A stretch of DNA of 64,000 nt from Lepraria neglecta (taxonomy: Eukaryota; Ascomycota; Lecanoromycetes; Lecanorales; Stereocaulaceae), in assembly GCA_033220425.1 (NCBI GenBank), contig CM065647.1:5146001-5210000 (forward strand). Reading direction: 5' to 3'. This document shows positions 1 to 64,000 of this stretch, piece after piece (position 1 is the first letter of the stretch; each line of letters begins with the position of its first letter). A model generated the notes under the pieces. That model was not told the DNA's origin, searched no databases, and saw only the letters and a list, made by a program, of their open reading frames with translations. The position numbers and the translations under genes are program-made.

Positions 1-716
1 GAGGCAGTGGATGTATGTCAGCGCGGGCGACTCAAGAGATGTTTCAATTACATCATGAGGAGGCAGAAAGACAATGGTTTAATGATATATACTGGGTAGA
101 GGCAGACGATATCTGGAATACTGAGGTGGAATTACTGAGCAATCGGTATGATATCAATGAGCGAATGGACCAATTAGAAAAGCGCCTTTTTGACCAAGAG
201 GTGGGCTTAGTCGATAAGTTGCTACAAATCCACCTACGCGAAGCCTGGGCACCTGAAAGACATGATCTTTGGAGCCATTCAGAACTGCAAGAAGCTTTTC
301 GAATGGGGTCTACTACACCGGTGCGGCGGAGACTGATTCGGAAAGAGGTCTACAATTTCTGCAAGCCGTTCTGCCTACATAATCATACTCTAGGCGCCAC
401 TGGCAGAGAATATGGCCCTAAGGAGCAAGAAGACGACGATGATTGGCTGAAGGCCTATTGGGATAAGGAGCTAAGAAAGGGTGAATGGTATAAACATGAG
501 GCTTACACCAGAAATGAGCCTAGGCTCAGGCTTATGCGTCTGCGTACTTCCGCGCCTGATATTAATGTTGCCAGCGAGCCTACCAGCGAGCCCACCAGCG
601 AGCTCACCAAAAAGGCTCCCACCAAGCCTACCACCAAGCGCAACCGCCATACTAAGCAGCAGCCTCGGCGGCAACGGTATCAGCAAGACCGGTATAATTT
701 GCGGCGACCTGGCTGA
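1..716 (+). CDS. Unrecognised ORF, open to the window edge, basic C-terminus
   Basis: I do not recognise this protein. The frame is open from the window edge; the first ATG is at 15 and gives 233 residues, so the true start may lie outside. The N-terminal two thirds is acidic and rich in Trp, Glu and Leu with helical character. A DDDD run lies near residue 141. The tail after residue 180 is low-complexity: a 12-nt repeat encoding SEPT units, then a Lys/Arg/Thr/Gln-rich basic end that could act as a nuclear or nucleic-acid-binding tail. No known domain motif is visible. The DNA just downstream is AT-rich and decayed, so this may be the end of a repeat-associated ORF rather than a host gene. 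Confidence 0.4.
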   Translation, partial: GSGCMSARATQEMFQLHHEEAERQWFNDIYWVEADDIWNTEVELLSNRYDINERMDQLEKRLFDQEVGLVDKLLQIHLREAWAPERHDLWSHSELQEAFRMGSTTPVRRRLIRKEVYNFCKPFCLHNHTLGATGREYGPKEQEDDDDWLKAYWDKELRKGEWYKHEAYTRNEPRLRLMRLRTSAPDINVASEPTSEPTSELTKKAPTKPTTKRNRHTKQQPRRQRYQQDRYNLRRPG

Positions 717-1834
717 ATATGAGGTGGAGCAAGAGCGTGGGGATTCTATATACCGATAGGCGGGGTGGCAAGCATGACGGCGGGCAAGTATGGCGGCGGG
801 CAGGGTTCTGTCAAGATAGCGCTAAGCCTCATACGGAATATGAGTCAACTTCGAAAAGTGCGGGGATCGATTTTTCAGCGAGGCCTGATGTTAGGTTCTG
901 AATCGATTTTTTTCGCATGGGGTTAATAGCTATTCGGCACCATCATCGATGGCAGCGAACATACATCAACGCTTGAAGATATCAGCCAATGGGCTTGCAG
1001 GCTCATGGATATAGGTTATATCACGGCCCCGGTGTGGTTTCTTTGTAAATATTCGCGATGTTACTATCATATAACCTCGCCGTCGATAGGTGCAAAAACG
1101 ACCATTGCGCGGACAAGTATTAGCCCTATACCAAGCCCGACTTTATGGCGCGCGTGTTCAGCCAATTAGGATTTCACAGGCCTCGCACTAGCGTAGGCCT
1201 GTGAAATATTTAGCCAACCGGCGCTGATTCCAGACCCGAGAAATAGCCGAGCGCGCGTGTATCTTTATATCCTAGACCCGCCCATTAGTATTAAAATCTT
1301 ATTACTTTAATAACTTTAGCTATATTAGAATTAGGGCTTAACTTTATATATATAAAATATACTATAAATAGAGGGCTTTCTAATTCCGCTTAAATTTCTA
1401 AATTGAGTATAAAATAAGCGAGATATAGCCGTTTTTACGGTAATCTTCTGTGAAGATTACGGGCACTCAATTGTATCCTTATAGAAAGCAGCTATGGACG
1501 AGTCTTGTCACAACAGTTCTCAGAACAATTGTCGTCATGAAATCCAACCGAGAGTTTCGTTGCTGGAGTCCACTACGACCGATTCGTACTCATTGTGAAC
1601 CTGCAAACTTCTTTGCAATTCGATGTCTAAAGTGGACTTAGAATGCGGACGCTTGTCTAGGCCCGAGTAAAATGTTACGAAAGCCACGAGAGAGCCCATG
1701 TGTAGTGCCGTTGTCGGTGTAACTTTCCGCTTTGCTCTTCAAATTTCTCTCTTTGTGTAGCTTGTTACATTTTTGGCTAAATATCACAGCTCCTGTCGGC
1801 TCAAGGCACAAATTTACTTTACACTTGCCATCTT
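717..1834. other. Intergenic, AT-rich decayed stretch
   Basis: No gene is visible. Bases 1260-1440 are markedly AT-rich with short TA runs, as in old RIP-type repeat remnants. A strong hairpin sits at 1171-1207. The rest is unstructured. Confidence 0.5.
1171..1207. repeat. 13-bp perfect inverted repeat (hairpin)
   Basis: The arms ATTTCACAGGCCT (1171-1183) and AGGCCTGTGAAAT (1195-1207) are perfect reverse complements around an 11-base loop. The loop itself can pair a further CGC with GCG. The element lies at the border of the AT-rich stretch and could be a tiny foldback element, a transposon end or a transcript hairpin. Confidence 0.8.
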
Positions 1835-3603
1835 TCACCTCTCTCTAAGTTGCTGGACTTCTTTCCTGCAATGTGTGTCCGGTGTGTGTTGGCAACCTTC
1901 GAAAAATGCTGAGTCGAGAGACTGCCAGTATAGACTGTTCGTAAACTTATTGGTGGCTCCTTTTTGTTTCGAAAGTGATTCGAGGTACGCCTCGCTGGCG
2001 ATAAGATAGTCGTGGCCGCGAGGGACCGGGTTCCAGGACGGGCAGACTTCGCATTCACTTGCTGGCTTGATAAGCCCTTGGCAGAAAAGGATAAGAATCT
2101 CTTCCCCCAGTCGATTCCAGCTGCAATCACTGTGAAGTTCTTGCATTTTCATACTCGAGAGAGGAGCCGGCCTTACAATCTCCATGAACTCCCAACAACG
2201 GAGTCGCTTCAAATCTAGCACAAATCCCCCTGAAGCAATCTTCCGGGCAAGCCTCTGCTCTTCAAGTCGGTTGTTGGGTTCGCCCCAGAAGCGTATGACT
2301 AAATCCTTGAGCCGGTGATCGGTCCTCTCTACTAAACTTCTTTCTAGAACGACGCCGCTATGCTCGCGGAAGACGTCGTAGGCGGATTTCCCACCGTCCC
2401 AATGGTTGATGGCATGACGAATCGGTTGTTCGGGTTCTGTCTTCACCTGGCTAGCACATACATGGGCCATATGTAGGATGGCACTGAGCATCGAAACCAA
2501 CCAGCCTCGCCCTTCTCCTTTCTCTGCGTCATAGAGCACAACCGACATGTCTCTGGTTGTTCTCAGGATTCCCTTATAATGGTCTATCCTGGCTGTACCC
2601 TGCAGGCCTCTTGAGAGTGATGCCATAACGCTAGCGTTGATAGCTGCAATACCCAGACCACTAGTTCCAGTTCTCAAGGAAGTTGAGGTAATTTCGACTC
2701 TCCACTTGTCTGCAGAAGCTGGGGAGTACCCGATTCGGTCATAGCCTGATTGTTCCGTTCCGAGGTTGATGATAATAGTCCTACAATACCCTAGGAACGT
2801 CTTAAGTGGCGCCAATCCTTCAAGACTAACGCCTTTCACACGATCAAACTCCGAGACCGAAGCTGTCGACAGCTGACTATTGCGATCCTCGTTCAAAATA
2901 TAATGCCATTGGACTGAGCCTGATTGGAGCGCGGTCGGAGATAATAAAGAAGAGAAGCCTTGAAGCACAAGCCCGCCGTCGTAGTTGATAGGGTAAAGGA
3001 CACTGGCAAGGCTGGTCATTATCGTCAGAGGAAGCTCGAGGTCGTTCTGCGCCGGGGATAGGCGAAGAGGAATTGGAAACCCACGGGGAATGACAACGCC
3101 TACGAACAAGCTATGCCAGCATCGTGCGTCGAAACCCTTGACTAGTACCAGATCTAGTAGCGACAAATTAAAAACGCCAGGGCCAGTCCTTTGAAAGACC
3201 GCACGAGACACAGAGAGCTGGTCGGCAATCGGCCCCCGGAAGATTGCACTGAGCCATGCAAGTTGCTGAGATGTCTCAATGACCGTATGCAAGGGCCCAT
3301 TTGGAGTCACCGAGACTTCTTGGATTTGGGATTTCTCGAGGTGGGGAACTTGTGATATGTCAACGGAACCCCTGAGGTGAGGTTCTTTTGGATTTGGTCG
3401 ACCACATTTCCCCTTCTTGCATACTCTTCAATAAATTCAAGGGTGGCGAGCCCAGATCTAGGCCACTGCCACTCCATGTAATGTTTGCATGATGTAGCGT
3501 ATGCCTGGTCCTCCTTACTCGTCAATGTAAGTACAGTACTCAGGAGTTGATCTCCCAACAATTCTATCTCCTGGTAGGATCTCAAATCCCAACGCATCTG
3601 CAT
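1835..3603 (-). CDS. Fungal accessory protein with QLAWL motif, frame broken
   Basis: This is a fungus-restricted protein of unknown function. Two ORFs run on the minus strand. The first (3603-3307) reads like the opening block of the family (ELLGDQLLSTVL..., WP-SGL-TLEFI). The second (3310-1835, 491 residues) carries the conserved QQLAWLSAIFRG block near its start, then YDGGLVLQGFSSLLSPT and QWHYILNED around residues 110-140. Its C-terminal part has the WNPVPRGHDYL block. The two parts are in different frames around 3310-3400. The downstream frame is open through that point (reading EVSVTPNG before the first methionine-like codon), and I found no normal-length intron, so a frameshift is likely. 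The family is often seen near NLR and HET genes. No catalytic motif is known to me. Confidence 0.55.
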
Positions 3604-3739
3604 AGTCGCGGTGAAACTCGCTCTTCCTGAGGCGTCTTACCACGGTATATTCCTTCGATAATTGCAGTCTGAAATTCGTCTGTAACACGAAGTCTCCACG
3701 CGCCAGTCGGTTCTCGCTGCAGGGAACCCTTCCCTAAAC

Positions 3740-5168
3740 ATCTACTCTCTTAAGTCGAGGTCTTTTTTTTCGTCCGCGAGATCAAAGTCTCCGTTCTCCA
3801 AGTGCTTGGCAACATGATCCATGCGATCGGATAGAAAGGACATACGCTCCGTAATGGCGGCTCGCGCCCTTCAGCGCAACAGCGTATTGCAGCTCGCTCA
3901 ATGTCAGCTTCGAAGACTGCTGCCTCGCATGAGATCGTTTCATGTGCCGCGTGTAACTCTCTCTAGCGAGTTATTTCTTCATAGTGTCTTCAATGATGTT
4001 TAGTGTTGACGATCTCTGAGTTTTTCCTTTCGGGTTGCTGGGTCCACGATTCCGCGGGCCCACAGCCACATCATTGAACATGTCTGGGGTTCTGCCACAA
4101 GAGTCAAGATCGCATCTCCAAAGTACAAGATGCATATGGTTCAAACGCATGTGACGTTTCCAATCGAGTATGCTGGTCAGTAAAGCGTCGCACTCGTACT
4201 TGCGGAATACCCAGATAAACCGACGTGAAGGCCTTGCAGTAGCATTGTCTGTGACTAAGGTCTGAGTGGATGAAGATAAAGATTTGGCATTGGATAGTGA
4301 GTTGCTGTATGACAATAGGAAGCCCAATTCCTGTTCCGAATCTTCACTCGTGACTGTTTCCAGTAAGCCTTCAAATCTTTCGTCCTTGGCAACAGCTGCT
4401 GCTACTACTTTGGATAATACCCCTAGCGGTAGTTCAACAGCTCCCGGTGGCTGCTTAGGCCCCTCTCCTGTCCGAAGGGACAAATCCTCCTGGCTCAAGC
4501 GTTTCGTCACCCCAAAATCAGGTCCTAAGTCGGCAAGAATTTGAAAGTACATGCTCAGATTTCGTTGTTGTGCCTCTAGAGGCTGCTGTAAGAACCTTTG
4601 AAAGTCCTGATATATCTAGAGCGCTAGAGTTCTGCTCGGCGTGCATGCAAGCTTGCTCGATGATTGAAGGAGGGATTAGAGATTCATGTGTATTGCTGAA
4701 TCCAACGTCTCTCATGTTTTGAGGTTGAAAGTCTTCCGCGTCTTTGTCTTCCATCTCTCCTGCACCCTCGTCCTCTCCAATTGAAAGGCAGCCTCCGCCC
4801 GGTCTTGTCATCGACAAAGATTCAGTATTAGGGATTTCAAACTCATATCCTTCTAGTATCACCGATGAGGTAGTAGACACTCCCTAGTTCAATTCTGTTG
4901 GGTATCCGTGCCATTCCCGATCCACTCCTTCATCGTATCGTGATTTTGTTCTTTTGGTTGCCTCTACTTCTTCTCTATCTGCTATTAAACGGCCCTTTCT
5001 AGTCTTTTCCTTAGATTCCCCCACCGGGCTCCCATGCTTATATTTTTTGAGACGGAAACTCGCCGGGACTGGATTAAAGTCAGTCTTTGTACGGGGGGAC
5101 GCTAGTTGTGCATTGCGCAGCTTTCCATTGCTCTGCGCATTGGAGCATGAAAGACGGCAACCTAGCAC
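3740..5168 (-). pseudogene. C2H2 zinc-finger protein, decayed
   Basis: The reading starts near 5168 and runs leftward. A Ser-rich, acidic N-terminal region spans 4880-4551, and a plausible 61-bp intron covers 4490-4550. The central part contains the fungal block RFIWVFRKYECD...WKRHMRLNHMH followed by WRCDLDSC, a zinc-finger segment with Cys and His ligands. Further down are RHMKRSHA and, in another frame, SDRMDHVAKHLENGDFDL, which matches the last conserved H-x3-H finger of this fungal family. In-frame stops interrupt the reading near 4885 and 3970, and the frame changes near 3870. It is probably a dead DNA-binding or regulatory protein. An alternative is a poorly resolved multi-intron gene. 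Confidence 0.5.
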
Positions 5169-5828
5169 TGTTCCTCTGCTGACAATGCTGGACTAGAGAG
5201 GAGTAGATGGTTACGACCGAAGGAACTTCGCAGTGCAATTGAGCGTCCTTAGTCCAAATTGCAGGCGGCGAAGGTATGAACTTCCACTGCTCCTTTGCAA
5301 AAGATCGCCGTTCCAAGCGTTGATTTAAGAGCAAGCAATCTGGGAGGCCTAAGTAGGGGACTTATCTAGGGGCAATACATTCCCCTGCCGGTAAGGAATT
5401 GACCAATGAAATGCTAGTCTCTCCATGGACTCTCCAAAATCAGGCGTCGACATATTGCGTCCTGCAGCCGTAGGGTACCGCTAGCATGGCCTATGCCAAC
5501 ACGCCACAACCGCGCCAAGCTACAGCATAAGTGCATTCGCTTCTTTACAAAGCATCTCAGAGCTCGGTCAATTATCGAATGACGGGCCGAGCGAAGTCCG
5601 GGGGCTCGCCTTCATATCCGTCTCCGTGAACATCAATCAATGTCTTGCTATGTAATCAAAGCATTATCTAGACTTCCATCATTTGAATTCTATATAATGC
5701 TTCGCTATGTCGTGTATGAAACAGCCATCTTGAATATCCCATCGTCACCTCCCCACCTCCTCTTTCTGACCCCCTCACCATATCCATCCATCACAACAGC
5801 ACTCTAACCAACCAACACGCCCCCCAAA
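5169..5828. other. Intergenic region
   Basis: No gene is supported. The last 150 bases before 5829 are pyrimidine-rich (CT and CA stretches), as is common upstream of fungal start codons, and probably hold the promoter of the DUF1295 gene. Confidence 0.4.
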
Positions 5829-6701
5829 ATGGACAAAATGGCCACATCCGACGGCCTCGCCTCCCGCAAAAAGGGACCCTCCCCCTCGGCAAGTCCGTCT
5901 TCGTCGGTATGCGTGCCGCCGACGCACTCCTCCAATTCAGCATCCTCCAACGCGGCTGGGGCAGCACCCTGATCCAACGTCTCGGCGGCAGCGTCGTGCC
6001 CTTCGCCGCCCCTCGTGATCCCACGCTCGCATACTTGGGCCTAGGTCCATATCCTGCCATCATATCCGCTCTGGCGGTGGGCAGCAGCGTCAAACATATT
6101 GCGTGGACGATGGGCATAATGGAGCAGCAGATGAGCCCTGTAGCGGCCGCGGCTATAGGGTTGTTCAATACTACGCTTAATACGCTGAATACCCTCTTCT
6201 CACTCTGGGCTCTCACGTCGGCGGCGCCGCAGTTGGCTACGCAGTCGGCGAGCTTGAAGGATGTGGTCATGTCTTCGCCGATGCTTATGTTTGGTATTGG
6301 GCTCTACACCCTCGGCTTATGTACGGAGCTTGGTTCTGAGATACAACGCAAGATGTTTAAAGATAAGCCGGAGAATAAGGGGAAGCCGTATGGTGGAGGC
6401 TTGTTCGGATTGGCGACTAACATCAACTACGGTGGCTACACGCTGTGGCGCACTGGGTATGCCATTGCTGCAGCTGGACTACCATGGGGTGCTGTTATTG
6501 GGGGTTTTTTCTTCTACGACTTCACTACGAGAGCTATACCCTCTCTAGATCAATACTGTACTGAAAGAGTATGTTCTCCTGACATAAGCTGCCCCCTTGG
6601 CTGATTGATACGTACAAGCTAACCTGCCGATCTAGTATGGTGATTCGTGGACGGAAATCAAGAAACGGGTGCACTACCGACTTATACCGTTCATCTACTA
6701 A
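5829..6701 (+). CDS. DUF1295-family membrane protein (steroid reductase-like)
   Basis: This is a membrane protein of the DUF1295 group, related to the C-terminal domain of 3-oxo-5-alpha-steroid 4-dehydrogenases. The exons are 5909-6568 and 6636-6701, with a 67-bp intron (GTATGT donor, GCTAAC branch, TAG acceptor). The second exon ends in the family signature YGDSWTEIKKRVHYRLIPFIY. Several hydrophobic helices are visible (PAIISALAVGSS, SPVAAAAIGLF, GYAIAAAGLPWGAVIGGFFF). The ATG at 5829 begins MDKMATSDGLASRKKGPSP, which looks like a real N-terminus but is in a different frame. The downstream frame reads LGKSVFVGMRAADALLQF just before 5909. The break falls in a C-rich run at 5880-5890. So either translation starts at 5909 (241 residues), or there is a one-base indel or sequencing error. 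Confidence 0.8.
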
Positions 6702-7235
6702 GAATGGCGATTCAAGAGCTACTCCTTCAGACTGCCCTTTCTGCTCCCATACTACGTTGTCAAACGATGATTCTTAATATTCTCATTCTTTGTAATGCTA
6801 ATGAATAGTATATAGTCAAGGAGACTAGCATTTCCCTTTGTCTTTAGATTAATGTATCATAGCTAGAAAAATGCAACACTATTGCCAACCTGCCTAGCAC
6901 AACTCCAACATGACGTTGATTTAGCGCTAAATGAGCCACATGCTGGTCATTGCTGCTACATTTGAAGTCCAGTCTGGCGGTATCGTACACTGATTTGGAG
7001 CATTTCACGCTCAAAAAGTCTTCAAATGGTTGCCTTTGTCGCAGATGGCAGGTACAGAGCGTGGGTATCGAAAGTATCGACAATGAAACAACGCTGACGC
7101 CTTTGCTTGCGTTCCAGCCACCAGATGCGATGTGTACGCTATTGGCAGAAATACATGCGACTACCGTAACCAACTCTTCTCGAATTCATATTTGACGTCT
7201 TCAGGAAATTCAACCTCGCGACGTGCATATCCACA
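6702..7235. other. Intergenic region
   Basis: Terminator region of the preceding gene and promoter of the next. The short ORFs here show no family features. Confidence 0.4.
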
Positions 7236-8250
7236 ATGATCCCAGCCATCACTACCTCCTCCATCTACCTCTTCCTAGGCGCATTTCTCGCACAACTCAT
7301 CTCCCCCACAAATGCAGTAGATCCGACCAATGCGAGCAACAGCGGACATATAATAGCGTGCAGAGGAACTGAAGTCTGGACCGAACCATCTTGGCCGACT
7401 GATATCGAGCAGTATTGTCAAGAGGTCATTGAATATCTAGAAACTACTCAATGGGAAAAATATTCCAGAATCCGAGCCCGATGCACGACTTTTATCTGTA
7501 GGTCAGAAGCCGTGACGTCTTGCTTCAGATCCTGTCCGAACGCCCTGGAAACTTACTGCCGGTATGATATCTGTTTCTTGCTCGCTATGGCAGTTTCAGG
7601 ACTGAAATGGTTTTGTCTATCAGGCCCATGCACCTTGGCCGTAATGACACTGGCGGCAGTTCCCCTTGGATTATTACCAACGGAGGTCCCGCAAGGTCCC
7701 TACCCTCTATATGGCTATACTAATTGGCATAGTATCTGGGAGGGCGTAAGAGAGCTTCTCAGAAGTCTTGTTATTGAGAGAAATCAGGCCGGAATCATCG
7801 CACAAGGTTAGTTCAAATGCCTTGTCCCCATGGTTAGAAGTCTATGTGCACTGATCGGCGTCTCTAGAAGATTTAAGCGTACACGGATTGGGTCTCTTTC
7901 TTTATGCTACCGATTCGCAGATCGACAAGGCTATAGGACCAAAGGCCAATAATGTGTTGACTTGCCTGGAGTCAATGTCACGGATTCATATTCGCCAATC
8001 GTCTCCAATGCAGTTGCGCAACGAGATATACCCTGATATCGAGTACTGCGACTTATTGACTGGCGAGTGGTCCACTCACGGGTGGTCCACGCTGTTGCAA
8101 AAAGCGGCTGAGTGCGGTGACTTGGACCTGTCACGCACCATGGCTAACACAGGAGTGGCCTCAACGCCATCCTCTCGTGCCTTTCTCAGCTTTGTCATTC
8201 ACGCCCAACTTCCTTCAACCGTGCTACCCACTTCTCCGCCCACCCAGTAA
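7236..8250 (+). CDS. Secreted Cys-rich fungal protein of unknown function
   Basis: A clear signal peptide opens the protein (hydrophobic YLFLGAFLAQLISPTNA), followed by a Cys-rich segment with six or more cysteines (residues 40-115). A 62-bp intron probably spans 7562-7623. After it the reading RPMHLGRNDTGGSSPWIITNGG fits a conserved secreted family, whereas YGYTNWHSIWEGVREL, which should follow, is one frame away near 7690. A frameshift or an unresolved splice therefore lies there. A second intron at 7807-7867 (61 bp, GTTAGT donor) joins cleanly to LGLFLYATDSQIDKAI and LTCLESMSR...YPDIEYCDLLTGEWS. The last 56 bases overlap the convergent neighbour, so the 3' end is uncertain. No enzymatic motif is visible. 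Confidence 0.55.
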
Positions 8251-9283
8251 ACTCATCCTCCTCATCCTTCCACCCTCTCTTGACCGCCATTACACATCCT
8301 TCGGCTGCTTCCCGCAGCGTCTCTAACCTCCTCTCCACTTGCTCTTCATCACCTTCGTACAACGCTCCAGCAACCTCATCCGCAGATTCGGTGAAGCTTA
8401 GTGTATGATCTGCCAACGAGTCTAGAGCACGAATTTTTGGTGGCGTAGGCAGCGCATCAAGAGTACTATTACTGGATATATTTGGGAAAGTGGATATTCG
8501 CCGCTTCTTGAGCGCGGGGTAGAGGACTCGAACGGTGCGGAGCGTGACAAGGGTGCGTTTTCGGAGGGCGGCAGCTGGTGACAGCGAAAGGTTTCCAAGC
8601 GTCGAAGCAAGGATGGACTCATCGTGGGAGGGCACTGGCGTTGGATTCTGATTGCTGGATGATACCGAATCTGTATCCGAGTCTATGTCCTCTTCGTCGG
8701 GATCCCAAGCTTCCAGCTCTTCTATAGCGTCTTTCAGGAGGCCGTGAGACTCTTCTACTTTCTGATTTGCTAGCTTTACGAGCCCAGTAGAAGCCAAGTC
8801 CACCATCTTATCACACTCCTGCCACAACACGCCGGTAGAAGCCAATGTGCCCCGCCCCGTTTTCTCAATGCCGTGCTCATCTTGCGGTATTGACTCTATC
8901 AGGTTCAGTAACTCCATCATAATTCTAAGGAGCGAAGACCGTATGTGTTGATGCAGTAGCCGCGAGTATTGTGCTGCGGGGCAGAGCTCGAGTGCGCTGA
9001 TTAGGCCGGGAAGGCAGCTGTTGGACAAGGAATTCAGGACGAAGGTGATTGCTGAAGGCGTGAAGGGCTTGTTAAGAATGAGGAGGGAGAGCTTGGTGGT
9101 TTGTGCTTTAAGGATCTTGGAGGCATCGGAGAGGAGGGCGAGGGGATTGGGTGGATCTTGGATGTCGGCATGTGATGAGATGGGGAATTGAAGAGCGGTT
9201 TGGAAGCTTTGTATGAGGGCCGTGATCGAGGCTATGGTAGCTTGGAGGGTAGCGAGGCCATCTGCGTCTTTGGATGGCGCCAT
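8195..9283 (-). CDS. GCIP-like cyclin-D1-binding protein (CCNDBP1 family)
   Basis: This single-exon gene of 362 residues starts at an ATG at 9283. The N-terminal half matches the GCIP/CCNDBP1 domain: a helical region with the conserved block KAQTTKLSLLILNKPFTPSA (about residues 57-76), then CLPGLISALELCPAAQYSRLLHQ (about 93-115) and FLxxxIP-like helices. In animals, family members bind cyclin D and HLH regulators in cytoplasm and nucleus; the fungal role is not well established. The centre is an acidic, Ser-rich linker (DPDEEDIDSDTDSVSSS, about 194-210) and the C-terminus is helical. The gene is divergent from ARP6 across 298 bp, which is likely a shared promoter, and converges on the secreted gene with a small 3' overlap. 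Confidence 0.85.
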   Translation of the reverse strand: MAPSKDADGLATLQATIASITALIQSFQTALQFPISSHADIQDPPNPLALLSDASKILKAQTTKLSLLILNKPFTPSAITFVLNSLSNSCLPGLISALELCPAAQYSRLLHQHIRSSLLRIMMELLNLIESIPQDEHGIEKTGRGTLASTGVLWQECDKMVDLASTGLVKLANQKVEESHGLLKDAIEELEAWDPDEEDIDSDTDSVSSSNQNPTPVPSHDESILASTLGNLSLSPAAALRKRTLVTLRTVRVLYPALKKRRISTFPNISSNSTLDALPTPPKIRALDSLADHTLSFTESADEVAGALYEGDEEQVERRLETLREAAEGCVMAVKRGWKDEEDEFTGWAEKWVARLKEVGRE

Positions 9284-9581
9284 ACTGCCGTGACACTAAT
9301 GGTGAATCTTGAAGGCCTGTGTCTAAAGTAGATATTGTGGAATAAAATCGAAAGATATCTTGGATATTTCGACACCCTGAGCTGGTGGGGTCGTCATATC
9401 AGATCTAGTCTCTTCTCCGCAACCTCTACTACATCACTTCTCCAGGATTACGTGTGTTGAGAGGAAAGTTGATGGTTGAAATGACAGCTATGATTGATGA
9501 CTGAAATTTTGATCCATGAATGAAACTCAAAACAATCTATAACTCCCAAACTGTAAAGTCTACAAATTCCGGCCCAACAAG

Positions 9582-11144
9582 ATGCCTCGTTCCGCAAAGC
9601 CTGCGGAGCGCGTGCTCCCAGACCAGACTCTCATAATTGACAATGGTGCATACACTATGAAAGCTGGCTTTGCTGTACCTTCTCCGAGCTCCGAAGATTG
9701 TCATACCATTCCAAATTGCATAGCTAGAGATCGTGGGAGGCGAGTCTGGATTGGAGCGCAATTAGAGAAGTGTAACGACTTCGGAGAGATCACCTTTCGT
9801 AGGCCTGTGGAGAAAGGGTTCCTTGTTAACTGGGAAGCTGAGAAGACAATCTGGGACAACACATTCATTGACAAGGCGGCAAAGTTAGCTGTAAGCATGG
9901 GTCCAAGAATGGCATCAGTCCGATCCTGACTTTCTAAAGTGTGATCCTGGGGCAACAAATCTGGTACTCACCGAAGCCCCGAATACACCAGCAGCGCTCC
10001 AGAAGAACTGCGATGAAATTATTTTCGAGGAGTATGAATTTGCATCCTACAGCCGATGCCTGAGTCCGTAGAACCATCTAAATCTACCGCGAACGTCTCG
10101 CTGACGTCGAGGTAGGTCCGTCACTGAATGCCTATAATGATATCCAAAGCCTGTATGGTGTTCCTCATCGTGGTCCCAGTGTTGATGCTCTTCCAGCTGA
10201 ATGCCTCCTCGTAATCGACTCCGGCTTCTCGCATTCCACGGTAACACCACTCTTCAATGGTAGACCCATCCATCAAGCTATCCGTCGACTGGACATCGGC
10301 GGTAAATTCTTGACCAACTATCTCAAGGAACTCGTCTCGATCCGTCATTACAACATGTTAGATGAAACCCATTTGATGAACGAGGTCAAAGAAAGCATCT
10401 GCTACGTCAGCGAAGACTTCAAGCGAGACCTAGAGCGGACGTGGAAAGGTACCTCTGCTAGCCGTAAGAAATCTTTGGAGGGCGAGCGAGATATCGTCGT
10501 TGATTACGTACTTCCTGACTATAACGCCCACAAGCAAGGCTTCATGCGTCCACATGACCCATCTCTGATCGCCAAGATGAGGAAGATGGGCTCACTGTCG
10601 GGATCGGGTGACGCCGTCGAAGATTATATGACGCTCGCAAATGAACGCTTCACCGTGCCAGAGCTTCTGTTCAGTCCAGGAGATCTAGGTATGAAACAGG
10701 AGGGATTGCCAGGTACGGTGTTGCAGAGCCTTTCCGGGCTACCACCCAGTCTGTGGCCGTCTATGCTGGCGAACATCCTCGTCGTTGGAGGAAACTCGAA
10801 GATCGAAGGCTTCATGACAAGACTGTAGGCTCTCTCCGTCCGAAGATACGAATGCCGTTGCTGACGACGTGGGTAGTGAGACAGAGATACGACAGCTTGC
10901 GCCTGCAGAGTGTGTGGTTCGGATAGCACGAGCCTCTGAGTAAGTCGATGTTTCCCAGTCCCACAAAGCAGTGTGCAGGACTGTACTGACCCACTTTAGC
11001 CCGATCAAGTCGCCCTGGCTTGGTGGAGCACACCTGGCCGCCAACCGTACTGCCCTGAAAGCGGTCCAGATAACCCGCCAGGAGTATCAAGAGCATGGAA
11101 GCGGTTGGTTAGGAAAGGTCTTCTCAGGATCGGTACCAAGATAG
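9582..11144 (+). CDS. ARP6: Actin-related protein 6 (SWR1 chromatin complex)
   Basis: ARP6 is a nuclear actin-fold subunit of the SWR1 remodeller that exchanges H2A for H2A.Z. Five exons join in frame: 9582-9890, 9940-10063, 10116-10824, 10877-10939 and 11000-11144 (449 residues). All four introns are 49-60 bp with GT-AG ends. Diagnostic parts are the phosphate-1 loop LIIDNGAYTMKAGF (about residues 17-30), PNCIARDR, LVLTEAPNTPAALQ, FEEYEFASYSR, then SLNAYNDIQSLYG after intron 2 and LLVIDSGFSHSTVTPL (phosphate 2). LDIGGKFLTNYLKELVS, ILVVGGNSKIEGF and RQLAPAECVVRIARASDP follow. The C-terminal QEYQEHG and WLGKVFSG fit the family. Length and domain order are normal, and no defect is seen. Confidence 0.93.
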
Positions 11145-11145
11145 C

Positions 11146-11640
11146 AAGCATCCTGCTCTCCACCTGCAAATTTTCTGGATAGCATTGCTCGGAACATCCG
11201 ATGATTGTCCCTCTAGTAGCTTCAGGGCCTCAAAATTAGCTTGTATGCTGCTCTATTTCCGCCCTTTTGATGTGTATCTGTGCTTTGGGCCACCGTTGAT
11301 GGCCCGTCTGGTCTCTTTAGGGCTCATACATCGGAGGCTTCCGCTGCTCAAGAAGAGTCGCAAAAATACAAACATGCTGCCCTTACCCTACCATTTTGCC
11401 CTAGATACTCCTCTAGAGACGTGTTGATTGTGCCTCTGGTGGCTCCAAAGCCTATGGATCAGAAACTCTACTTGCTCGACTTAGTGAGCTCAGTGAACGT
11501 TTCTTCTGCAGCAGTCTAGAAGAATAGCAAGCATGCCGCTCCTCCCCTGCCGCTTTAGCCAATATCAAGGCTCTGCGCCATCGTTCAATGTCGTTATCTT
11601 CTCTCCAGGGCCGTATCCCGCTTGACAATGGGTGAAAATG
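11146..11640. repeat. Degenerate tandem repeat, about four copies
   Basis: Four diverged units begin with a catgctgctc-like core at about 11149, 11243, 11373 and 11532. Each carries, 50-90 bases later, a block related to GTTGATTGTGCCTCTGGTG followed by a GGGCCT-like end. Spacing varies (94, 130, 159 bases), so the units have accumulated indels. The first unit abuts the ARP6 stop codon. No ORF runs through them. Confidence 0.6.
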
Positions 11641-12389
11641 GACTTCGTTGGGCGGCGGCCAGTCGATTCCTGATTTGTTTCTGGCTTCTTGTTTACACAT
11701 TTTGCCAGCTACTTTGTTTACCACATTGACCCACTCACGTCACGCCTATTGAGCCCAATGTGGCGCGGTTGCTGACATTCAAGCGGGCCTACGAGCTTGT
11801 ATCTGTACATTCGATCTCAAGACCCTGCTCGCAGTCCTGTCTGGGCTTCCACAAAGCTGGGCATGGTGACTGCTATGCTCTTACGACTCACGCTCCTGAC
11901 ATCAAATCTCTCACGGCACTCTCGTGGTGAGCTAGGTAGAGCTCTTTGCGACTGAAGTCGGTATATACGTACTACGCTGGCCAACACAACCACGGCACTT
12001 CTAATGATAATTTGACCCTGGAAAGTTCCATTTTTAGTGGAAGTGAGTCGAACATGTGGCATTAATTGGCCAAGGTGAGCATGAAAAGCGCAGATGTCTT
12101 GATACGAAGTTGTTCCAGATGATTGAGCCTTCTGGATTGTGTTTGAAACCAACGCCCTTAACCCGACCTTTCCAGGAGACACCTGCCCTACCAATCGTTG
12201 TTCGACGAACATACAGCCCGTCTCAGGCTCTAACAACACATTCGATTCTCTGCATAAGTACGTGAAATCAAGTGACGGATTAAGCGAGACGCTAATTTCA
12301 AAGAAATCTACCTCCGGCGTTATTTGGCTTATTACATAGGCACCGCATTAATAAATTAAATATGAAATAGCAGGAATCAAAGCTATATA
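11641..12389. other. Intergenic region
   Basis: No supported gene. Short ORFs on both strands lack family features. The DNA becomes AT-rich near 12340-12400, next to the transposon relic. Confidence 0.4.
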
Positions 12390-13545
12390 TAGCTGCTATT
12401 ACCGCCTGAAATTTGAGCCCCGGTACGCTACCATTTGGTTGAAAAACCGTTGTTTTTAATAACGTCCCGGCACCATTCCGGTATCGATTATACCCACTTT
12501 ATATACGCCGATCTCTCTACTAAATCATTCTATTCGAATTCCGCCGCCGGCTATATATCAGCTGACGTTAAGATCATTCTTTTATACCCCCGAATCTTCT
12601 GCTTATAACCCCTCCACATATACTTATCTAGGTTAAGATCTAGGCTACTTGGGGGCCAGACTAGCGTCTTGATTCTGTGTTCCTTTAACCACCGTAACGT
12701 TTCTTTTAAACCATAAATTCCGGCGCTATCTTGCATAAAATATCAGCCGGAGTCCCTGCCTTTCCAGCGCCCGGTACCAAGGTAAAAGGAATGGCCGGAG
12801 AATTTATTCGATGTAATCCGTAGAGGTAATCGATTCTCGGAGACTGCCTCGTATTTGCCCCCTCTTAACCGGCTTAATACTACCGGGAAACTGGCATTAT
12901 TCGCTGGCCTGAAGGCCTATGATACAGCCCCAAACTATTAGGGATTGGCGCCCGGAATACTTGAAGTTTTGGCAGTAGTCAGGGCAGTGACGTTCGCCGG
13001 GGCGCCGGTTACATCAATTCGATTACGCTGCCCCGTCTCGAGTGAGCTTCCGTCCGTAAAAATTACCCGTATCCAGTCTTCTATCATCTAATATAGGTGT
13101 TCCTGTGCCTAATTAAGTCTTTTCCGGCGGTTGAACGAGTGGTTTCGGGTACGAAATACAGCGCCGGAAGCCTGCTTTCCGGAGCGCTAGGCGCATAGTC
13201 GATTCTGAGGCCTCGATACCAATATCCGCCGCCAGTTTCATGTAGGACTCTCGCCGGCCATCAGCGGAACTAGTGACCGCCCGGATTAGGTGTCGTAGGT
13301 CGCGTTCGTTGATTTTTTTTAGGGGGGCCGCAGGTAGGGTTTTTATTGGAACGCGCTTCTCCGGACCGCGAAAAGTCGGTATAAGGACCAGGTACTACTA
13401 GTCGATAATTTTCTGACGTTTCGGGGTACTCAGGTGCCTATTGGGGATGCGGGGACTCATTTTGTTAGATGGTGTGTAGGAGAGATAGGGTCAAAACGCG
13501 AAAATATCGCGTAAATCCGTCAGGGGGTCCAGTGTTGACTGCACA
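12390..13545 (-). mobile_element. Tc1/mariner-type DNA transposon relic
   Basis: The minus strand reads as a decayed DDE transposase. It begins near 13463 with MSPRIPNRHLSTPKRQKIID, then stops. An HTH segment follows (INERDLRHLIRAV...LAADIGIEASESTMRLALRKAGF). The first catalytic Asp lies in VIFTDGSSLETGQRNRIDVTG, the second in FMQDSAGIYG (about 12730), and the third region is WPPSSLDLNLDKYMW (about 12610-12655). Several stops and frame changes break it (two adjacent stops after IID, one after PPEKT, and others). I could not find matching terminal inverted repeats, so the limits are approximate. The element is non-functional and fairly old. Confidence 0.75.
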
Positions 13546-13774
13546 GAATTGATGGTCGTTGGACGCGACTTACCGTGTCCCGCGTCAGCCTTATAGAATC
13601 CACCACCAACACCCAGAATCTTCGTCACTCTTCACCACACTGCCTTCCCTCCTCTTCTTTTCCACACGCTTCCCTTCAACATTCCATATCACTCACGTTC
13701 AAGCCCAGCCATCTCGCGAGGATCAATCTATCGGAAAGCCACCCACAGTCTGTACACAAGAGCGATCCATCATC

Positions 13775-15180
13775 ATGTGTTGGCGATGCGAAGAAGAAGA
13801 AGAAGACGAGCCTACCTGTAGCTACTGCGGAGGCAGCTGCTTTGGCAGCTGCGGTAACCCAGACGTATGTTCTTGCTGCTGGTTCTACAAAAACTCTTCC
13901 AGCCCATGGGACGAGGTGGATGACGATGAGGATTTGGACGAGTGTATTGAAACTGGCTGTAACTGCAAATGCCACGAGGATGTTTACGACACCCTCGGTA
14001 TCCGTTTCGAGGCTGGAGTACGCTACGATAGGGACGAGGATGGCCCACCATATGAACGCAAAGGAGTGTTCCGTTTCCTGTCCCTCCCTGGTGAAATCCG
14101 TGAGAAGATATACGGCTTCGCTTTCTTGCAAGATGGTGAACGACGCAAGAGCCAATTTCATCGTGGCACTATCCACACCTCGCTCCTGCGCACATGCCGT
14201 CAGGTCTACAAGGAAGCTGCGAACTTGCCTTTAACCCTCAACAAACTCTCCTTCAATTCTCCGCTCTTCGCACTCGACTTCCTTGGGTTTCACCTTTCTC
14301 CAAGTCAGCGTCACCTAGTGACCGGCATGCACGTTGAACACCACATCTCGGAGTTTGGGGTCTCCAGCTGGCAGCTACTCATAAGGGAGCTGGTCAAGAT
14401 GCCCCTCACCCACTTGGGTCTTACGGTCATGGGAGGCTACCATAAGGAGTCACTTCTTGACCATCACTGCTTCACCTGCCGATTCAAGAAGCTGAAGCAA
14501 CTCAAGAGTTTTGACCTTGTCCTAGGTTCGGGCATGATTACAAAGGCAGATAAGGACGACCTCGTGGAAGAGATGCGGACAAGACTGATTAAGGGCTATA
14601 TCCGACCTCAGAAAGCTAAGACATCGAAGAATAAGCGTGCTGCAACAAGCGATAGCGACACCAAGCCCAAGACGCCTTCGAAGAAAGCCAAGAAGGGCCA
14701 TGGCAAGGTAAGCACTGCACCATCAATAAACCCACATTCTTTGCATGTAATGAGCTTACTCCTGTCTAGCCCAAGTACCAAGCGAAGATCGTCCGCTCTA
14801 CGAAAACCAGCCGACTTGGTCTGAAATCCGGAATGGCCGAACACCAAGCAGCCGAAGCAGCCACGCAGCGAGCCAAACTATTCCTACTGGGTCAATACGA
14901 CCAGCTCAAGCAGTATGCAATATCTCTTGACTACGATGCAGCTCCAGTCAAGATCCGCTTAGAGGAGGCCCGCCAAGCTGCCGAGGTGATCGATGAAGCG
15001 AAATTCGAGAAGGTGGCTCACGGCATCTTCTTGACTTTGGAGGAGCGGTACAACAAGATCGCCAATGCCCGCAACGAGGTTCCACGCTTCGAAACTCCTG
15101 CTACCACACCTGAGCCTTCGGCTTCACAGGAGTCATCTACGTTGCTCGACACGCAACACTTGTCACAGCTCTCTTGTTGA
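13775..15180 (+). CDS. Cys-rich 2EXR/F-box-like fungal protein
   Basis: Two exons, 13775-14707 and 14770-15180, are joined by a 62-bp intron (GTAAGC donor, CTAG acceptor) and give 447 residues. I chose the ATG at 13775 because the upstream in-frame extension is low-complexity and looks like 5' UTR. Residues 1-75 hold about 15 cysteines (CWRCEEEEEDEPTCSYC, SCFGSCG, CSCCWFY, CNCKCH) and may bind zinc. Around residue 98 begins FRFLSLPGEIREKIYGFAF, followed by SLLRTCRQVYKEA, the pattern of fungal F-box-like/2EXR proteins. A basic Lys-rich linker (about 285-315) looks nuclear. The C-terminal exon is helical (EEARQAAEVIDEAKFEKVAHGI). Function is unknown; adaptor or nuclear roles are guesses. Confidence 0.75.
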
Positions 15181-16875
15181 GCTTGTCTACAAACAATGTA
15201 CGAAAAGCAGGAGCGATGTACATGTGACATTATCCAATACCAAGAGGCCCTACACCCATGCACACCTAAGTTCCATGTCCCATAATATCATGCAATCACT
15301 GTTACGTTGAGATATCGCTTGCAGCACTATGTTATTCCATAGAAGAGTGGGGATTTGCACAATGCCATGAGACACGGCAGGATAAAGGGAGGAACTGTTA
15401 CTTGCGTCATCAATTAAATGTACACATCTTTGCTCTACGCATGCTGTTCGATACATACTTCACGCTATTAGCTAGTCATATTCTACAAGCTTATCGCTGT
15501 TATAAAATCAGAATAACCTCATGTGCAGCTCGCAGGTGACAACAAAGAGTGAGAACGGAACTCTATCAGAGCTCGTTTGTAGGCGGTACGACTCCTCCAG
15601 TCAAGTTTCTGCGATGATCGTATCGACCATTGGGCCAAAACGTATCTGCTTCTCGAATGAAAAAATCTAGAGCGGACATTCTCTTTATTCATTACTGTAT
15701 TTTGTCCTGATGCGAAGTGTTAACAACATCCATGATTGCTTTCCAGTCTTGTTTCTTGAGAGTAGCTAATCACGGTATTAACGGCACTGTCTAACAGTTG
15801 ACCTTCCCCAAATTAATATCATTCCACAGTACGGTATTTTGAGACGAGAAAAGGTTGTTATGTCATATTTGGACGTTTGCGGATGTGCAAATTAAATAGC
15901 AGCATCGAAAAAGACTCTTACTAGGCATTCAGGTATTTCGTCGGAAATTTGTCCGGCAGTCCAAGCGAAGCAGCCAGAAAGATATAGGCATGTCAAAACA
16001 TGTTGCGAAAAAAGAATAGGGACAGGGACTTTCTGCCTAGGTAGAGCTTGGGGCTATAGGTGGAGCTTGAGCGGAGCCAACCCATTAACTACAGGAGATT
16101 TTCGCATACCACCCTTTACAAACAATGCATTTAGGCTGAAGATATACAATCGTAAATGCTTAATTAAGACTTGAAGCCCAAGCTATACTGTAAGTAGTTG
16201 TTCGTACTGTATATGTTTATTGGTTATATCTACTCTAGCTAATGAGGTCTAGGACTATCTAATACCGAGACGCTCGATATTCATGCACATCTAACCTTTA
16301 TTTCGCAGAACATCTTTCGTTGACCGTTACATCCAAGTTTCGCTTGCCGTGTCTTATTTCATAGACTCTTATGGCATCGTTCTGCTTGCAAGCAACATAA
16401 TTGGGCTGAAGGTGTGAAGGCTCATTTGAGCCTTGGCCCTTAATCGCATGCTCATAACATGTTGCATATCATCACTATAGACATACGATTCTACGCATAA
16501 TGAAAATCTGCCTGTGCTGTTGTTGCAATGGCATCGAAAAAGATACATTTTCCAGGCACTATCTCGGAAAAATCAAATGGAGCAGCTGGACAAGTGTCAC
16601 GACCCAAGATGTTTATCAACGAGCTGGTGTGACAAACCCGGGAAGAAACGATCATACACGACCTTCTGCTACAGCTGGCCCTGAGCGGAGCGAAGCTGGA
16701 ACTGCAACAATTTTATATCAATTACAAATGTAACATACTCTCTGCTTGCAGACAATTCACCCTTACTTCCACCCACTGCGTCACCTCTCCAACAACCCTA
16801 CAGCACCAATCAACCCCACACCGACTTCACACTGCCTCAAAACTAGCTCCCACCGGTCCCAAACCACCACCCACA
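15181..16875. other. Intergenic region, 1.7 kb
   Basis: No supported gene, RNA or transposon. A short direct repeat (GTAGAGCTTGGGGC / GTGGAGCTTGAGCG) lies at about 16040-16070. The ORF at 16500-16733 has no family features. The last 100 bases are C-rich, as expected before a fungal start. Confidence 0.4.
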
Positions 16876-17355
16876 ATGCTCAGACACCTCCTCCTCCAAC
16901 ACAAAAAGCCACCCAGCCCCTTCCTCTGCACCCTCACCTCAACCTCCAAACAACCATCGTCTTCTCCCGCCCTAGCAATCTCACCAACAAAAATCACCTC
17001 ATAAAGATTATCAGTACCAGCCCTCAGCAAACACCACTCTAAACCCCAACCCAATCGACCCATTACCCTGATCTTAGAGCTAGCAAAAGAGAAGAAGCAA
17101 AAATCTCAACAAAAGCCTTTACGGCTGCAATCGCGCCTTTTCAATTCCCAATTCTCGAGTACCAGAGCGAGATTGGATGGACTCCGCCAAGTCGCCATAT
17201 GTGTGGGAGGAATACTGGCCTTGATCATAGTGGGTGAAATGGCGTATATGTACTATCTGTACAGGCATTATCAAGGGAGATGGGAGGTAGAGAAGATGAA
17301 GGCGCGGAGGTGGTTGGGGTTAGATGGTTGGGAAAGGGCAGTTGGCCGGTGGTAG
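16876..17355 (+). CDS. Small single-pass membrane protein, possibly mitochondrial
   Basis: I do not recognise this protein. A model with exons 16876-16958 and 17028-17355 (69-bp intron) gives 136 residues. The start MLRHLLLQHKKPP and a basic, Ser-rich N-terminal third look like a mitochondrial presequence. The centre is basic (KEKKQKSQQKPLRLQSRLF). A single membrane span lies near residues 85-105 (VAICVGGILALIIVGEMAYMYYLY), followed by a charged tail (GRWEVEKMKARRW). Without the intron the same frame is open except for one TAA. After the stop the frame continues into a Lys/Glu-rich stretch to about 17457, which suggests that the stop may truncate a longer ancestral tail. The gene model is uncertain. 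Confidence 0.4.
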
Positions 17356-17603
17356 GAATGGAGGCAGAAAAGGAAGGAGAAGGAGAAGGCGAAGGAGAAA
17401 AAGAGGATGAGACTATTGAGAGATAAGAGCTATAAGTGGCAGTCGCAGGGCAAATGAGGATATATCGAGTGGTCCGAGCAAAGCCGGTTGGGCTTCAATG
17501 GTTCATTACTATGTATGGACGGTCGCAACCCCACCCAGCTCTAGGTACAACGTGAACAGCGTAAACAAGGTGCTATGCAATGAGTCGTGAACTCTCGTTT
17601 TGA

Positions 17604-19693
17604 TTATACGCGTGCTTTCGCATTGGAGCTGATTGCTAGGGATTTGATCTTGGGGAAGTTCTGCGGTAGATTAGCGATACCGTTCTTGTTCTTTGAAAAC
17701 AACAGGACTTACCGGAGTACCAAAGCCCGTCACAGCATCCCAGCCTGCTTCAGCGGGGAAGCCAGATCCACCACAGCCAATAGCCGATCCACTCGTGATA
17801 TCGGTAAATGCGGTATAGCCCGTTGAGTACAACCACGGGTTAAGAAAGCCAAGAACCGGCTTGCCAGCAGCAATGAGAGCATCATTGACCAAGGACAGCA
17901 CCGCGGAAGCAGTAGGCGTCGACGCACTAGTCCCGTCGAGGAGGACAATGCTTCCGTTCCAGATAGTAATAAAGGATTGCCCTTGAGCTGAGATATCTGG
18001 GTACCCGCGACCAGTGGTATTGAAGAGCCCAGCGAACTCTCCGCCGAGACTTGAGATGTAGTTCTTCACGACCTTGTTGTCATTCTGGTAGGAGGGACGT
18101 GGGAAGTAGTTGCTGAAGCCGCCGCCACTTGCGAAGTGGTTTCGAGGGTCATACGCTGCGACTTCAGGATTGACGTTCTTGGTGGCGCCAACGCTGGTCA
18201 CGTAGGGGCAGCCGTCTGGGAAGGACGGGAGGAAGGTTGAGATGTTCTTGCCGTCATTTGTGAAGCAGTCGCCAGTAGCTCCAACTCCGTTGTCCCCGCT
18301 GGCGCAGAGGAAGGAGGTTCCACGCGCTCCTAGTTGGGCGAAAAGGTTGCAGACCTTCTTGGCGTATGATTCAGGGACGGTTTGCTCGTCGTCACCGTAG
18401 GATGAGCTGATGACTTGGGGAATGGTGGTCATATCTAGAACGGCGTTGAGAAACTGCAGGTAGGGCTCATTGGTGTCCGTTGCTATGTCTCATCAGTGGG
18501 AGCCCCGGGTCAAGGCTATAGGGGACTTACGCGTAAGATCATCTGGATTGAAAGGAGGCATTCCACCGGTTGTGAACGCAGTGAGAGGAGTAGGGTAATC
18601 GATACCAATGATTGTCTCAGCATCAAGATTTCCTTCGAGATCTTTGCCTGCTGCCAATTGCGCAGGAGTATCCGGCGTTTGCTGATTGTCTCCTCCATTG
18701 ATGACTACCACTTGGAAGGTCTCCGCTTCAGAGACTGCCTCTTTCCTGTACATCTCCAAGAAGATCGAAACGTCGGAACGATTGTTGGCCTCCAGCAAAA
18801 AGTCAGTCAGGCCAACTTGATTCTTGCCTGGCACCTGTGGCTTATAACTCTTTGTACCATAGAGGGTTCTCAAGCAGAGTGACGTGACCGCGCTGCTATT
18901 GCAGGCTTGGGCGACAGAGAGATCAGTCGAATCAGGAGTGGCGGCAATAGCGTTGACCTGAGCGAATTCCGCTGACTCGGCTGCAGGAGGCGCCGCAGAG
19001 ATTTCCTCGATTGGCTTAAGAGTCTTAAGCGTCCTTCGACGACCTGCTGGACGGAAGAAAGAGTTCGTTGGCTGGATCGCATCGATGTGTTCGTGCAGAT
19101 GCTGTGGCAGCGACCATTCTGGGGTACGAACCACACGGTCTCCATCTTCATGTTCATAGATGGAGTACTCAGTATCGAGCAGTTTCTCTACAGCACTGAC
19201 TGGTAGAGAGACTTTGATCCAGTCCTTGGCTTCGTTGTACGAGAGCCGGGCGTTGTCGATGCCATTATCGAACAGCCAGTCGTGGACTTGCTCCGAGGTA
19301 TCATCTGTAGGCTTGACCAGCTCTTTCACCTCCTCAGCCGTGAGATGCTGTCCGTAACGAGGGTGAGAGGGTATCGAGACTATTGAGGAAAGACAGTCAG
19401 CTCTGTTTACTAGATCTAGTATGCCATCGTAGACCACGAGGAGCTTATTCTACAGGTATTTGCCTACCTTCGTAGAGATGTCGCTCAAGCTCGTCGAATC
19501 GACTTTGTCTGAGACCAATGTGCAAGTTTATGACCTTGCTAGGAGGTGCCGGTCCAACTTTGTACCATCTGTTGGGTACATTGTGGGTGTCCTTCACGAC
19601 GTATGGGGAGCGAGTGCGTACGGGTGAGCTAAGGACAGTGGTTGTAGCGACCAGGAGGGCCAGCGATGCTGAACGAAAAATGTGGGTTAGCAT
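17604..19693 (-). CDS. Secreted sedolisin-family serine peptidase (S53)
   Basis: This is an acid-active endo- or tripeptidyl-peptidase of family S53, made as a secreted proenzyme. Four exons join in frame: 19693-19468, 19379-18531, 18482-17713 and 17660-17604 (633 residues; introns 88, 48 and 52 bp). The ATG at 19693 opens a signal peptide (SASLALLVATTTVLSSP). The pro-domain follows, with YEVSIPSHPRYGQHLTAEEV across the first intron. Catalytic residues are visible: Glu324 and Asp328 in EGNLDAET, the oxyanion Asp422 in CASGDNGVG, and Ser544 in GTSASTP. The calcium-site region DITSGSAIGC and the ending GFGTPNFPKIKSL are typical. Length is normal. The gene looks whole and is probably a nutritional or host-tissue protease. 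Confidence 0.93.
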
Positions 19694-21425
19694 TTTTTGC
19701 GACTGAGGATGCAATGCAGGAGAAAAACAGGAGAAGATGCAGTGACTTACTCTCCTTTAAATGCACCTCGAAATGATGAGTTCCTGCGTCTTCGTGCTAA
19801 TGCAGTCGCATTGGGAAGGAACTCGTTGCTCAAGGGGGAATTCCTTCCATGGTTCCCAAAGCAGGCTACCCTTGCATGCTGGTGTATTTGATACCCCGCT
19901 GGCGAGAGTTGCAAGATTAGAGAGGTCCGTTATTTTCAGAAGCTGAAATTGTTGTACCTTGCCTATATCAGTAGGAGCTTTCATGGGAGTGAGTCTATTG
20001 GAGGATCTCACATTATCTAGCTTCCAATTTGAGCGTAGGCACAGATTCTAGCGACCGAGGGGCCGATTGAAACGGGGTGGCCCGCCGACCGATAGGGGCG
20101 TCTTTTGCTTGCAACAAGTATTTTTCGGTCCTGCCGTTCGCAAGGAGATCTACGTAGTCGACTAGTAGATTGAAGAAGCAGCCAATTGATTGATGCGCAG
20201 ACGATGGAAGATTGGAATTCGCCATGCCGCTCTTGTCATCCAGTCACGTTCGGACTTGCCATGCCCGGACTAGCGCCCGCAGGCTTCAACGACATGCCTT
20301 GGCTTTACGTCCCCTTTAAGGTACCCATGGAGGCCTGGAAGGCCAGGGAAATGAGCAATGAGTGAGTGCATTGCATGTGCTCAAGCATGACCGTTACTTT
20401 GATGCTCGCAGCAAGCAGCAGAAGCAAGGGAACAAAGCGAGTTGACTTCGGGCAGTCGGTACCTTTTGGCACGCTCTGGATCTGGACGTTGGGGGCCATT
20501 GAGTAACATCTCACAACTGACAAAGGCCGTCCGGAGCTCGTGGATATAGCTATTTGGCAGTTTCAATACTGACAGATCCAACTGCAGCTCAATATGATAC
20601 TTGCAACGCTCGGATCCCGCGAAAGGCGAGGCAAGGTCCCTTGATAATGCCATGATATCGTCAAGCTTCAAGCACATTTTCGACGAATGCTTGGGCCTTG
20701 TACCCTTCCGAATGCAATAACGTCGTCGCGGAGACCTTTCAAAGCTGGCCAAACCAACCAGCGGCTGTCTTCTGAGGGAGGCTCTGCGTGGGGGCTGCCT
20801 TGAACCAACTGGAGAACAGAGGGGTTCCTTCTCAGCTCGTCCTGCTTCGAACTGACGATCTATCGTGTTAAATCTTTGTGTTCGCTGCTCTTGACGCCCT
20901 CCCTGCTCACGAATCCCCACGAGTAGCCTGAAGGTCCTCTCCGGGTACTGTTTGCTGCCGCCACGACTGTCCTTTCAACGCTGAGCCTCGTCGCTGTCAC
21001 GTATGGTCTGGTCATCTCGATTCAAGCACGGGAACAGGGTTTGAAGGGCGGGGTAGATTCTACCGAGCAGCCTAAGCATTCGTTAGCTGTTGCCCGGGAT
21101 ATCAATTCGGCTACATACATTGACTATTCTCCTCTGGTACAGCGCTATGTTGACGGCTGTTCATGACTATGTGGGCAACTGTGGGTAAAGGTGGAGAATG
21201 GCGTTCAGCGCGGTTGTAATGGTTCTCACTGTGCGACGATTGTTCTTCGGTCGTAGCCCGTTCAATATATGTATGATAACTTCGACGGCCGTATCGATCT
21301 GTTGGCAGGACCAGCTAGGTACGGATACAAGCGGAAGGGAGGTAGATCCGCGCGTTTCGAAATTTGTGGTGGAAGATCAAAGCTCAAATCATTGTCGGTG
21401 CCTAGGCCAGTAGGTGAGAAGTGCA
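19694..21425. other. Intergenic region, 1.7 kb
   Basis: It contains the sedolisin promoter and an open minus-strand reading at 20381-20920 (179 residues) that shows no family motif and has no convincing start, so I do not call it. No repeat or RNA is recognised. Confidence 0.35.
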
Positions 21426-22487
21426 TCATGCCTCGGTCGTACCGTCGTCCTCCATATACTCGTCATTGCTTTGCGCGGGGCACAAAAGGAGGTCGAAAGA
21501 GACCGAGGACAATCCTGGCATCACTGATGATCTGGTCTCTTTCTCTTTCTCTGCTCGAGACTGGGATATCAGAGCCTTCTCGGCCTCGCGGCACTGACGT
21601 CTCTGTTGTTCATTGCGGTTCTTGCTTTTCTTTTTGGGCGGCGTGGCCTCTGGGTTCTCTGCGAGAGACTGGTCGGGGGGTGTCTGTGCCTTCTTTCCAG
21701 CAGTTTTATTGGCTTCTGGAGCCCAGAGCTGCAAGAATACAGGTTTGAATGCCTGCGGCTCCTTGTCAGAGCTACCTACACAGACCGGAGCGGTAGACGA
21801 ACCTGGTTGACAAGCTTTTTTCGATGCGGAGGGTTGCTGGGATATTCTTGTTTGACTTGAATCTTCCAACAGTGCGCCACTTGCTTCTTGTTCAATTCCA
21901 CTCACTACAGTGCATGCTTTTCAGTCATATCCTTTGGTATATTGAAGCAGGCCAAATTTGAGGCCCTCGAAGTGGTATTTAATGTAGATAACAGGTTCAA
22001 GATGGCTCTCGAGAAGCGCCGAAGGTGAGTCTGCATCGTATGGGCTGTCTGCAGCCTCCACAAGGGTATCTTCAGCATTGAGAGAGTCGTCCCATGCTGA
22101 GATGCACTTGTTGACAGCAGGTAAGAGTGATGAAAGTAGGTAGATGGAAACTGCGTAAGTGAAGGTGAGCTGTGTTGAAGCTGCCGAGCCTTTGTTGATT
22201 GATAACCGAACGCTTTGTTTTGCTGGTGAATTCCGTGAGATGTCATCAATCTGAACTCCCCTCCGCTCAACAAAACTTTGGTTCATAACCCGATCTAAGA
22301 TTACACATTCTAGTGAATAAGGCAGCTTAGCTTGACCGCTAAGTGCTTCCAACAAAATGGGTCTAGTGAGCGCGTTGAAACGGTACCTAGGCACAACAAT
22401 ATCTGGAGCTTTACTCACTGATTCCTTCTTTTTGATTTTTGAGGTCAAGCGTTCCGAGCCCACCCTGCTCTTTTCATTTTTTGCCAT
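21426..22487 (-). CDS. Unknown fungal protein with one in-frame stop
   Basis: I do not recognise this gene. From the ATG at 22487 a single frame runs to 21426, interrupted only by one TGA near 21921, giving 188 residues before it and about 160 after. The N-terminal half has a folded look (VVPRYRFNALTRPILLEALSG, LTFTYAVSIYLLSSLLPAVN, VIYIKYHFEGLKFGLLQYTKGY). The part after the stop is disordered, Pro/Lys/Ser-rich and basic (PPKKKSKNRNEQQRRQCREAEK), like a nuclear tail. The stop could derive from CGA by a C-to-T change. No intron that removes it is obvious. A fragment of a second copy of the N-terminal region lies 1 kb upstream of the gene. Confidence 0.5.
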
Positions 22488-23659
22488 TGGGGAGTGTTTT
22501 CGCTAATAATTTACCACTTGGGGTCATTACCACAACACCCACCTGGAGTCGTCAATTCTTATCTCGTGTGTCTTCCGTGCCTTCAAGCCACGACATAAGC
22601 ACTGAGACTGTAAATGTTTCGATGCTGGGGCTTGGCTCGTAGCACGATGTGAGGCTTGGGATCTCATCTACGTACTCATGGATGCTAATATTTGATGGTA
22701 TTGAGAAGTAACCTGCACTATGACAGAATTGAGTCCTATCGGCAGCCAAAATGGCAGTGTAGGGCCGCATGCTCATGGAGTCAAATTTCTCTCCTAGTGC
22801 CATCAGTACCCTTAACACCTACCATCCATTCATGTTGCACCAGCAATCAGTAATGAGCAATGAGCACTGTAGTATTACCTTGTCCAGACCAACGTCCGTT
22901 GGAAGGCTATGCTAGAAACATGCAACGGGCTCTTCCTCTTCTTCGGAATGTGCTATGTGTTCGGCCCTCAGGAACTCCGTGACCGGCTATCTTTTCTGAT
23001 TTCCTGCCAGATCGCAACAGAATTCGAGCAGCACCTGTCGTTCTATGGCCATGGTGCCGGGTCAGAACCGGGGAGGAGAAATTTAGCGTTAGAGGGTGGA
23101 CATGTGCTAATGGTCTAAGAAATTTCTCGCATGGGAGGCGCCACATGTTGTGGCAAAGTAGACCATCTTCTGCACTCCACGGTCTGCTACTACGCGGTAC
23201 GCACATCCAAATTGCCTTTGCATGTAGTGAAATTGCAAAGGTACGAAGTATGGTTGAACACGCAATAATTTGTGAAATGCTAATTTTGCAATATATAGGA
23301 TCGTATTCAAGTTATCCTAAAATGAATGGGATAGCTAGCTTGACCGTTAGCGTTCCAACAAAATGGGTCTAGTGAGCGCGTTGAAACGGTACCTAGGCAC
23401 AATAATATCCGGAGTCTCATTCATTTTTGCGGTCCTTGGTTCAAAAATCCCGGTTACTTTAACTTTTCTTTTGTCACCTCAGAATTCAAAAGATCTTCGG
23501 ATTTGGTCATATCTACTGATAAAGCTTCCGTATCAAACCAATTTCGAGGAAGTATATGAGATTCGGCCATAAGCCACAAGCGTGGTGGCTTTATCAATTG
23601 TGTCAGCTGAGCGCTTTGAAGCTGCCATGGCCTAATCTCATGGGACTAGCGTCGACGGA
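22488..23659. other. Intergenic region with a gene fragment
   Basis: Holds the partial copy at 23331-23415 and otherwise nothing I can assign. Confidence 0.4.
23331..23415 (-). repeat. Partial duplicate of the 22.4-kb gene
   Basis: This stretch matches 22325-22407 over about 83 bases, including the identical core TGGGTCTAGTGAGCGCGTTG. On the minus strand it encodes PDIIVPRYRFNALTRPILLE, against PDIVVPRYRFNALTRPILLE in the neighbour. Similarity fades on both sides, and a stop follows. It is a relic of a second copy in the same orientation. Confidence 0.8.
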
Positions 23660-25096
23660 GTGACAGGAAGCATGGATTGTCAATACCTCGTAATATTTCA
23701 TTACGCTTTTTGTGTTGCTAACACATCAAGCGCGCTACTATCTCAAACCCTACTTCTGGCAAACAACCTCTTCGTTCTCCCTCTATGCATTTGCTCAAAT
23801 ACTGGTCATGGCGAGTCGATATCTGACAGAGAATTGGCTTTGTTCGAGCAAATTCAACGCGAGGTTGCTCCAGTCACGCTCTCAAATGACCATTTTGATG
23901 AATTTGGGTACAAAATCGTACAATACAGCAGAGATCTCATCAACAAGAACAACATGCAAGGTCGGGGGCTGCATATCGCCGACATTATCCTACATTGGAC
24001 CATTGAAGTGCGCAAAGTCTACGCTGTCGAAGCTCAAAGTGCGAGGAGCTAGTGTCGCAGGTAAGTCGAACTGTCTCTTCCTACTATAGGACAAAGGGAC
24101 GCTTACTGATAGTTGATGGCTATTTGGTAGGTGTATTGTCCCCACTTCGTCGATTTCTGCGAAAAACGCTGCGATCAAGACGCGTGCTCGCGCAGAGAGA
24201 GCCTTGATCGGCAGCAAACCCAAGGGTTTCGGAAGGCCCAGCACGCGGCCAACAAGGATGACAAGAGACAATATCCTGGATGCATTCGATTGGAAGACAA
24301 ATACGTGGAATTACTGGTACCGGACATCATGCTGCTTCCATTCGAGAATATCGTGTACACGAGAGTCGCACGAAGAGTGTTAGAAGCTAATGCTGGTGCA
24401 ACGATATCTGTCTACAAAATGAAGGGCCGGTGGGAGGCCATCATCTACAAACTCTTCCATTTCACGCCTAAGGCTAAACAAGAACAGAAAGAGGACGAGG
24501 TACTTCAGCAGAGTTTCTCAAACCTTTCTAATGGTACTCAACAGCTAATTTATTCCGAATGTACAGAAAGAGGATCTAACGCTGGGGAATTATCAGCAGC
24601 TTTGTGACGATGTCAAATATCGCGCGCGCCCACGTGTTAAGAAGCGCGTTAGCTGGGCGGACTTGGAAGAGGCCAGCAGTGATAGTGACAGCAAGAGGGT
24701 AAGGAGGTCTTGCTGCTACGAAGAGGAAACGCTTACACGGGAGTCTAGGACAGGTCCGCCCGCCACAATACTGCTCATAAACCAAAGCGCAGACACCAAA
24801 GAGCTCGCGCATCAAGGCCTAAAATCAAGTCGAAGACCACAGCCAAAGGAAAGCCACAACCCACCTCACACCGAGCGAGTCTACCAGATAGCGCAACATT
24901 CGTACAGTCTACAAGTGGCGCTCTCAGACTTAGGAAAGGACTACAACCAGATCGTAGTCGGCAGCCTCTTGGATTGCGGCGCGTGGGCAAACAGGCGGCA
25001 GGAGAGGAGTCGACAAGGACTGATGGGACAGACTTGGAATCATTCGACGACGTTGATATCTTGGCTGATGCGTTAGCCTGTAGCAAGAACGTGTAG
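23660..25096 (+). CDS. Unknown multi-exon gene with basic tail
   Basis: I do not recognise this gene. The 3' half is well supported: 24131-24499, a 67-bp intron, 24567-24698, a 50-bp intron (GTAAGG donor, TCTAG acceptor) and 24749-25096. Spliced, it reads ...HFTPKAKQEQKEDE, then KEDLTLGNYQQLCDDVKYRARP, RVKKRVSWADLEEASSDSDSKR, then a strongly basic tail (HKPKRRHQRARASRPKIKSK) and an acidic end (DLESFDDVDILADALACSKNV). The 5' part (ORF 23660-24052, with ISDRELALFEQIQREV and LHIADIILHWTIEVRKVYA) meets a strong GTAAGT donor at 24061 but has a stop eight bases before it. The 5' gene model is therefore unresolved and may be broken. The basic tail suggests a nuclear protein. Confidence 0.4.
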
Positions 25097-25312
25097 GGAG
25101 TTGCAAGTTGTGAGGCGTCTATGTATGTGTTCCAATGAGATTATAGGGCGAGAACAGCTGTTTGAGCATAGGTTGTGCCCATAGCCTGATGTAAGACATA
25201 GTATCTGTTTCAGCGGTCTAAACCTCCGCTGCCCATCTTCACCATAACATCGAAGCTTGTATGACCAACTATCTCCATCATCCCAATTTCCACCAGTTGC
25301 ACCTCCAGTGCT

Positions 25313-25767
25313 TTAATCATTGTCGTGCATTTGGTCATCCGTGCCTTGTGCAGGGAGGAAGGGCAGAGCAGCAGAATTTGTCCCAGAGATGGCTGCAACG
25401 GTCAGTCTATAATCAATCTATCGCATTTATTCCAAGTACTTACGCCGCTGGCTCTTCCTCGATGCCTCCTGACTGTCTGAACTATTGCGGCTCTGGTCTC
25501 TGTTGCGTGTTCGGCATGGCTCCATGGTGTCTCGCGCACTGGCTGGTCTCCCACCGCGCCACCAGCTCGGGTCGTGCGGTCCTCCACGCGGAGACACGTC
25601 TCGCATGATTGCCGGTCGTCGCTCTCGCTGCTGTTGCCGGTATCGTGATGCAGCTTCCTGCACCCAGAAACGTGAAATAGACGAATTACCAACTAATCGT
25701 ATTAGTTAAGGAAATCATATGGCTTTCGCTTAGTCCTGAGCGTGGATCTAGGTGAGGGCGATTGGTT
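25313..25767 (-). CDS. Small Arg-rich disordered protein, model partial
   Basis: I do not recognise this protein. Minus-strand exons 25657-25444 and 25392-25313 are joined by a 51-bp intron (GTAAGT donor, TTGCAG acceptor). They read EAASRYRQQQRERRPAIMRD, then SPRGGPHDPSWWRGGRPASARD and end TNSAALPFLPAQGTDDQMHDND. The composition is rich in Arg, Ser, Pro and Gly with no hydrophobic core, as in fungal disordered proteins. An upstream piece beginning MTTNRPHLDPRSG near 25767 may be the first exon, but the only intron linking it would be 32 bp, too short to trust. Confidence 0.35.
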
Positions 25768-26472
25768 GTCATATTGGCTGCATTGCAATTCACGTTGAGA
25801 TATTTATGATCCATGGCACACTCTGTACAAAGGAAAGACTCAATACAGAGAGTGCAGTGTTGAATCGAAAGTGCAGGAGGGGAACGGTCTTACGAGCGAA
25901 CTGTGTTGATAATCTACCCGCGTGGAAACCTTGGCTAGGTAAACATCATGGTCTCATTCACTCCTAAAATATATACTAGTGCGTAAACTATGCCTCGGTC
26001 ACGAGCCTCTGTGCGCCACTTAGCCTAACACTTTATCATTCATCAGCTAATTTAAACGGGTCATGCTCCACTAGAGCCTGCTCGAGCACGGGCGGGTACT
26101 GCGTAAATTGCCATTGTTGTAGGAAGGGATGGTTTCGAGCCGCTACCGGTATGAATATTGGAGGCGGTGGAGTCAGTGATAAGTGAGTTGTAGATTGGGC
26201 GTGATGCAAACAGTGAACACCACCAAATCAATACCAATAAATAGTTAGAAAATATTCGATCCTGGCGTTCTTATACACTTGTTTTTCTACGTACAATTGA
26301 ACCTGAACAAGTCGGCATCCACACACTATCGAACTCATTGGGATGATATTAATAATTTGAGCAGGAGACTGAATCCGTTTAAGGGTACTAAATCTATATA
26401 TTGATCGGAGTCAGGCGCTCCATGTGTATATGAAGTCCTCATAATCATTCTCCGTGGATCCTCATCTGCCAT
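25768..26472. other. Intergenic region
   Basis: No supported feature. Several short AT-rich stretches occur at 25960-26060 and 26210-26300. Confidence 0.4.
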
Positions 26473-27142
26473 TCATAGATTCTCAGGATGATCTACATGC
26501 TCGTAGTATTGTTCGTCAAAGAAATCCTCCAAATTGAGCCGATGAACCCGAGGTTCCCGAGTCTGGAGATCCTGCCATGGACTCAACACCTTGTGGCTAC
26601 CCTGCGACTGATATGCTGCCCTTTGAGATAATTTCACCCTCATTCTTGTCGCATCCTCCACCTTCTTCCTCCAACCCGACTCGAGCTACTCCCAATAAAC
26701 CGTGCGTAGATGTGGCAGGTATCAGAAATCCTGCACACAATATGCCCTGATATCCTCCTTCAGCGGCTGGGCGTTGAAGACTTGAGAAGAGCCTCCTCCA
26801 TAAGTGGAATCTGCTATGAGTAATGACCGCATGACTAGTCGGTGGAGGCTAGCAGCATATGACTGGTCATATAGACGTGGTAGCGTCGGCGACTTTAGGA
26901 ATACTGTGACTGGTTCAAAGTGAGACCAGTCTCGACAGCCCGGCTGGAGCGTCAAAGTAGGAATTTTCAGGAAGTCTAGTGACTACGCAGGATCTGTGAG
27001 CTAGTTTCAACTTACTTAGACTCCTACAATGCGTTCCTAGGCTCAGTTGCTCAGCTCCACATAAGGTCCCCCACAAGAAGCTACAGGCTTCGGCCTGTGC
27101 CGTTGTTCGAAAATGCTTATGAAAGACGCCAGGGAAGTGCAC
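26473..27142 (-). pseudogene. 3'-5' exonuclease-domain protein, C-terminal relic
   Basis: One minus-strand frame reads QVFNAQPLKEDIRAYCVQD, then LPHLRTVYWE, then WRKKVEDATRMRVKLSQRAAYQ and ends at 26473. This matches the C-terminal part of fungal DEDD-type 3'-5' exonuclease-domain proteins (RNase D/WRN fold), with the ExoIII Tyr-x3-Asp in AYCVQD and the family's W-x-KVE-ATxxRVxxSQ segment. Two stop codons (TGA after QDF, TAG after VYWE) break the frame. The upstream part with the first DED motifs is not recognisable. It is a dead host gene or a fragment of one. Confidence 0.7.
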
Positions 27143-27596
27143 TATTCCGACAAAGCCCGAGCCGATGCCTATAACTTACCTAATCGAATCCACTCTGGAA
27201 TCTCTGCCCGTGGGACCGTTTTATGGCGGCCGATTGATCGAGCTCCCGGACACTGTGGTCATATGCGGCTGAATGCGGCATGCCTCACTTGATTGCTAAG
27301 GGCGCTAAGGCCGGGCTTACGGGCAATACCCCACCAAAAATCCTCTGCTTGATACTAAAATGTCTACCTACAGAAAAAATCGCAATTTCACCCTTATCAG
27401 TAGATAGGCCTGAGGAAGCATATCAGCCAGTGGCTCGATTTATGCTAGGAAGAGCAGCAAGCACGAGTTCTGAGCTGGGCTTGATGCCAACACTCCTGCC
27501 GAGCTAACACCCCGCTTTCCCTACTAGATCAATGATCCTGATGCAGATATAGCTGCTCTACGTGGCCACCTATGATTTGATCCGCGGGGAGCCATA
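27143..27596. other. Intergenic flank of the Fot1/pogo element
   Basis: No supported gene. The TA that flanks the transposon lies at 27595-27596. Confidence 0.4.
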
Positions 27597-29712
27597 CCGG
27601 CTTACGTCATCTGGTGCACGGCCCCACCTGATGCACGATTTTGACATTTTCCACCATATCTTCCACCGTATACACCTCCACCAATATGAGCTCGATAGAT
27701 GCAGCCCTGGCCTTTATAGATAGCCTATCACCAGACGATCACATTAATATCACTAAGATAGCCAAGCAGTTCGAATGTGACCGTTCTACCCTATCGAAAC
27801 GATATCGCGGCAAAACTGGATCCCGCAATACCCAATATCAAAACCAACGAAATCTCAACAACCAATAAGAAAAATCCTTAGTAAAATATATCGATGGCTT
27901 ATGCGCGCGCGGCCTACCACCTAGTAAACATATGATTCGGAATTTCGCGCAGGAAATCTGCCATAAAGAGATAGGAAAAGAATGGGTTTCGCGCTTTCTA
28001 CACCGTCACCATGTTGAGCTGGTTTTAAAATGGACAATGGGCCTAGACCATAATCGTTCTCGCGCAGATTCGGCATTCAAATATACATTATATTTTGAGC
28101 TATTAAGGAAGAAAATCGAGCAGTATAGGGTAGAGCCGCAGTATATATACAATATGGATGAAAAAGGATTTTTGGTAGGAATACTTTCAAAGATGAAGCG
28201 AATTTTTTCCCGCAGGCGTTATAAAGAAGGATCGATCAAACAACTTATTCAGGATGGGAATCGCGAATGGATCACGACTATTGCAGCTATATGCGCGGAT
28301 GGATCAGCTCTATCACCAGGGCTTATCTATCAAGCAACTACAGGCCTCATCCAGGATTCATGGCTTCAGGATTTCGATCCAAACGCGCAAAGCTGTTTCT
28401 TCGCCTCATCGCCATCTGGTTGGACTAATAATAAGCTTGGATATCAATGGCTGACGCAAATATTCGACCGCGAAATAAAAGCTAAGGCGCAAAGATCTTG
28501 GAGGCTCCTAATCCTAGATGGCCATGGATCACATATTAGTATAAAGTTCATCGACTACTGCGATACCTATAGGATCCTATTGGCTATATATCCGCCACAT
28601 TCAACACATACGCTGCAGCCCCTAGATATCTGTTTGTTTCGGCCATTATCATAGGCATATTCAAACCAACTTGCGATATTTATAGATCAATGCCAGGGCT
28701 TTTCATCTATTACTAAACGGGATTTCTTTCGACTATTCTGGCAAGCCTGGAACACCTCATTTACCCCTGAAAATATCTATTCTAGATTCAAAGCAACTGG
28801 TCTACACCCCTTTGATCCTGAGCTTATTATCACCAAGTTCACCAAAAAGAATGATGATCGGTCTTCTTCTACCTCTTCTACCCGCTCAGTAATAGCTGCA
28901 GAAGATTGGAAACGCATTGGAAAGCTGCTATATAATATGGTTTCCAATATCTATGACAAAAAGGCGCAGCAGCTAAGCAACACGATGCATGCGCTATCCA
29001 TTGAGAATATGCTACTAAAACAATAAAACGATGGCCTTAAACAAAGCCTAGTCAACGAAAAGAAGCGTCGAAAGCGTGGCAAGCCGTTATTACTAGATTT
29101 TCCTACTCAGGAAAATGGTGGAGTAATGTTCTATTTACCTACTAAGGTCCAGTATACGCGCGACCAACAAGCTCAAAAAGATGCCAATATAACAGCTCAA
29201 CATCATCAAAAAGAGCTTAATAGGGTTCGTAAGGAAGCCGAAAAGGTGGAAAGAGCTCAAAAAGTTGAGGAACGAAAAGCTATCAGGGCAAATATGAGGG
29301 AATTGAAATTGCGCAAACTAGCTGAAAAATAGTAACAAAAAGATAAGGCTATACAAGCTAAGCAAGCTAGTAAGTAGCTTTATAGTAAGCTTATAATAAG
29401 AGCTAAGAAGGTTTAAAAGCCTATCCAAGCTCAAAAACAAAGCGATCCTAGGGGTAATAGAGATTTGGTGGTGGTAGAAGATACGGAAGATCCCCCACCC
29501 CTGAATACTCGTGGAAGGCAAATTCGTCTTCCTAAGCGATATCAACCAACTATGTGATAGCCTGATAGATGCGCCTAATCCTATAGACCATCCTATCAAA
29601 AAATTAGATATATTAGATATATATGTAGGCGTAGATAGCTTCAAAACTAAAGGTGGTGGTGGAGCCAAAATCGTGCATCAGGTGAGGCCGTGCATCAGGT
29701 GACGTAAGCCGG
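27597..29712 (+). mobile_element. Fot1/pogo-type DNA transposon, 2116 bp, both ends present
   Basis: Inverted repeats of 47 bp border the element (27597-27643 and 29666-29712). They differ at only three positions, all transitions. Each begins CCGGCTTACGTCA and contains the sequence CACCTGATGCACG or a close variant twice. A TA dinucleotide flanks both ends (27595-27596 and 29713-29714), the target duplication of Tc1/pogo elements. The interior carries one broken transposase. Good TIR identity implies a relatively recent insertion, later inactivated. Confidence 0.92.
27686..29557 (+). pseudogene. Fot1/pogo transposase with in-frame stops
   Basis: A single reading frame of about 620 codons spans 27686-29557. 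The N-terminus holds the HTH (ALAFIDSLSPDDHINITKIA...DRSTLSKRYRG) and a second DNA-binding part (FAQEICHKEIGKEWVSRFLHRHH). The DDE core shows the first Asp in YIYNMDEKGF, the second in LLILDGHGSHIS and the third in HTLQPLDICLFRPLS. The C-terminus is a Lys/Glu-rich coiled coil. The frame is broken by about seven stop codons (for example after NLNNQ, after FRPLS and after MLLKQ). The first two are explained by CAA-to-TAA or CAG-to-TAG changes, consistent with RIP-like C-to-T mutation. Confidence 0.88.
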
Positions 29713-29931
29713 TAAGGCTTAGCGTGGTTGTATTAGGCATAGTGCCCTTCCGTCGATCACGGGCACGACGTCAACCAAGTTTCACGTTCTGCTGACTTTA
29801 GCGGAGAACCATTTATCCAATTGTGATGCTTACTTCCTCTATCTTATTTCAACACCAGTGGCTCCACGGCGTTATCAGTACAACTGGTCACGTTAGGGGG
29901 ATCTTATTTGTGCCGGAGCGGGTCTGTCACC

Positions 29932-32900
29932 ATGTCTTCGACAGTGTCCACCTCTGTTTCGAACATCGTAACGTCTAGCAACAGCGAGGGCGTGAACCAA
30001 GACTTGTGGGAGCAAGCTTTGAATACTCTAAGCCCTGAGGATCGAAAACAATACGAGGGTTGTTTACATGGCATGCTTGACATTTTGAAGAACGTATGTA
30101 ATAGCTTTCCCATAACACCAGCCTACATTGACTCCGTACCAAACGATATACAAGTCTAGCTTGCTGACACATGGTCTGTCAATAAGGTCCAGGAAGCCAT
30201 AGAGAGCAAGAAAGAATATTGTGTCTCAAACGGCTGGAGATGTTATCGCAACAAGCACAATGAAGAGGTCAAGCTCCGGCACGTCCTTGAGAAGATCTCT
30301 ATATGGGTCAGAGAAATCATCAAGGTCATCGATGTGGGGGTCTCGTTGGACCAGAGCGGCCACGCAGCTTTGCCATGGGCAATTATGAAGTACCTTACCA
30401 CGGTAGGGAAATAAGTCAGAAATCTCAGAACTTGCTGATACTACGGAGCGTAGATCGGGTTTTCAGACATTAATCTGTTCAGCAATGTTGCAGAAGGCGT
30501 CGAATCCGTTTCTGGCCTCATTGCGCGATACACGATCATCGAAAAGCTTTACTGGCACGAAGACTGCGAGGCGACACCGGGACTTCACGAGGCTATCAAA
30601 AAGCTCTATGCAGCGATATTGACTTACCTGGCAAGAGTCAAGTCTTACTTTGCCGGAAACAGTTGGAGTATGTGCTTACCCGTCGTCCAAGAGCGTATCA
30701 ATCTACCAGATATGGAGAATATTTCGCTGATTTACACCCTCCAGAGCGTATTGGTCGAAGCTTGGTCGAGGCGATGCGTAACCAACATGACGAGTTGTGG
30801 GCCAAGATCTCGGAGACTGAGGTCGAGAAATGGAGTAAATTGGTTGACGTGCAGCGTAAGCGTGTCCTCTTATCAGTCGCGTCAGGTTTGACTTACCCTG
30901 TGACAGTTCATCGGAAGATGGGAGAGGATACCACTGGATATTATCAAAATCTCAAGGACACCTTGCTTGAACTCAATAAGCCTATCGTGCAGATGGGCGA
31001 TCAGATATCCGTTATCCAAGATAAGTTTAATAGTAAGTTTACTTCAATTTCATATTTGACTCGGTAATGCTCAATTCTTGCCAGGAGAAGAGCGGAAGAA
31101 AATATTCCGATGGATGTCCGAGATCGAGTATAGAAGCCATCATGATGATCTCTCAAAAGACTTGCTACCTCAGTCCGGCCAGTGGTTGCTCGAGAGCCAG
31201 GAATTTATTGAATGGGGACAGTCGAGCGTGTCCTCTATACTCTGGCTCCATGGCATTCGTAAGTGGCATCCCTACTGGAGAATCTACATGTGACTAACCT
31301 AAGCGCAGCTGGTTCAGGGAAGACCAGACTTATGTAAGTTTTTCGTTACTTAAAGCTCGAAATGCTTAAGACTCCTCGGAGACAGATCGCGATATTGCAA
31401 TTGCAGTTCACAACGCCACCCATGCTGACGCGAGGTACCAAATCAGATCAACGGTCATCAACGTCATGCTCAATCTAAACCCAACTTCACGTATGTCTCC
31501 AACCGCGTTCTTTTACTGCGCAAGGAGCACTGCGGAGCCAGAACGCGCCAAGCCAATTGAGATCATGGGTGCCCTACTTAGACAGCTTGCCAGTTCAAAG
31601 CCAGATCTGCCCGTCAAAGAACCCGTGGCGAAAGAATATGAAATCCGTAAGAAAAAGGCTGACGAGGATTGTTCCGCGCTTAAGAGATTGACAGTAGAGG
31701 ACTGTACCAGGCTCATTATTGAAATTACCAAAGATACTCCGGTAACAATCGTCATTGACGCTCTTGATGAATGTAAGGAAAATATACGTTACGAGCTTCT
31801 AGAAGCATTGGACAATATAATCAGTCAATCTGTAAAGATTGTGAAAGTCTTTGTCTCCAGTCGCGAAGATATTGATCTCGTGAGTACCCTACACTGGGTG
31901 GCATTCGGGGGCTCCGACTGATAGACAAAAACGGATGCGTATGCATTTGAGCTCAGGTACATCTGCTGATCAGTTCTGATTATCTAGAGACTGCGTCTGG
32001 AAGGTTCCAAAAATATTTCCATCAGCGCGGAGAACAACGGTGGCGATATCGCGCGTTTTATCGAATCAGAGGTAGATCGTTTGATTTCCAAGCGACTTCT
32101 TCTAGACGGCAAGATAACCCGGAAGTCTAGAGTTAAGATTGTCAAGACTCTCACAAACGGGGCTCAGGGGATGTTTCGGTGGGTTACTATGTCGCTGGAG
32201 ACTCTACAGGGGATCAAACACCAACCAGGTTTCATGAAAGCCCTCGGTCTCCTCCCTTCGGAGCTCTCTGGCCTGTACGACATCATCCACACGCAGATTG
32301 ATCAAACTGAACCTTATGGACGGGATGTAGCTATCAAGACGTTGAAATGGCTGCTATGTGCCCGGCGTTTGTTGTCTGTACAGGAGCTCATTGCGGCTAT
32401 TCCTGTGGTTTACGAAGTCGAGGACGAGTCATCTTCGGACTCGGACGAAGGTGATGAGTCGAGGAGTGAACAAAAGCCGTCGCCAGAACAGGATATCATC
32501 CGACTTTGCCGTAATCTTGTTGTCATGGACTCGGAGCAAAGAGTTTTCCGCTTTGCGCACCAGTCTGTTCAAGAATACCTCCTAGGGCGGCAAGAATATG
32601 AAGAAAAGGAACAACATGCCCTTGCTACGGAACGATGCCTAGATGTATACCTGGCTGAATTGTCGCCGGGCTCCATTACGCCAAAGGTGGTAGAGCAGAA
32701 CCATTTTCTTAAACTCTACGCACAAGTCTACTGGCCCGTACATTACAAGTACGTTGAGGACTATAAGTCCGATGAATTGAGGAGAAAAGTATTGCGTTTC
32801 ACTGGGCAAGGCTCAAAGACATCCCTATCATATGAGAAGTGGGCGTCAGATATAAGCTCGAAATATAAGAATGGCGGCGGATGGAGCCTAAATGAGTCAC

Positions 32901-35900
32901 TGGGACTTGACTTTGGTGATCGTCTGGGCCATAGACTATCCTTCGCATCATCCGCACCTCGGAGACATCTCAGTGCAGCGTGTGCTTTTGGATTTCTATC
33001 ATTTATGAAGGCCTGTGAGCTGTCCTCGACGGACTTGAATCAACGCCAATTATTGGACGACGCTGAGTACACATTGCTACACATCGCTGCAGAAGAAGGC
33101 AAGGACCAAGTGGTGCGGATGCTGCTCGACAAGAGAGCCGATGTCAACGCTCAAGGTGGATACTATGGTAATGCACTGCAGGCGGCGTCAGCTGGAGGTC
33201 ACGATCGAGTAGTGCAGATACTGCTCGACAAGGGAGCCGATATCAACGCTCAAGGTGGATGGTATGGCAATGCATTGCAGGCGGCGTCATTGGGAGGTCA
33301 CGACCAAGTAGTGCAGATACTGCTCGACAAGGGAGTCGACGTCAACGCTCAAGGTGGACACTATGGTAATGCACTGCAGGCGGCGTTATTGCGAGGTCAC
33401 GATCAAGTAGTGCAGATACTGCTCGACAAAGGAGCCGATATCAACGCTCAAGGTGGATGGTATGGCAATGCATTGCAGGCGGCGTCATTGGGAGGTCACG
33501 ACCAAGTAGTGCAGATACTGCTCGACAAGGGAGTCGACGTCAACGCTCAAGGTGGACACTATGGTAATGCACTGCAGGCGGCGTTATTGGGAGGTCACGA
33601 TCAAGTAGTGCAGATACTGCTCGACAAAGGAGCCGATATCAACGCTCAAGGTGGATTGTATGGCAATGCATTGCAGGCGGCGTCATTGGGAGGTCACGAC
33701 CAAGTAGTGCAGATACTGCTCGACAAGGGAGTCGACGTCAACGCTCAAGGTGGACACCTTGGTAATGCACTGCAGGCGGCGTTATTGGGAGGTCACGATC
33801 AAGTAGTGCAGATACTGCTCGACAAAGGAGCCGATATCAACGCTCAAGGTGGACTCTTTGGTAATGCACTACAGGCGGCGTCAGCTGGAGGTCACGATCA
33901 AGTAATACAGATACTGCTCGACAAGGGAGCCGATATCAACGCTCAAGGTGGATTGTATGGCAATGCATTGCAGGCGGCGTCAGCTGAAGGTCACGATCAA
34001 GTAGTACAGATACTGCTCGACAAAGGAGCCGACGTCAACGCTCAAGGTAGACTCTTTCCTAATATACCGCAGGCGGCGTCAGCTGGAGGTCACGCTCAAG
34101 GTGGATACCATGGTAATGCACTGCAGGCGGCGTTATTGGGAGGTCACGATCAAGTAGTGCAGATACTGCTCGACAAAGGAGCCGACGTCAACGCTCAAGG
34201 TGGACACTATGGTAATACACTGCAGGCGGCGTCAGCTGGAGGTCACGATCGAGTAGTGCAGATACTGCTCGACAAGGGAGTCGACGTCAACGCTCAAGGT
34301 GGACACCTTGGTAATGCACTGCAGGCGGCGTCATTGGGAGGTCACGATCAAGTAGTGCAGATACTGCTCGACAAGGGAGTCGACGTCAACGCTCAAGGTG
34401 GATGGTATGGCAATGCATTGCAGGCGGCGTCATTGGGAGGTCACGACCAAGTAGTGCAGATACTGCTCGACAAGGGAGCCGATATCAACGCTCAAGGTGG
34501 ATGGTATGGCAATGCACTGCAGGCGGCGTCATTGGGAGGTCACGACCAAGTAGTGCAGATACTGCTCGACAAGGGAGCCGATATCAACGCTCAAGGTGGA
34601 TTGTATGGCAATGCATTGCAGGCGGCGTCATTGGGAGGTCACGACCAACTAGTGCAGATACTGCTCGACAAGGGAGTCGACGTCAACGCTCAAGGTGGAC
34701 ACTATGGTAATGCACTGCAGGCGGCGTCAGCTGGAGGTCACGACCAACTAGTGCAGATACTGCTCGACAAGGGAGCCGATATCAACGCTCAAGGTGGATT
34801 GTATGGCAATGCATTGCAGGCGGCGTCAGCTGGAGGTCACGATCGAGTAGTGCAGATACTGCTCGACAAGGGAGTCGACGTCAACGCTCAAGGTGGACAC
34901 TATGGTAATGCACTGCAGGCGGCGTCAGCTGGAGGTCACGATCAAGTAATACAGATACTGCTCGACAAGGGAGCCGACGTCAACGCTCAAGGTGGACACT
35001 ATGGTAATACACTGCAGGCGGCGTCATTGGGAGGTCACGATCAAGTAATGCAGATACTGCTCGACAAGGGAGTCGACGTCAACGCTCAAGGTGGACACTA
35101 TGGTAATGCATTGCAGGCGGCGTCATTGGGAGGTCACGACCAAGTAGTGCAGATACTGCTCGACAAGGGAGCCGATATCAACGCTCAAGGTGGATTGTAT
35201 GGCAATGCATTGCAGGCGGCGTCAGCTGAAGGTCACGATCAAGTAGTACAGATACTGCTCGACAAGGGAGTCGACGTCAACGCTCAAGGTGGACACTATG
35301 GTAATACACTGCAGGCGGCGTCATTGGGAGGTCACGACCAAGTAGTGCAGATACTGCTCGACAAGGGAGCCGATATCAACGCTCAAGGTGGATTGTATGG
35401 CAATGCATTGCAGGCGGCGTCAGCTGGAGGTCACGATCGAGTAGTGCAGATACTGCTCGATAAGGGAGTCGACGTCAACGCTCAAGGTGGACACTATGGT
35501 AATGCACTGCAGGCGGCGTCAGCTGGAGGTCACGATCAAGTAATACAGATACTGCTCGACAAGGGAGCCGACGTCAACGCTCAAGGTGGACACTATGGTA
35601 ATACACTGCAGGCGGCGTCATTGGGAGGTCACGACCAAGTAGTGCAGATACTGCTCGACAAGGGAGTCGACGTCAACGCTCAAGGTGGACACTATGGTAA
35701 TGCACTGCAGGCGGCGTCAGCTGGAGGTCACGATCAAGTAATACAGATACTGCTCGACAAGGGAGCCGACGTCAACGCTCAAGGTGGACACTATGGTAAT
35801 ACACTGCAGGCGGCGTCATTGGGAGGTCACGATCAAGTAGTACAGATACTACTCGATAAAGGGGCTGACGTCAACGCTCAAGGTGGATACTATGGTAACG

Positions 35901-37414
35901 CTCTGCAGGCGGCGTCATCCGAAGGTCATGATCCAATAGTACAGATACTGCTCGATAAAGGGGCTGATATCAACGCTCAAGGTGGACACTATGGCAACGC
36001 TCTGCAGGCGGCGTCACACGGAGGTTATGATCGAATAGTACAGAAACTACTCGATGGAGGGGCTGATATCAACGCTCAAGGTGGAACCTATGGCAACGCT
36101 CTATAGGCGGCGTCATCCGAAGGTTATGATCAAGTAGTACAGAAACTACTCGATAAAGGGGCTGATATCAACGCTCAAGGTGGAACCTATGGCAACGCTC
36201 TACAGGCGGCGTCATTCCGAGGTTATAATCAAGTAGTACAGATACTACTCGATAAAGGGGCTGATATCAACGCTCAAGGTGGAACCTATGGCAACGCTCT
36301 ACAGGCGGCGTCATTCCGAGGTTATAATCAAGTAGTACAGATACTAATCGATAAAGGGGCTGATATCAACGCTCAAGGTGGACAGTATGGTAACGCTCTG
36401 CACGCGGCGTCATCCGAAGGTCATGATCGAATAGTGCAGATACTGCTCGAAAAAGGGGCTGATATCAACGCTCAAGGTGGAACCTATGGCAACGCTCTGC
36501 AGGCGGCGTCATCCAATGGTCATGATCGAATAGTGCAGATACTGCTCGGAAAAGGGGCTCATACCAACGCTCAAGGTGGACGCTATGGCAACGCTCTACA
36601 GGCGGCGTCATCCGAAGGTCATGATTGAATAGTGCAGATACTGCTCGAGTCATTCGAAGGTCATGATCAAGTAGTACAGATACTGCTCGCCAAAGGGGCT
36701 GATATCAACCAGAAGGATCTGCATGGTAGAAATGCGCTTCATCTCGCCTCTGCCAGAGGACATAAAGCTATTGTTGAAACATTCTTCAGGCTTGCATCCG
36801 ATCCGAGTATCACCGATATACAAGGACGAAATTGTCTCCATTTTGCAGCGTCCAAGGGTTCTACTGAATTGGTCCGTTGGCTTCTGAGGGAGGGCTTTGA
36901 CCCCAATCTGACTGATCGGGATGGCTGGACTCCCATGCATTGGGCTGCCAGGGGTGGATCCATTGACACTATCCGTGTCTTGAAAGATGAAGGTGCTGTA
37001 TCAAGCATTGAGGCGATCAACTGGTGGAACCCACGTTCAGTTACAGTATATCACCATAAAGAATCCTCGGCGATTCCAACCACCACTGCCACTTGCGGCA
37101 CCCTCCAGTCTGGGCCGGCATTGATACCGACTTTCAGCAGTTCAAACCTTGAAGTAGATTCAACAAGCGAGGGGAATAAGATCAGCCCTGGTGTTTTTCA
37201 AAGAGTTTACTGCGATGGCTTCTTCTTAGTAAGTTAGAAATCGGATGTGCTGTCATCTGATTTTAGCAGGAAATCTACGGCCCACGATATCGATGTCTGA
37301 GCTGTAAAGATTTTGACTACTGCTTCAAATGCAAGCATTCTTCAGATTTCACCCATCTAGGTCATAAATTTGAGGGAATAAAATCAAGATCAGAATGGCC
37401 TGGTACCCTTTGAA
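29932..37414 (+). CDS. NLR-type protein: NACHT_N - NACHT - ~36 ankyrin repeats - ZZ finger, late in-frame stops
   Basis: This is a fungal NOD-like receptor. The ATG at 29932 opens a NACHT-NTPase N-terminal domain (LEKISIWVREIIKVIDVG, GHAALPWAIMKYL, LIARYTIIEKLYW). A 51-bp intron at 30403-30453 is clean. The splice near 30660-30700 is unresolved. Further introns fit at 31033-31084, 31259-31308, 31334-31446, 31880-31987 and 37229-37269. NACHT shows Walker A (GIPGSGKT, assembled across an intron near 31259-31325), Walker B (VTIVIDALDEC, about 31740-31773) and VFVSSRED. A winged-helix-like part ends in FRFAHQSVQEYL (32547-32582). From 33061 come about 36 ankyrin units, then diverged ankyrins (36710-37000) and a ZZ-type zinc finger (CDGFF...YRCLSCKDFDYCFKCKH...LGHKFE). 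In-frame TAG and TGA codons at 36104 and 36626 lie in the array. An early TAG at 30157 can be removed by a 51-bp intron. The first long product ends at 36106. Confidence 0.85.
33061..36650 (+). repeat. 99-bp tandem array encoding near-identical ankyrin units (~36 copies)
   Basis: The period is 99 bases (33 residues), with consensus GGHDQVVQILLDKGADINAQ followed by GG-x-YGNALQAAS. Most variation is confined to a few codons: the residue after the GG pair (W, H, L, Y, T, Q, R), Val or Ile in D(V/I)NAQ, the pair after QAA (SL, SA, LL, SE, SF), and the residue after GHD or GYD (Q, R, P). Neighbouring units also form higher-order blocks: three units near 34780-35080 recur near 35380-35640. One unit near 34080-34110 carries a large internal deletion. 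Units 3' of 35850 are more diverged (YNQ, TYGN). Confidence 0.93.
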
Positions 37415-38017
37415 CTGACAGTACTGGACTTGTTAGACTTTTCTCTTTGCTGCAACGAGTATACTAACCCCAATAATGCCTCAGCAATGGTATATAGCTC
37501 ATGAATTTACAGCAATACAAGTCACGAGCACAGCAATACCATTGGACTCAGGACTAGCATCGTATCGAGAAGATGGAACGCGTATTTTAAGACTCGAAGT
37601 GCTCTTAGACCCACGCCACTTTGCGGATCTGAGCCACCTTTCTGAGGAGCAGCCCAACAATCTGAGGAGGGACTGGAGATAGTGGCGATGAAGAAATGGG
37701 ATCTTATACCTAAGGCAGGCTAGTGATGGATATTGGAGCGAAAGAACACCCCATGATAGTTGTAGAAGCCAATAGATCGGTTGTTTGGCGCCGCCATGTG
37801 TACAAATTCACTAATTCCTGGCTAGAACTTGCAAGAAGAGCGGGGAACGTACTGAGAGGGAGTTTGACCAGGGAGGGGCTTTGGAGATTTTCTTCAACAT
37901 CATGCAGACTCCGCACTTTTAATTTAAGCCTTGCAGCTTGACCTGAACTTCGTCACAACACCGTCAAGGAGCACGTTCCAAGTATTGTCGCACAGCATCA
38001 TACTCCATTTCTTTGCC
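37415..38017. other. Intergenic region downstream of the NLR
   Basis: No supported gene. Short ORFs only. It probably contains the NLR terminator and the promoter of the next gene. Confidence 0.4.
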
Positions 38018-39110
38018 ATGCTTACAGCATACACACATCCAAAGATGGCAAGCGTTCGAGCCAATACCCAAGAAGACGGCGACCTTGATCGAACTGACCT
38101 GGAGAAAGAAGAGATCGCCCGTACCCAACCTATTCTAAAAGGTAGGTCAAAGAAAACTGCTCTCGTGCCAGACGACACTCCAGAAACCGTAATGAATATG
38201 TCTTCATATACAAGGATCTCTTCTGGCCCGACGCAAAGCTCAATCCCCCCTGCAACCAGCCCAGAGCCTTATATCACCGTCCGCGTGTGCTCCAAGGACG
38301 AATTTGAGAAAGACTACATGATCGTCAAGTTGCTCACTGGATCTGTGGAGAGAACGAGGCTCGTGGGGTTAAGCTTGGGAAGATGGAAGTGGAACGGCTA
38401 TACCACAATGCAATTCGTGGGGCATTTGTTCACGATAATCCAATGGCAACTGCCTTGATGGCAAAGGTCAATTGCCCCTTCATGAAAAAGTACTGGGAGC
38501 TTTGGTCCTCTTCAGATCCCCTTGGTGAGCTTAGTAGAGACTTTACGCCTAACTCCAAGAAGCGAAAGGCCTCTACAGGCAATGACGGCAACACCGCCGA
38601 GAAGAGACCCAGGGTTGTAGGATCTTCGGACCAAGTGGAACATGCAGGTGAGCATATTGACTCCTGTTGAAGCTATGAGCTCCCTATCTGACGCTCAACT
38701 AGACACCCAAACAGCTTCTGTCCCCATACCGGTGCCTTCCAAGGCTCCCCAATCCACTGCTGCTACTCCTGCGAAGTCGTCAAGCGAGAGATCAAAGGAG
38801 CAACACATTGAGCATAACAGAACGTATTGAAGTTGGTGTCCAGCCTGCTGACAAGCGAGTAGAGCATCCGACCGCCGTCAACACGGCCTCCAAACCCCTC
38901 GTTGCCGACCAATTCAGCGCTGGAGAAGGGCCGACCAAGCTTAAACCCACCTTTGAATAGCTGGAAAAGGAGAATGCCAGGCTTATGGAGGAGCTCAAGG
39001 CGTCAGAGCACAAGGTCAAGACCCGCCAATGCCAGACAGCTGCAGCGAAGAATCAAGTTTCCAAGCTGCGTAAGCAGATCCAAGCGGTCCTGGATAAGCG
39101 GGAGTTGTAG
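38018..39110 (+). pseudogene. Coiled-coil fungal protein, broken
   Basis: I do not know the family. From the ATG at 38018 the reading includes YITVRVCSKDEFEKDYMIVK and LLTGSVERTRLVGLSLG, a small conserved-looking block. The natural continuation is in another frame from about 38378: MEVERLYHNAIRGAFVHDNP, MATALMAKVNCPFMKKYWELW. A 60-bp intron (GTGAGC donor near 38647, CTAG acceptor) then joins to TQTASVPIPVPSK. The last part, again in another frame, is a coiled coil (LEKENARLMEELKASEHKVK, QVSKLRKQIQAVLDKREL) interrupted by a TAG after PTFE. At least two frame changes and one stop suggest a recently dead gene. It lies 600 bp downstream of the NLR on the same strand. Confidence 0.5.
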
Positions 39111-41506
39111 GCGAGCTTTGAATGCTAAATTGTTTGTATTGGCGTACAATTGAGTAGGATGTGTCATTATTAGCATGCTGTAGATAGCGTCAACGTCAGG
39201 TGCCAACCGACGTAAAATTGGACGCTTGGATAATTCTCACTCCTTATCAGCACCAATAAACCACATGTACATGAGCAATGAGGAGCTGAATTTCCACTTC
39301 GGGCTCATATTCTTTAAGAAGAGGACAGACATTCGTAAAGCCAGGACAAATGGACCCTGACTTGGCTTTTCTTCTCTGAACGACATTCATCACTTTGACT
39401 CTCCCACCAAGATGTAATATGTAATAAAAGCAATTCTGAGGCCGTTGATGCTCATGCAGTGTTTGCAAATAATGGCTGGGGCGGGGAATGAACGGACTGT
39501 TTGCATCCTGATGGGCAATTTGTGCTGTGCAGCCGGAGCGCCCACTGTACTTGACCTCAGACTGCGAAGGTGCGATTTGCCTATCAGAAATGTTGCCATG
39601 TTGCCACAGCACACTTGAACTGCTTGCTTCTAACATATCCTACACGCCTCTGAAGAGAAGATAGAGATATACTAGCATGGCATAGGCCTTCGCCCCCAGA
39701 TTTTGATCATATTTATCTATACCGAATGACTTGAGGATTGTGATTGACTTCGTAATCATTCTCGTGTTTCTCAAGAACAGACAAGTCTATGTGGTCGGTA
39801 GGTGGCCGTGCCTTGATGAAAAATTGGCCCGGCTTCGGCAATATAATTTGATATAAGGTCATCGCTTCATCATCACCCACCTTAGCTCACTTGCTAACTT
39901 CCCATTAGATTACACAACAAGATTGGTGACACAACTCCGCACTAAAGGTACGCCTGCTTGGCCAGTACTCGCTGGCAAAGGAGCAACTCTTCGGCCCTGA
40001 TTGAGAGATAGGATAAGGAGTTTGGAGGTTTTAGAGCTATAGAATCCTTGGGTGAAAGGTATAACGCGTGGTGTAATTGTAAGAGAACGGGAAGGGACAA
40101 AAAGGACAAAAGAAGGAGAGGTTTTTGCCCGGTATATCCGGTTTCCTCCCAAGTTAAACATAGAACGCCCTTATTAGCTGTGAGTAGCTAGATAGTGGAG
40201 TATGAAATACAAATACAAATACAAAGGTACGCCTTTTCCCGAACGGATAATCACCAGGTGTGGGTCAGTCACGATCTTACCTCGGGGCAAAGTAGCTTGG
40301 GTCAAAAATGTCTCTCCACACCGTGTAAAGTCCGAGTAGGGTCCCACGTTGGGTGGACTACTGCGGCGGGGGGTGCGGCGAGTCTACCTGAGGGAGACGA
40401 CTGAGCCATTGATCGGAAAGAGGGGGACGACAAATCTTTTTTTGGGGGTGGGGGGCCAGGTTCCCACCACCTCGTCGCCCACCACGATTTGTTTGCATCG
40501 GCTTGAATCTTGGTATGTTATTTTTACTTGTATCAATGGTTTACTTACAGACTCTGGTACAGTTTGATTTTCGTTGCTCACTCCTCGGATGATAGCATGA
40601 TAGCGTAGGCTGTCTTCTTTTGCTGCCGGTAAAGCTCAACGCTTTCTTGCCTTATCAAAGGGCGAACTACCAACCTCTCCATCATCTAACAGATGTGCGC
40701 GATACCTAGCTCACAGTAGAATCAGACCACCATAGCCATGGGCTTCCTCAAATGACAACTATTGTCAATTTTCTTCTTTGCCAAATACAAACTTGTCACA
40801 TTCACGAAATGCGCTCTCACTGAGTCACTGCATCTACTATTAATAGAATATTCGACCACCTTCTCTTTCTTCTTGTCTCCTATCTAGTGCTCCACACACA
40901 CTCTACTTATCAAGGAACGGCGATGCTTCAACTTCCACATATTGTCGATTGGATCATATGCTCCTGTTACAGGTAAGCCGCGCCGTGTACACACTTTTCG
41001 CTTGGTTTTACATCGAAATGTCGCTCTTTGTACATGGAAAAGCTGGAGCATCCCCACTTCAGAATCTTCTGCAAATGAAACATCATTCTATTATAAATGA
41101 AGCCAAACGCCCTGTTTCCGCCGACATACAGAACTTAGAATTGTCCAACTCCTAAGCCACCCAATGTCCAGATGAAGAGAAGTTCATCCCATGTTCTCTC
41201 CCCACTCAACAATACTTCGCCATTCTCCGCTCTCACTAGACCAAGACCGTTGCCTCCAACATGTACGTGTTCTTCAGCAAGCTACATAAGTGTATTTACA
41301 TGCAAGAGAAAGCATGTGCTCATTCGCCGATGCTCGTATCACTTTGGCATGTGAACTTCGGGCGCCGAAATTTCTGGTAAGGTTCATGACTGTCCTAAGC
41401 AAGACTTGAAATTTGGTCCCCACCGTTTTGCATGTCCGACCTGCTGTTCCATGTTCCAGTCCGGTTCAAGAAACCAAATTGATCGACTGCTAGGAGATGA
41501 CCCTCA
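39111..41506. other. Long intergenic stretch, 2.4 kb
   Basis: No gene is supported. 40190-40225 has a short ATACAA-type microsatellite. 40330-40480 is G-rich, with long poly-G and poly-T runs. The 39900-40600 part resembles decayed repeat DNA, but no paired ends or coding domain could be found. ORFs here lack family features. Confidence 0.4.
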
Positions 41507-43473
41507 TCACTTGTAGCCTGGACGAGTATCTGTATTTGGAAGCTTCTTGAACACCATCTGACCATTGTAAGATTCGTTTGATGCCGTATTAATTTGAGTC
41601 GGCATGGAACTTACTGTATTCGATGTATATATATTCGACAATAGCAGCAACCCACACGTTGACCGCCCTGATTTGACCAAAAGGCCATTCAGGCGAAATA
41701 AAGGAGTGTCGCCAAAAAACAATGAGGAGGTAGAATTGTATGGCAAAGCATAGCGATGATGCAATAGCGAAGATGATTGCTCGTATATGATCTCTCCCCA
41801 TGATGGCAAGGATGTGTTGGAGCTTGCCGAGGATAGACCCAAAGCGGTCGAGACCCGATTTGATGCGCTTGTTGCCGGATAGCTTACCCATGAAGCGTAG
41901 AGACATCCAAATAAAACAATTCACCCAAGCAACCCAGACCCACGAACTGGTGAGCGTGCTCGCCGAGAGGCAATTATTGTCCAGCCATGAAGTTCTACAA
42001 AGAGGGAAGAAAGTATCGGCGATAGTTCCTCCAATGGCGCAGTTTGTGTCCCAATGTAATTTTCGTTTCTAATAGGGTTGTAGAAATCCCCAGGTTCTCC
42101 ATACTTATTGGCGTAGAGGTAAAAGTTTGATAACGTTGCTGTGGACAGGATGAAGGCGACCAGTGAGAGTATGAGGATGAACCAGGATTGACGCCCATAG
42201 CGTGTGATGCATGCGAGGCTGACTGTGATTGGTATAATGCCGCCCAGGGCCAGAAGAACTAGGACCTAGGTATCAAGGAAGTCCCTGTAAGAGCCAGTGT
42301 CCAAGTAAGCATTATTGAATAGTAGTGCAGTATCTTTCTGACTGTCATGAGCAAGTACGAGAGCGGCGATCTGGATGGTACTTGCGAAGTAGCACCGCAT
42401 CTTGTGGAAGCTAATAAGCCCGGTGACTAAAGCTTCGGTGTGCCATTTTGCGTCTTCCGCCTTATATCGGGATAACATTTCCAGGCCTACTAGGCCAGCA
42501 AATGCGGCAATGGCGATGCCTGACAGTATGATCAAAGAAGAAAAGACCTAACATTGGAGTTGAGATTAGGGTTTTTGGTTTCGGTTCAGAGCAAGGCTTT
42601 CGCCAATTCCGGCAAGGTCCGGATTCAAAGTCATTGGTGCGCAGATCTCGTCCAAGCAGTCATTTAGAGACGAAGGAGTATAGTCAAGATCGACATTGGC
42701 ATCTGGATCGGGCAGGCTTGCGTTTGGGGAGTATGGAAACATTCCATTCTTCGTACATGCCGTGGGCACCTGCCGATTTTGCGGTCAGCATTGCCCTTCA
42801 ATGGAGTGCATCTGACCCAAAAGACGAGTATCGAGAATAGATGGTATGGAACAAAAGGCTATCTCGAGTAGAGCTCTTGCCAAAGGCACGGTCTCGGGAG
42901 TAGAAAAAGGGGGGCAAAAGGGGTCTACGGTCAGAGCTTGTGTTAGAACAAATGTCTAAGGATATATGGGTCGACGGATTGGGAGGTTGTTGCTTTGAAA
43001 AGCGCACTTACTTTTCCGTCATCCGCGAAAGAGAATGCTTTAATGTTCTGGTAAAGGTACACAAAACAAGAGCTAATCATATCTGCAGTGGTCGCGGCCA
43101 ACTCGATGTTCTGGGGATTACTCGCATCGAGGCCAACCTGTTCGAAAGCTTGAAGTAGATCTGCTGGAGCGCTCTGGTTATGGCGTATTGGACCTCCGTC
43201 AGGGGGCCCGTCGCAATTATACGCAAATACAATGGTCGACCATAGGCCACAATCCACGAGATTGTTGCTTTGAGAACCGAAAAGCGATATGCTGTCATCA
43301 CATATCTGCGTGCAGCTGACGTTGGTTGTAATTGGAAATGGCAGGCCATATGTCGCCTCGTCGGCGTTTGGGCTGGTCCAATTCACGTATTGGCAAGGAG
43401 CGATGATCGGAGGCGATGAAGACTGGTCGAAGTTCATCCAATAGTAAAGCGAGGTGTTTGAGATATCCACCAT
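41507..43473 (-). CDS. Multipass membrane protein of unknown function, probably decayed
   Basis: I do not recognise the family. The ATG at 43473 opens a Cys-rich, probably lumenal or extracellular part (PCQYVNW, SCTQICDD, VDCGLW, YNCDG, ISSCFVYLYQ) that ends at a GTAAGT donor. It resumes at 42769 after a CAG acceptor (PTACTKNGMFPYSPN). About seven hydrophobic spans follow: SLIILSGIAIAAFAGLVGLE, FASTIQIAALVLA, VLVLLALGGIIPITVSLACI, WFILILSLVAFILSTA, WVWVAWVNCFIWM, IRAIIFAIASSLCFAI and VNVWVAAIVEYIYI. An in-frame TAG separates FLDT from VLVLLAL at 42266, and another frame change lies near 42070. The final exon probably encodes MVFKKLPNTDTRPGYK. The defects suggest a dying gene. Confidence 0.5.
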
Positions 43474-44374
43474 TTGTACAGAACTGCATACCCATATACG
43501 AAGTAAAGAAGAACATTACCATGTGTTTAGTGGTTGTTCGGTCAGAGATGGATACTTCAAAGAAGACAAAATTCCAGAGCTCAGCGTTGCATATAAGCTG
43601 ACAGGGACAGGGACAACTTTCCTTCAGCTGCTGTACGCCTGAGATCACGAGCCGCCATAATCGTGTTTCAGGAGTAGGGCCTCCCATTCTAAGATCCACA
43701 GTTCCCGAAATATAGCCATAGATGGCTCATTTATCTTCGCCGACACTTGAGAGGAAGTAGAATGGTGGGGTGCATCAGGGTTGCGTGGCAAAATCAGTAA
43801 AGCCGTGGTAGAGGCTTGCGCGTAGATAGCTTTGCACTTCAAAGGGGCTGGTGTCACTTAAAGCTCAACAACTCTTAAATAAATGTTCAGTCAGTCCCTG
43901 AATCAGAAATCGCCTTGACAGAAGCATGTTCTGTGCCCGACAGTACACAATAATCGACAGATAAAGGCAAGCCGCTCAAGTCAGACTTCTTTCTGTTAGA
44001 CTCATGCTCTATTCATGAGGCTTTGGCGCCTATCTCATTGTCCTTCTGGTGGAAGAGTCAACGATCCGCCTTTCAATTCTCTTAGATAGCGTTGTTTGTA
44101 GCTTTGAAAATCGATAGATAGAAAGTACAGGAGGGATGATTTTAAGGATCCGCCCTTAACCGTGGCTTAGGGCACTCTTTTAGGGCTCGTTCAAAAGAAA
44201 CCAGCACAAGGATAAGTTTAAGGACGACTAATGACATGTTTCTCCACCCGAGCGGTCGAATGGAGTGGAGTACAAAACATACAGGGCCAATAAAGCGTGG
44301 CGGAAGTCCCAGACGCCTCGCTATGATCTACGGCAAATGCGCCAACCAAAAGCCCTTTCAATCCTTTCCTGCCC
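43474..44374. other. Intergenic region
   Basis: No supported feature. Short ORFs near 43300-43860 on the minus strand overlap the membrane-protein gene and are not convincing on their own. Confidence 0.4.
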
Positions 44375-45347
44375 TCATTGTGCCTTTTCCCTAGCCTTCG
44401 CGCCGCTAGCTCTATACCACACATGGCTACCCCATCTCACCATCCTTTCAGCAGCAGCAGTAGGACCATCAACCGCCGGCCGCACATCCAGATAGAACAC
44501 TGGCTCCCCAGTAGGCTCAGTCGGTCCAGAATAGTAGTCGATTACGTATCTTACTTCTCTCGTGTTCCCGTTCGGCGCGGTCCTCTGTACGTACCAGTCG
44601 TGCCGATCGAAAGGTGGCTCACCAGCAAACTTCGCCGGCCATAGTTGTCCCATCATATCCAACATTCTGGCCTTCGGTGTCATATCCCCCGGTCGTCCCA
44701 TGAACCTTGTTAATCGAGGCTTCTGATCCGTCAAATGCCTTTCTGGTACGAACCCTTCTTCCCCATTCTTACACGCCCTCCACCCGTACCCCAGACCCTT
44801 ACTGAACCTCGCTTCCCAGCCTTCAATCTCAGCCCATGCTCCTTCATTTAAGAAATTGTGTACCGCCACCATACTTTCCACAGCATCTTCAGGCGTGTCG
44901 TCGTAGCCTTTCCGTAGCATGGCATTATACATCTGCTGAGGTGATGGATATTCCCAATTGCTTTCAACGTCGCCACGAGGTATCGAGGACAGGGTTCGGG
45001 AGGTGGGGAGGGCGATTGTCTGGTTGGAGGCGCGGGTTTGTGAGATACTGGAGGGCATGTAATTGAGGGGATTTAGTTTGGAGAGCGTTGAGGGAGGTGT
45101 GGCGGAGGATTTGATGGGGGCGTTCGGAGATGCGACTGGACATGACGAGCCGTCTGTTGGTGGTTGTGAGGACTGTTGTGGTGGGAATGGAGAGGTTGAG
45201 GAGGAGGTATTGTGCATAGGACATCCAGGCTTCTGTAAGTCAGCGAAAGCTCTCGTAGCATGGGGTTGGGAGGCGACTTACAGGGGGCATAGCATCTGAC
45301 TTTGGTAGAGGATGCGGCGCCACAGCGTCTGCCCAGAACCAGCCCAT
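44375..45347 (-). CDS. CYC3: Holocytochrome c synthase (cytochrome c heme lyase)
   Basis: The enzyme attaches heme covalently to apocytochrome c in the mitochondrial intermembrane space. The exons are 45347-45282 and 45232-44375 (49-bp intron, GTAAGT donor), 307 residues. The start MGWFWADAV is typical of fungal cytochrome c heme lyases. Intron removal creates GCPMHN, the Cys-Pro heme-binding motif near residue 27. The catalytic domain includes [19 protein letters not shown] (about residues 109-127), [42 protein letters not shown] and [10 protein letters not shown], all hallmarks of the family. Length and motifs are normal. The cytochrome c1 paralogue (CYT2) is the alternative, but the MGWFWAD start favours CYC3. 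It is divergent from the ABC1 gene over 304 bp. Confidence 0.92.
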
Positions 45348-45651
45348 GTTATTTGAGATGAAGTTTCGCTTTGAATTATTGAGTTTGCGTGTGAGCTGCT
45401 CAAGCTATGTGCTTTGCGATATATAGCTTCTAGTAGTGATGATACATAGAATTTAATGGTCTAGCAGCCATACTCGAATGGAGCTTGGGGCGAAAGCGGG
45501 CTTGGCACCGCTGGTTTTCTGCGGGCAAAAAATGACGTCCGAGTTGCTCCTGCGACCTCTTCCTGCCAGCAAGCTTTTCGCGTGACCAACATGAAAACTA
45601 TGACTAACGAACAGCTTCGGTGACCATTGTGGAGCATCGAAATATCCTACA

Positions 45652-47830
45652 ATGCGCACGGCCCTCTCCATTGGCCGACTATGTCTCCGCCCAAAGCCCC
45701 AACGCTTCATAGCAACCCTTGCCCGCCATGAAAGACATTACTCGCTACCTTCCAGATGGCGGATGCCTTTCAGACCACCCCCAAAACCGCCAAGAGGAAG
45801 GAAACTCATATGGAGCTTGTTGTCTCCGGCCGCGTTTGTGGCATTGAGTGAGGAAGATGACGGAGATGGCAAGACGCCAGAAGACCATATGCTGGAAGCT
45901 TCAAGAGCAGAGATAGCGAAAGAGCTGCCAGATGATGTACAAGGTCTCAGACGAGCATGGAGAAAACTTTGTCTGTTCGTGGACATTGCTATCGTGGAGC
46001 CTCTCGCAACAACATTCAGATTCTTGCATCTAGTCATCATATTCGTACCGGTCATCTTCACGATACCCGCTGTTTGGTTTGGACCACGTCGGAAAGCGCG
46101 TGATAATGAACGCCTGGGGACACTATGGTGGTATTCATTCCTAGTTCGCTCGATGGAACGAGCAGGTCCGGCCTTCATCAAGGTAGTCCATGCGTTTCGA
46201 AGCAGATAATAGCTCCCAACTGATCTCTATTACTCTAGCTTGGTCAATGGGCTGCCTCAAGATCAGACATATTTCCTCAGGAAATGTGCAACACAATGTC
46301 CTCCCTCCACTCGGACGCCCCCGCCCATTCTCTAAAGTATACCAAGAAAGCAATCGTCAATGCCTTTGGTGGTCGACCTTTCGACGACATCTTTGAAGAA
46401 TTTCAAGAGAAGCCACTCGGAGTCGGAGCTATAGCACAAGTCTATAAAGCCAAGCTGAAATCAGACCTTGCAGCCGAAGGAGACGTCGACATTGAGTCCG
46501 AGCAGCCAAACCTGAGGCAGCGAATGCGCAAGAACGTAGATGTGCTGGTAAAAAGCAGCCCCCAGCGTACAAAATCTTCCTATGTCGCAATCAAAGTCCT
46601 CCACCCAAAAGTCGAGCGCATGGTCCGCCGCGATCTTCGAATCATGGGCTTCTTCGCCGCCCTCCTCAATGCAATTCCAACTATGGAATGGCTCTCCCTG
46701 CCCGACGAAGTTGCTCAATTCGGCGAGATGATGCGACTGCAGCTCGATCTTAGGATCGAATCCGCCAACTTAATTATGTTCCGTAAGAAGTTCAAAGATA
46801 GGACTACCGCCTGGTTCCCCTTTCCCTACACCGAGCACACAACCCGACAAGTCCTGATCGAAGAATTCGCTCAAGGCATACCCCTCGCGGCATTCCTCGA
46901 GGACGGCGGCGGAGTCTTCCAAAACGAAATCGCCAATGAAGGCCTTGACGCTTTCCTCCACATGCTCCTAATCGATAACTTCGTCCACGCCGACCTCCAT
47001 CCTGGCAACATAATGGTCCGCTTCTACAAGCCCGAGCAGATCAATCTCTCCTTAGGGCGGTCCAAGCAATCAGACTCTCCTGAGCACTCCAAAGACGTGA
47101 CAGAAGAAGTCCTCCAGCAATTACGTCCGCATCGCCACCAACCTGAAGCATGGAAAGCTCAACTCGACGCTATTGAAATAGAAGGATATCGTCCTCAACT
47201 CATCTTCATTGATGCGGGACTTGTTACAGCCCTCAATGCCACGAATCGCAAGAACTTCCTCGATCTCTTTAAGGCGATGGCTGAATTTGATGGATATCGC
47301 GCTGGACATCTGATGGTGGAGAGATGTCGACAGCCTGAGGCTGTGATTGATGAAGAGATCTTTGCGCTTAAGATGCAGCATCTGGTTCTCGGCGTGAAGA
47401 GCAAGACGTTTGCTTTAGGGAACATTAAGATTGGAGACGTTCTGAACGAAGTCTTGAGTATGGTCCGATATCACCATGTGCGCATGGAAGGTGATTTCGT
47501 CAATGTGGTTATCAGTATATTGCTATTAGAAGGCATTGGTCGAAGCCTCGACCCCAACTTAGATCTTTTCAAGAGGTACGTCATCTCTTGCACTTCCTCG
47601 CCGCCTCCCCCTATTTGACCATATCCACTGACACTCTCTGCAGCGCCCTCCCCATCCTCCGCCAACTCGGCGCCAAAGGTGGCGGTACGTCTCTCTTCAA
47701 GAGCGCACGCGAAGGCGATTTCTCCATGATCAGAATCTGGATCGGGCTGGAAGGGAGGCAGTTCTTACAAGCGTCTGCGGATCAAGTGGAGTTGTGTGTG
47801 AAGTATGATCAGTTGAGTCCGAATATTTAG
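45652..47830 (+). CDS. ABC1/ADCK-family atypical kinase, mitochondrial (ADCK2-like)
   Basis: This is a UbiB/ABC1-type protein-kinase-like protein, probably of the mitochondrial inner membrane; relatives act in coenzyme Q or lipid metabolism. Exons 45652-46182, 46239-47575 and 47644-47830 (introns 56 and 68 bp) give 684 residues. The N-terminus is a presequence (ALSIGRLCLRPKPQRFIATLA). A membrane span lies around residue 125-145 (LVIIFVPVIFTIPAVW). The KxGQ motif is created across intron 1 (FIKLGQWAASRSDIFP). Kinase-like parts include VGAIAQVYKAKL, VAIKVLHP, IEEFAQGIPL, the catalytic-loop-like HADLHPGNIMV and LIFIDAGLV, where DAG replaces DFG as in the ADCK2 branch. The end WIGLEGRQFLQASADQVELC is regular. 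No defect is seen. Confidence 0.9.
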
Positions 47831-48176
47831 ACAAAGCTGCCCGAGGTATGCTGCAGCATTCAGAAACGAGAATTGCATTCTGGTGTCTTGGAGTTACTGG
47901 ATCACTAGAATCACAAGAAGCATGAATGTACCACAGGAAGGCGTTTCTACTCAATTGATAGTATTCGGAGTATGTAGAGCTGAGGTGAGTATGCTTTCTG
48001 CCTCGATGCTCGAGGCCTGAGGCGTCCATATGTACATAATAGCAAAGTCTATATTACACCCATCCGTCCATTCAAATGCAAGAGTCTATACTCTACCCTT
48101 ATATCCCCAACGCTCCCAGCGCCCAGAAATGCCAACATCCACACAAATGCACCATACCAACAAACGAACCACCACG

Positions 48177-51100
48177 CTAAATCTTCATCAAATCCTCATA
48201 AAACCCCGGCAGCTTCGTCCGGCTCCTCTCCCTCTCCGCACCCTTCCCCCAAGGCCCCACACCCTTTCTCTCCCGTCTCTCATCCCTATCCGTCCGCTCC
48301 AGACCCTTGAACCCACCACCCCATCCCCTCTTCGCCACCGCCTCCGTAGTCTTAACATCCCGATCCAATACTTCGACAAGCCCATCAGCGAATATTTCTC
48401 TAACCTTTTCATCAGCTAGATACTGCCTCTCCCTTGGCTCAGGCTGAAACGCCACAGCCAGTTCCCCCAACTTCCTCTCCTTTTTCTTCGAGTGACTAAG
48501 ATTTCCTTTCCCAAGGTCTTTGAAAGCTGTGGCGAGAAGGCGTTCGAGCGCTTTTCGGAACTCGATGATCGTCTTTGCGGTGCGCATGTCGGATGACTGC
48601 ACGTAGAAAGGAAGCCAGTTATCCACTTCGATGACGTTACCGCGGGTTTCATTACGGCGGAGTCTGCCGCCGAAGAGGGTAGTCATTAGGGGTGTTGATT
48701 GTGTAGTTTCGCGCAGGAAAATGCTGTTGCCGTCGTTGGCGCGGGACATGGCACTATAGGTATATAAGGTGCCTCTGTCGAAGACGAACTTCTCCTTCTT
48801 ATCCTTTGGAGCGTTCACAGAGGAGGGGTGCAGCATTGTGTTTTTCTCTCCCGGAGTGCGGAAGAGGGGACCGCCTGTATTGATGGCTAGGTTGGGGTGG
48901 AAGCCTGCTAGGGTGAGAGCTTTTATGAGGGGTGTCTTGTAGCTGTTTTCGTTGAGGGAAGGGTCGCCGTATTGGGAGCGGAGACGGTTGTGGGGCGCTG
49001 TGTAGGGGATTAGGCCGGCTTCGACGAGGAGCTCTTCGATTTGATGGGCGGTGGCGTCGATGACTTTGAAGGCGTTCCAGTGCAGGAAGTTTTGATGCGC
49101 GAAATTGCGTGCGGAGCGTTCACCTTGCTCGTCGCGGATACGGCGAAGTTCGTTGGTGGCGTTGAGAAGAGCAATGTGATCGGAGCCGGAGCCTCGGACG
49201 AAAGAGAGCTTTGTTTGTTGAGCTTCGCGGCGGGCATCGAGGGGGTTGAGGAAGAGGCTACGTTCTTCGGAGGCGGCGCCAAGAACGAGCATTGGGTCGA
49301 GACAGCGGAAGATTATGCCGAGGACTATCATTTTGCCCAGGGAGGGGTGGACTGGAAGGGAGGAGAGCAAACGGCCGAGAGGTGTGATTGCTTCGTCGTC
49401 TGTGAGGGCGTCGAGTGCTTGGAGGTTGATGACGGATGAGTCAACTGATTTGGCGGCTGGGGGCTCGATGGCTTCGGCTAGGAAGTCTCGGATTGGGGTG
49501 TGAAAGGCTTGAGCCCTGATTTGGAGGCAGATTTCTTGGAGGTCGACGCGGAGTAGCTCAGGTAGACCAATCGCACGTAGAGACTCATAACGTTGTTTTG
49601 TGTATAGGGCGTAGTAATTGCCATTCTGTACTCGTCCGGCTCGGCCTGCGCGCTGCTTGGCGTTGGACTTGCTGATCCATGTGCACACGAGCTGAGAGAT
49701 TCGCCGCGTTTGGTCATATTGCTTCTCTCTCAGCTTGCCAGTGTCCACAACATACTGCACGTCTGGTATGGTGACTGAGGTCTCTGCGATATTCGTAGCG
49801 AGAATAATCTTTCGACACCCTTCAGGTACAGGCTCGAAGACAGTATTCTGGCTAGCGGCTATTGACGAGTGCAGCAAGAAGATCCTATACTTGGCCTGGT
49901 CGTTGAAGTCGACGCCTAAGCTCGAACCCTGCAATAATTCTTGTACCTTCACTATCTCGGCGAGACCAGGAAGAAATACGAGAATGGCCCCTTCTTGGCT
50001 GGTCTTTGCGATGTGGGCGATGGTGCACGCAGTAAGACCAAAAGGTACTATCGCATTCTCCTTCTCGTTCGAAACGGCTAGGACACCATCCTCGGATAGT
50101 TTGCGCTCACGTTTCCAGTCAATGACAGCTACGTCATCCCTTGAAGCGTTTGATATCTCCTGGGCGCTTGTTGTAGGAGTCGCGATACGAAACTTATCCT
50201 CGGCTTCGAGGAAGTCCCTGCTATCAAGGTCCGTGTGCATGACTTGGAGTTCTGCGGCAGGACTTGCGGCTCTCATTTCTTTGACGACTTCATCGAGATA
50301 TTTTTCGCGCACGGGAAATGTTCGACCAGGAACACTCAATGATGGACATGCTATCGAAGCTTTCCCAGCGACGTCGCTTTTGAAATAATTTGCAAATAGT
50401 TCGGTGTCCATGGTGGCACTCATTAGGACAATCTGTGGGACGGATTTGCCTTGGGCTAGCCGTCTCGTCACGTTTTTCTTTAGAAGGATAAGCAGGAAGT
50501 CTATGAGCATGTCGCGTTCGTGGACCTCATCTATAACAAGATGCGAGACATAATCCATGACGTCGTCAGGCATGTGTTGAAGCTGTTGTTGCAGAATGCC
50601 AGTAGTGCAGTAGGTGATACTGCCACTTGTTCTTGGAAGCCTGGCATCGAAGCGGACGTGATAGCCAACGCTGTCCTGTAGTCTTTCGACCCTCTCGACG
50701 GCAACTCGGCGAGCGACAGAGGTTGCTGCAATACGGCGAGGCTGCGTACAAATAATGTTACAAGCTGAGCCTTTCCCTTTCGCAATGGCGTCTTCCATTA
50801 AAATTTGTGGTACTTGTGTAGTCTTTCCGCTGCCAGTCGCTCCAACGATAATACTGTAAACATTGTTGTTCACAAGGTCGAGTACCTTCGCTCCGTACTG
50901 ATTCATTGGAAGATCAGCCTTTTTTTTGCGAAGATCCTCATGGGCAGGGTCCTCAAGGTATGCAGTCAGCTGCTGCTGGAGGCTCCGATCCCTCCTTTCA
51001 GCTTCTTCTCCAGTCGCCTGTTGGCGAAACCCACCTCTACGAGCTTCAGAGACATCGATAATAGGGGTTGCTTCCTCAACCTCGTCTGGCAGGCCTGCCT

Positions 51101-52576
51101 TGCGGGCCCCAAGCAAGGTTTCGCGCATGATGAGAGAACAGTCTTCGTCAACCGGCATTCGCACAGGCAAAATAGGTTGCAGGATCTGACCGTTACCACT
51201 TCTCAGGGCTCGAAGATACCGAGGGTATAGATCCGAGTCCCCTTTTTTCAGAGCTATCGCTGCAGTGAGCAAGGCAGTATCCTCGGCCATTTTCTTTGAT
51301 GTCATCTCCACGGGTTCGCCGAGAGTGGCGTCATCCAATTTGACTTGAACGCTGTGTATCGTACCGTTACCGAGGCTTTTAACATAGTCTTTCTCCTCAT
51401 GTTCAGATCGGATGTCAACGCCAGGCCGAATGATCTTGTAGAACTCGAGAAACTTAGACGCATTATCAGTTGTGAGGGCACCAGAGTCCTTGATCACAAT
51501 CGCTTCACTCCCGCGCTCAGCGTGGTACTTTTCAGCTTCCGTTTTGAAGAGCTGTGCTGCACGAATCTCCGCCTCTTTTGGCGAAGGCCCAAACGCGGTC
51601 ACCTTTATGCCCTGATCGGAGAGATCCGCAGTAACTTGGGCGTACTTTTTAGTCCGCCCACGCTCTTTGCGAGTGATAATTTCCGCACGGACAGTAGGAA
51701 CAGTATCGAAGCGGGCAGCGTAGTTGTATATATCCATTATAGCAGATTTTGCTTCTTCTTTTGCTTTGGCGACAGATTTCTTGTTGATTTGATTCAGCGA
51801 AGAGTCCCTATCCAGGATATCCGCAAGCACACCCTGCTCATGGAGCTTGGCGGCTAGATGTAGAGAGGCAGCATACTCGGCAGCTTTCTATTGATTGTGA
51901 GTAGGTTTGCGGATGTAAGATCGAGCTCTCTTACCTTGGTTCTGCCTTCGCCAACTACCACTGCTTCATGAGCGGCGGATTTGTAATGCAATGTACAATG
52001 GAATGCATCACCCGCAAGCGTCTTGACATCAGATATCAATTCGGCGAGTCCTTGTACTACATTATTCAATGACTCTTTCATGGATTTGAAGAATTGCGGA
52101 GAGACATCGGGATAGTCCTCCGGCGTGGGAATGTGCATGGTACGTCTCACGTATGCCTCATCTTTTAATTCCGGGCGCACAGCATGTTGATTGCCTCGCC
52201 GTCGCTGAGCTGGTCGCTGGCTGAGAGACGCCTCTGCTTTTCTCTTCCCGCTTATGGTGGGCTGCTTCCTCGTTTGTGGTTGACTTTGCTGCTGCTTTTG
52301 GCGCGGAGGCTGGCTTTGTTGCTTGGTTTGAGGGTGATGGGACGAGGTAGACGTTGGTGGATGAGACGATCGCCCCTGGTTTGCTTTGCTAGAAGAGGCT
52401 CCTTGGGAATTGCTATCTAGCCGTGATCTCCTTGGTCTTCCATGTAGCATTGCTGATGTCCGCTCGCTGTCATGTATCGATTTCAGCCCTTGCGCTGAGG
52501 AGCTTTGTCGTTTTTGTTTTAGATCTCGCCATGATGGAAGGGCGAGTGCGTTTCTAGGGCGGATGGCAGATGGCAT
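48177..52576 (-). CDS. DEAH-box RNA helicase with dsRNA-binding-like segments
   Basis: This is an ATP-dependent RNA helicase (DHX family). Exons 52576-51935 and 51887-48177, with a 47-bp intron, give 1450 residues. The start MPSAIRPRNALALPSWRD is basic and Ser-rich, resembling a mitochondrial presequence. A Gln/Pro/Ser-rich linker follows. Two dsRNA-binding-like segments are visible: HCTLHYKSAAHEAVVVGEGR running across the intron into KAAEYAASLHLAAKL, and KLDDATLGEPVEM...AEDTALLTAAIAL. The helicase core has Walker A GATGSGKTTQ (about residue 560), DEVH (about 665), MSATMD, FLPGL, TNIAETSVTIPDV and QRAGRAGR. HA2 and OB-fold regions follow (VIEVDNWLPFYV). The layout resembles DHX30/DHX9-like proteins. 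The gene converges with the ABC1 gene 346 bp away. Confidence 0.9.
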
Positions 52577-53699
52577 GACACGTGTGCGGAGCACCTAGAA
52601 GGCAGACATAATTAGATCAATGATTCTCGCCCAATTCACGTCAAATCGGCATTTCCTTGAAGCATACCAGTGCCCTTATCATCTTCCCTAGAACTTGTCC
52701 TCAATCCTTGGTTTGCGTACACAGCGAAGAGCCTATAGATTGAAAGCTCCATATATGGCACAAATATACACCTAAAAGAATGGAGAGGACGTGGAGACAG
52801 GGTGTAGGATTGTTCGATTCCGGGTCCCACGTTTAAAGATGTGCACCTACAGCGTCCTCCAAGTGATCGCCTCCCATAATTTTTTTTGCGCTAGTCAAAC
52901 CTCCGCGTTTAGCTTCCGGCGCTACTTCTTCACACTCAGAGAATGGGCTTCATCCAGCAAAAACCTTGCGAGCATGTCTCAACTCCCGTCAAATCAATAC
53001 AATCATGGTCCAAAAGGTCAACAAAACAAAAGAAAAGAAGAATGTGGACGCTGTGGGAATTGCAGCCACGACCTTTCATAGGTGGCATAGACAAATGCGA
53101 AACGAAAATCATACCCCCTAATGGAAATACTATGATTAGCTTCAAAATTATTACAAAGATTTCTCTAGACCTTGCAAGAGAGCGACGAATGAGAAGTTAG
53201 ACTTACTAGACCAAGCGCCCTCAAACTAAAGATTTCTCCCTATTATAAATAATATTTTTGCTTAATAAGATAGAAGCAATAAATAACAATGTACACGCTC
53301 GCAAATAACAGGAGAAACCGGAATTGCACCACAGCTTTGGCATGTGCGACACTCTTCGACGCCAATTTAACTATATCATTCCAAATCCCCCTATTCACAA
53401 ACAGTATATGTTCGACTCAGGTAGTCAGTGAGACGCCCTAAAATGTTGACTGGCGAACTCTGGGTCCCCAACATATTATGAGAACGCGCTTTGGCTCAGA
53501 TAGTACAACTAATTCCATTCTAGCATCCACAATGCAGCGCTCTTATCTCTATCTATCATGTATATAGCATCTACTTGCTTCGCTCTCAGCCGAAACAATT
53601 GGCGCATCCTTGGTGCAATGACGTGAAATTCGTACGGAGGTGTCCCAGGTGCCGCCGCGCGGTCATTTTTGAGGAAGGATAGAGCAGGGAAAGGTCAAA
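52577..53699. other. Intergenic region, AT-rich in part
   Basis: Contains the helicase promoter. 53200-53300 is AT-rich. The short plus-strand reading at 52943-53200 has no family features. Nothing else is recognised. Confidence 0.4.
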
Positions 53700-54330
53700 A
53701 GGTGGGCGTGGTGACTACATCTTGTCCTGTTTGCTGCTCCTGGAGAGCATCTTTTAGCCGATACTCCGCTCCTAAGGACGAAGTTTTCGCTGGCTTACTG
53801 CTCCTGAGATCTTCGTTATGGCTTATTCCCTGCGCGCTGGCACTATTTTCTGCAATTTTCATAGCTCCTGGGGAGTGGGCCTCGACACGCTCTCTGCTCC
53901 TGTACATTCTTCTTCCTCTCGAGTATTGCTTCTAAGTCCTGTCTTTTGGCATGAAGCTTACGCACTGCTTCCATTTATTGCCCTATTTAATGCTCGCGGA
54001 AGTTGGCTTTTGACACACATCGTGCTCTGAATTCCGCTTCCCTTGCTTGCTCGCGGCTTCAAGATATTATCATTTAATATGAACTCGACTTCTAGATTCC
54101 TTTTTATACCCTTTTCGCTGCTCCTAGCCCTTATTATATAGCTCATGTTCCGCTCACAATCAATTTTCTATGTTTATATCAGTACTTCTGGAAATTGTCT
54201 TCTGTCGTGAATTCCGCTCCCGAACGCCTTTTCATTGCTATTTCTCTGCTCCTAGACACCATCTTCTGATTTAATCTCCACTCGCGACCATCTTTTCATG
54301 CTCCGTTCATAGCACCCTGGAATTACCTTA
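53700..54330. repeat. Degenerate short-period repeat with GCTCCT motif
   Basis: A core like CTGCTCCTGGAGAGCAT recurs about every 25-70 bases (for example near 53734, 53767, 53799, 53864, 53903, 54118 and 54249), each followed by a T/C-rich tail. Units are strongly diverged and lie immediately before the hydrolase fragment. No continuous ORF exists. Confidence 0.55.
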
Positions 54331-54352
54331 TCACACAATACTGACTTCCAAT

Positions 54353-54774
54353 TCGCAGGTGCATATGCTATTCATATCGCATTTGCGTTGCCAAAAGGAG
54401 CAGTATTGATAGATCACGGCAGGTTTCCATGAATCAAACGCGAAGGTCTAACAACGTTCCCCGAAACTCCAATTCAAGTCTTCTACAACGATCTTCCCGG
54501 CGATCAAGCAGTACTCCACTCCTCTCAATGCCTCCCAATCTGCCTAGCAGCGACCGCGACATCCAAACCCGCCGATGTCCTTGGTGGTATTGTCCTGTGC
54601 ACTTTCCTCTTTTGCGAGAATGATAATACGATGCCGTGGGATGTCCAGGAGAAGATGGTGAAGAATTTGGGCGGGAGATGTAACGTCAAGAGGCGCAATT
54701 CTGGGCATTGCCCTTTCCTGAGTCAGATGGAGAAGGTCGCGGATATGGTGGAGAGGATTGTGGGAGAGTGTTGA
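54353..54774 (+). pseudogene. Alpha/beta hydrolase, C-terminal fragment
   Basis: One frame reads AYAIHIAFALPKGAVLIDHG, a stop, then PIQVFYNDLPGDQAVLHSSQ and LLCE-type FLFCENDNTMPWDVQEKMVKN, ending RRNSGHCPFLSQMEKVADMV and a stop at 54772. The VFYNDLP block, the acidic DN residue before the last helix, and the SGH-type catalytic His match fungal alpha/beta hydrolases. The N-terminal half with the Ser nucleophile elbow is missing; degenerate repeats occupy that place. A TGA interrupts what remains. It is a dead fragment. Confidence 0.65.
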
Positions 54775-55229
54775 GCGGTGAGCGAGTACTCACCTTTGTA
54801 GTGGAGATTTCAAATGGCATCATCCTTTATACTCATCCGAATCCCAAATACCACGATTGATCAGGTAACTTGCATTTAAAACGACATTTTCATTGCTCTT
54901 TCAAGCTTCTAAGCGCCATTCTTAATGCTCCACCAATCTAGCAAGTAGCGTGATCACTCTGGTAGTTTGATTGACAAATCTGCATCCTGATGCTCTCCAT
55001 GCCTCCAACTAAGACAATCACGTAAGCGAGTCAAGCCACAAAGGTCAAGGTCGATAGTTTTACGAGCTTGCAATTGACGCAGCTCTGAGCATATTGAGTT
55101 GTATGCGCCAGAGTCAAAGCTCCTCAAAGCTCCCATCTGATACAATCGCGTGCGCATGTCAAGCCATAAAGGTCGAAGTCCATCCTTTCACAGGCTACAA
55201 TCGACGCAGTAGCAATAAGGGTTCATCTA
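54775..55229. other. Intergenic with a two-copy repeat
   Basis: About 70 bases at 55016-55083 recur at 55143-55210 (shared GTCAAGCCA-AAAGGTC and CAAT-GACGCAG). On the minus strand both copies encode a similar short peptide (IDLDLCGLTRLRDCLSW and MDFDLYGLTCARDCIRW), so this is a fragment of a repeat-containing gene, possibly F-box-like. Confidence 0.5.
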
Positions 55230-57960
55230 TCATCCAAGTTTACTCTTCTTCCTAACAGGCCCCGCCATTTCCCAGATACTTCTCCGAATATATCCCACAC
55301 CCACCCGATACGTGACACCGTTCTCCCATTCAATCAGCATGACATTGTACTATGGCTCCATTAGGATCTTGTTCTTGGTCAATGCGGTGATATTGATGCT
55401 CGTCCAGATGGACATCAGAATGAACTCGCACCCGTTATCTAGGAAGTCCTGAGCTTCGGCCCATGCATCGAACTAGATCTCATAGAAGATATCTGGAGAG
55501 TGTTGTTCAGCGATTGGGGAGGGCAGTATGATGCAGAATCTCTTATTCTGGTATTCTATCCCTATAAGGTCGTCGTCGGATTTGCCATCCTTGTCTACGT
55601 CGTTAGTTTCCTAGGAGTCCTCGGACTCGGCAGTCTCTTCTTTTTCAGCGGATGACTCATCATACTTAGGGTCATTGATTAGTTCTGCTGGAACTGGGTA
55701 TATTTTAAATCTGGCGGAGGAGGTTTCGAAATGCAAGAATTGCGTGAATTGAGCGCGAGGGCTGTTGACGCGAGTGGGTTGATCGAGGCTTGGCGGTGTA
55801 GAACTCGGCCGAGTCTGTTCCTACTTTAGCTGGATCGCTCTGGCTCTAGACTTCGGATTGATTGTCTTCCTTGCTATAGCCCTCGCTGTCGATATCAATG
55901 GCAGGAGCCGTTCTCAAAATACCCGAAGACTTGCTTCCTGTCAGATCGGGCTCGTCAGGCTTCGGGTTATTTACCCTCATCCATTTTGCGACCTCTGCTG
56001 TTGCTTCGCGGAGAGCCTTTTCCGTGTTATGTCCAAACTTCGACAGTGAGCCTCGTTTGTATTCTCTATGATAGTCATGTACAGGCAAAGTATGATCTTT
56101 TTGACCAGGGTAACCGCCAGCCCCGGTCTCGCGGTCAACCGTGACAGTGCCAACGTCTAGAAAAGAAGCCCAGGACCAAGTTAGGAACGGTGAACGCTTC
56201 CTCTTCTTTCCGAAAATCTTGCTTTCAGCCCTCTATAACAAGGTGGCGTCGAAGGCCCGTTCAGGCAAACCCCGGAAGAAGTCAGTATCATGTAGGTCCT
56301 TCATACTATTGACAATGCCAGTGAAAGCATTGAGCGTATCGCTTTCATAACTCAGCCACCGATGTGAATAACTCACGACAAGGTCGTTATGAATAATTTG
56401 GTCGAACAAACGTTGTCGCAGCTCTGGTGTTTGTGAATTGTCCTCGCTCTTTCTTCTTCCAGGTAAGTGAGACATCGGCGAGCTCAGGAACGACGGCCCT
56501 GGTGTGGACTTCGTCCAAATCCTTTGGTCCTTTTCCGCCTCTGCTATGCTTTCACAGAAAAAGTCTGCAGAGCATTTCCAGAACACCTGCGTCTTTGTAT
56601 ATATCAAGCATTTCGGAGACAGTAAGCCCTCCTGCATTGTCCATCCTCGCGATGCCCAATCTCCTCCATGCTCGAGCTCTTCCCCAAGCCAAGGTTGTGA
56701 TTTGAAGATTCGCTGACCATTTACCATCTCTTAGTACTGCCGCTTTGGATCCCTTGAGCCAGGTTGAACACCAGACAACCCTGTATTGGCTTCTTCTCCG
56801 TAGCCAGCAACGATTGTAAGTACCGCCTTTCCGTAGACTCTACCCATGTTTGATATCTCAGAAAGCTTCTCTTCGAGATCGTCTTGGACAATATAATACG
56901 CGCCGATCCAGATGTAGGCCTCGCCTAGCTCCGTTATAACAACAAAAGTATCCTCGATCGTCTGGGGTAAATTCGCTGATAATTTCACAGAAAATGGCAT
57001 AGCATCGTCAGAAGACTTCACATCCGCGAGATTCGTCCAGTAAAGCCCTTCTGTCACTCTTGGCGGACTATAGGTATAGCTCAATGCGAGATATCTGACC
57101 GCGGGAGGAGCCATGATGACAATGCGTTTGCGAACATTGATAACCCGGAAACGAGGTGTGACTACAACTCCAGCGTCAGGATTGTGAGAATAATTAGGAA
57201 AGGTGTGGTCTTCTTGACAGAACTCGATCCATTCTCTTATCAGCCCGAAATCAACCTGCCACGCAGGCATTGCGCGACCGCTGTAGAAGGGCTTTGCGGG
57301 TCCTTCATCGATTTGCACGACACCTGCGGGACATAGCTGAGCGTTTGATACGTCTTGCAAGAGATTTTTTCGGCGTGAAGCGCGAGAGCCGCTCTCCATT
57401 TGGAGCTATACATCTATATACCATGTAGTGGGGCCGCCATATTGGTCTCTGAAATCTGGGAGCTCATCCGCCCTGAACGATGCCAGTTTGATTCGAGGAG
57501 ATTACTCAACATCCCCTGACTCGAGTTCAAAGGGCTCAGATCTCGTACAGGACACAGAGAACAGTCTCATGATCAGTCGACAGCATTGGCAGTGTTGTTT
57601 TTCATCGATATCCTGCGCGAAGCCAAGGTCAATCGTTGGGCTGGTAATCTCTGGTTCCATAAAGCTATCATCTTCTCCACTAGGATCCTCCTCACTAACA
57701 CTATCATCCTCTCGGAGTTCTGCAAGTGGCGCCGCAATATTTGGTGGAGATACTGTCAATTTGTGGCAAGGGTCTCGGTCTTCTTCTCCCACCAGGTTCT
57801 GATTCTTGATGATCCCATACTTGAAGATTGAAGCAATTCTTCGGCAAATATTGCATAGAATACCAGTCTTTTCGTGGATCGATGGCTTATCAACGCGGTA
57901 ACCTTCGGTTCTGCCGCTGGAATCTGTAGCGGTGAAGTCCCAGTGAAGCTTCGGTATGAT
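55230..57960 (-). pseudogene. HET-domain (heterokaryon incompatibility) protein, heavily interrupted
   Basis: HET proteins trigger cell death on non-self recognition in fungi. The minus strand reads almost entirely in one frame from about 57960 to 55860. The N-terminal CNICRRI block comes first. The HET domain follows (YLALSYTYSPP, LPQTIEDTFVVITELGEAYI, WIGAYYIVQDD, NMGRVYGKAVLTIVAGYGEE, GLSGVQPGSR), then WASRGWTMQEGLLSPKCLIY and SYSHRWLSYESDTLNAFTGI, then FLTWSWAS. After a frame change near 55750 it ends with VMLIEWENGVTYRVGVGYI and RKKSKLG, the usual C-terminus of this family. About eight stop codons interrupt it, most of them TAG, some at places where the family has Trp. It is non-functional unless transcripts are edited. 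Confidence 0.8.
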
Positions 57961-59762
57961 ATTTTAGAGAAGGCTTCTGTATAGGCTGACCGGCGAGTAT
58001 GAAAATGGAGACATAGAGGATTCTGACGCGAAGAGTCTGAAGTATCGCTGATGACCCTTCAGCAACCCAAAAAGACCTGGAAGTTGAGATGTGTAAAAGG
58101 AACGACATAGCATTTTTGGGCAAGGTTTAAGATTTTGCAAGAGCTGAAGGGCTGCGCAGTATGATCTTTAGCGCGTTCACTTTAGCCCCTTCGCCTTGAA
58201 CGGACTGAAAGTATTCTTTTAGGGTGTACGGTGTGTAAAACAAAGATAGACTTGTCCATCCATAAAGGGAGTCGATTTGTAAATGGACAACTCCATGGAT
58301 CGGGAACTCCTCCAAGCAGTAGTCATGCCCGAATTAAAGAAGTTCATTCGTGTAGGACCAAACCTGACTCCCGCTTGTTAGTTGGGAGACTTCGAGAGAC
58401 ACGTTTCCTTTACAAAAACATGTATCTCTTCCGACAAGCTTATGAACAGAAGCCAGTGAGCACGGATAATCGTTGTTTGGTGTTGAATCACAGCCGCTCT
58501 GGCCCTGGGTCCAGTGCTGTCATGGCTTTCAATGCATCAAAGCTCGTCATCTATACTATATTATAGACGTCTAAACATGGGGCCCCGACAGCAGAAAATC
58601 AATTCGGCGCCCACAGTAACTGTGTGGATAGCGGCCGTATGACTGCTCTACCTGACAATTACAGACGTGGCTACATCTCCTTATGAGCTCCTTGAGAGGG
58701 CTGCGCGAATCCTTCCCGCCAGAAGCCGCATGTCCGCTGTACGTCTTCTTTGGACAGATATATGGACAACCTGCTTCACAGACTTCCTGACAGCTCTCTT
58801 CTAGATATTATCCAATAACCTACTAGGCGCCGCATCGTGCCGCCACGCCATCCTTTTTTCAGACGGCTTCTGTTTCAATTACCTTAAAGTCCTCCCAGAG
58901 AGGAAATGTCCGAAAGAGCCGCGGCGCCCCATGTTGGATTGTTTCATATTCGCAGAACTTAGTGAAGTGTCTTCCCAACCTCATTCTTGTTTATTCTCGA
59001 CTATCATTTAGGGTCACCAACATTGTGTTTCACCCTCCCTCCCACACTTAGAAGGGTTTTAGCCAATAAGAGCTTCAACAATATCTTTCACTGACACATT
59101 CGTTTCAATTTTGCTACGTGCCATACTCTGCCTCTTCGTTGAGAATCCTCGCGCTTACAGAGTACCAAGTCCTTCAATGCGAACTTAAACTTTCCGGTCT
59201 TCCCTACATCCTAGATTGATCAAGACCCCCACTGGGCTTAGAGCCTCAGCGTTATTGCGTATTGCTGAGGTCTAGCTTGTTGGAAGAGATTTTTTACAGT
59301 GTTTCCATCCGTTGCGTTGATGGCACTCTCCAAAGTCCTGGACGATCAAGCTCCCTCCAAGCTCATACCTCCATTATACCTAGCTGGCACTTCTAAGCAC
59401 ATAGCTGTACCTTCCGGAGGCATTATGCCAACTCGTTGCTTTGATGGCGCCACTCGACCCCTGAAAGGATCAATATCCTTTCTCAGTCGAATTTCGCCTC
59501 ATGCGTTAATCGGCCTTTTGTCCCCTAAGTAGATGGCTGTCTGTTTCAAAGCACTAAGCGTTATGTCACATATCACCTATTGCCAACAGCAGTGCCTCAT
59601 CCAGATACATCAGGCAACATAAAAGCCCTTCTCTGCCCACTCTTTTGCAAAATAAGCATTCTACGTTGCATCAATAGCATCATAACTATGTTTCCTTGAA
59701 TTGAACATCACCATCCTACATACATACTGCTGGCCAGGCTTTACGCCAACCCACCTTCAATC
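57961..59762. other. Intergenic region, 1.8 kb
   Basis: A short reading at about 58762 (MDNLLHRLPDSSLLDII) resembles an F-box start and then stops; it may be a relic. Nothing else is recognised. The last 150 bases should hold the promoter of the secreted nuclease gene. Confidence 0.4.
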
Positions 59763-62554
59763 ATGAAGAAGGTCTTTGTCTCGTTACTTATAGCATGCCT
59801 TTTGAAATCTTCAGCAGCATTACCACAAGCTGGAACTTCGACTTCAGTCTTATTGGCTTCGATTTCTTCGAGTCCCGTTTCTTCGACTCCTAGTTCTACG
59901 AATTCGATCGTGGCTTTTGATCCGGCTTCCGACCCTGCGTCCCAAGCGGCGCCAGCGCTGTCCCAGAGTTCACCTTCAACATCTTCGACTTCTATATCTT
60001 CGACCCTCGTTTCTTCGGCTTCTAGTTCTTCGAGTTCGATTGTGGCTTTCAATCCGGATAGCGCTAATGATGATGAAGAACTTGGCAACGCGTCAAATGA
60101 GATGCACTGTACGTTGTTCTCACCACCACAGCCAGGCCCCTACACGGGGTGCGAGAACGTCTGTGGTGAGGTATTCGCCCAGCAAGTGGCAGCCGGCCAA
60201 ACTGCTTCAATAAGTTGTATCGCTTTCCAGAATCCGATTGTGTGGCAACGGTTTGACAGTATGTAACAGCCCTCATTGTTCCACTTAAGCATCGCAGCAC
60301 GAATCTTACCGGCTCATACTTTAAGGCTCTCTGTAATACAGCTGACTGTTTTAACTGACTTCTTTTATCAGGCATCAGCAATGTTACTCAAGGCAACTGC
60401 TCGTGCAACAATTCATTCCTAGACGAGTTGGCAGACACGTACATAAAAGCAATCACAGCGGCCGCAGAGGTATTTTCAAGTTGGTCATTCACATTTCTGT
60501 CACTTACACATTGCGAACAAGATCGGATGCAATATCCTCATGTCAGCGGTCAAATTGGTTGTCGTCGCTGGGTCTGCGGCAATTCCAGGAGCAGGCGAGG
60601 CTATCGATGGCGGGATGAGTAAGTCAGATCAGACTGGATTGAAGACCCGCGAATCAACGTAGATATTAACTTCTAGTAGTTGGAGGGATGGAAGCCGCTC
60701 AGTTAGCCTCATATGCCTACGACTCAAGTACCGCAGCGCTAGGCGCGTTCACAAACTGGTTGAACCCATGTGGAGATACTTCTGCCCTTCCCCCAGACAT
60801 GCAAGCAGTTTTCAACGCCTTCAATATGGTTGGTCCTGGTAGACTGCCGGGTGGACAGCTCAAAATCCCCCCGGGCCTCGTAAAGGGTAGCGGCAGGCCT
60901 GGCGATGCCGGCGATCCAAATCCACCAAAGGAGCCAAGTCCACCACAGGATCCAAATCCACCAAAGGGAAACAAACCACCACCGACAGAGAAGCCGACGC
61001 TGACTGACAAGACAGCACCCACTGATAAGTCAACGCCGACTGACAAGCCCACGTCGACCGACAAGCCCACGTCGACCGACAAGCCCACGTCGACCGACAA
61101 ACCCACGTCGACCGACAAGCCCACGTCGACCGACAAGCCAACGTCCACAGAAAGCCCACAGTCTTCGAGTGACAGGGCATGTTCCCTCGGGAAGCGTGCG
61201 CCTGGCGGGAAAAACAGTAAGTCTACTCCCCAGACACTCCGTAGAGCTTCCCATGCTTGGTGAGCAATAATGGCTAATGTGCCTCTGAGTAGATTGCGGT
61301 GTCTCCATCACCACGGCCAAAAAGTCAGACGCGGTTACCAAGTTGATACAAAGGACGTGCAAAGCCACATCTCACACCCAAGCCTGCTATCATTATTACT
61401 CGGCGATTCAAAACTATGACAACATCAAAAGCACGTTTACGTGCAGCGATTTGAACGGCCTTAACCCTGCAAATGGGAAACCAGCGAGACCAGACCTGGA
61501 TGCCACTGCGTTCTGGAAATCGCAACATACTTCTGAGGGCTGGTGGGATTACACTCAACCACTCTACAATTTCAAAAACGATCCTAAGTCTAGGAAGTCG
61601 CCTCGTTGCGAGGCAGACGAATACCCCCCAGCATACTTCTTGGCAGAGGACACGAACGATGTGCAGTTCGGTCAACTTATCAGATGGATTCCCGGCAGCG
61701 AGAACGGAGGTGCGGCAAGTATGTGGACAAGATTTTGCGCCAATAATGACGGTGGAAATGGCAATTTTCAGACCTACACCAAAGACGACGAAGGAAAAAA
61801 ACATAGGAAAGGTTCAATCAACACGGAATTGGTCACAGGTGTAGGCCAAGCGCTCAGTGAAGGGGAGCACGAAGGAGAGGACGGGACGATGACCACAACC
61901 TTCACGTATGACAACGCTAAGTTCACACGAGCAGTCTTCGAAATGAAGTTCGATTGGGCGGGCGTGGACCCACCCTCCGCGCCCGATTGGGGTCTCAAGG
62001 CCAACCCGTGTTGGCCCCAAGGCATCGTTCCTGATGACCCTGGCTATGTGCTGTTGACAGAAGATAAATGGTACAACAACCCACCTAACCCCGACTACCG
62101 AAAGTCCTACTCAGAACCTCCACCGGTGGGTCTTGCGAAGGAGGCGAAAATACCAACCGGAGCCAAACGGCCTGGGTCCCCTAGCAACAACAACCCGAAC
62201 CCCCCCAAGCAAGCCAACACAGGCCCAGGAGGCCACAAGAGAGCTCTCGATATCATCGAAGATGGATTCATAATCCGCGACGTAAATTTAACACGCAGGC
62301 TCACAGGCAAGGAGATGGAGCAAAATGTCGAAGTTCTTGACTGTGCAGACCGTACATGTTCCAACGAGCGCAGGGCTTTGGGCGAGGACGAGGACTTCAT
62401 TGTCATTCCTGGAGTGGGCCCGCAAATGACGCCTCCTACAGGTGTTGACAGCGTTCCTACCAGTGTTGTTAGAGCCACGACTCTAGAAACCAAGGTCGAA
62501 ACGCGGAAAGCGATCTCCCCTGAGCTCCCGGCGCCAACTGTCGCGACATCCTGA
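59763..62554 (+). CDS. Large secreted protein with NucA/NucB-like nuclease core
   Basis: Five exons join in frame: 59763-60258, 60372-60469, 60522-60618, 60677-61216 and 61293-62554 (830 residues). A signal peptide opens it (KKVFVSLLIACLLKSSAA), followed by a Ser/Thr-rich, probably O-glycosylated stretch (residues 20-110). A Cys-rich part (HCTLFSPPQPGPYTGCENVC, GNCSCNNSFLDELADTY) leads to an Ala/Gly-rich hydrophobic segment (LVVVAGSAAIPGAGEAI). A Pro-rich linker with TDKPTS repeats follows. The C-terminal half has CRCEADEYPPAYFLAE-like RCEADEYPPA and RWIPGSENGGAASMW, matching the DEYP and EN motifs of NucA/NucB deoxyribonucleases. KR pairs (GKRAPGG, HKRALD) could be Kex2 sites. The gene looks whole. 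Activity is inferred only. Confidence 0.75.
61021..61148 (+). repeat. 18-bp minisatellite encoding TDKPTS units
   Basis: Seven units of an 18-base repeat (core ACGTCGACCGACAAGCCC) lie inside the linker of the secreted nuclease-like gene. The central copies are nearly identical, so copy number may vary between strains. Confidence 0.9.
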
Positions 62555-62826
62555 ATTTTCTCCCGGCGTGACATAAATCGTGCTTAAGCAGGCACGGCGC
62601 CAAAGATTCTCTGGGAGAATTGAAGCAGTCTGGAGCAAAAGTGGATGGCGGGCACTTCTAGCCAGGAGCAGGCTGTCTGTAGTTCGGCAAGCGTCCAGAA
62701 TGTAAGGACTATCGGGAGTCATTGACGGGTTGGGACTAGCGTTAGACTTGGATGTAGATCCCGTTCAATATCAATTGCTTGGTGAATGCATTCCTCTTTC
62801 TCAGAATTTCAAATCTTTTTTATAGC

Positions 62827-63438
62827 TGTTGCATCTCATTGGTGGAGGTCCCCGCTCCACGGACTCGGCATTAATTGATGGAAAAGGTACATCTTTGATG
62901 GAGTCTCTCACGCAAAGAGTCTAGGTATCTATTCAATGGACTAATGCCGAGTCCCAGGAGCTATGGATCGTAATGACCGGCTAAGGCCGCCAACTGCCTA
63001 ATAGACTGTCTACCCGGAAGATACCTTAGAGCGAAATCTTGCCCCTATAAGCAACCCCTTAAAAGCACTAACTTGACGTTATAGGGGGCCTGTTCTGTCG
63101 CCTAGTTATTTAACCACGGGGGGCTTCTTTCCAGCCGGATCGCCCCTTGAGACTAGACGCTACCCTGTAGCTAGCCACCAGCTCGGACACTCCGGAAATT
63201 GATTTTATGGCCACGCCGGGGACCTATCATAGGCTCCCAATCGGCGGATAGGTGTGTGTCGAGAACTAGGCCCCCTGGCCTGCGCCCCGAGCGGACCCTA
63301 GGCGATAGTCTTTAGGGGTTCTTCCTGGGTACTTTCAGGTGAACATTAAAGAGGTGCCTTTTCCATTGATAGCTATCTCATCCACCAAGAACCCTGTCCC
63401 GTCCATGGATAACGTCACTCCACCAATGAGATGCAACA
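62827..63438. mobile_element. MITE-like element, 612 bp
   Basis: Perfect 21-bp terminal inverted repeats (starting TGTTGCATCTCA at 62827-62847 and its complement at 63418-63438) enclose non-coding DNA. Both ends abut TAGC (62823-62826 and 63439-63442), a possible 4-bp target duplication. A second, diverged inverted pair lies further in (ATGGAAAAGGTACATCTTTG near 62879 and its counterpart near 63345-63365). An internal 13-bp inverted pair is at 62861-62873 and 62942-62954. There is no transposase, so it would be a non-autonomous element. Its superfamily is not identified. Confidence 0.7.
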
Positions 63439-63481
63439 TAGCCAAAGGCTAGCCGTCCTTATTCTAAATCCGCTTCTTATA

Positions 63482-64000
63482 TCACAAAAAGATCTCCTTC
63501 CACACCTCCTTTACCCTCTTCATGCACTCTTCTTTCCTGTAGTCGTTCGTACCCCAACCATGCGTGCGATAAACATCTTTTAATCTATCCATATCGTAGT
63601 AGTTGCATCTACTGATCATTCTCACATCGTTCGGTTCGGTAGGAATCTACAAGGATTATCAGAGTAGGTATTCCTGCTATGAACGGCGATAGACGCAGAA
63701 GTACGTACGACTTCCAATGATCTGAATTCCTCTTTCAGCATCTCGAAAAAGTCTTTGACACTATAGGCTGCGTGATCCCTCCATTCTTCTTCGGAATGAT
63801 CGCCCTTCCCCTGTAAAGCCCAGCATCAGCTCTGAGAAGGAAAATCTGGTACGATTCCCTTTTAAGGGAAGCGAGAAGCCTACCTGGGTTAGCTCAGTGG
63901 GTCGTGGACCTTGCTGAAAATCCATGATTGTGATCGTGCCTCTTTCCGTATCAATAAAGAAATAATATCCCTCCCTGCCTCCGGGAGTAGTCGCCAACGT
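63482..64000 (-). CDS. Unknown fungal protein, partial at the window edge
   Basis: The 3' part of a gene continues beyond the window. Exons from the right are 64000-63884, 63810-63709 and 63646-63482, with introns of 73 and 62 bp. Spliced, it reads TTPGGREGYYFFIDTERGTI, ITIMDFQQGPRPTELTQ, then GKGDHSEEEWRDHAAYSVKD, FFEMLKEEFRSLEV, IPTEPNDVRMISRCNYYDMD, RLKDVYRTHGWGTND and ends KRVKEVWKEIFL. All splice junctions keep frame. It looks like a regular cytosolic fungal protein of unknown function. I see no catalytic motif. Confidence 0.7.

Follow-up and report, generated by a model that had tools for sequence, protein, structure and literature searches.

The gene that begins at position 29932 of the window (the whole 64,000-nucleotide stretch of Lepraria neglecta DNA analyzed here) most likely represents a fungal NLR reduced to a pseudogene or null allele. 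We consider it probable that this gene is a decayed member of a receptor class with an intact-looking representative in the same genome, the paralogous locus L019, and that in this class the ankyrin array serves as a fast-changing recognition face and the terminal ZZ finger was copied in from the third ZZ domain (ZZ3) of the selective-autophagy receptor NBR1. An earlier note on this DNA had read the gene as a receptor of NACHT-ankyrin-ZZ layout. All three parts were confirmed at the positions given in that note, but the view that the gene as sequenced is a working receptor of this layout is not supported, because the sequence contains two in-frame stops and has lost a ZZ cysteine.

All introns of the gene are predicted from the sequence. 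On this basis, the forward strand encodes an N-terminal part of DUF7708 or weak NACHT_N type on the putative effector side (29932 to 31032; exons 29932-30093, 30160-30402, 30454-30667, and 30745-31032), a NACHT (NPHP3_N) P-loop domain (31085 to 31879; exons 31085-31258, 31309-31333, and 31447-31879), and a winged helix (GPIID_WHD) with a linker and the first ankyrin repeat (31988 to 33154), which together splice into 902 aa of N-terminal sequence. A domain search of this sequence returned NPHP3_N (2e-35) and DUF7708 (3e-9); the Pfam NACHT match (1e-5) fell barely below its own cut-off, and NACHT_N (0.003) also fell below its own. Both Walker motifs were confirmed, with Walker A (GIPGSGKT) spanning the predicted intron at 31259-31308 and Walker B (VIDALDE) at about 31739-31777. 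The gene combines a P-loop bearing Walker A and B, a winged helix, and repeats behind them, the features by which a fungal STAND NACHT-ankyrin NLR is recognized. Seven predicted introns of a second locus, L014, lie at places matching those of the window gene. A TAG at 30157 was considered as a nonsense mutation and rejected, as it belongs to the end of the predicted intron 30094-30159, an intron that has a counterpart in L014.

The ankyrin array occupies 33155 to 36700 of the same strand and consists of 36 units with a 99-bp period. All but two of these are 33 aa long; unit 10 (34046-34099) has only 18 aa, and unit 36 is irregular and is followed by a partial copy. Mean identity among the 34 full units is 87% for DNA and 84% for protein, rising to 91% and 88% among the 27 full units within units 1 to 28 (unit 10 excluded). 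Of 195 units compared across genes, 191 have their nearest relative within their own gene, which shows that array units are homogenized within genes, and the most variable positions in the unit are 3, 13, and 14 (raw pN/pS of at least 1.3 in 8 of 8 genes). By the ankyrin consensus, these three positions would lie on the binding face. The earlier reading of an NLR with near-identical, diversifying ankyrin units is borne out by these patterns. Within-gene homogenization together with three hypervariable positions is behavior already known for fungal NLRs. Repeats have been called highly conserved at more than 85% identity over at least 100 aa (PMC4986451), a level exceeded by the mean of the 27 units (88%) and missed by that of all 34 (84%), although the published measure may differ from ours. 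The NWD/HNWD genes of Podospora anserina (het-d, het-e, and het-r) likewise have repeats that closely resemble one another, evolve in concert, and are exchanged between loci, with hypervariable positions at the surface and with stops in the repeats of some alleles (PMC4986451, PMC2873952, PMC12222747), but their repeats are WD40 rather than ankyrin, and part of the family has a HET N-terminus.

Two stops interrupt the frame between the gene start and the ZZ finger. In unit 31, a TAG (36104-36106) stands where the other units have CAG (33 of 34) or CAC (1 of 34), and in unit 36 a TGA (36626-36628) stands where they have CAA (26), CGA (7, including units 34 and 35), or CCA (1), and where L019 has CGA. 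As sequenced, the gene is predicted to yield a product of 1885 aa that has no ZZ. Removal of the stops by splicing was rejected: no GTRNGT donor is present within 33100-36720, and of the 12 and 17 in-frame GT-AG pairs of 45 to 150 bases that cross the first and second stop, respectively, none has a GTRNG donor. An origin by RIP is not supported by the indices of the window array (TpA/ApT, 0.82; second index, 1.16), though both changes are C to T. The corresponding values are 0.95 and 1.19 for the L014 array and 0.94 and 1.07 for that of L019; the first index of these two arrays counts as RIP-like by the usual thresholds.

Further damage is found in the ZZ finger, which is split into a first half (37208-37228), a phase-0 intron predicted from GT-AG borders and reading frame (37229-37269), and a second half with the stop codon (37270-37413). 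The second half scores 30.6 bits (3e-7) against the PF00569 profile, above the cut-off of 21.4. The zinc-binding Cys/His set of the finger is incomplete, however, with CDGF in place of CDGC: TTC (Phe) at codon 37220-37222 replaces a Cys that is present in L019 and L014, both of which have a complete first CxxC. In addition, a net loss of 10 bases alters the last residues, and both this deletion and the Cys loss are assigned to the window lineage.

Could the gene still act as a shorter receptor, with translation ending in unit 31 to yield a 1885-aa NACHT-ankyrin NLR that lacks the ZZ? Other NLRs also end in repeats, the frame upstream of unit 31 is open throughout once the predicted introns are removed, both Walker motifs are intact, and across 900 N-terminal codons dN/dS to L014 is about 0.28. 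Against this, the unit 31 stop lies 1122 nt upstream of the last predicted splice junction. Transcripts with a stop that far upstream of the last junction are targets of nonsense-mediated decay, which would thus be expected here. The second stop and the ZZ damage also indicate that constraint has been lost downstream, and we regard a working truncated receptor as unlikely.

That NACHT, ankyrin, and ZZ form a genuine layout is evident from L019, whose frame is open from the NACHT through at least 18 ankyrin units into the first half of an intact ZZ, so that assignment of the ZZ to a separate gene was rejected for the class. L019 alone demonstrates an open class member, because exon 4 of L014 contains a TAA, beside a possible extra donor. 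Among the matches listed, 3 of the 12 other loci with matching ankyrin units (L014, L019, and L021) carry the same ZZ tail, and no ZZ match was found in the stretches of the remaining 9; this one genome has 8 ZZ-bearing NLR loci of two ZZ types. The suggestion that the layout is little described holds only in part, as 17 ZZ-bearing NLRs have been reported from Sordariales, where 16 treble-clef fingers adjoin repeats (PMC12258605, PLoS Genet 2025). Those NLRs resemble the present class in that a NACHT is combined with a treble-clef finger, in most cases a ZZ, adjoining canonical repeats, and their authors propose that the zinc fingers act as sensors or decoys.

The window gene and L019 share a C-terminal cassette (36700-37490, forward strand) made up of the last divergent ankyrins, a linker, the ZZ, and the 3' end, with 759 of 791 aligned bases identical (96%; 98% before 37200, 93% in the ZZ part, and 91% past the stop). 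Their NACHT halves are unrelated. In a NACHT tree of 9 rows, the window gene grouped with L014 (100/100) and a grouping with L019 was rejected (p-AU 7e-52), whereas in a tail tree of 5 rows it grouped with L019 (93/97; grouping not starred) and a grouping with L014 was rejected (p-AU 0.028). Coding dS of the tail is 0.045 to L019 and 0.42 to L014, and that of the NACHT half is 0.43 to 0.59 between the window gene and L014. These sequence comparisons indicate that the array-end/ZZ cassette was recently exchanged between the window gene and L019. Because the two halves of the window gene have similar dS values to L014, the simpler direction of transfer is from the window lineage to L019, though this is not proved. 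In the Podospora NWD/HNWD genes the repeats are exchanged, while here the exchange also includes a nonrepeat ZZ tail.

The ZZ finger itself appears to have been taken over from ZZ3 of NBR1. The genome's own NBR1 was identified by an N_BRCA1_IG match (5e-34). An HMM of 5 NLR ZZs gave NBR1 ZZ3 a score of 56 bits, against 20 bits for the second-best non-NLR ZZ, making ZZ3 the closest to the NLR type among the non-NLR domains compared (16 ZZs, one genome). In the reverse search, the top ranks went to 6 NLR ZZs of the same type, by a slight margin (weakest NLR ZZ, L032, 26.5 bits; L035, 25.9 bits). The predicted ZZ intron points to the same source. It lies in phase 0, two codons after CxGC (or after CDGF, its form in the window gene), in the window gene, L014, L019, L021, and NBR1 ZZ3; it is one base off in L030, and in L032 the donor is exact and the acceptor ambiguous. 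None of 9 other ZZs compared has an intron at exactly that position. Unlike the receptors, NBR1 has PF16158 and several ZZs, and the pieces of it that were searched matched neither NACHT nor ankyrin.

A derivation from some other ZZ protein, as an ordinary ligand-binding finger, would be compatible with decay of the gene. The domain is short, the ZZ tree (45 columns) lacks resolution, with the NLR ZZs, NBR1 ZZ3, and L032 in an open 84/94 group under a long-branch warning, and the best solved-structure matches are the ZZ domains of HERC2 and sequestosome-1. The 36 bits that separate NBR1 ZZ3 from its nearest non-NLR competitor, and the identical position and phase of the predicted intron, nevertheless make this origin improbable.

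The stops in the sequenced strain could be an assembly error or strain specific. Long near-identical arrays are difficult to assemble, and a probable misassembly in such an array has been described (PMC12222747). We give little credence to an intact array obscured by assembly or base-calling errors, since both stops are single-base C-to-T changes without indels (the second relative to its CGA neighbors and L019), independent damage lies outside the array (the Cys loss and the net 10-base deletion), and one repeat with two stops, both supported by reads, is known from a strain described elsewhere (PMC12222747). Stop recoding to a full-length protein, for example by the A-to-I mRNA editing of filamentous ascomycetes, which prefers a U at -1 and a hairpin-loop end (PMC11156358), is very improbable: the UAG does have U at -1 and its A ends a predicted hairpin loop (z-score, -1.7), but editing would give Trp where other units have Gln (33 of 34) or His (1 of 34), the A of the second stop, UGA, is preceded by G and has no comparable hairpin, and the ZZ Cys would be absent even with both stops edited.

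Under the favored reading of a decayed NLR, intact members of the class would consist of a NACHT_N/DUF7708-like N terminus, a NACHT, a winged helix, ankyrin units (36 in the window gene), and a ZZ. Ligand binding by the array and the ZZ would open the NACHT module, which would then oligomerize so that the N-terminal domain triggers a defense or cell death response. Fungal Nbr1 ZZs bind cargo; in C. thermophilum, for example, Ape1 is bound by the ZZ domains of Nbr1 (PMC9233695). The receptor ZZ may act as a bait or a sensor for a factor that contacts NBR1, and NBR1 would be the source of the finger rather than its receiver. A more tentative proposal, which we find possible but doubtful, is that these NLRs guard NBR1, with ZZ3 as an integrated decoy behind the fast-changing array; recombination would then pass the array-end/ZZ cassette among receptor chassis, because unrelated receptors share ankyrin units and tail. 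A zinc Cys has been lost in 2 of the 5 closest NLR ZZs (window and L021), which is consistent with decay and with decoy use alike.

For the Sordariales NLRs, the available parts of the report leave the zinc-finger source gene unnamed (CHK-2 is named for a kinase domain; PMC12258605), whereas here NBR1 is proposed, and no report of an NBR1-derived domain in an NLR was found in the accessible parts of the open-licence literature on NBR1 and NLRs. A named source is thereby put forward for ZZ fingers that end fungal NLRs. If true, it would tie self/non-self recognition in fungi to selective autophagy and open the decoy idea to direct testing. The window gene is also a probable case of a receptor that is dying while its C-terminal cassette persists in L019, whose NACHT half is unrelated.

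Beginning at 29932, the window gene carries seven inferred introns on the forward strand (30094-30159, 30403-30453, 30668-30744, 31033-31084, 31259-31308, 31334-31446, and 31880-31987), which, like all introns described here, were placed from splice signals and reading frame. Splicing at these places, one of 24 combinations that leave the region open and selected by its Walker A, gives an open N-terminal part of 902 aa that contains Walker A (GIPGSGKT) and Walker B (VIDALDE) motifs and matches the Pfam families NPHP3_N (2e-35), DUF7708 (3e-9), GPIID_WHD (4e-6), NACHT (1e-5), and NACHT_N (0.003). In the paralogue L014, introns can be placed at all seven corresponding positions. An array of 36 units, mostly 99 bp long, comes next and leads through divergent ankyrins and a linker to a ZZ finger that an inferred intron (37229-37269, +) divides. 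The earlier note's reading of a NACHT with Walker A and B ahead of some 36 ankyrin units and then a ZZ is borne out.

Upstream lies a Tc5/pogo-type transposase relic broken by stops (27869-29332, +), which ends ~600 bases from the NLR start and matches DDE_1 (5e-18) and HTH_Tnp_Tc5 (2e-9) on 27869-28651, with no match from the following frames where searched. About 19 kb downstream of the NLR are fragments of a gene with a HET (heterokaryon incompatibility) domain (56233-57963, -; PF06985, 2e-17, on 56731-57402), and tandem 18/36-bp repeats at 60913-61159 code for a Pro/Thr-rich stretch of a predicted protein.

Two in-frame stops interrupt the array: TAG in unit 31 (36104-36106, +), against CAG in 33 and CAC in one of the 34 other units compared, and TGA in unit 36 (36626-36628, +), a codon that reads CAA in 26 of the others, CGA in 7 (including the two preceding units), and CCA in 1. 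L019, a sister receptor with an intact ZZ, has CGA at the second site. We found no GTRNGT donor in the array, and none of the in-frame GT-AG pairs of 45 to 150 bases spanning the two stops (12 and 17) has a GTRNG donor. Over the tail cassette, polarized with L014 as outgroup, the window gene and L019 differ at 70 columns (each gap column counted singly; 13 of the 70 at alignment ends), 37 on the window lineage, 22 on that of L019, and 11 undecided. Changes on the window lineage include a G-to-T at 37221 that turns Cys to Phe in the CDGC of the ZZ, the loss of 3 bases upstream of that site and of 9 within the ZZ intron, and a net loss of 10 downstream of the ZZ, with the final residues altered. 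The predicted product, of 1885 aa, lacks the ZZ. In Podospora, repeats that contain stops and repeat exchange among loci have been described (PMC2873952, PMC12222747). Elsewhere in the genome, two NACHT matches (G000:C9:21517-22029 and G000:C5:48427-48927) contain many TAG/TAA stops (4+2 and 7+4) and no TGA, a pattern that RIP would give, and some of these stops may lie in introns.

Whether the NACHT-ankyrin-ZZ layout occurs elsewhere had been left as a question. Across the 42.0-Mb genome (11 contigs), which its intron-bearing genes and its HET and NACHT families mark as fungal, at least 12 other loci have matching units, taken as 13 stretches from the 150 scored of 671 candidates. ZZ profile searches found the array followed by a ZZ at L014, L019, and L021 and showed no ZZ in the stretches of the remaining nine. 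L019 answers the question within the same genome, with a 1505-aa frame that begins inside NACHT_N, spans 18 or more ankyrin units, and reaches into the first half of a ZZ, and with plausible exons upstream. Two more NLR-ZZ loci, L030 and L032, have a ZZ of the window's type and are damaged or poorly resolved; at L033 and L034, NACHT-ankyrin precedes an intronless ZZ of another type. In all, eight NLR loci have a ZZ. The genome-wide ZZ profile search, which missed the ZZ of L021, gave 15 matches, of which 14 are over the cut-off and 4 of the 15 lie in the selective-autophagy receptor NBR1; NPHP3_N gave at least 150 (150 scored of 197 candidates, some genes counted twice). As read from the genome sequence, the layout is real at other loci. 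The suggestion that it is little described holds only in part: in Sordariales, PMC12258605 counts 57 NLRs with zinc fingers, including 17 with a ZZ, as well as 16 treble-clef fingers adjoining canonical repeats, and the layout is therefore not new. Two further arrays were observed. L034 has another long near-identical one (2449-7575; unit GANLSTASNNGWTPLNSAC...), split over several frames, with the second-type ZZ in the last frame and an adjoining frame that by eye resembles PNP/NB-ARC NLR genes; L015 (2387-5695, -) has at least 23 units of the window's ankyrin family, 82% identical to those of the window gene, and their frame gave no match to NACHT.

The two ends of the window gene have different closest relatives. 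Its alignment to L014 covers 29927 to 34176 and then 35527 to 37506, and the NACHT tree (9 rows) joined these two at 100/100, window plus L019 being rejected (p-AU 7e-52). The tail tree (5 rows) joined window and L019 (93/97, not starred), window plus L014 being rejected (p 0.028). Over 36700-37490, 759 of 791 aligned bases (96.0%) are identical to L019, with 98% as far as 37200, 93% in the ZZ part, and 91% past the stop, compared with 619 of 791 for L014; units of the window and L019 arrays average 81% in pairs. Tail dS is 0.045 to L019 and 0.416 to L014, and dS to L014 in the N-terminal half is 0.575, 0.430, and 0.590 by segment. With L019 as with L014, the alignment stops near 37510. Ectopic gene conversion acting on two genes that have a tail in common would leave such a pattern of identity, trees, and dS, the cassette probably passing from the window lineage to L019.

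Among 195 units meeting a strict pattern (11 loci, 34 units from the window), the nearest unit belonged to the same gene for 191. Position 3 was among the three most variable positions in all eight genes tested and position 13 in seven, and position 14 was among the four most variable in seven. At these positions, which were picked after inspection of the window units, raw pN/pS, given without a significance test, was at least 1.3 in all eight genes (infinite in L014), compared with 0.27 to 0.49 elsewhere. On the ankyrin consensus, these positions would fall within the hairpin loop and the first helix. For ankyrin NLRs, sites under selection have been mapped to these same elements (PMC4986451).

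The NBR1 gene, on contig C1, was identified by PF16158 (5e-34) and several ZZs. Among 16 ZZs of this one genome, the five profile members included, a profile of five NLR ZZs scored the third NBR1 finger (ZZ3) at 56.0 bits, L032 at 30.1, and the best other non-NLR ZZ (L035) at 20.4. Searching in reverse with ZZ3 returned the six NLR ZZs of the window's type first (26.5 to 48.1 bits) and L035 next; the margin of L032 is slight because the lowest NLR ZZ has 26.5 bits and L035 25.9. Two codons past C-x-G-C, which reads CDGF in the window gene, an inferred phase 0 intron sits at exactly the same place in the window gene, L014, L019, L021, and ZZ3; that of L030 is one base off, and that of L032 agrees at the donor alone. 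Nine other ZZs were compared: seven read through with no intron, L036 has its intron at a different place, and NBR1 ZZ2 has an apparent one that is shifted by one base and differs in phase. The domain tree of the ZZs was not resolved. Of two Asp positions taken as the acidic residues of sequestosome-1, one is Asn in L019, L014, and L030 and the other is His in L021; we claim no binding. The ZZs of fungal Nbr1 bind cargo (PMC9233695), and a role as sensors or decoys has been suggested for NLR zinc fingers (PMC12258605). We read the window gene as a fungal NLR of an ordinary kind that has most likely decayed, whether in this strain or in the assembly; of greater interest is its class, in which NLRs with unrelated NACHT halves bear an NBR1-like ZZ cassette.
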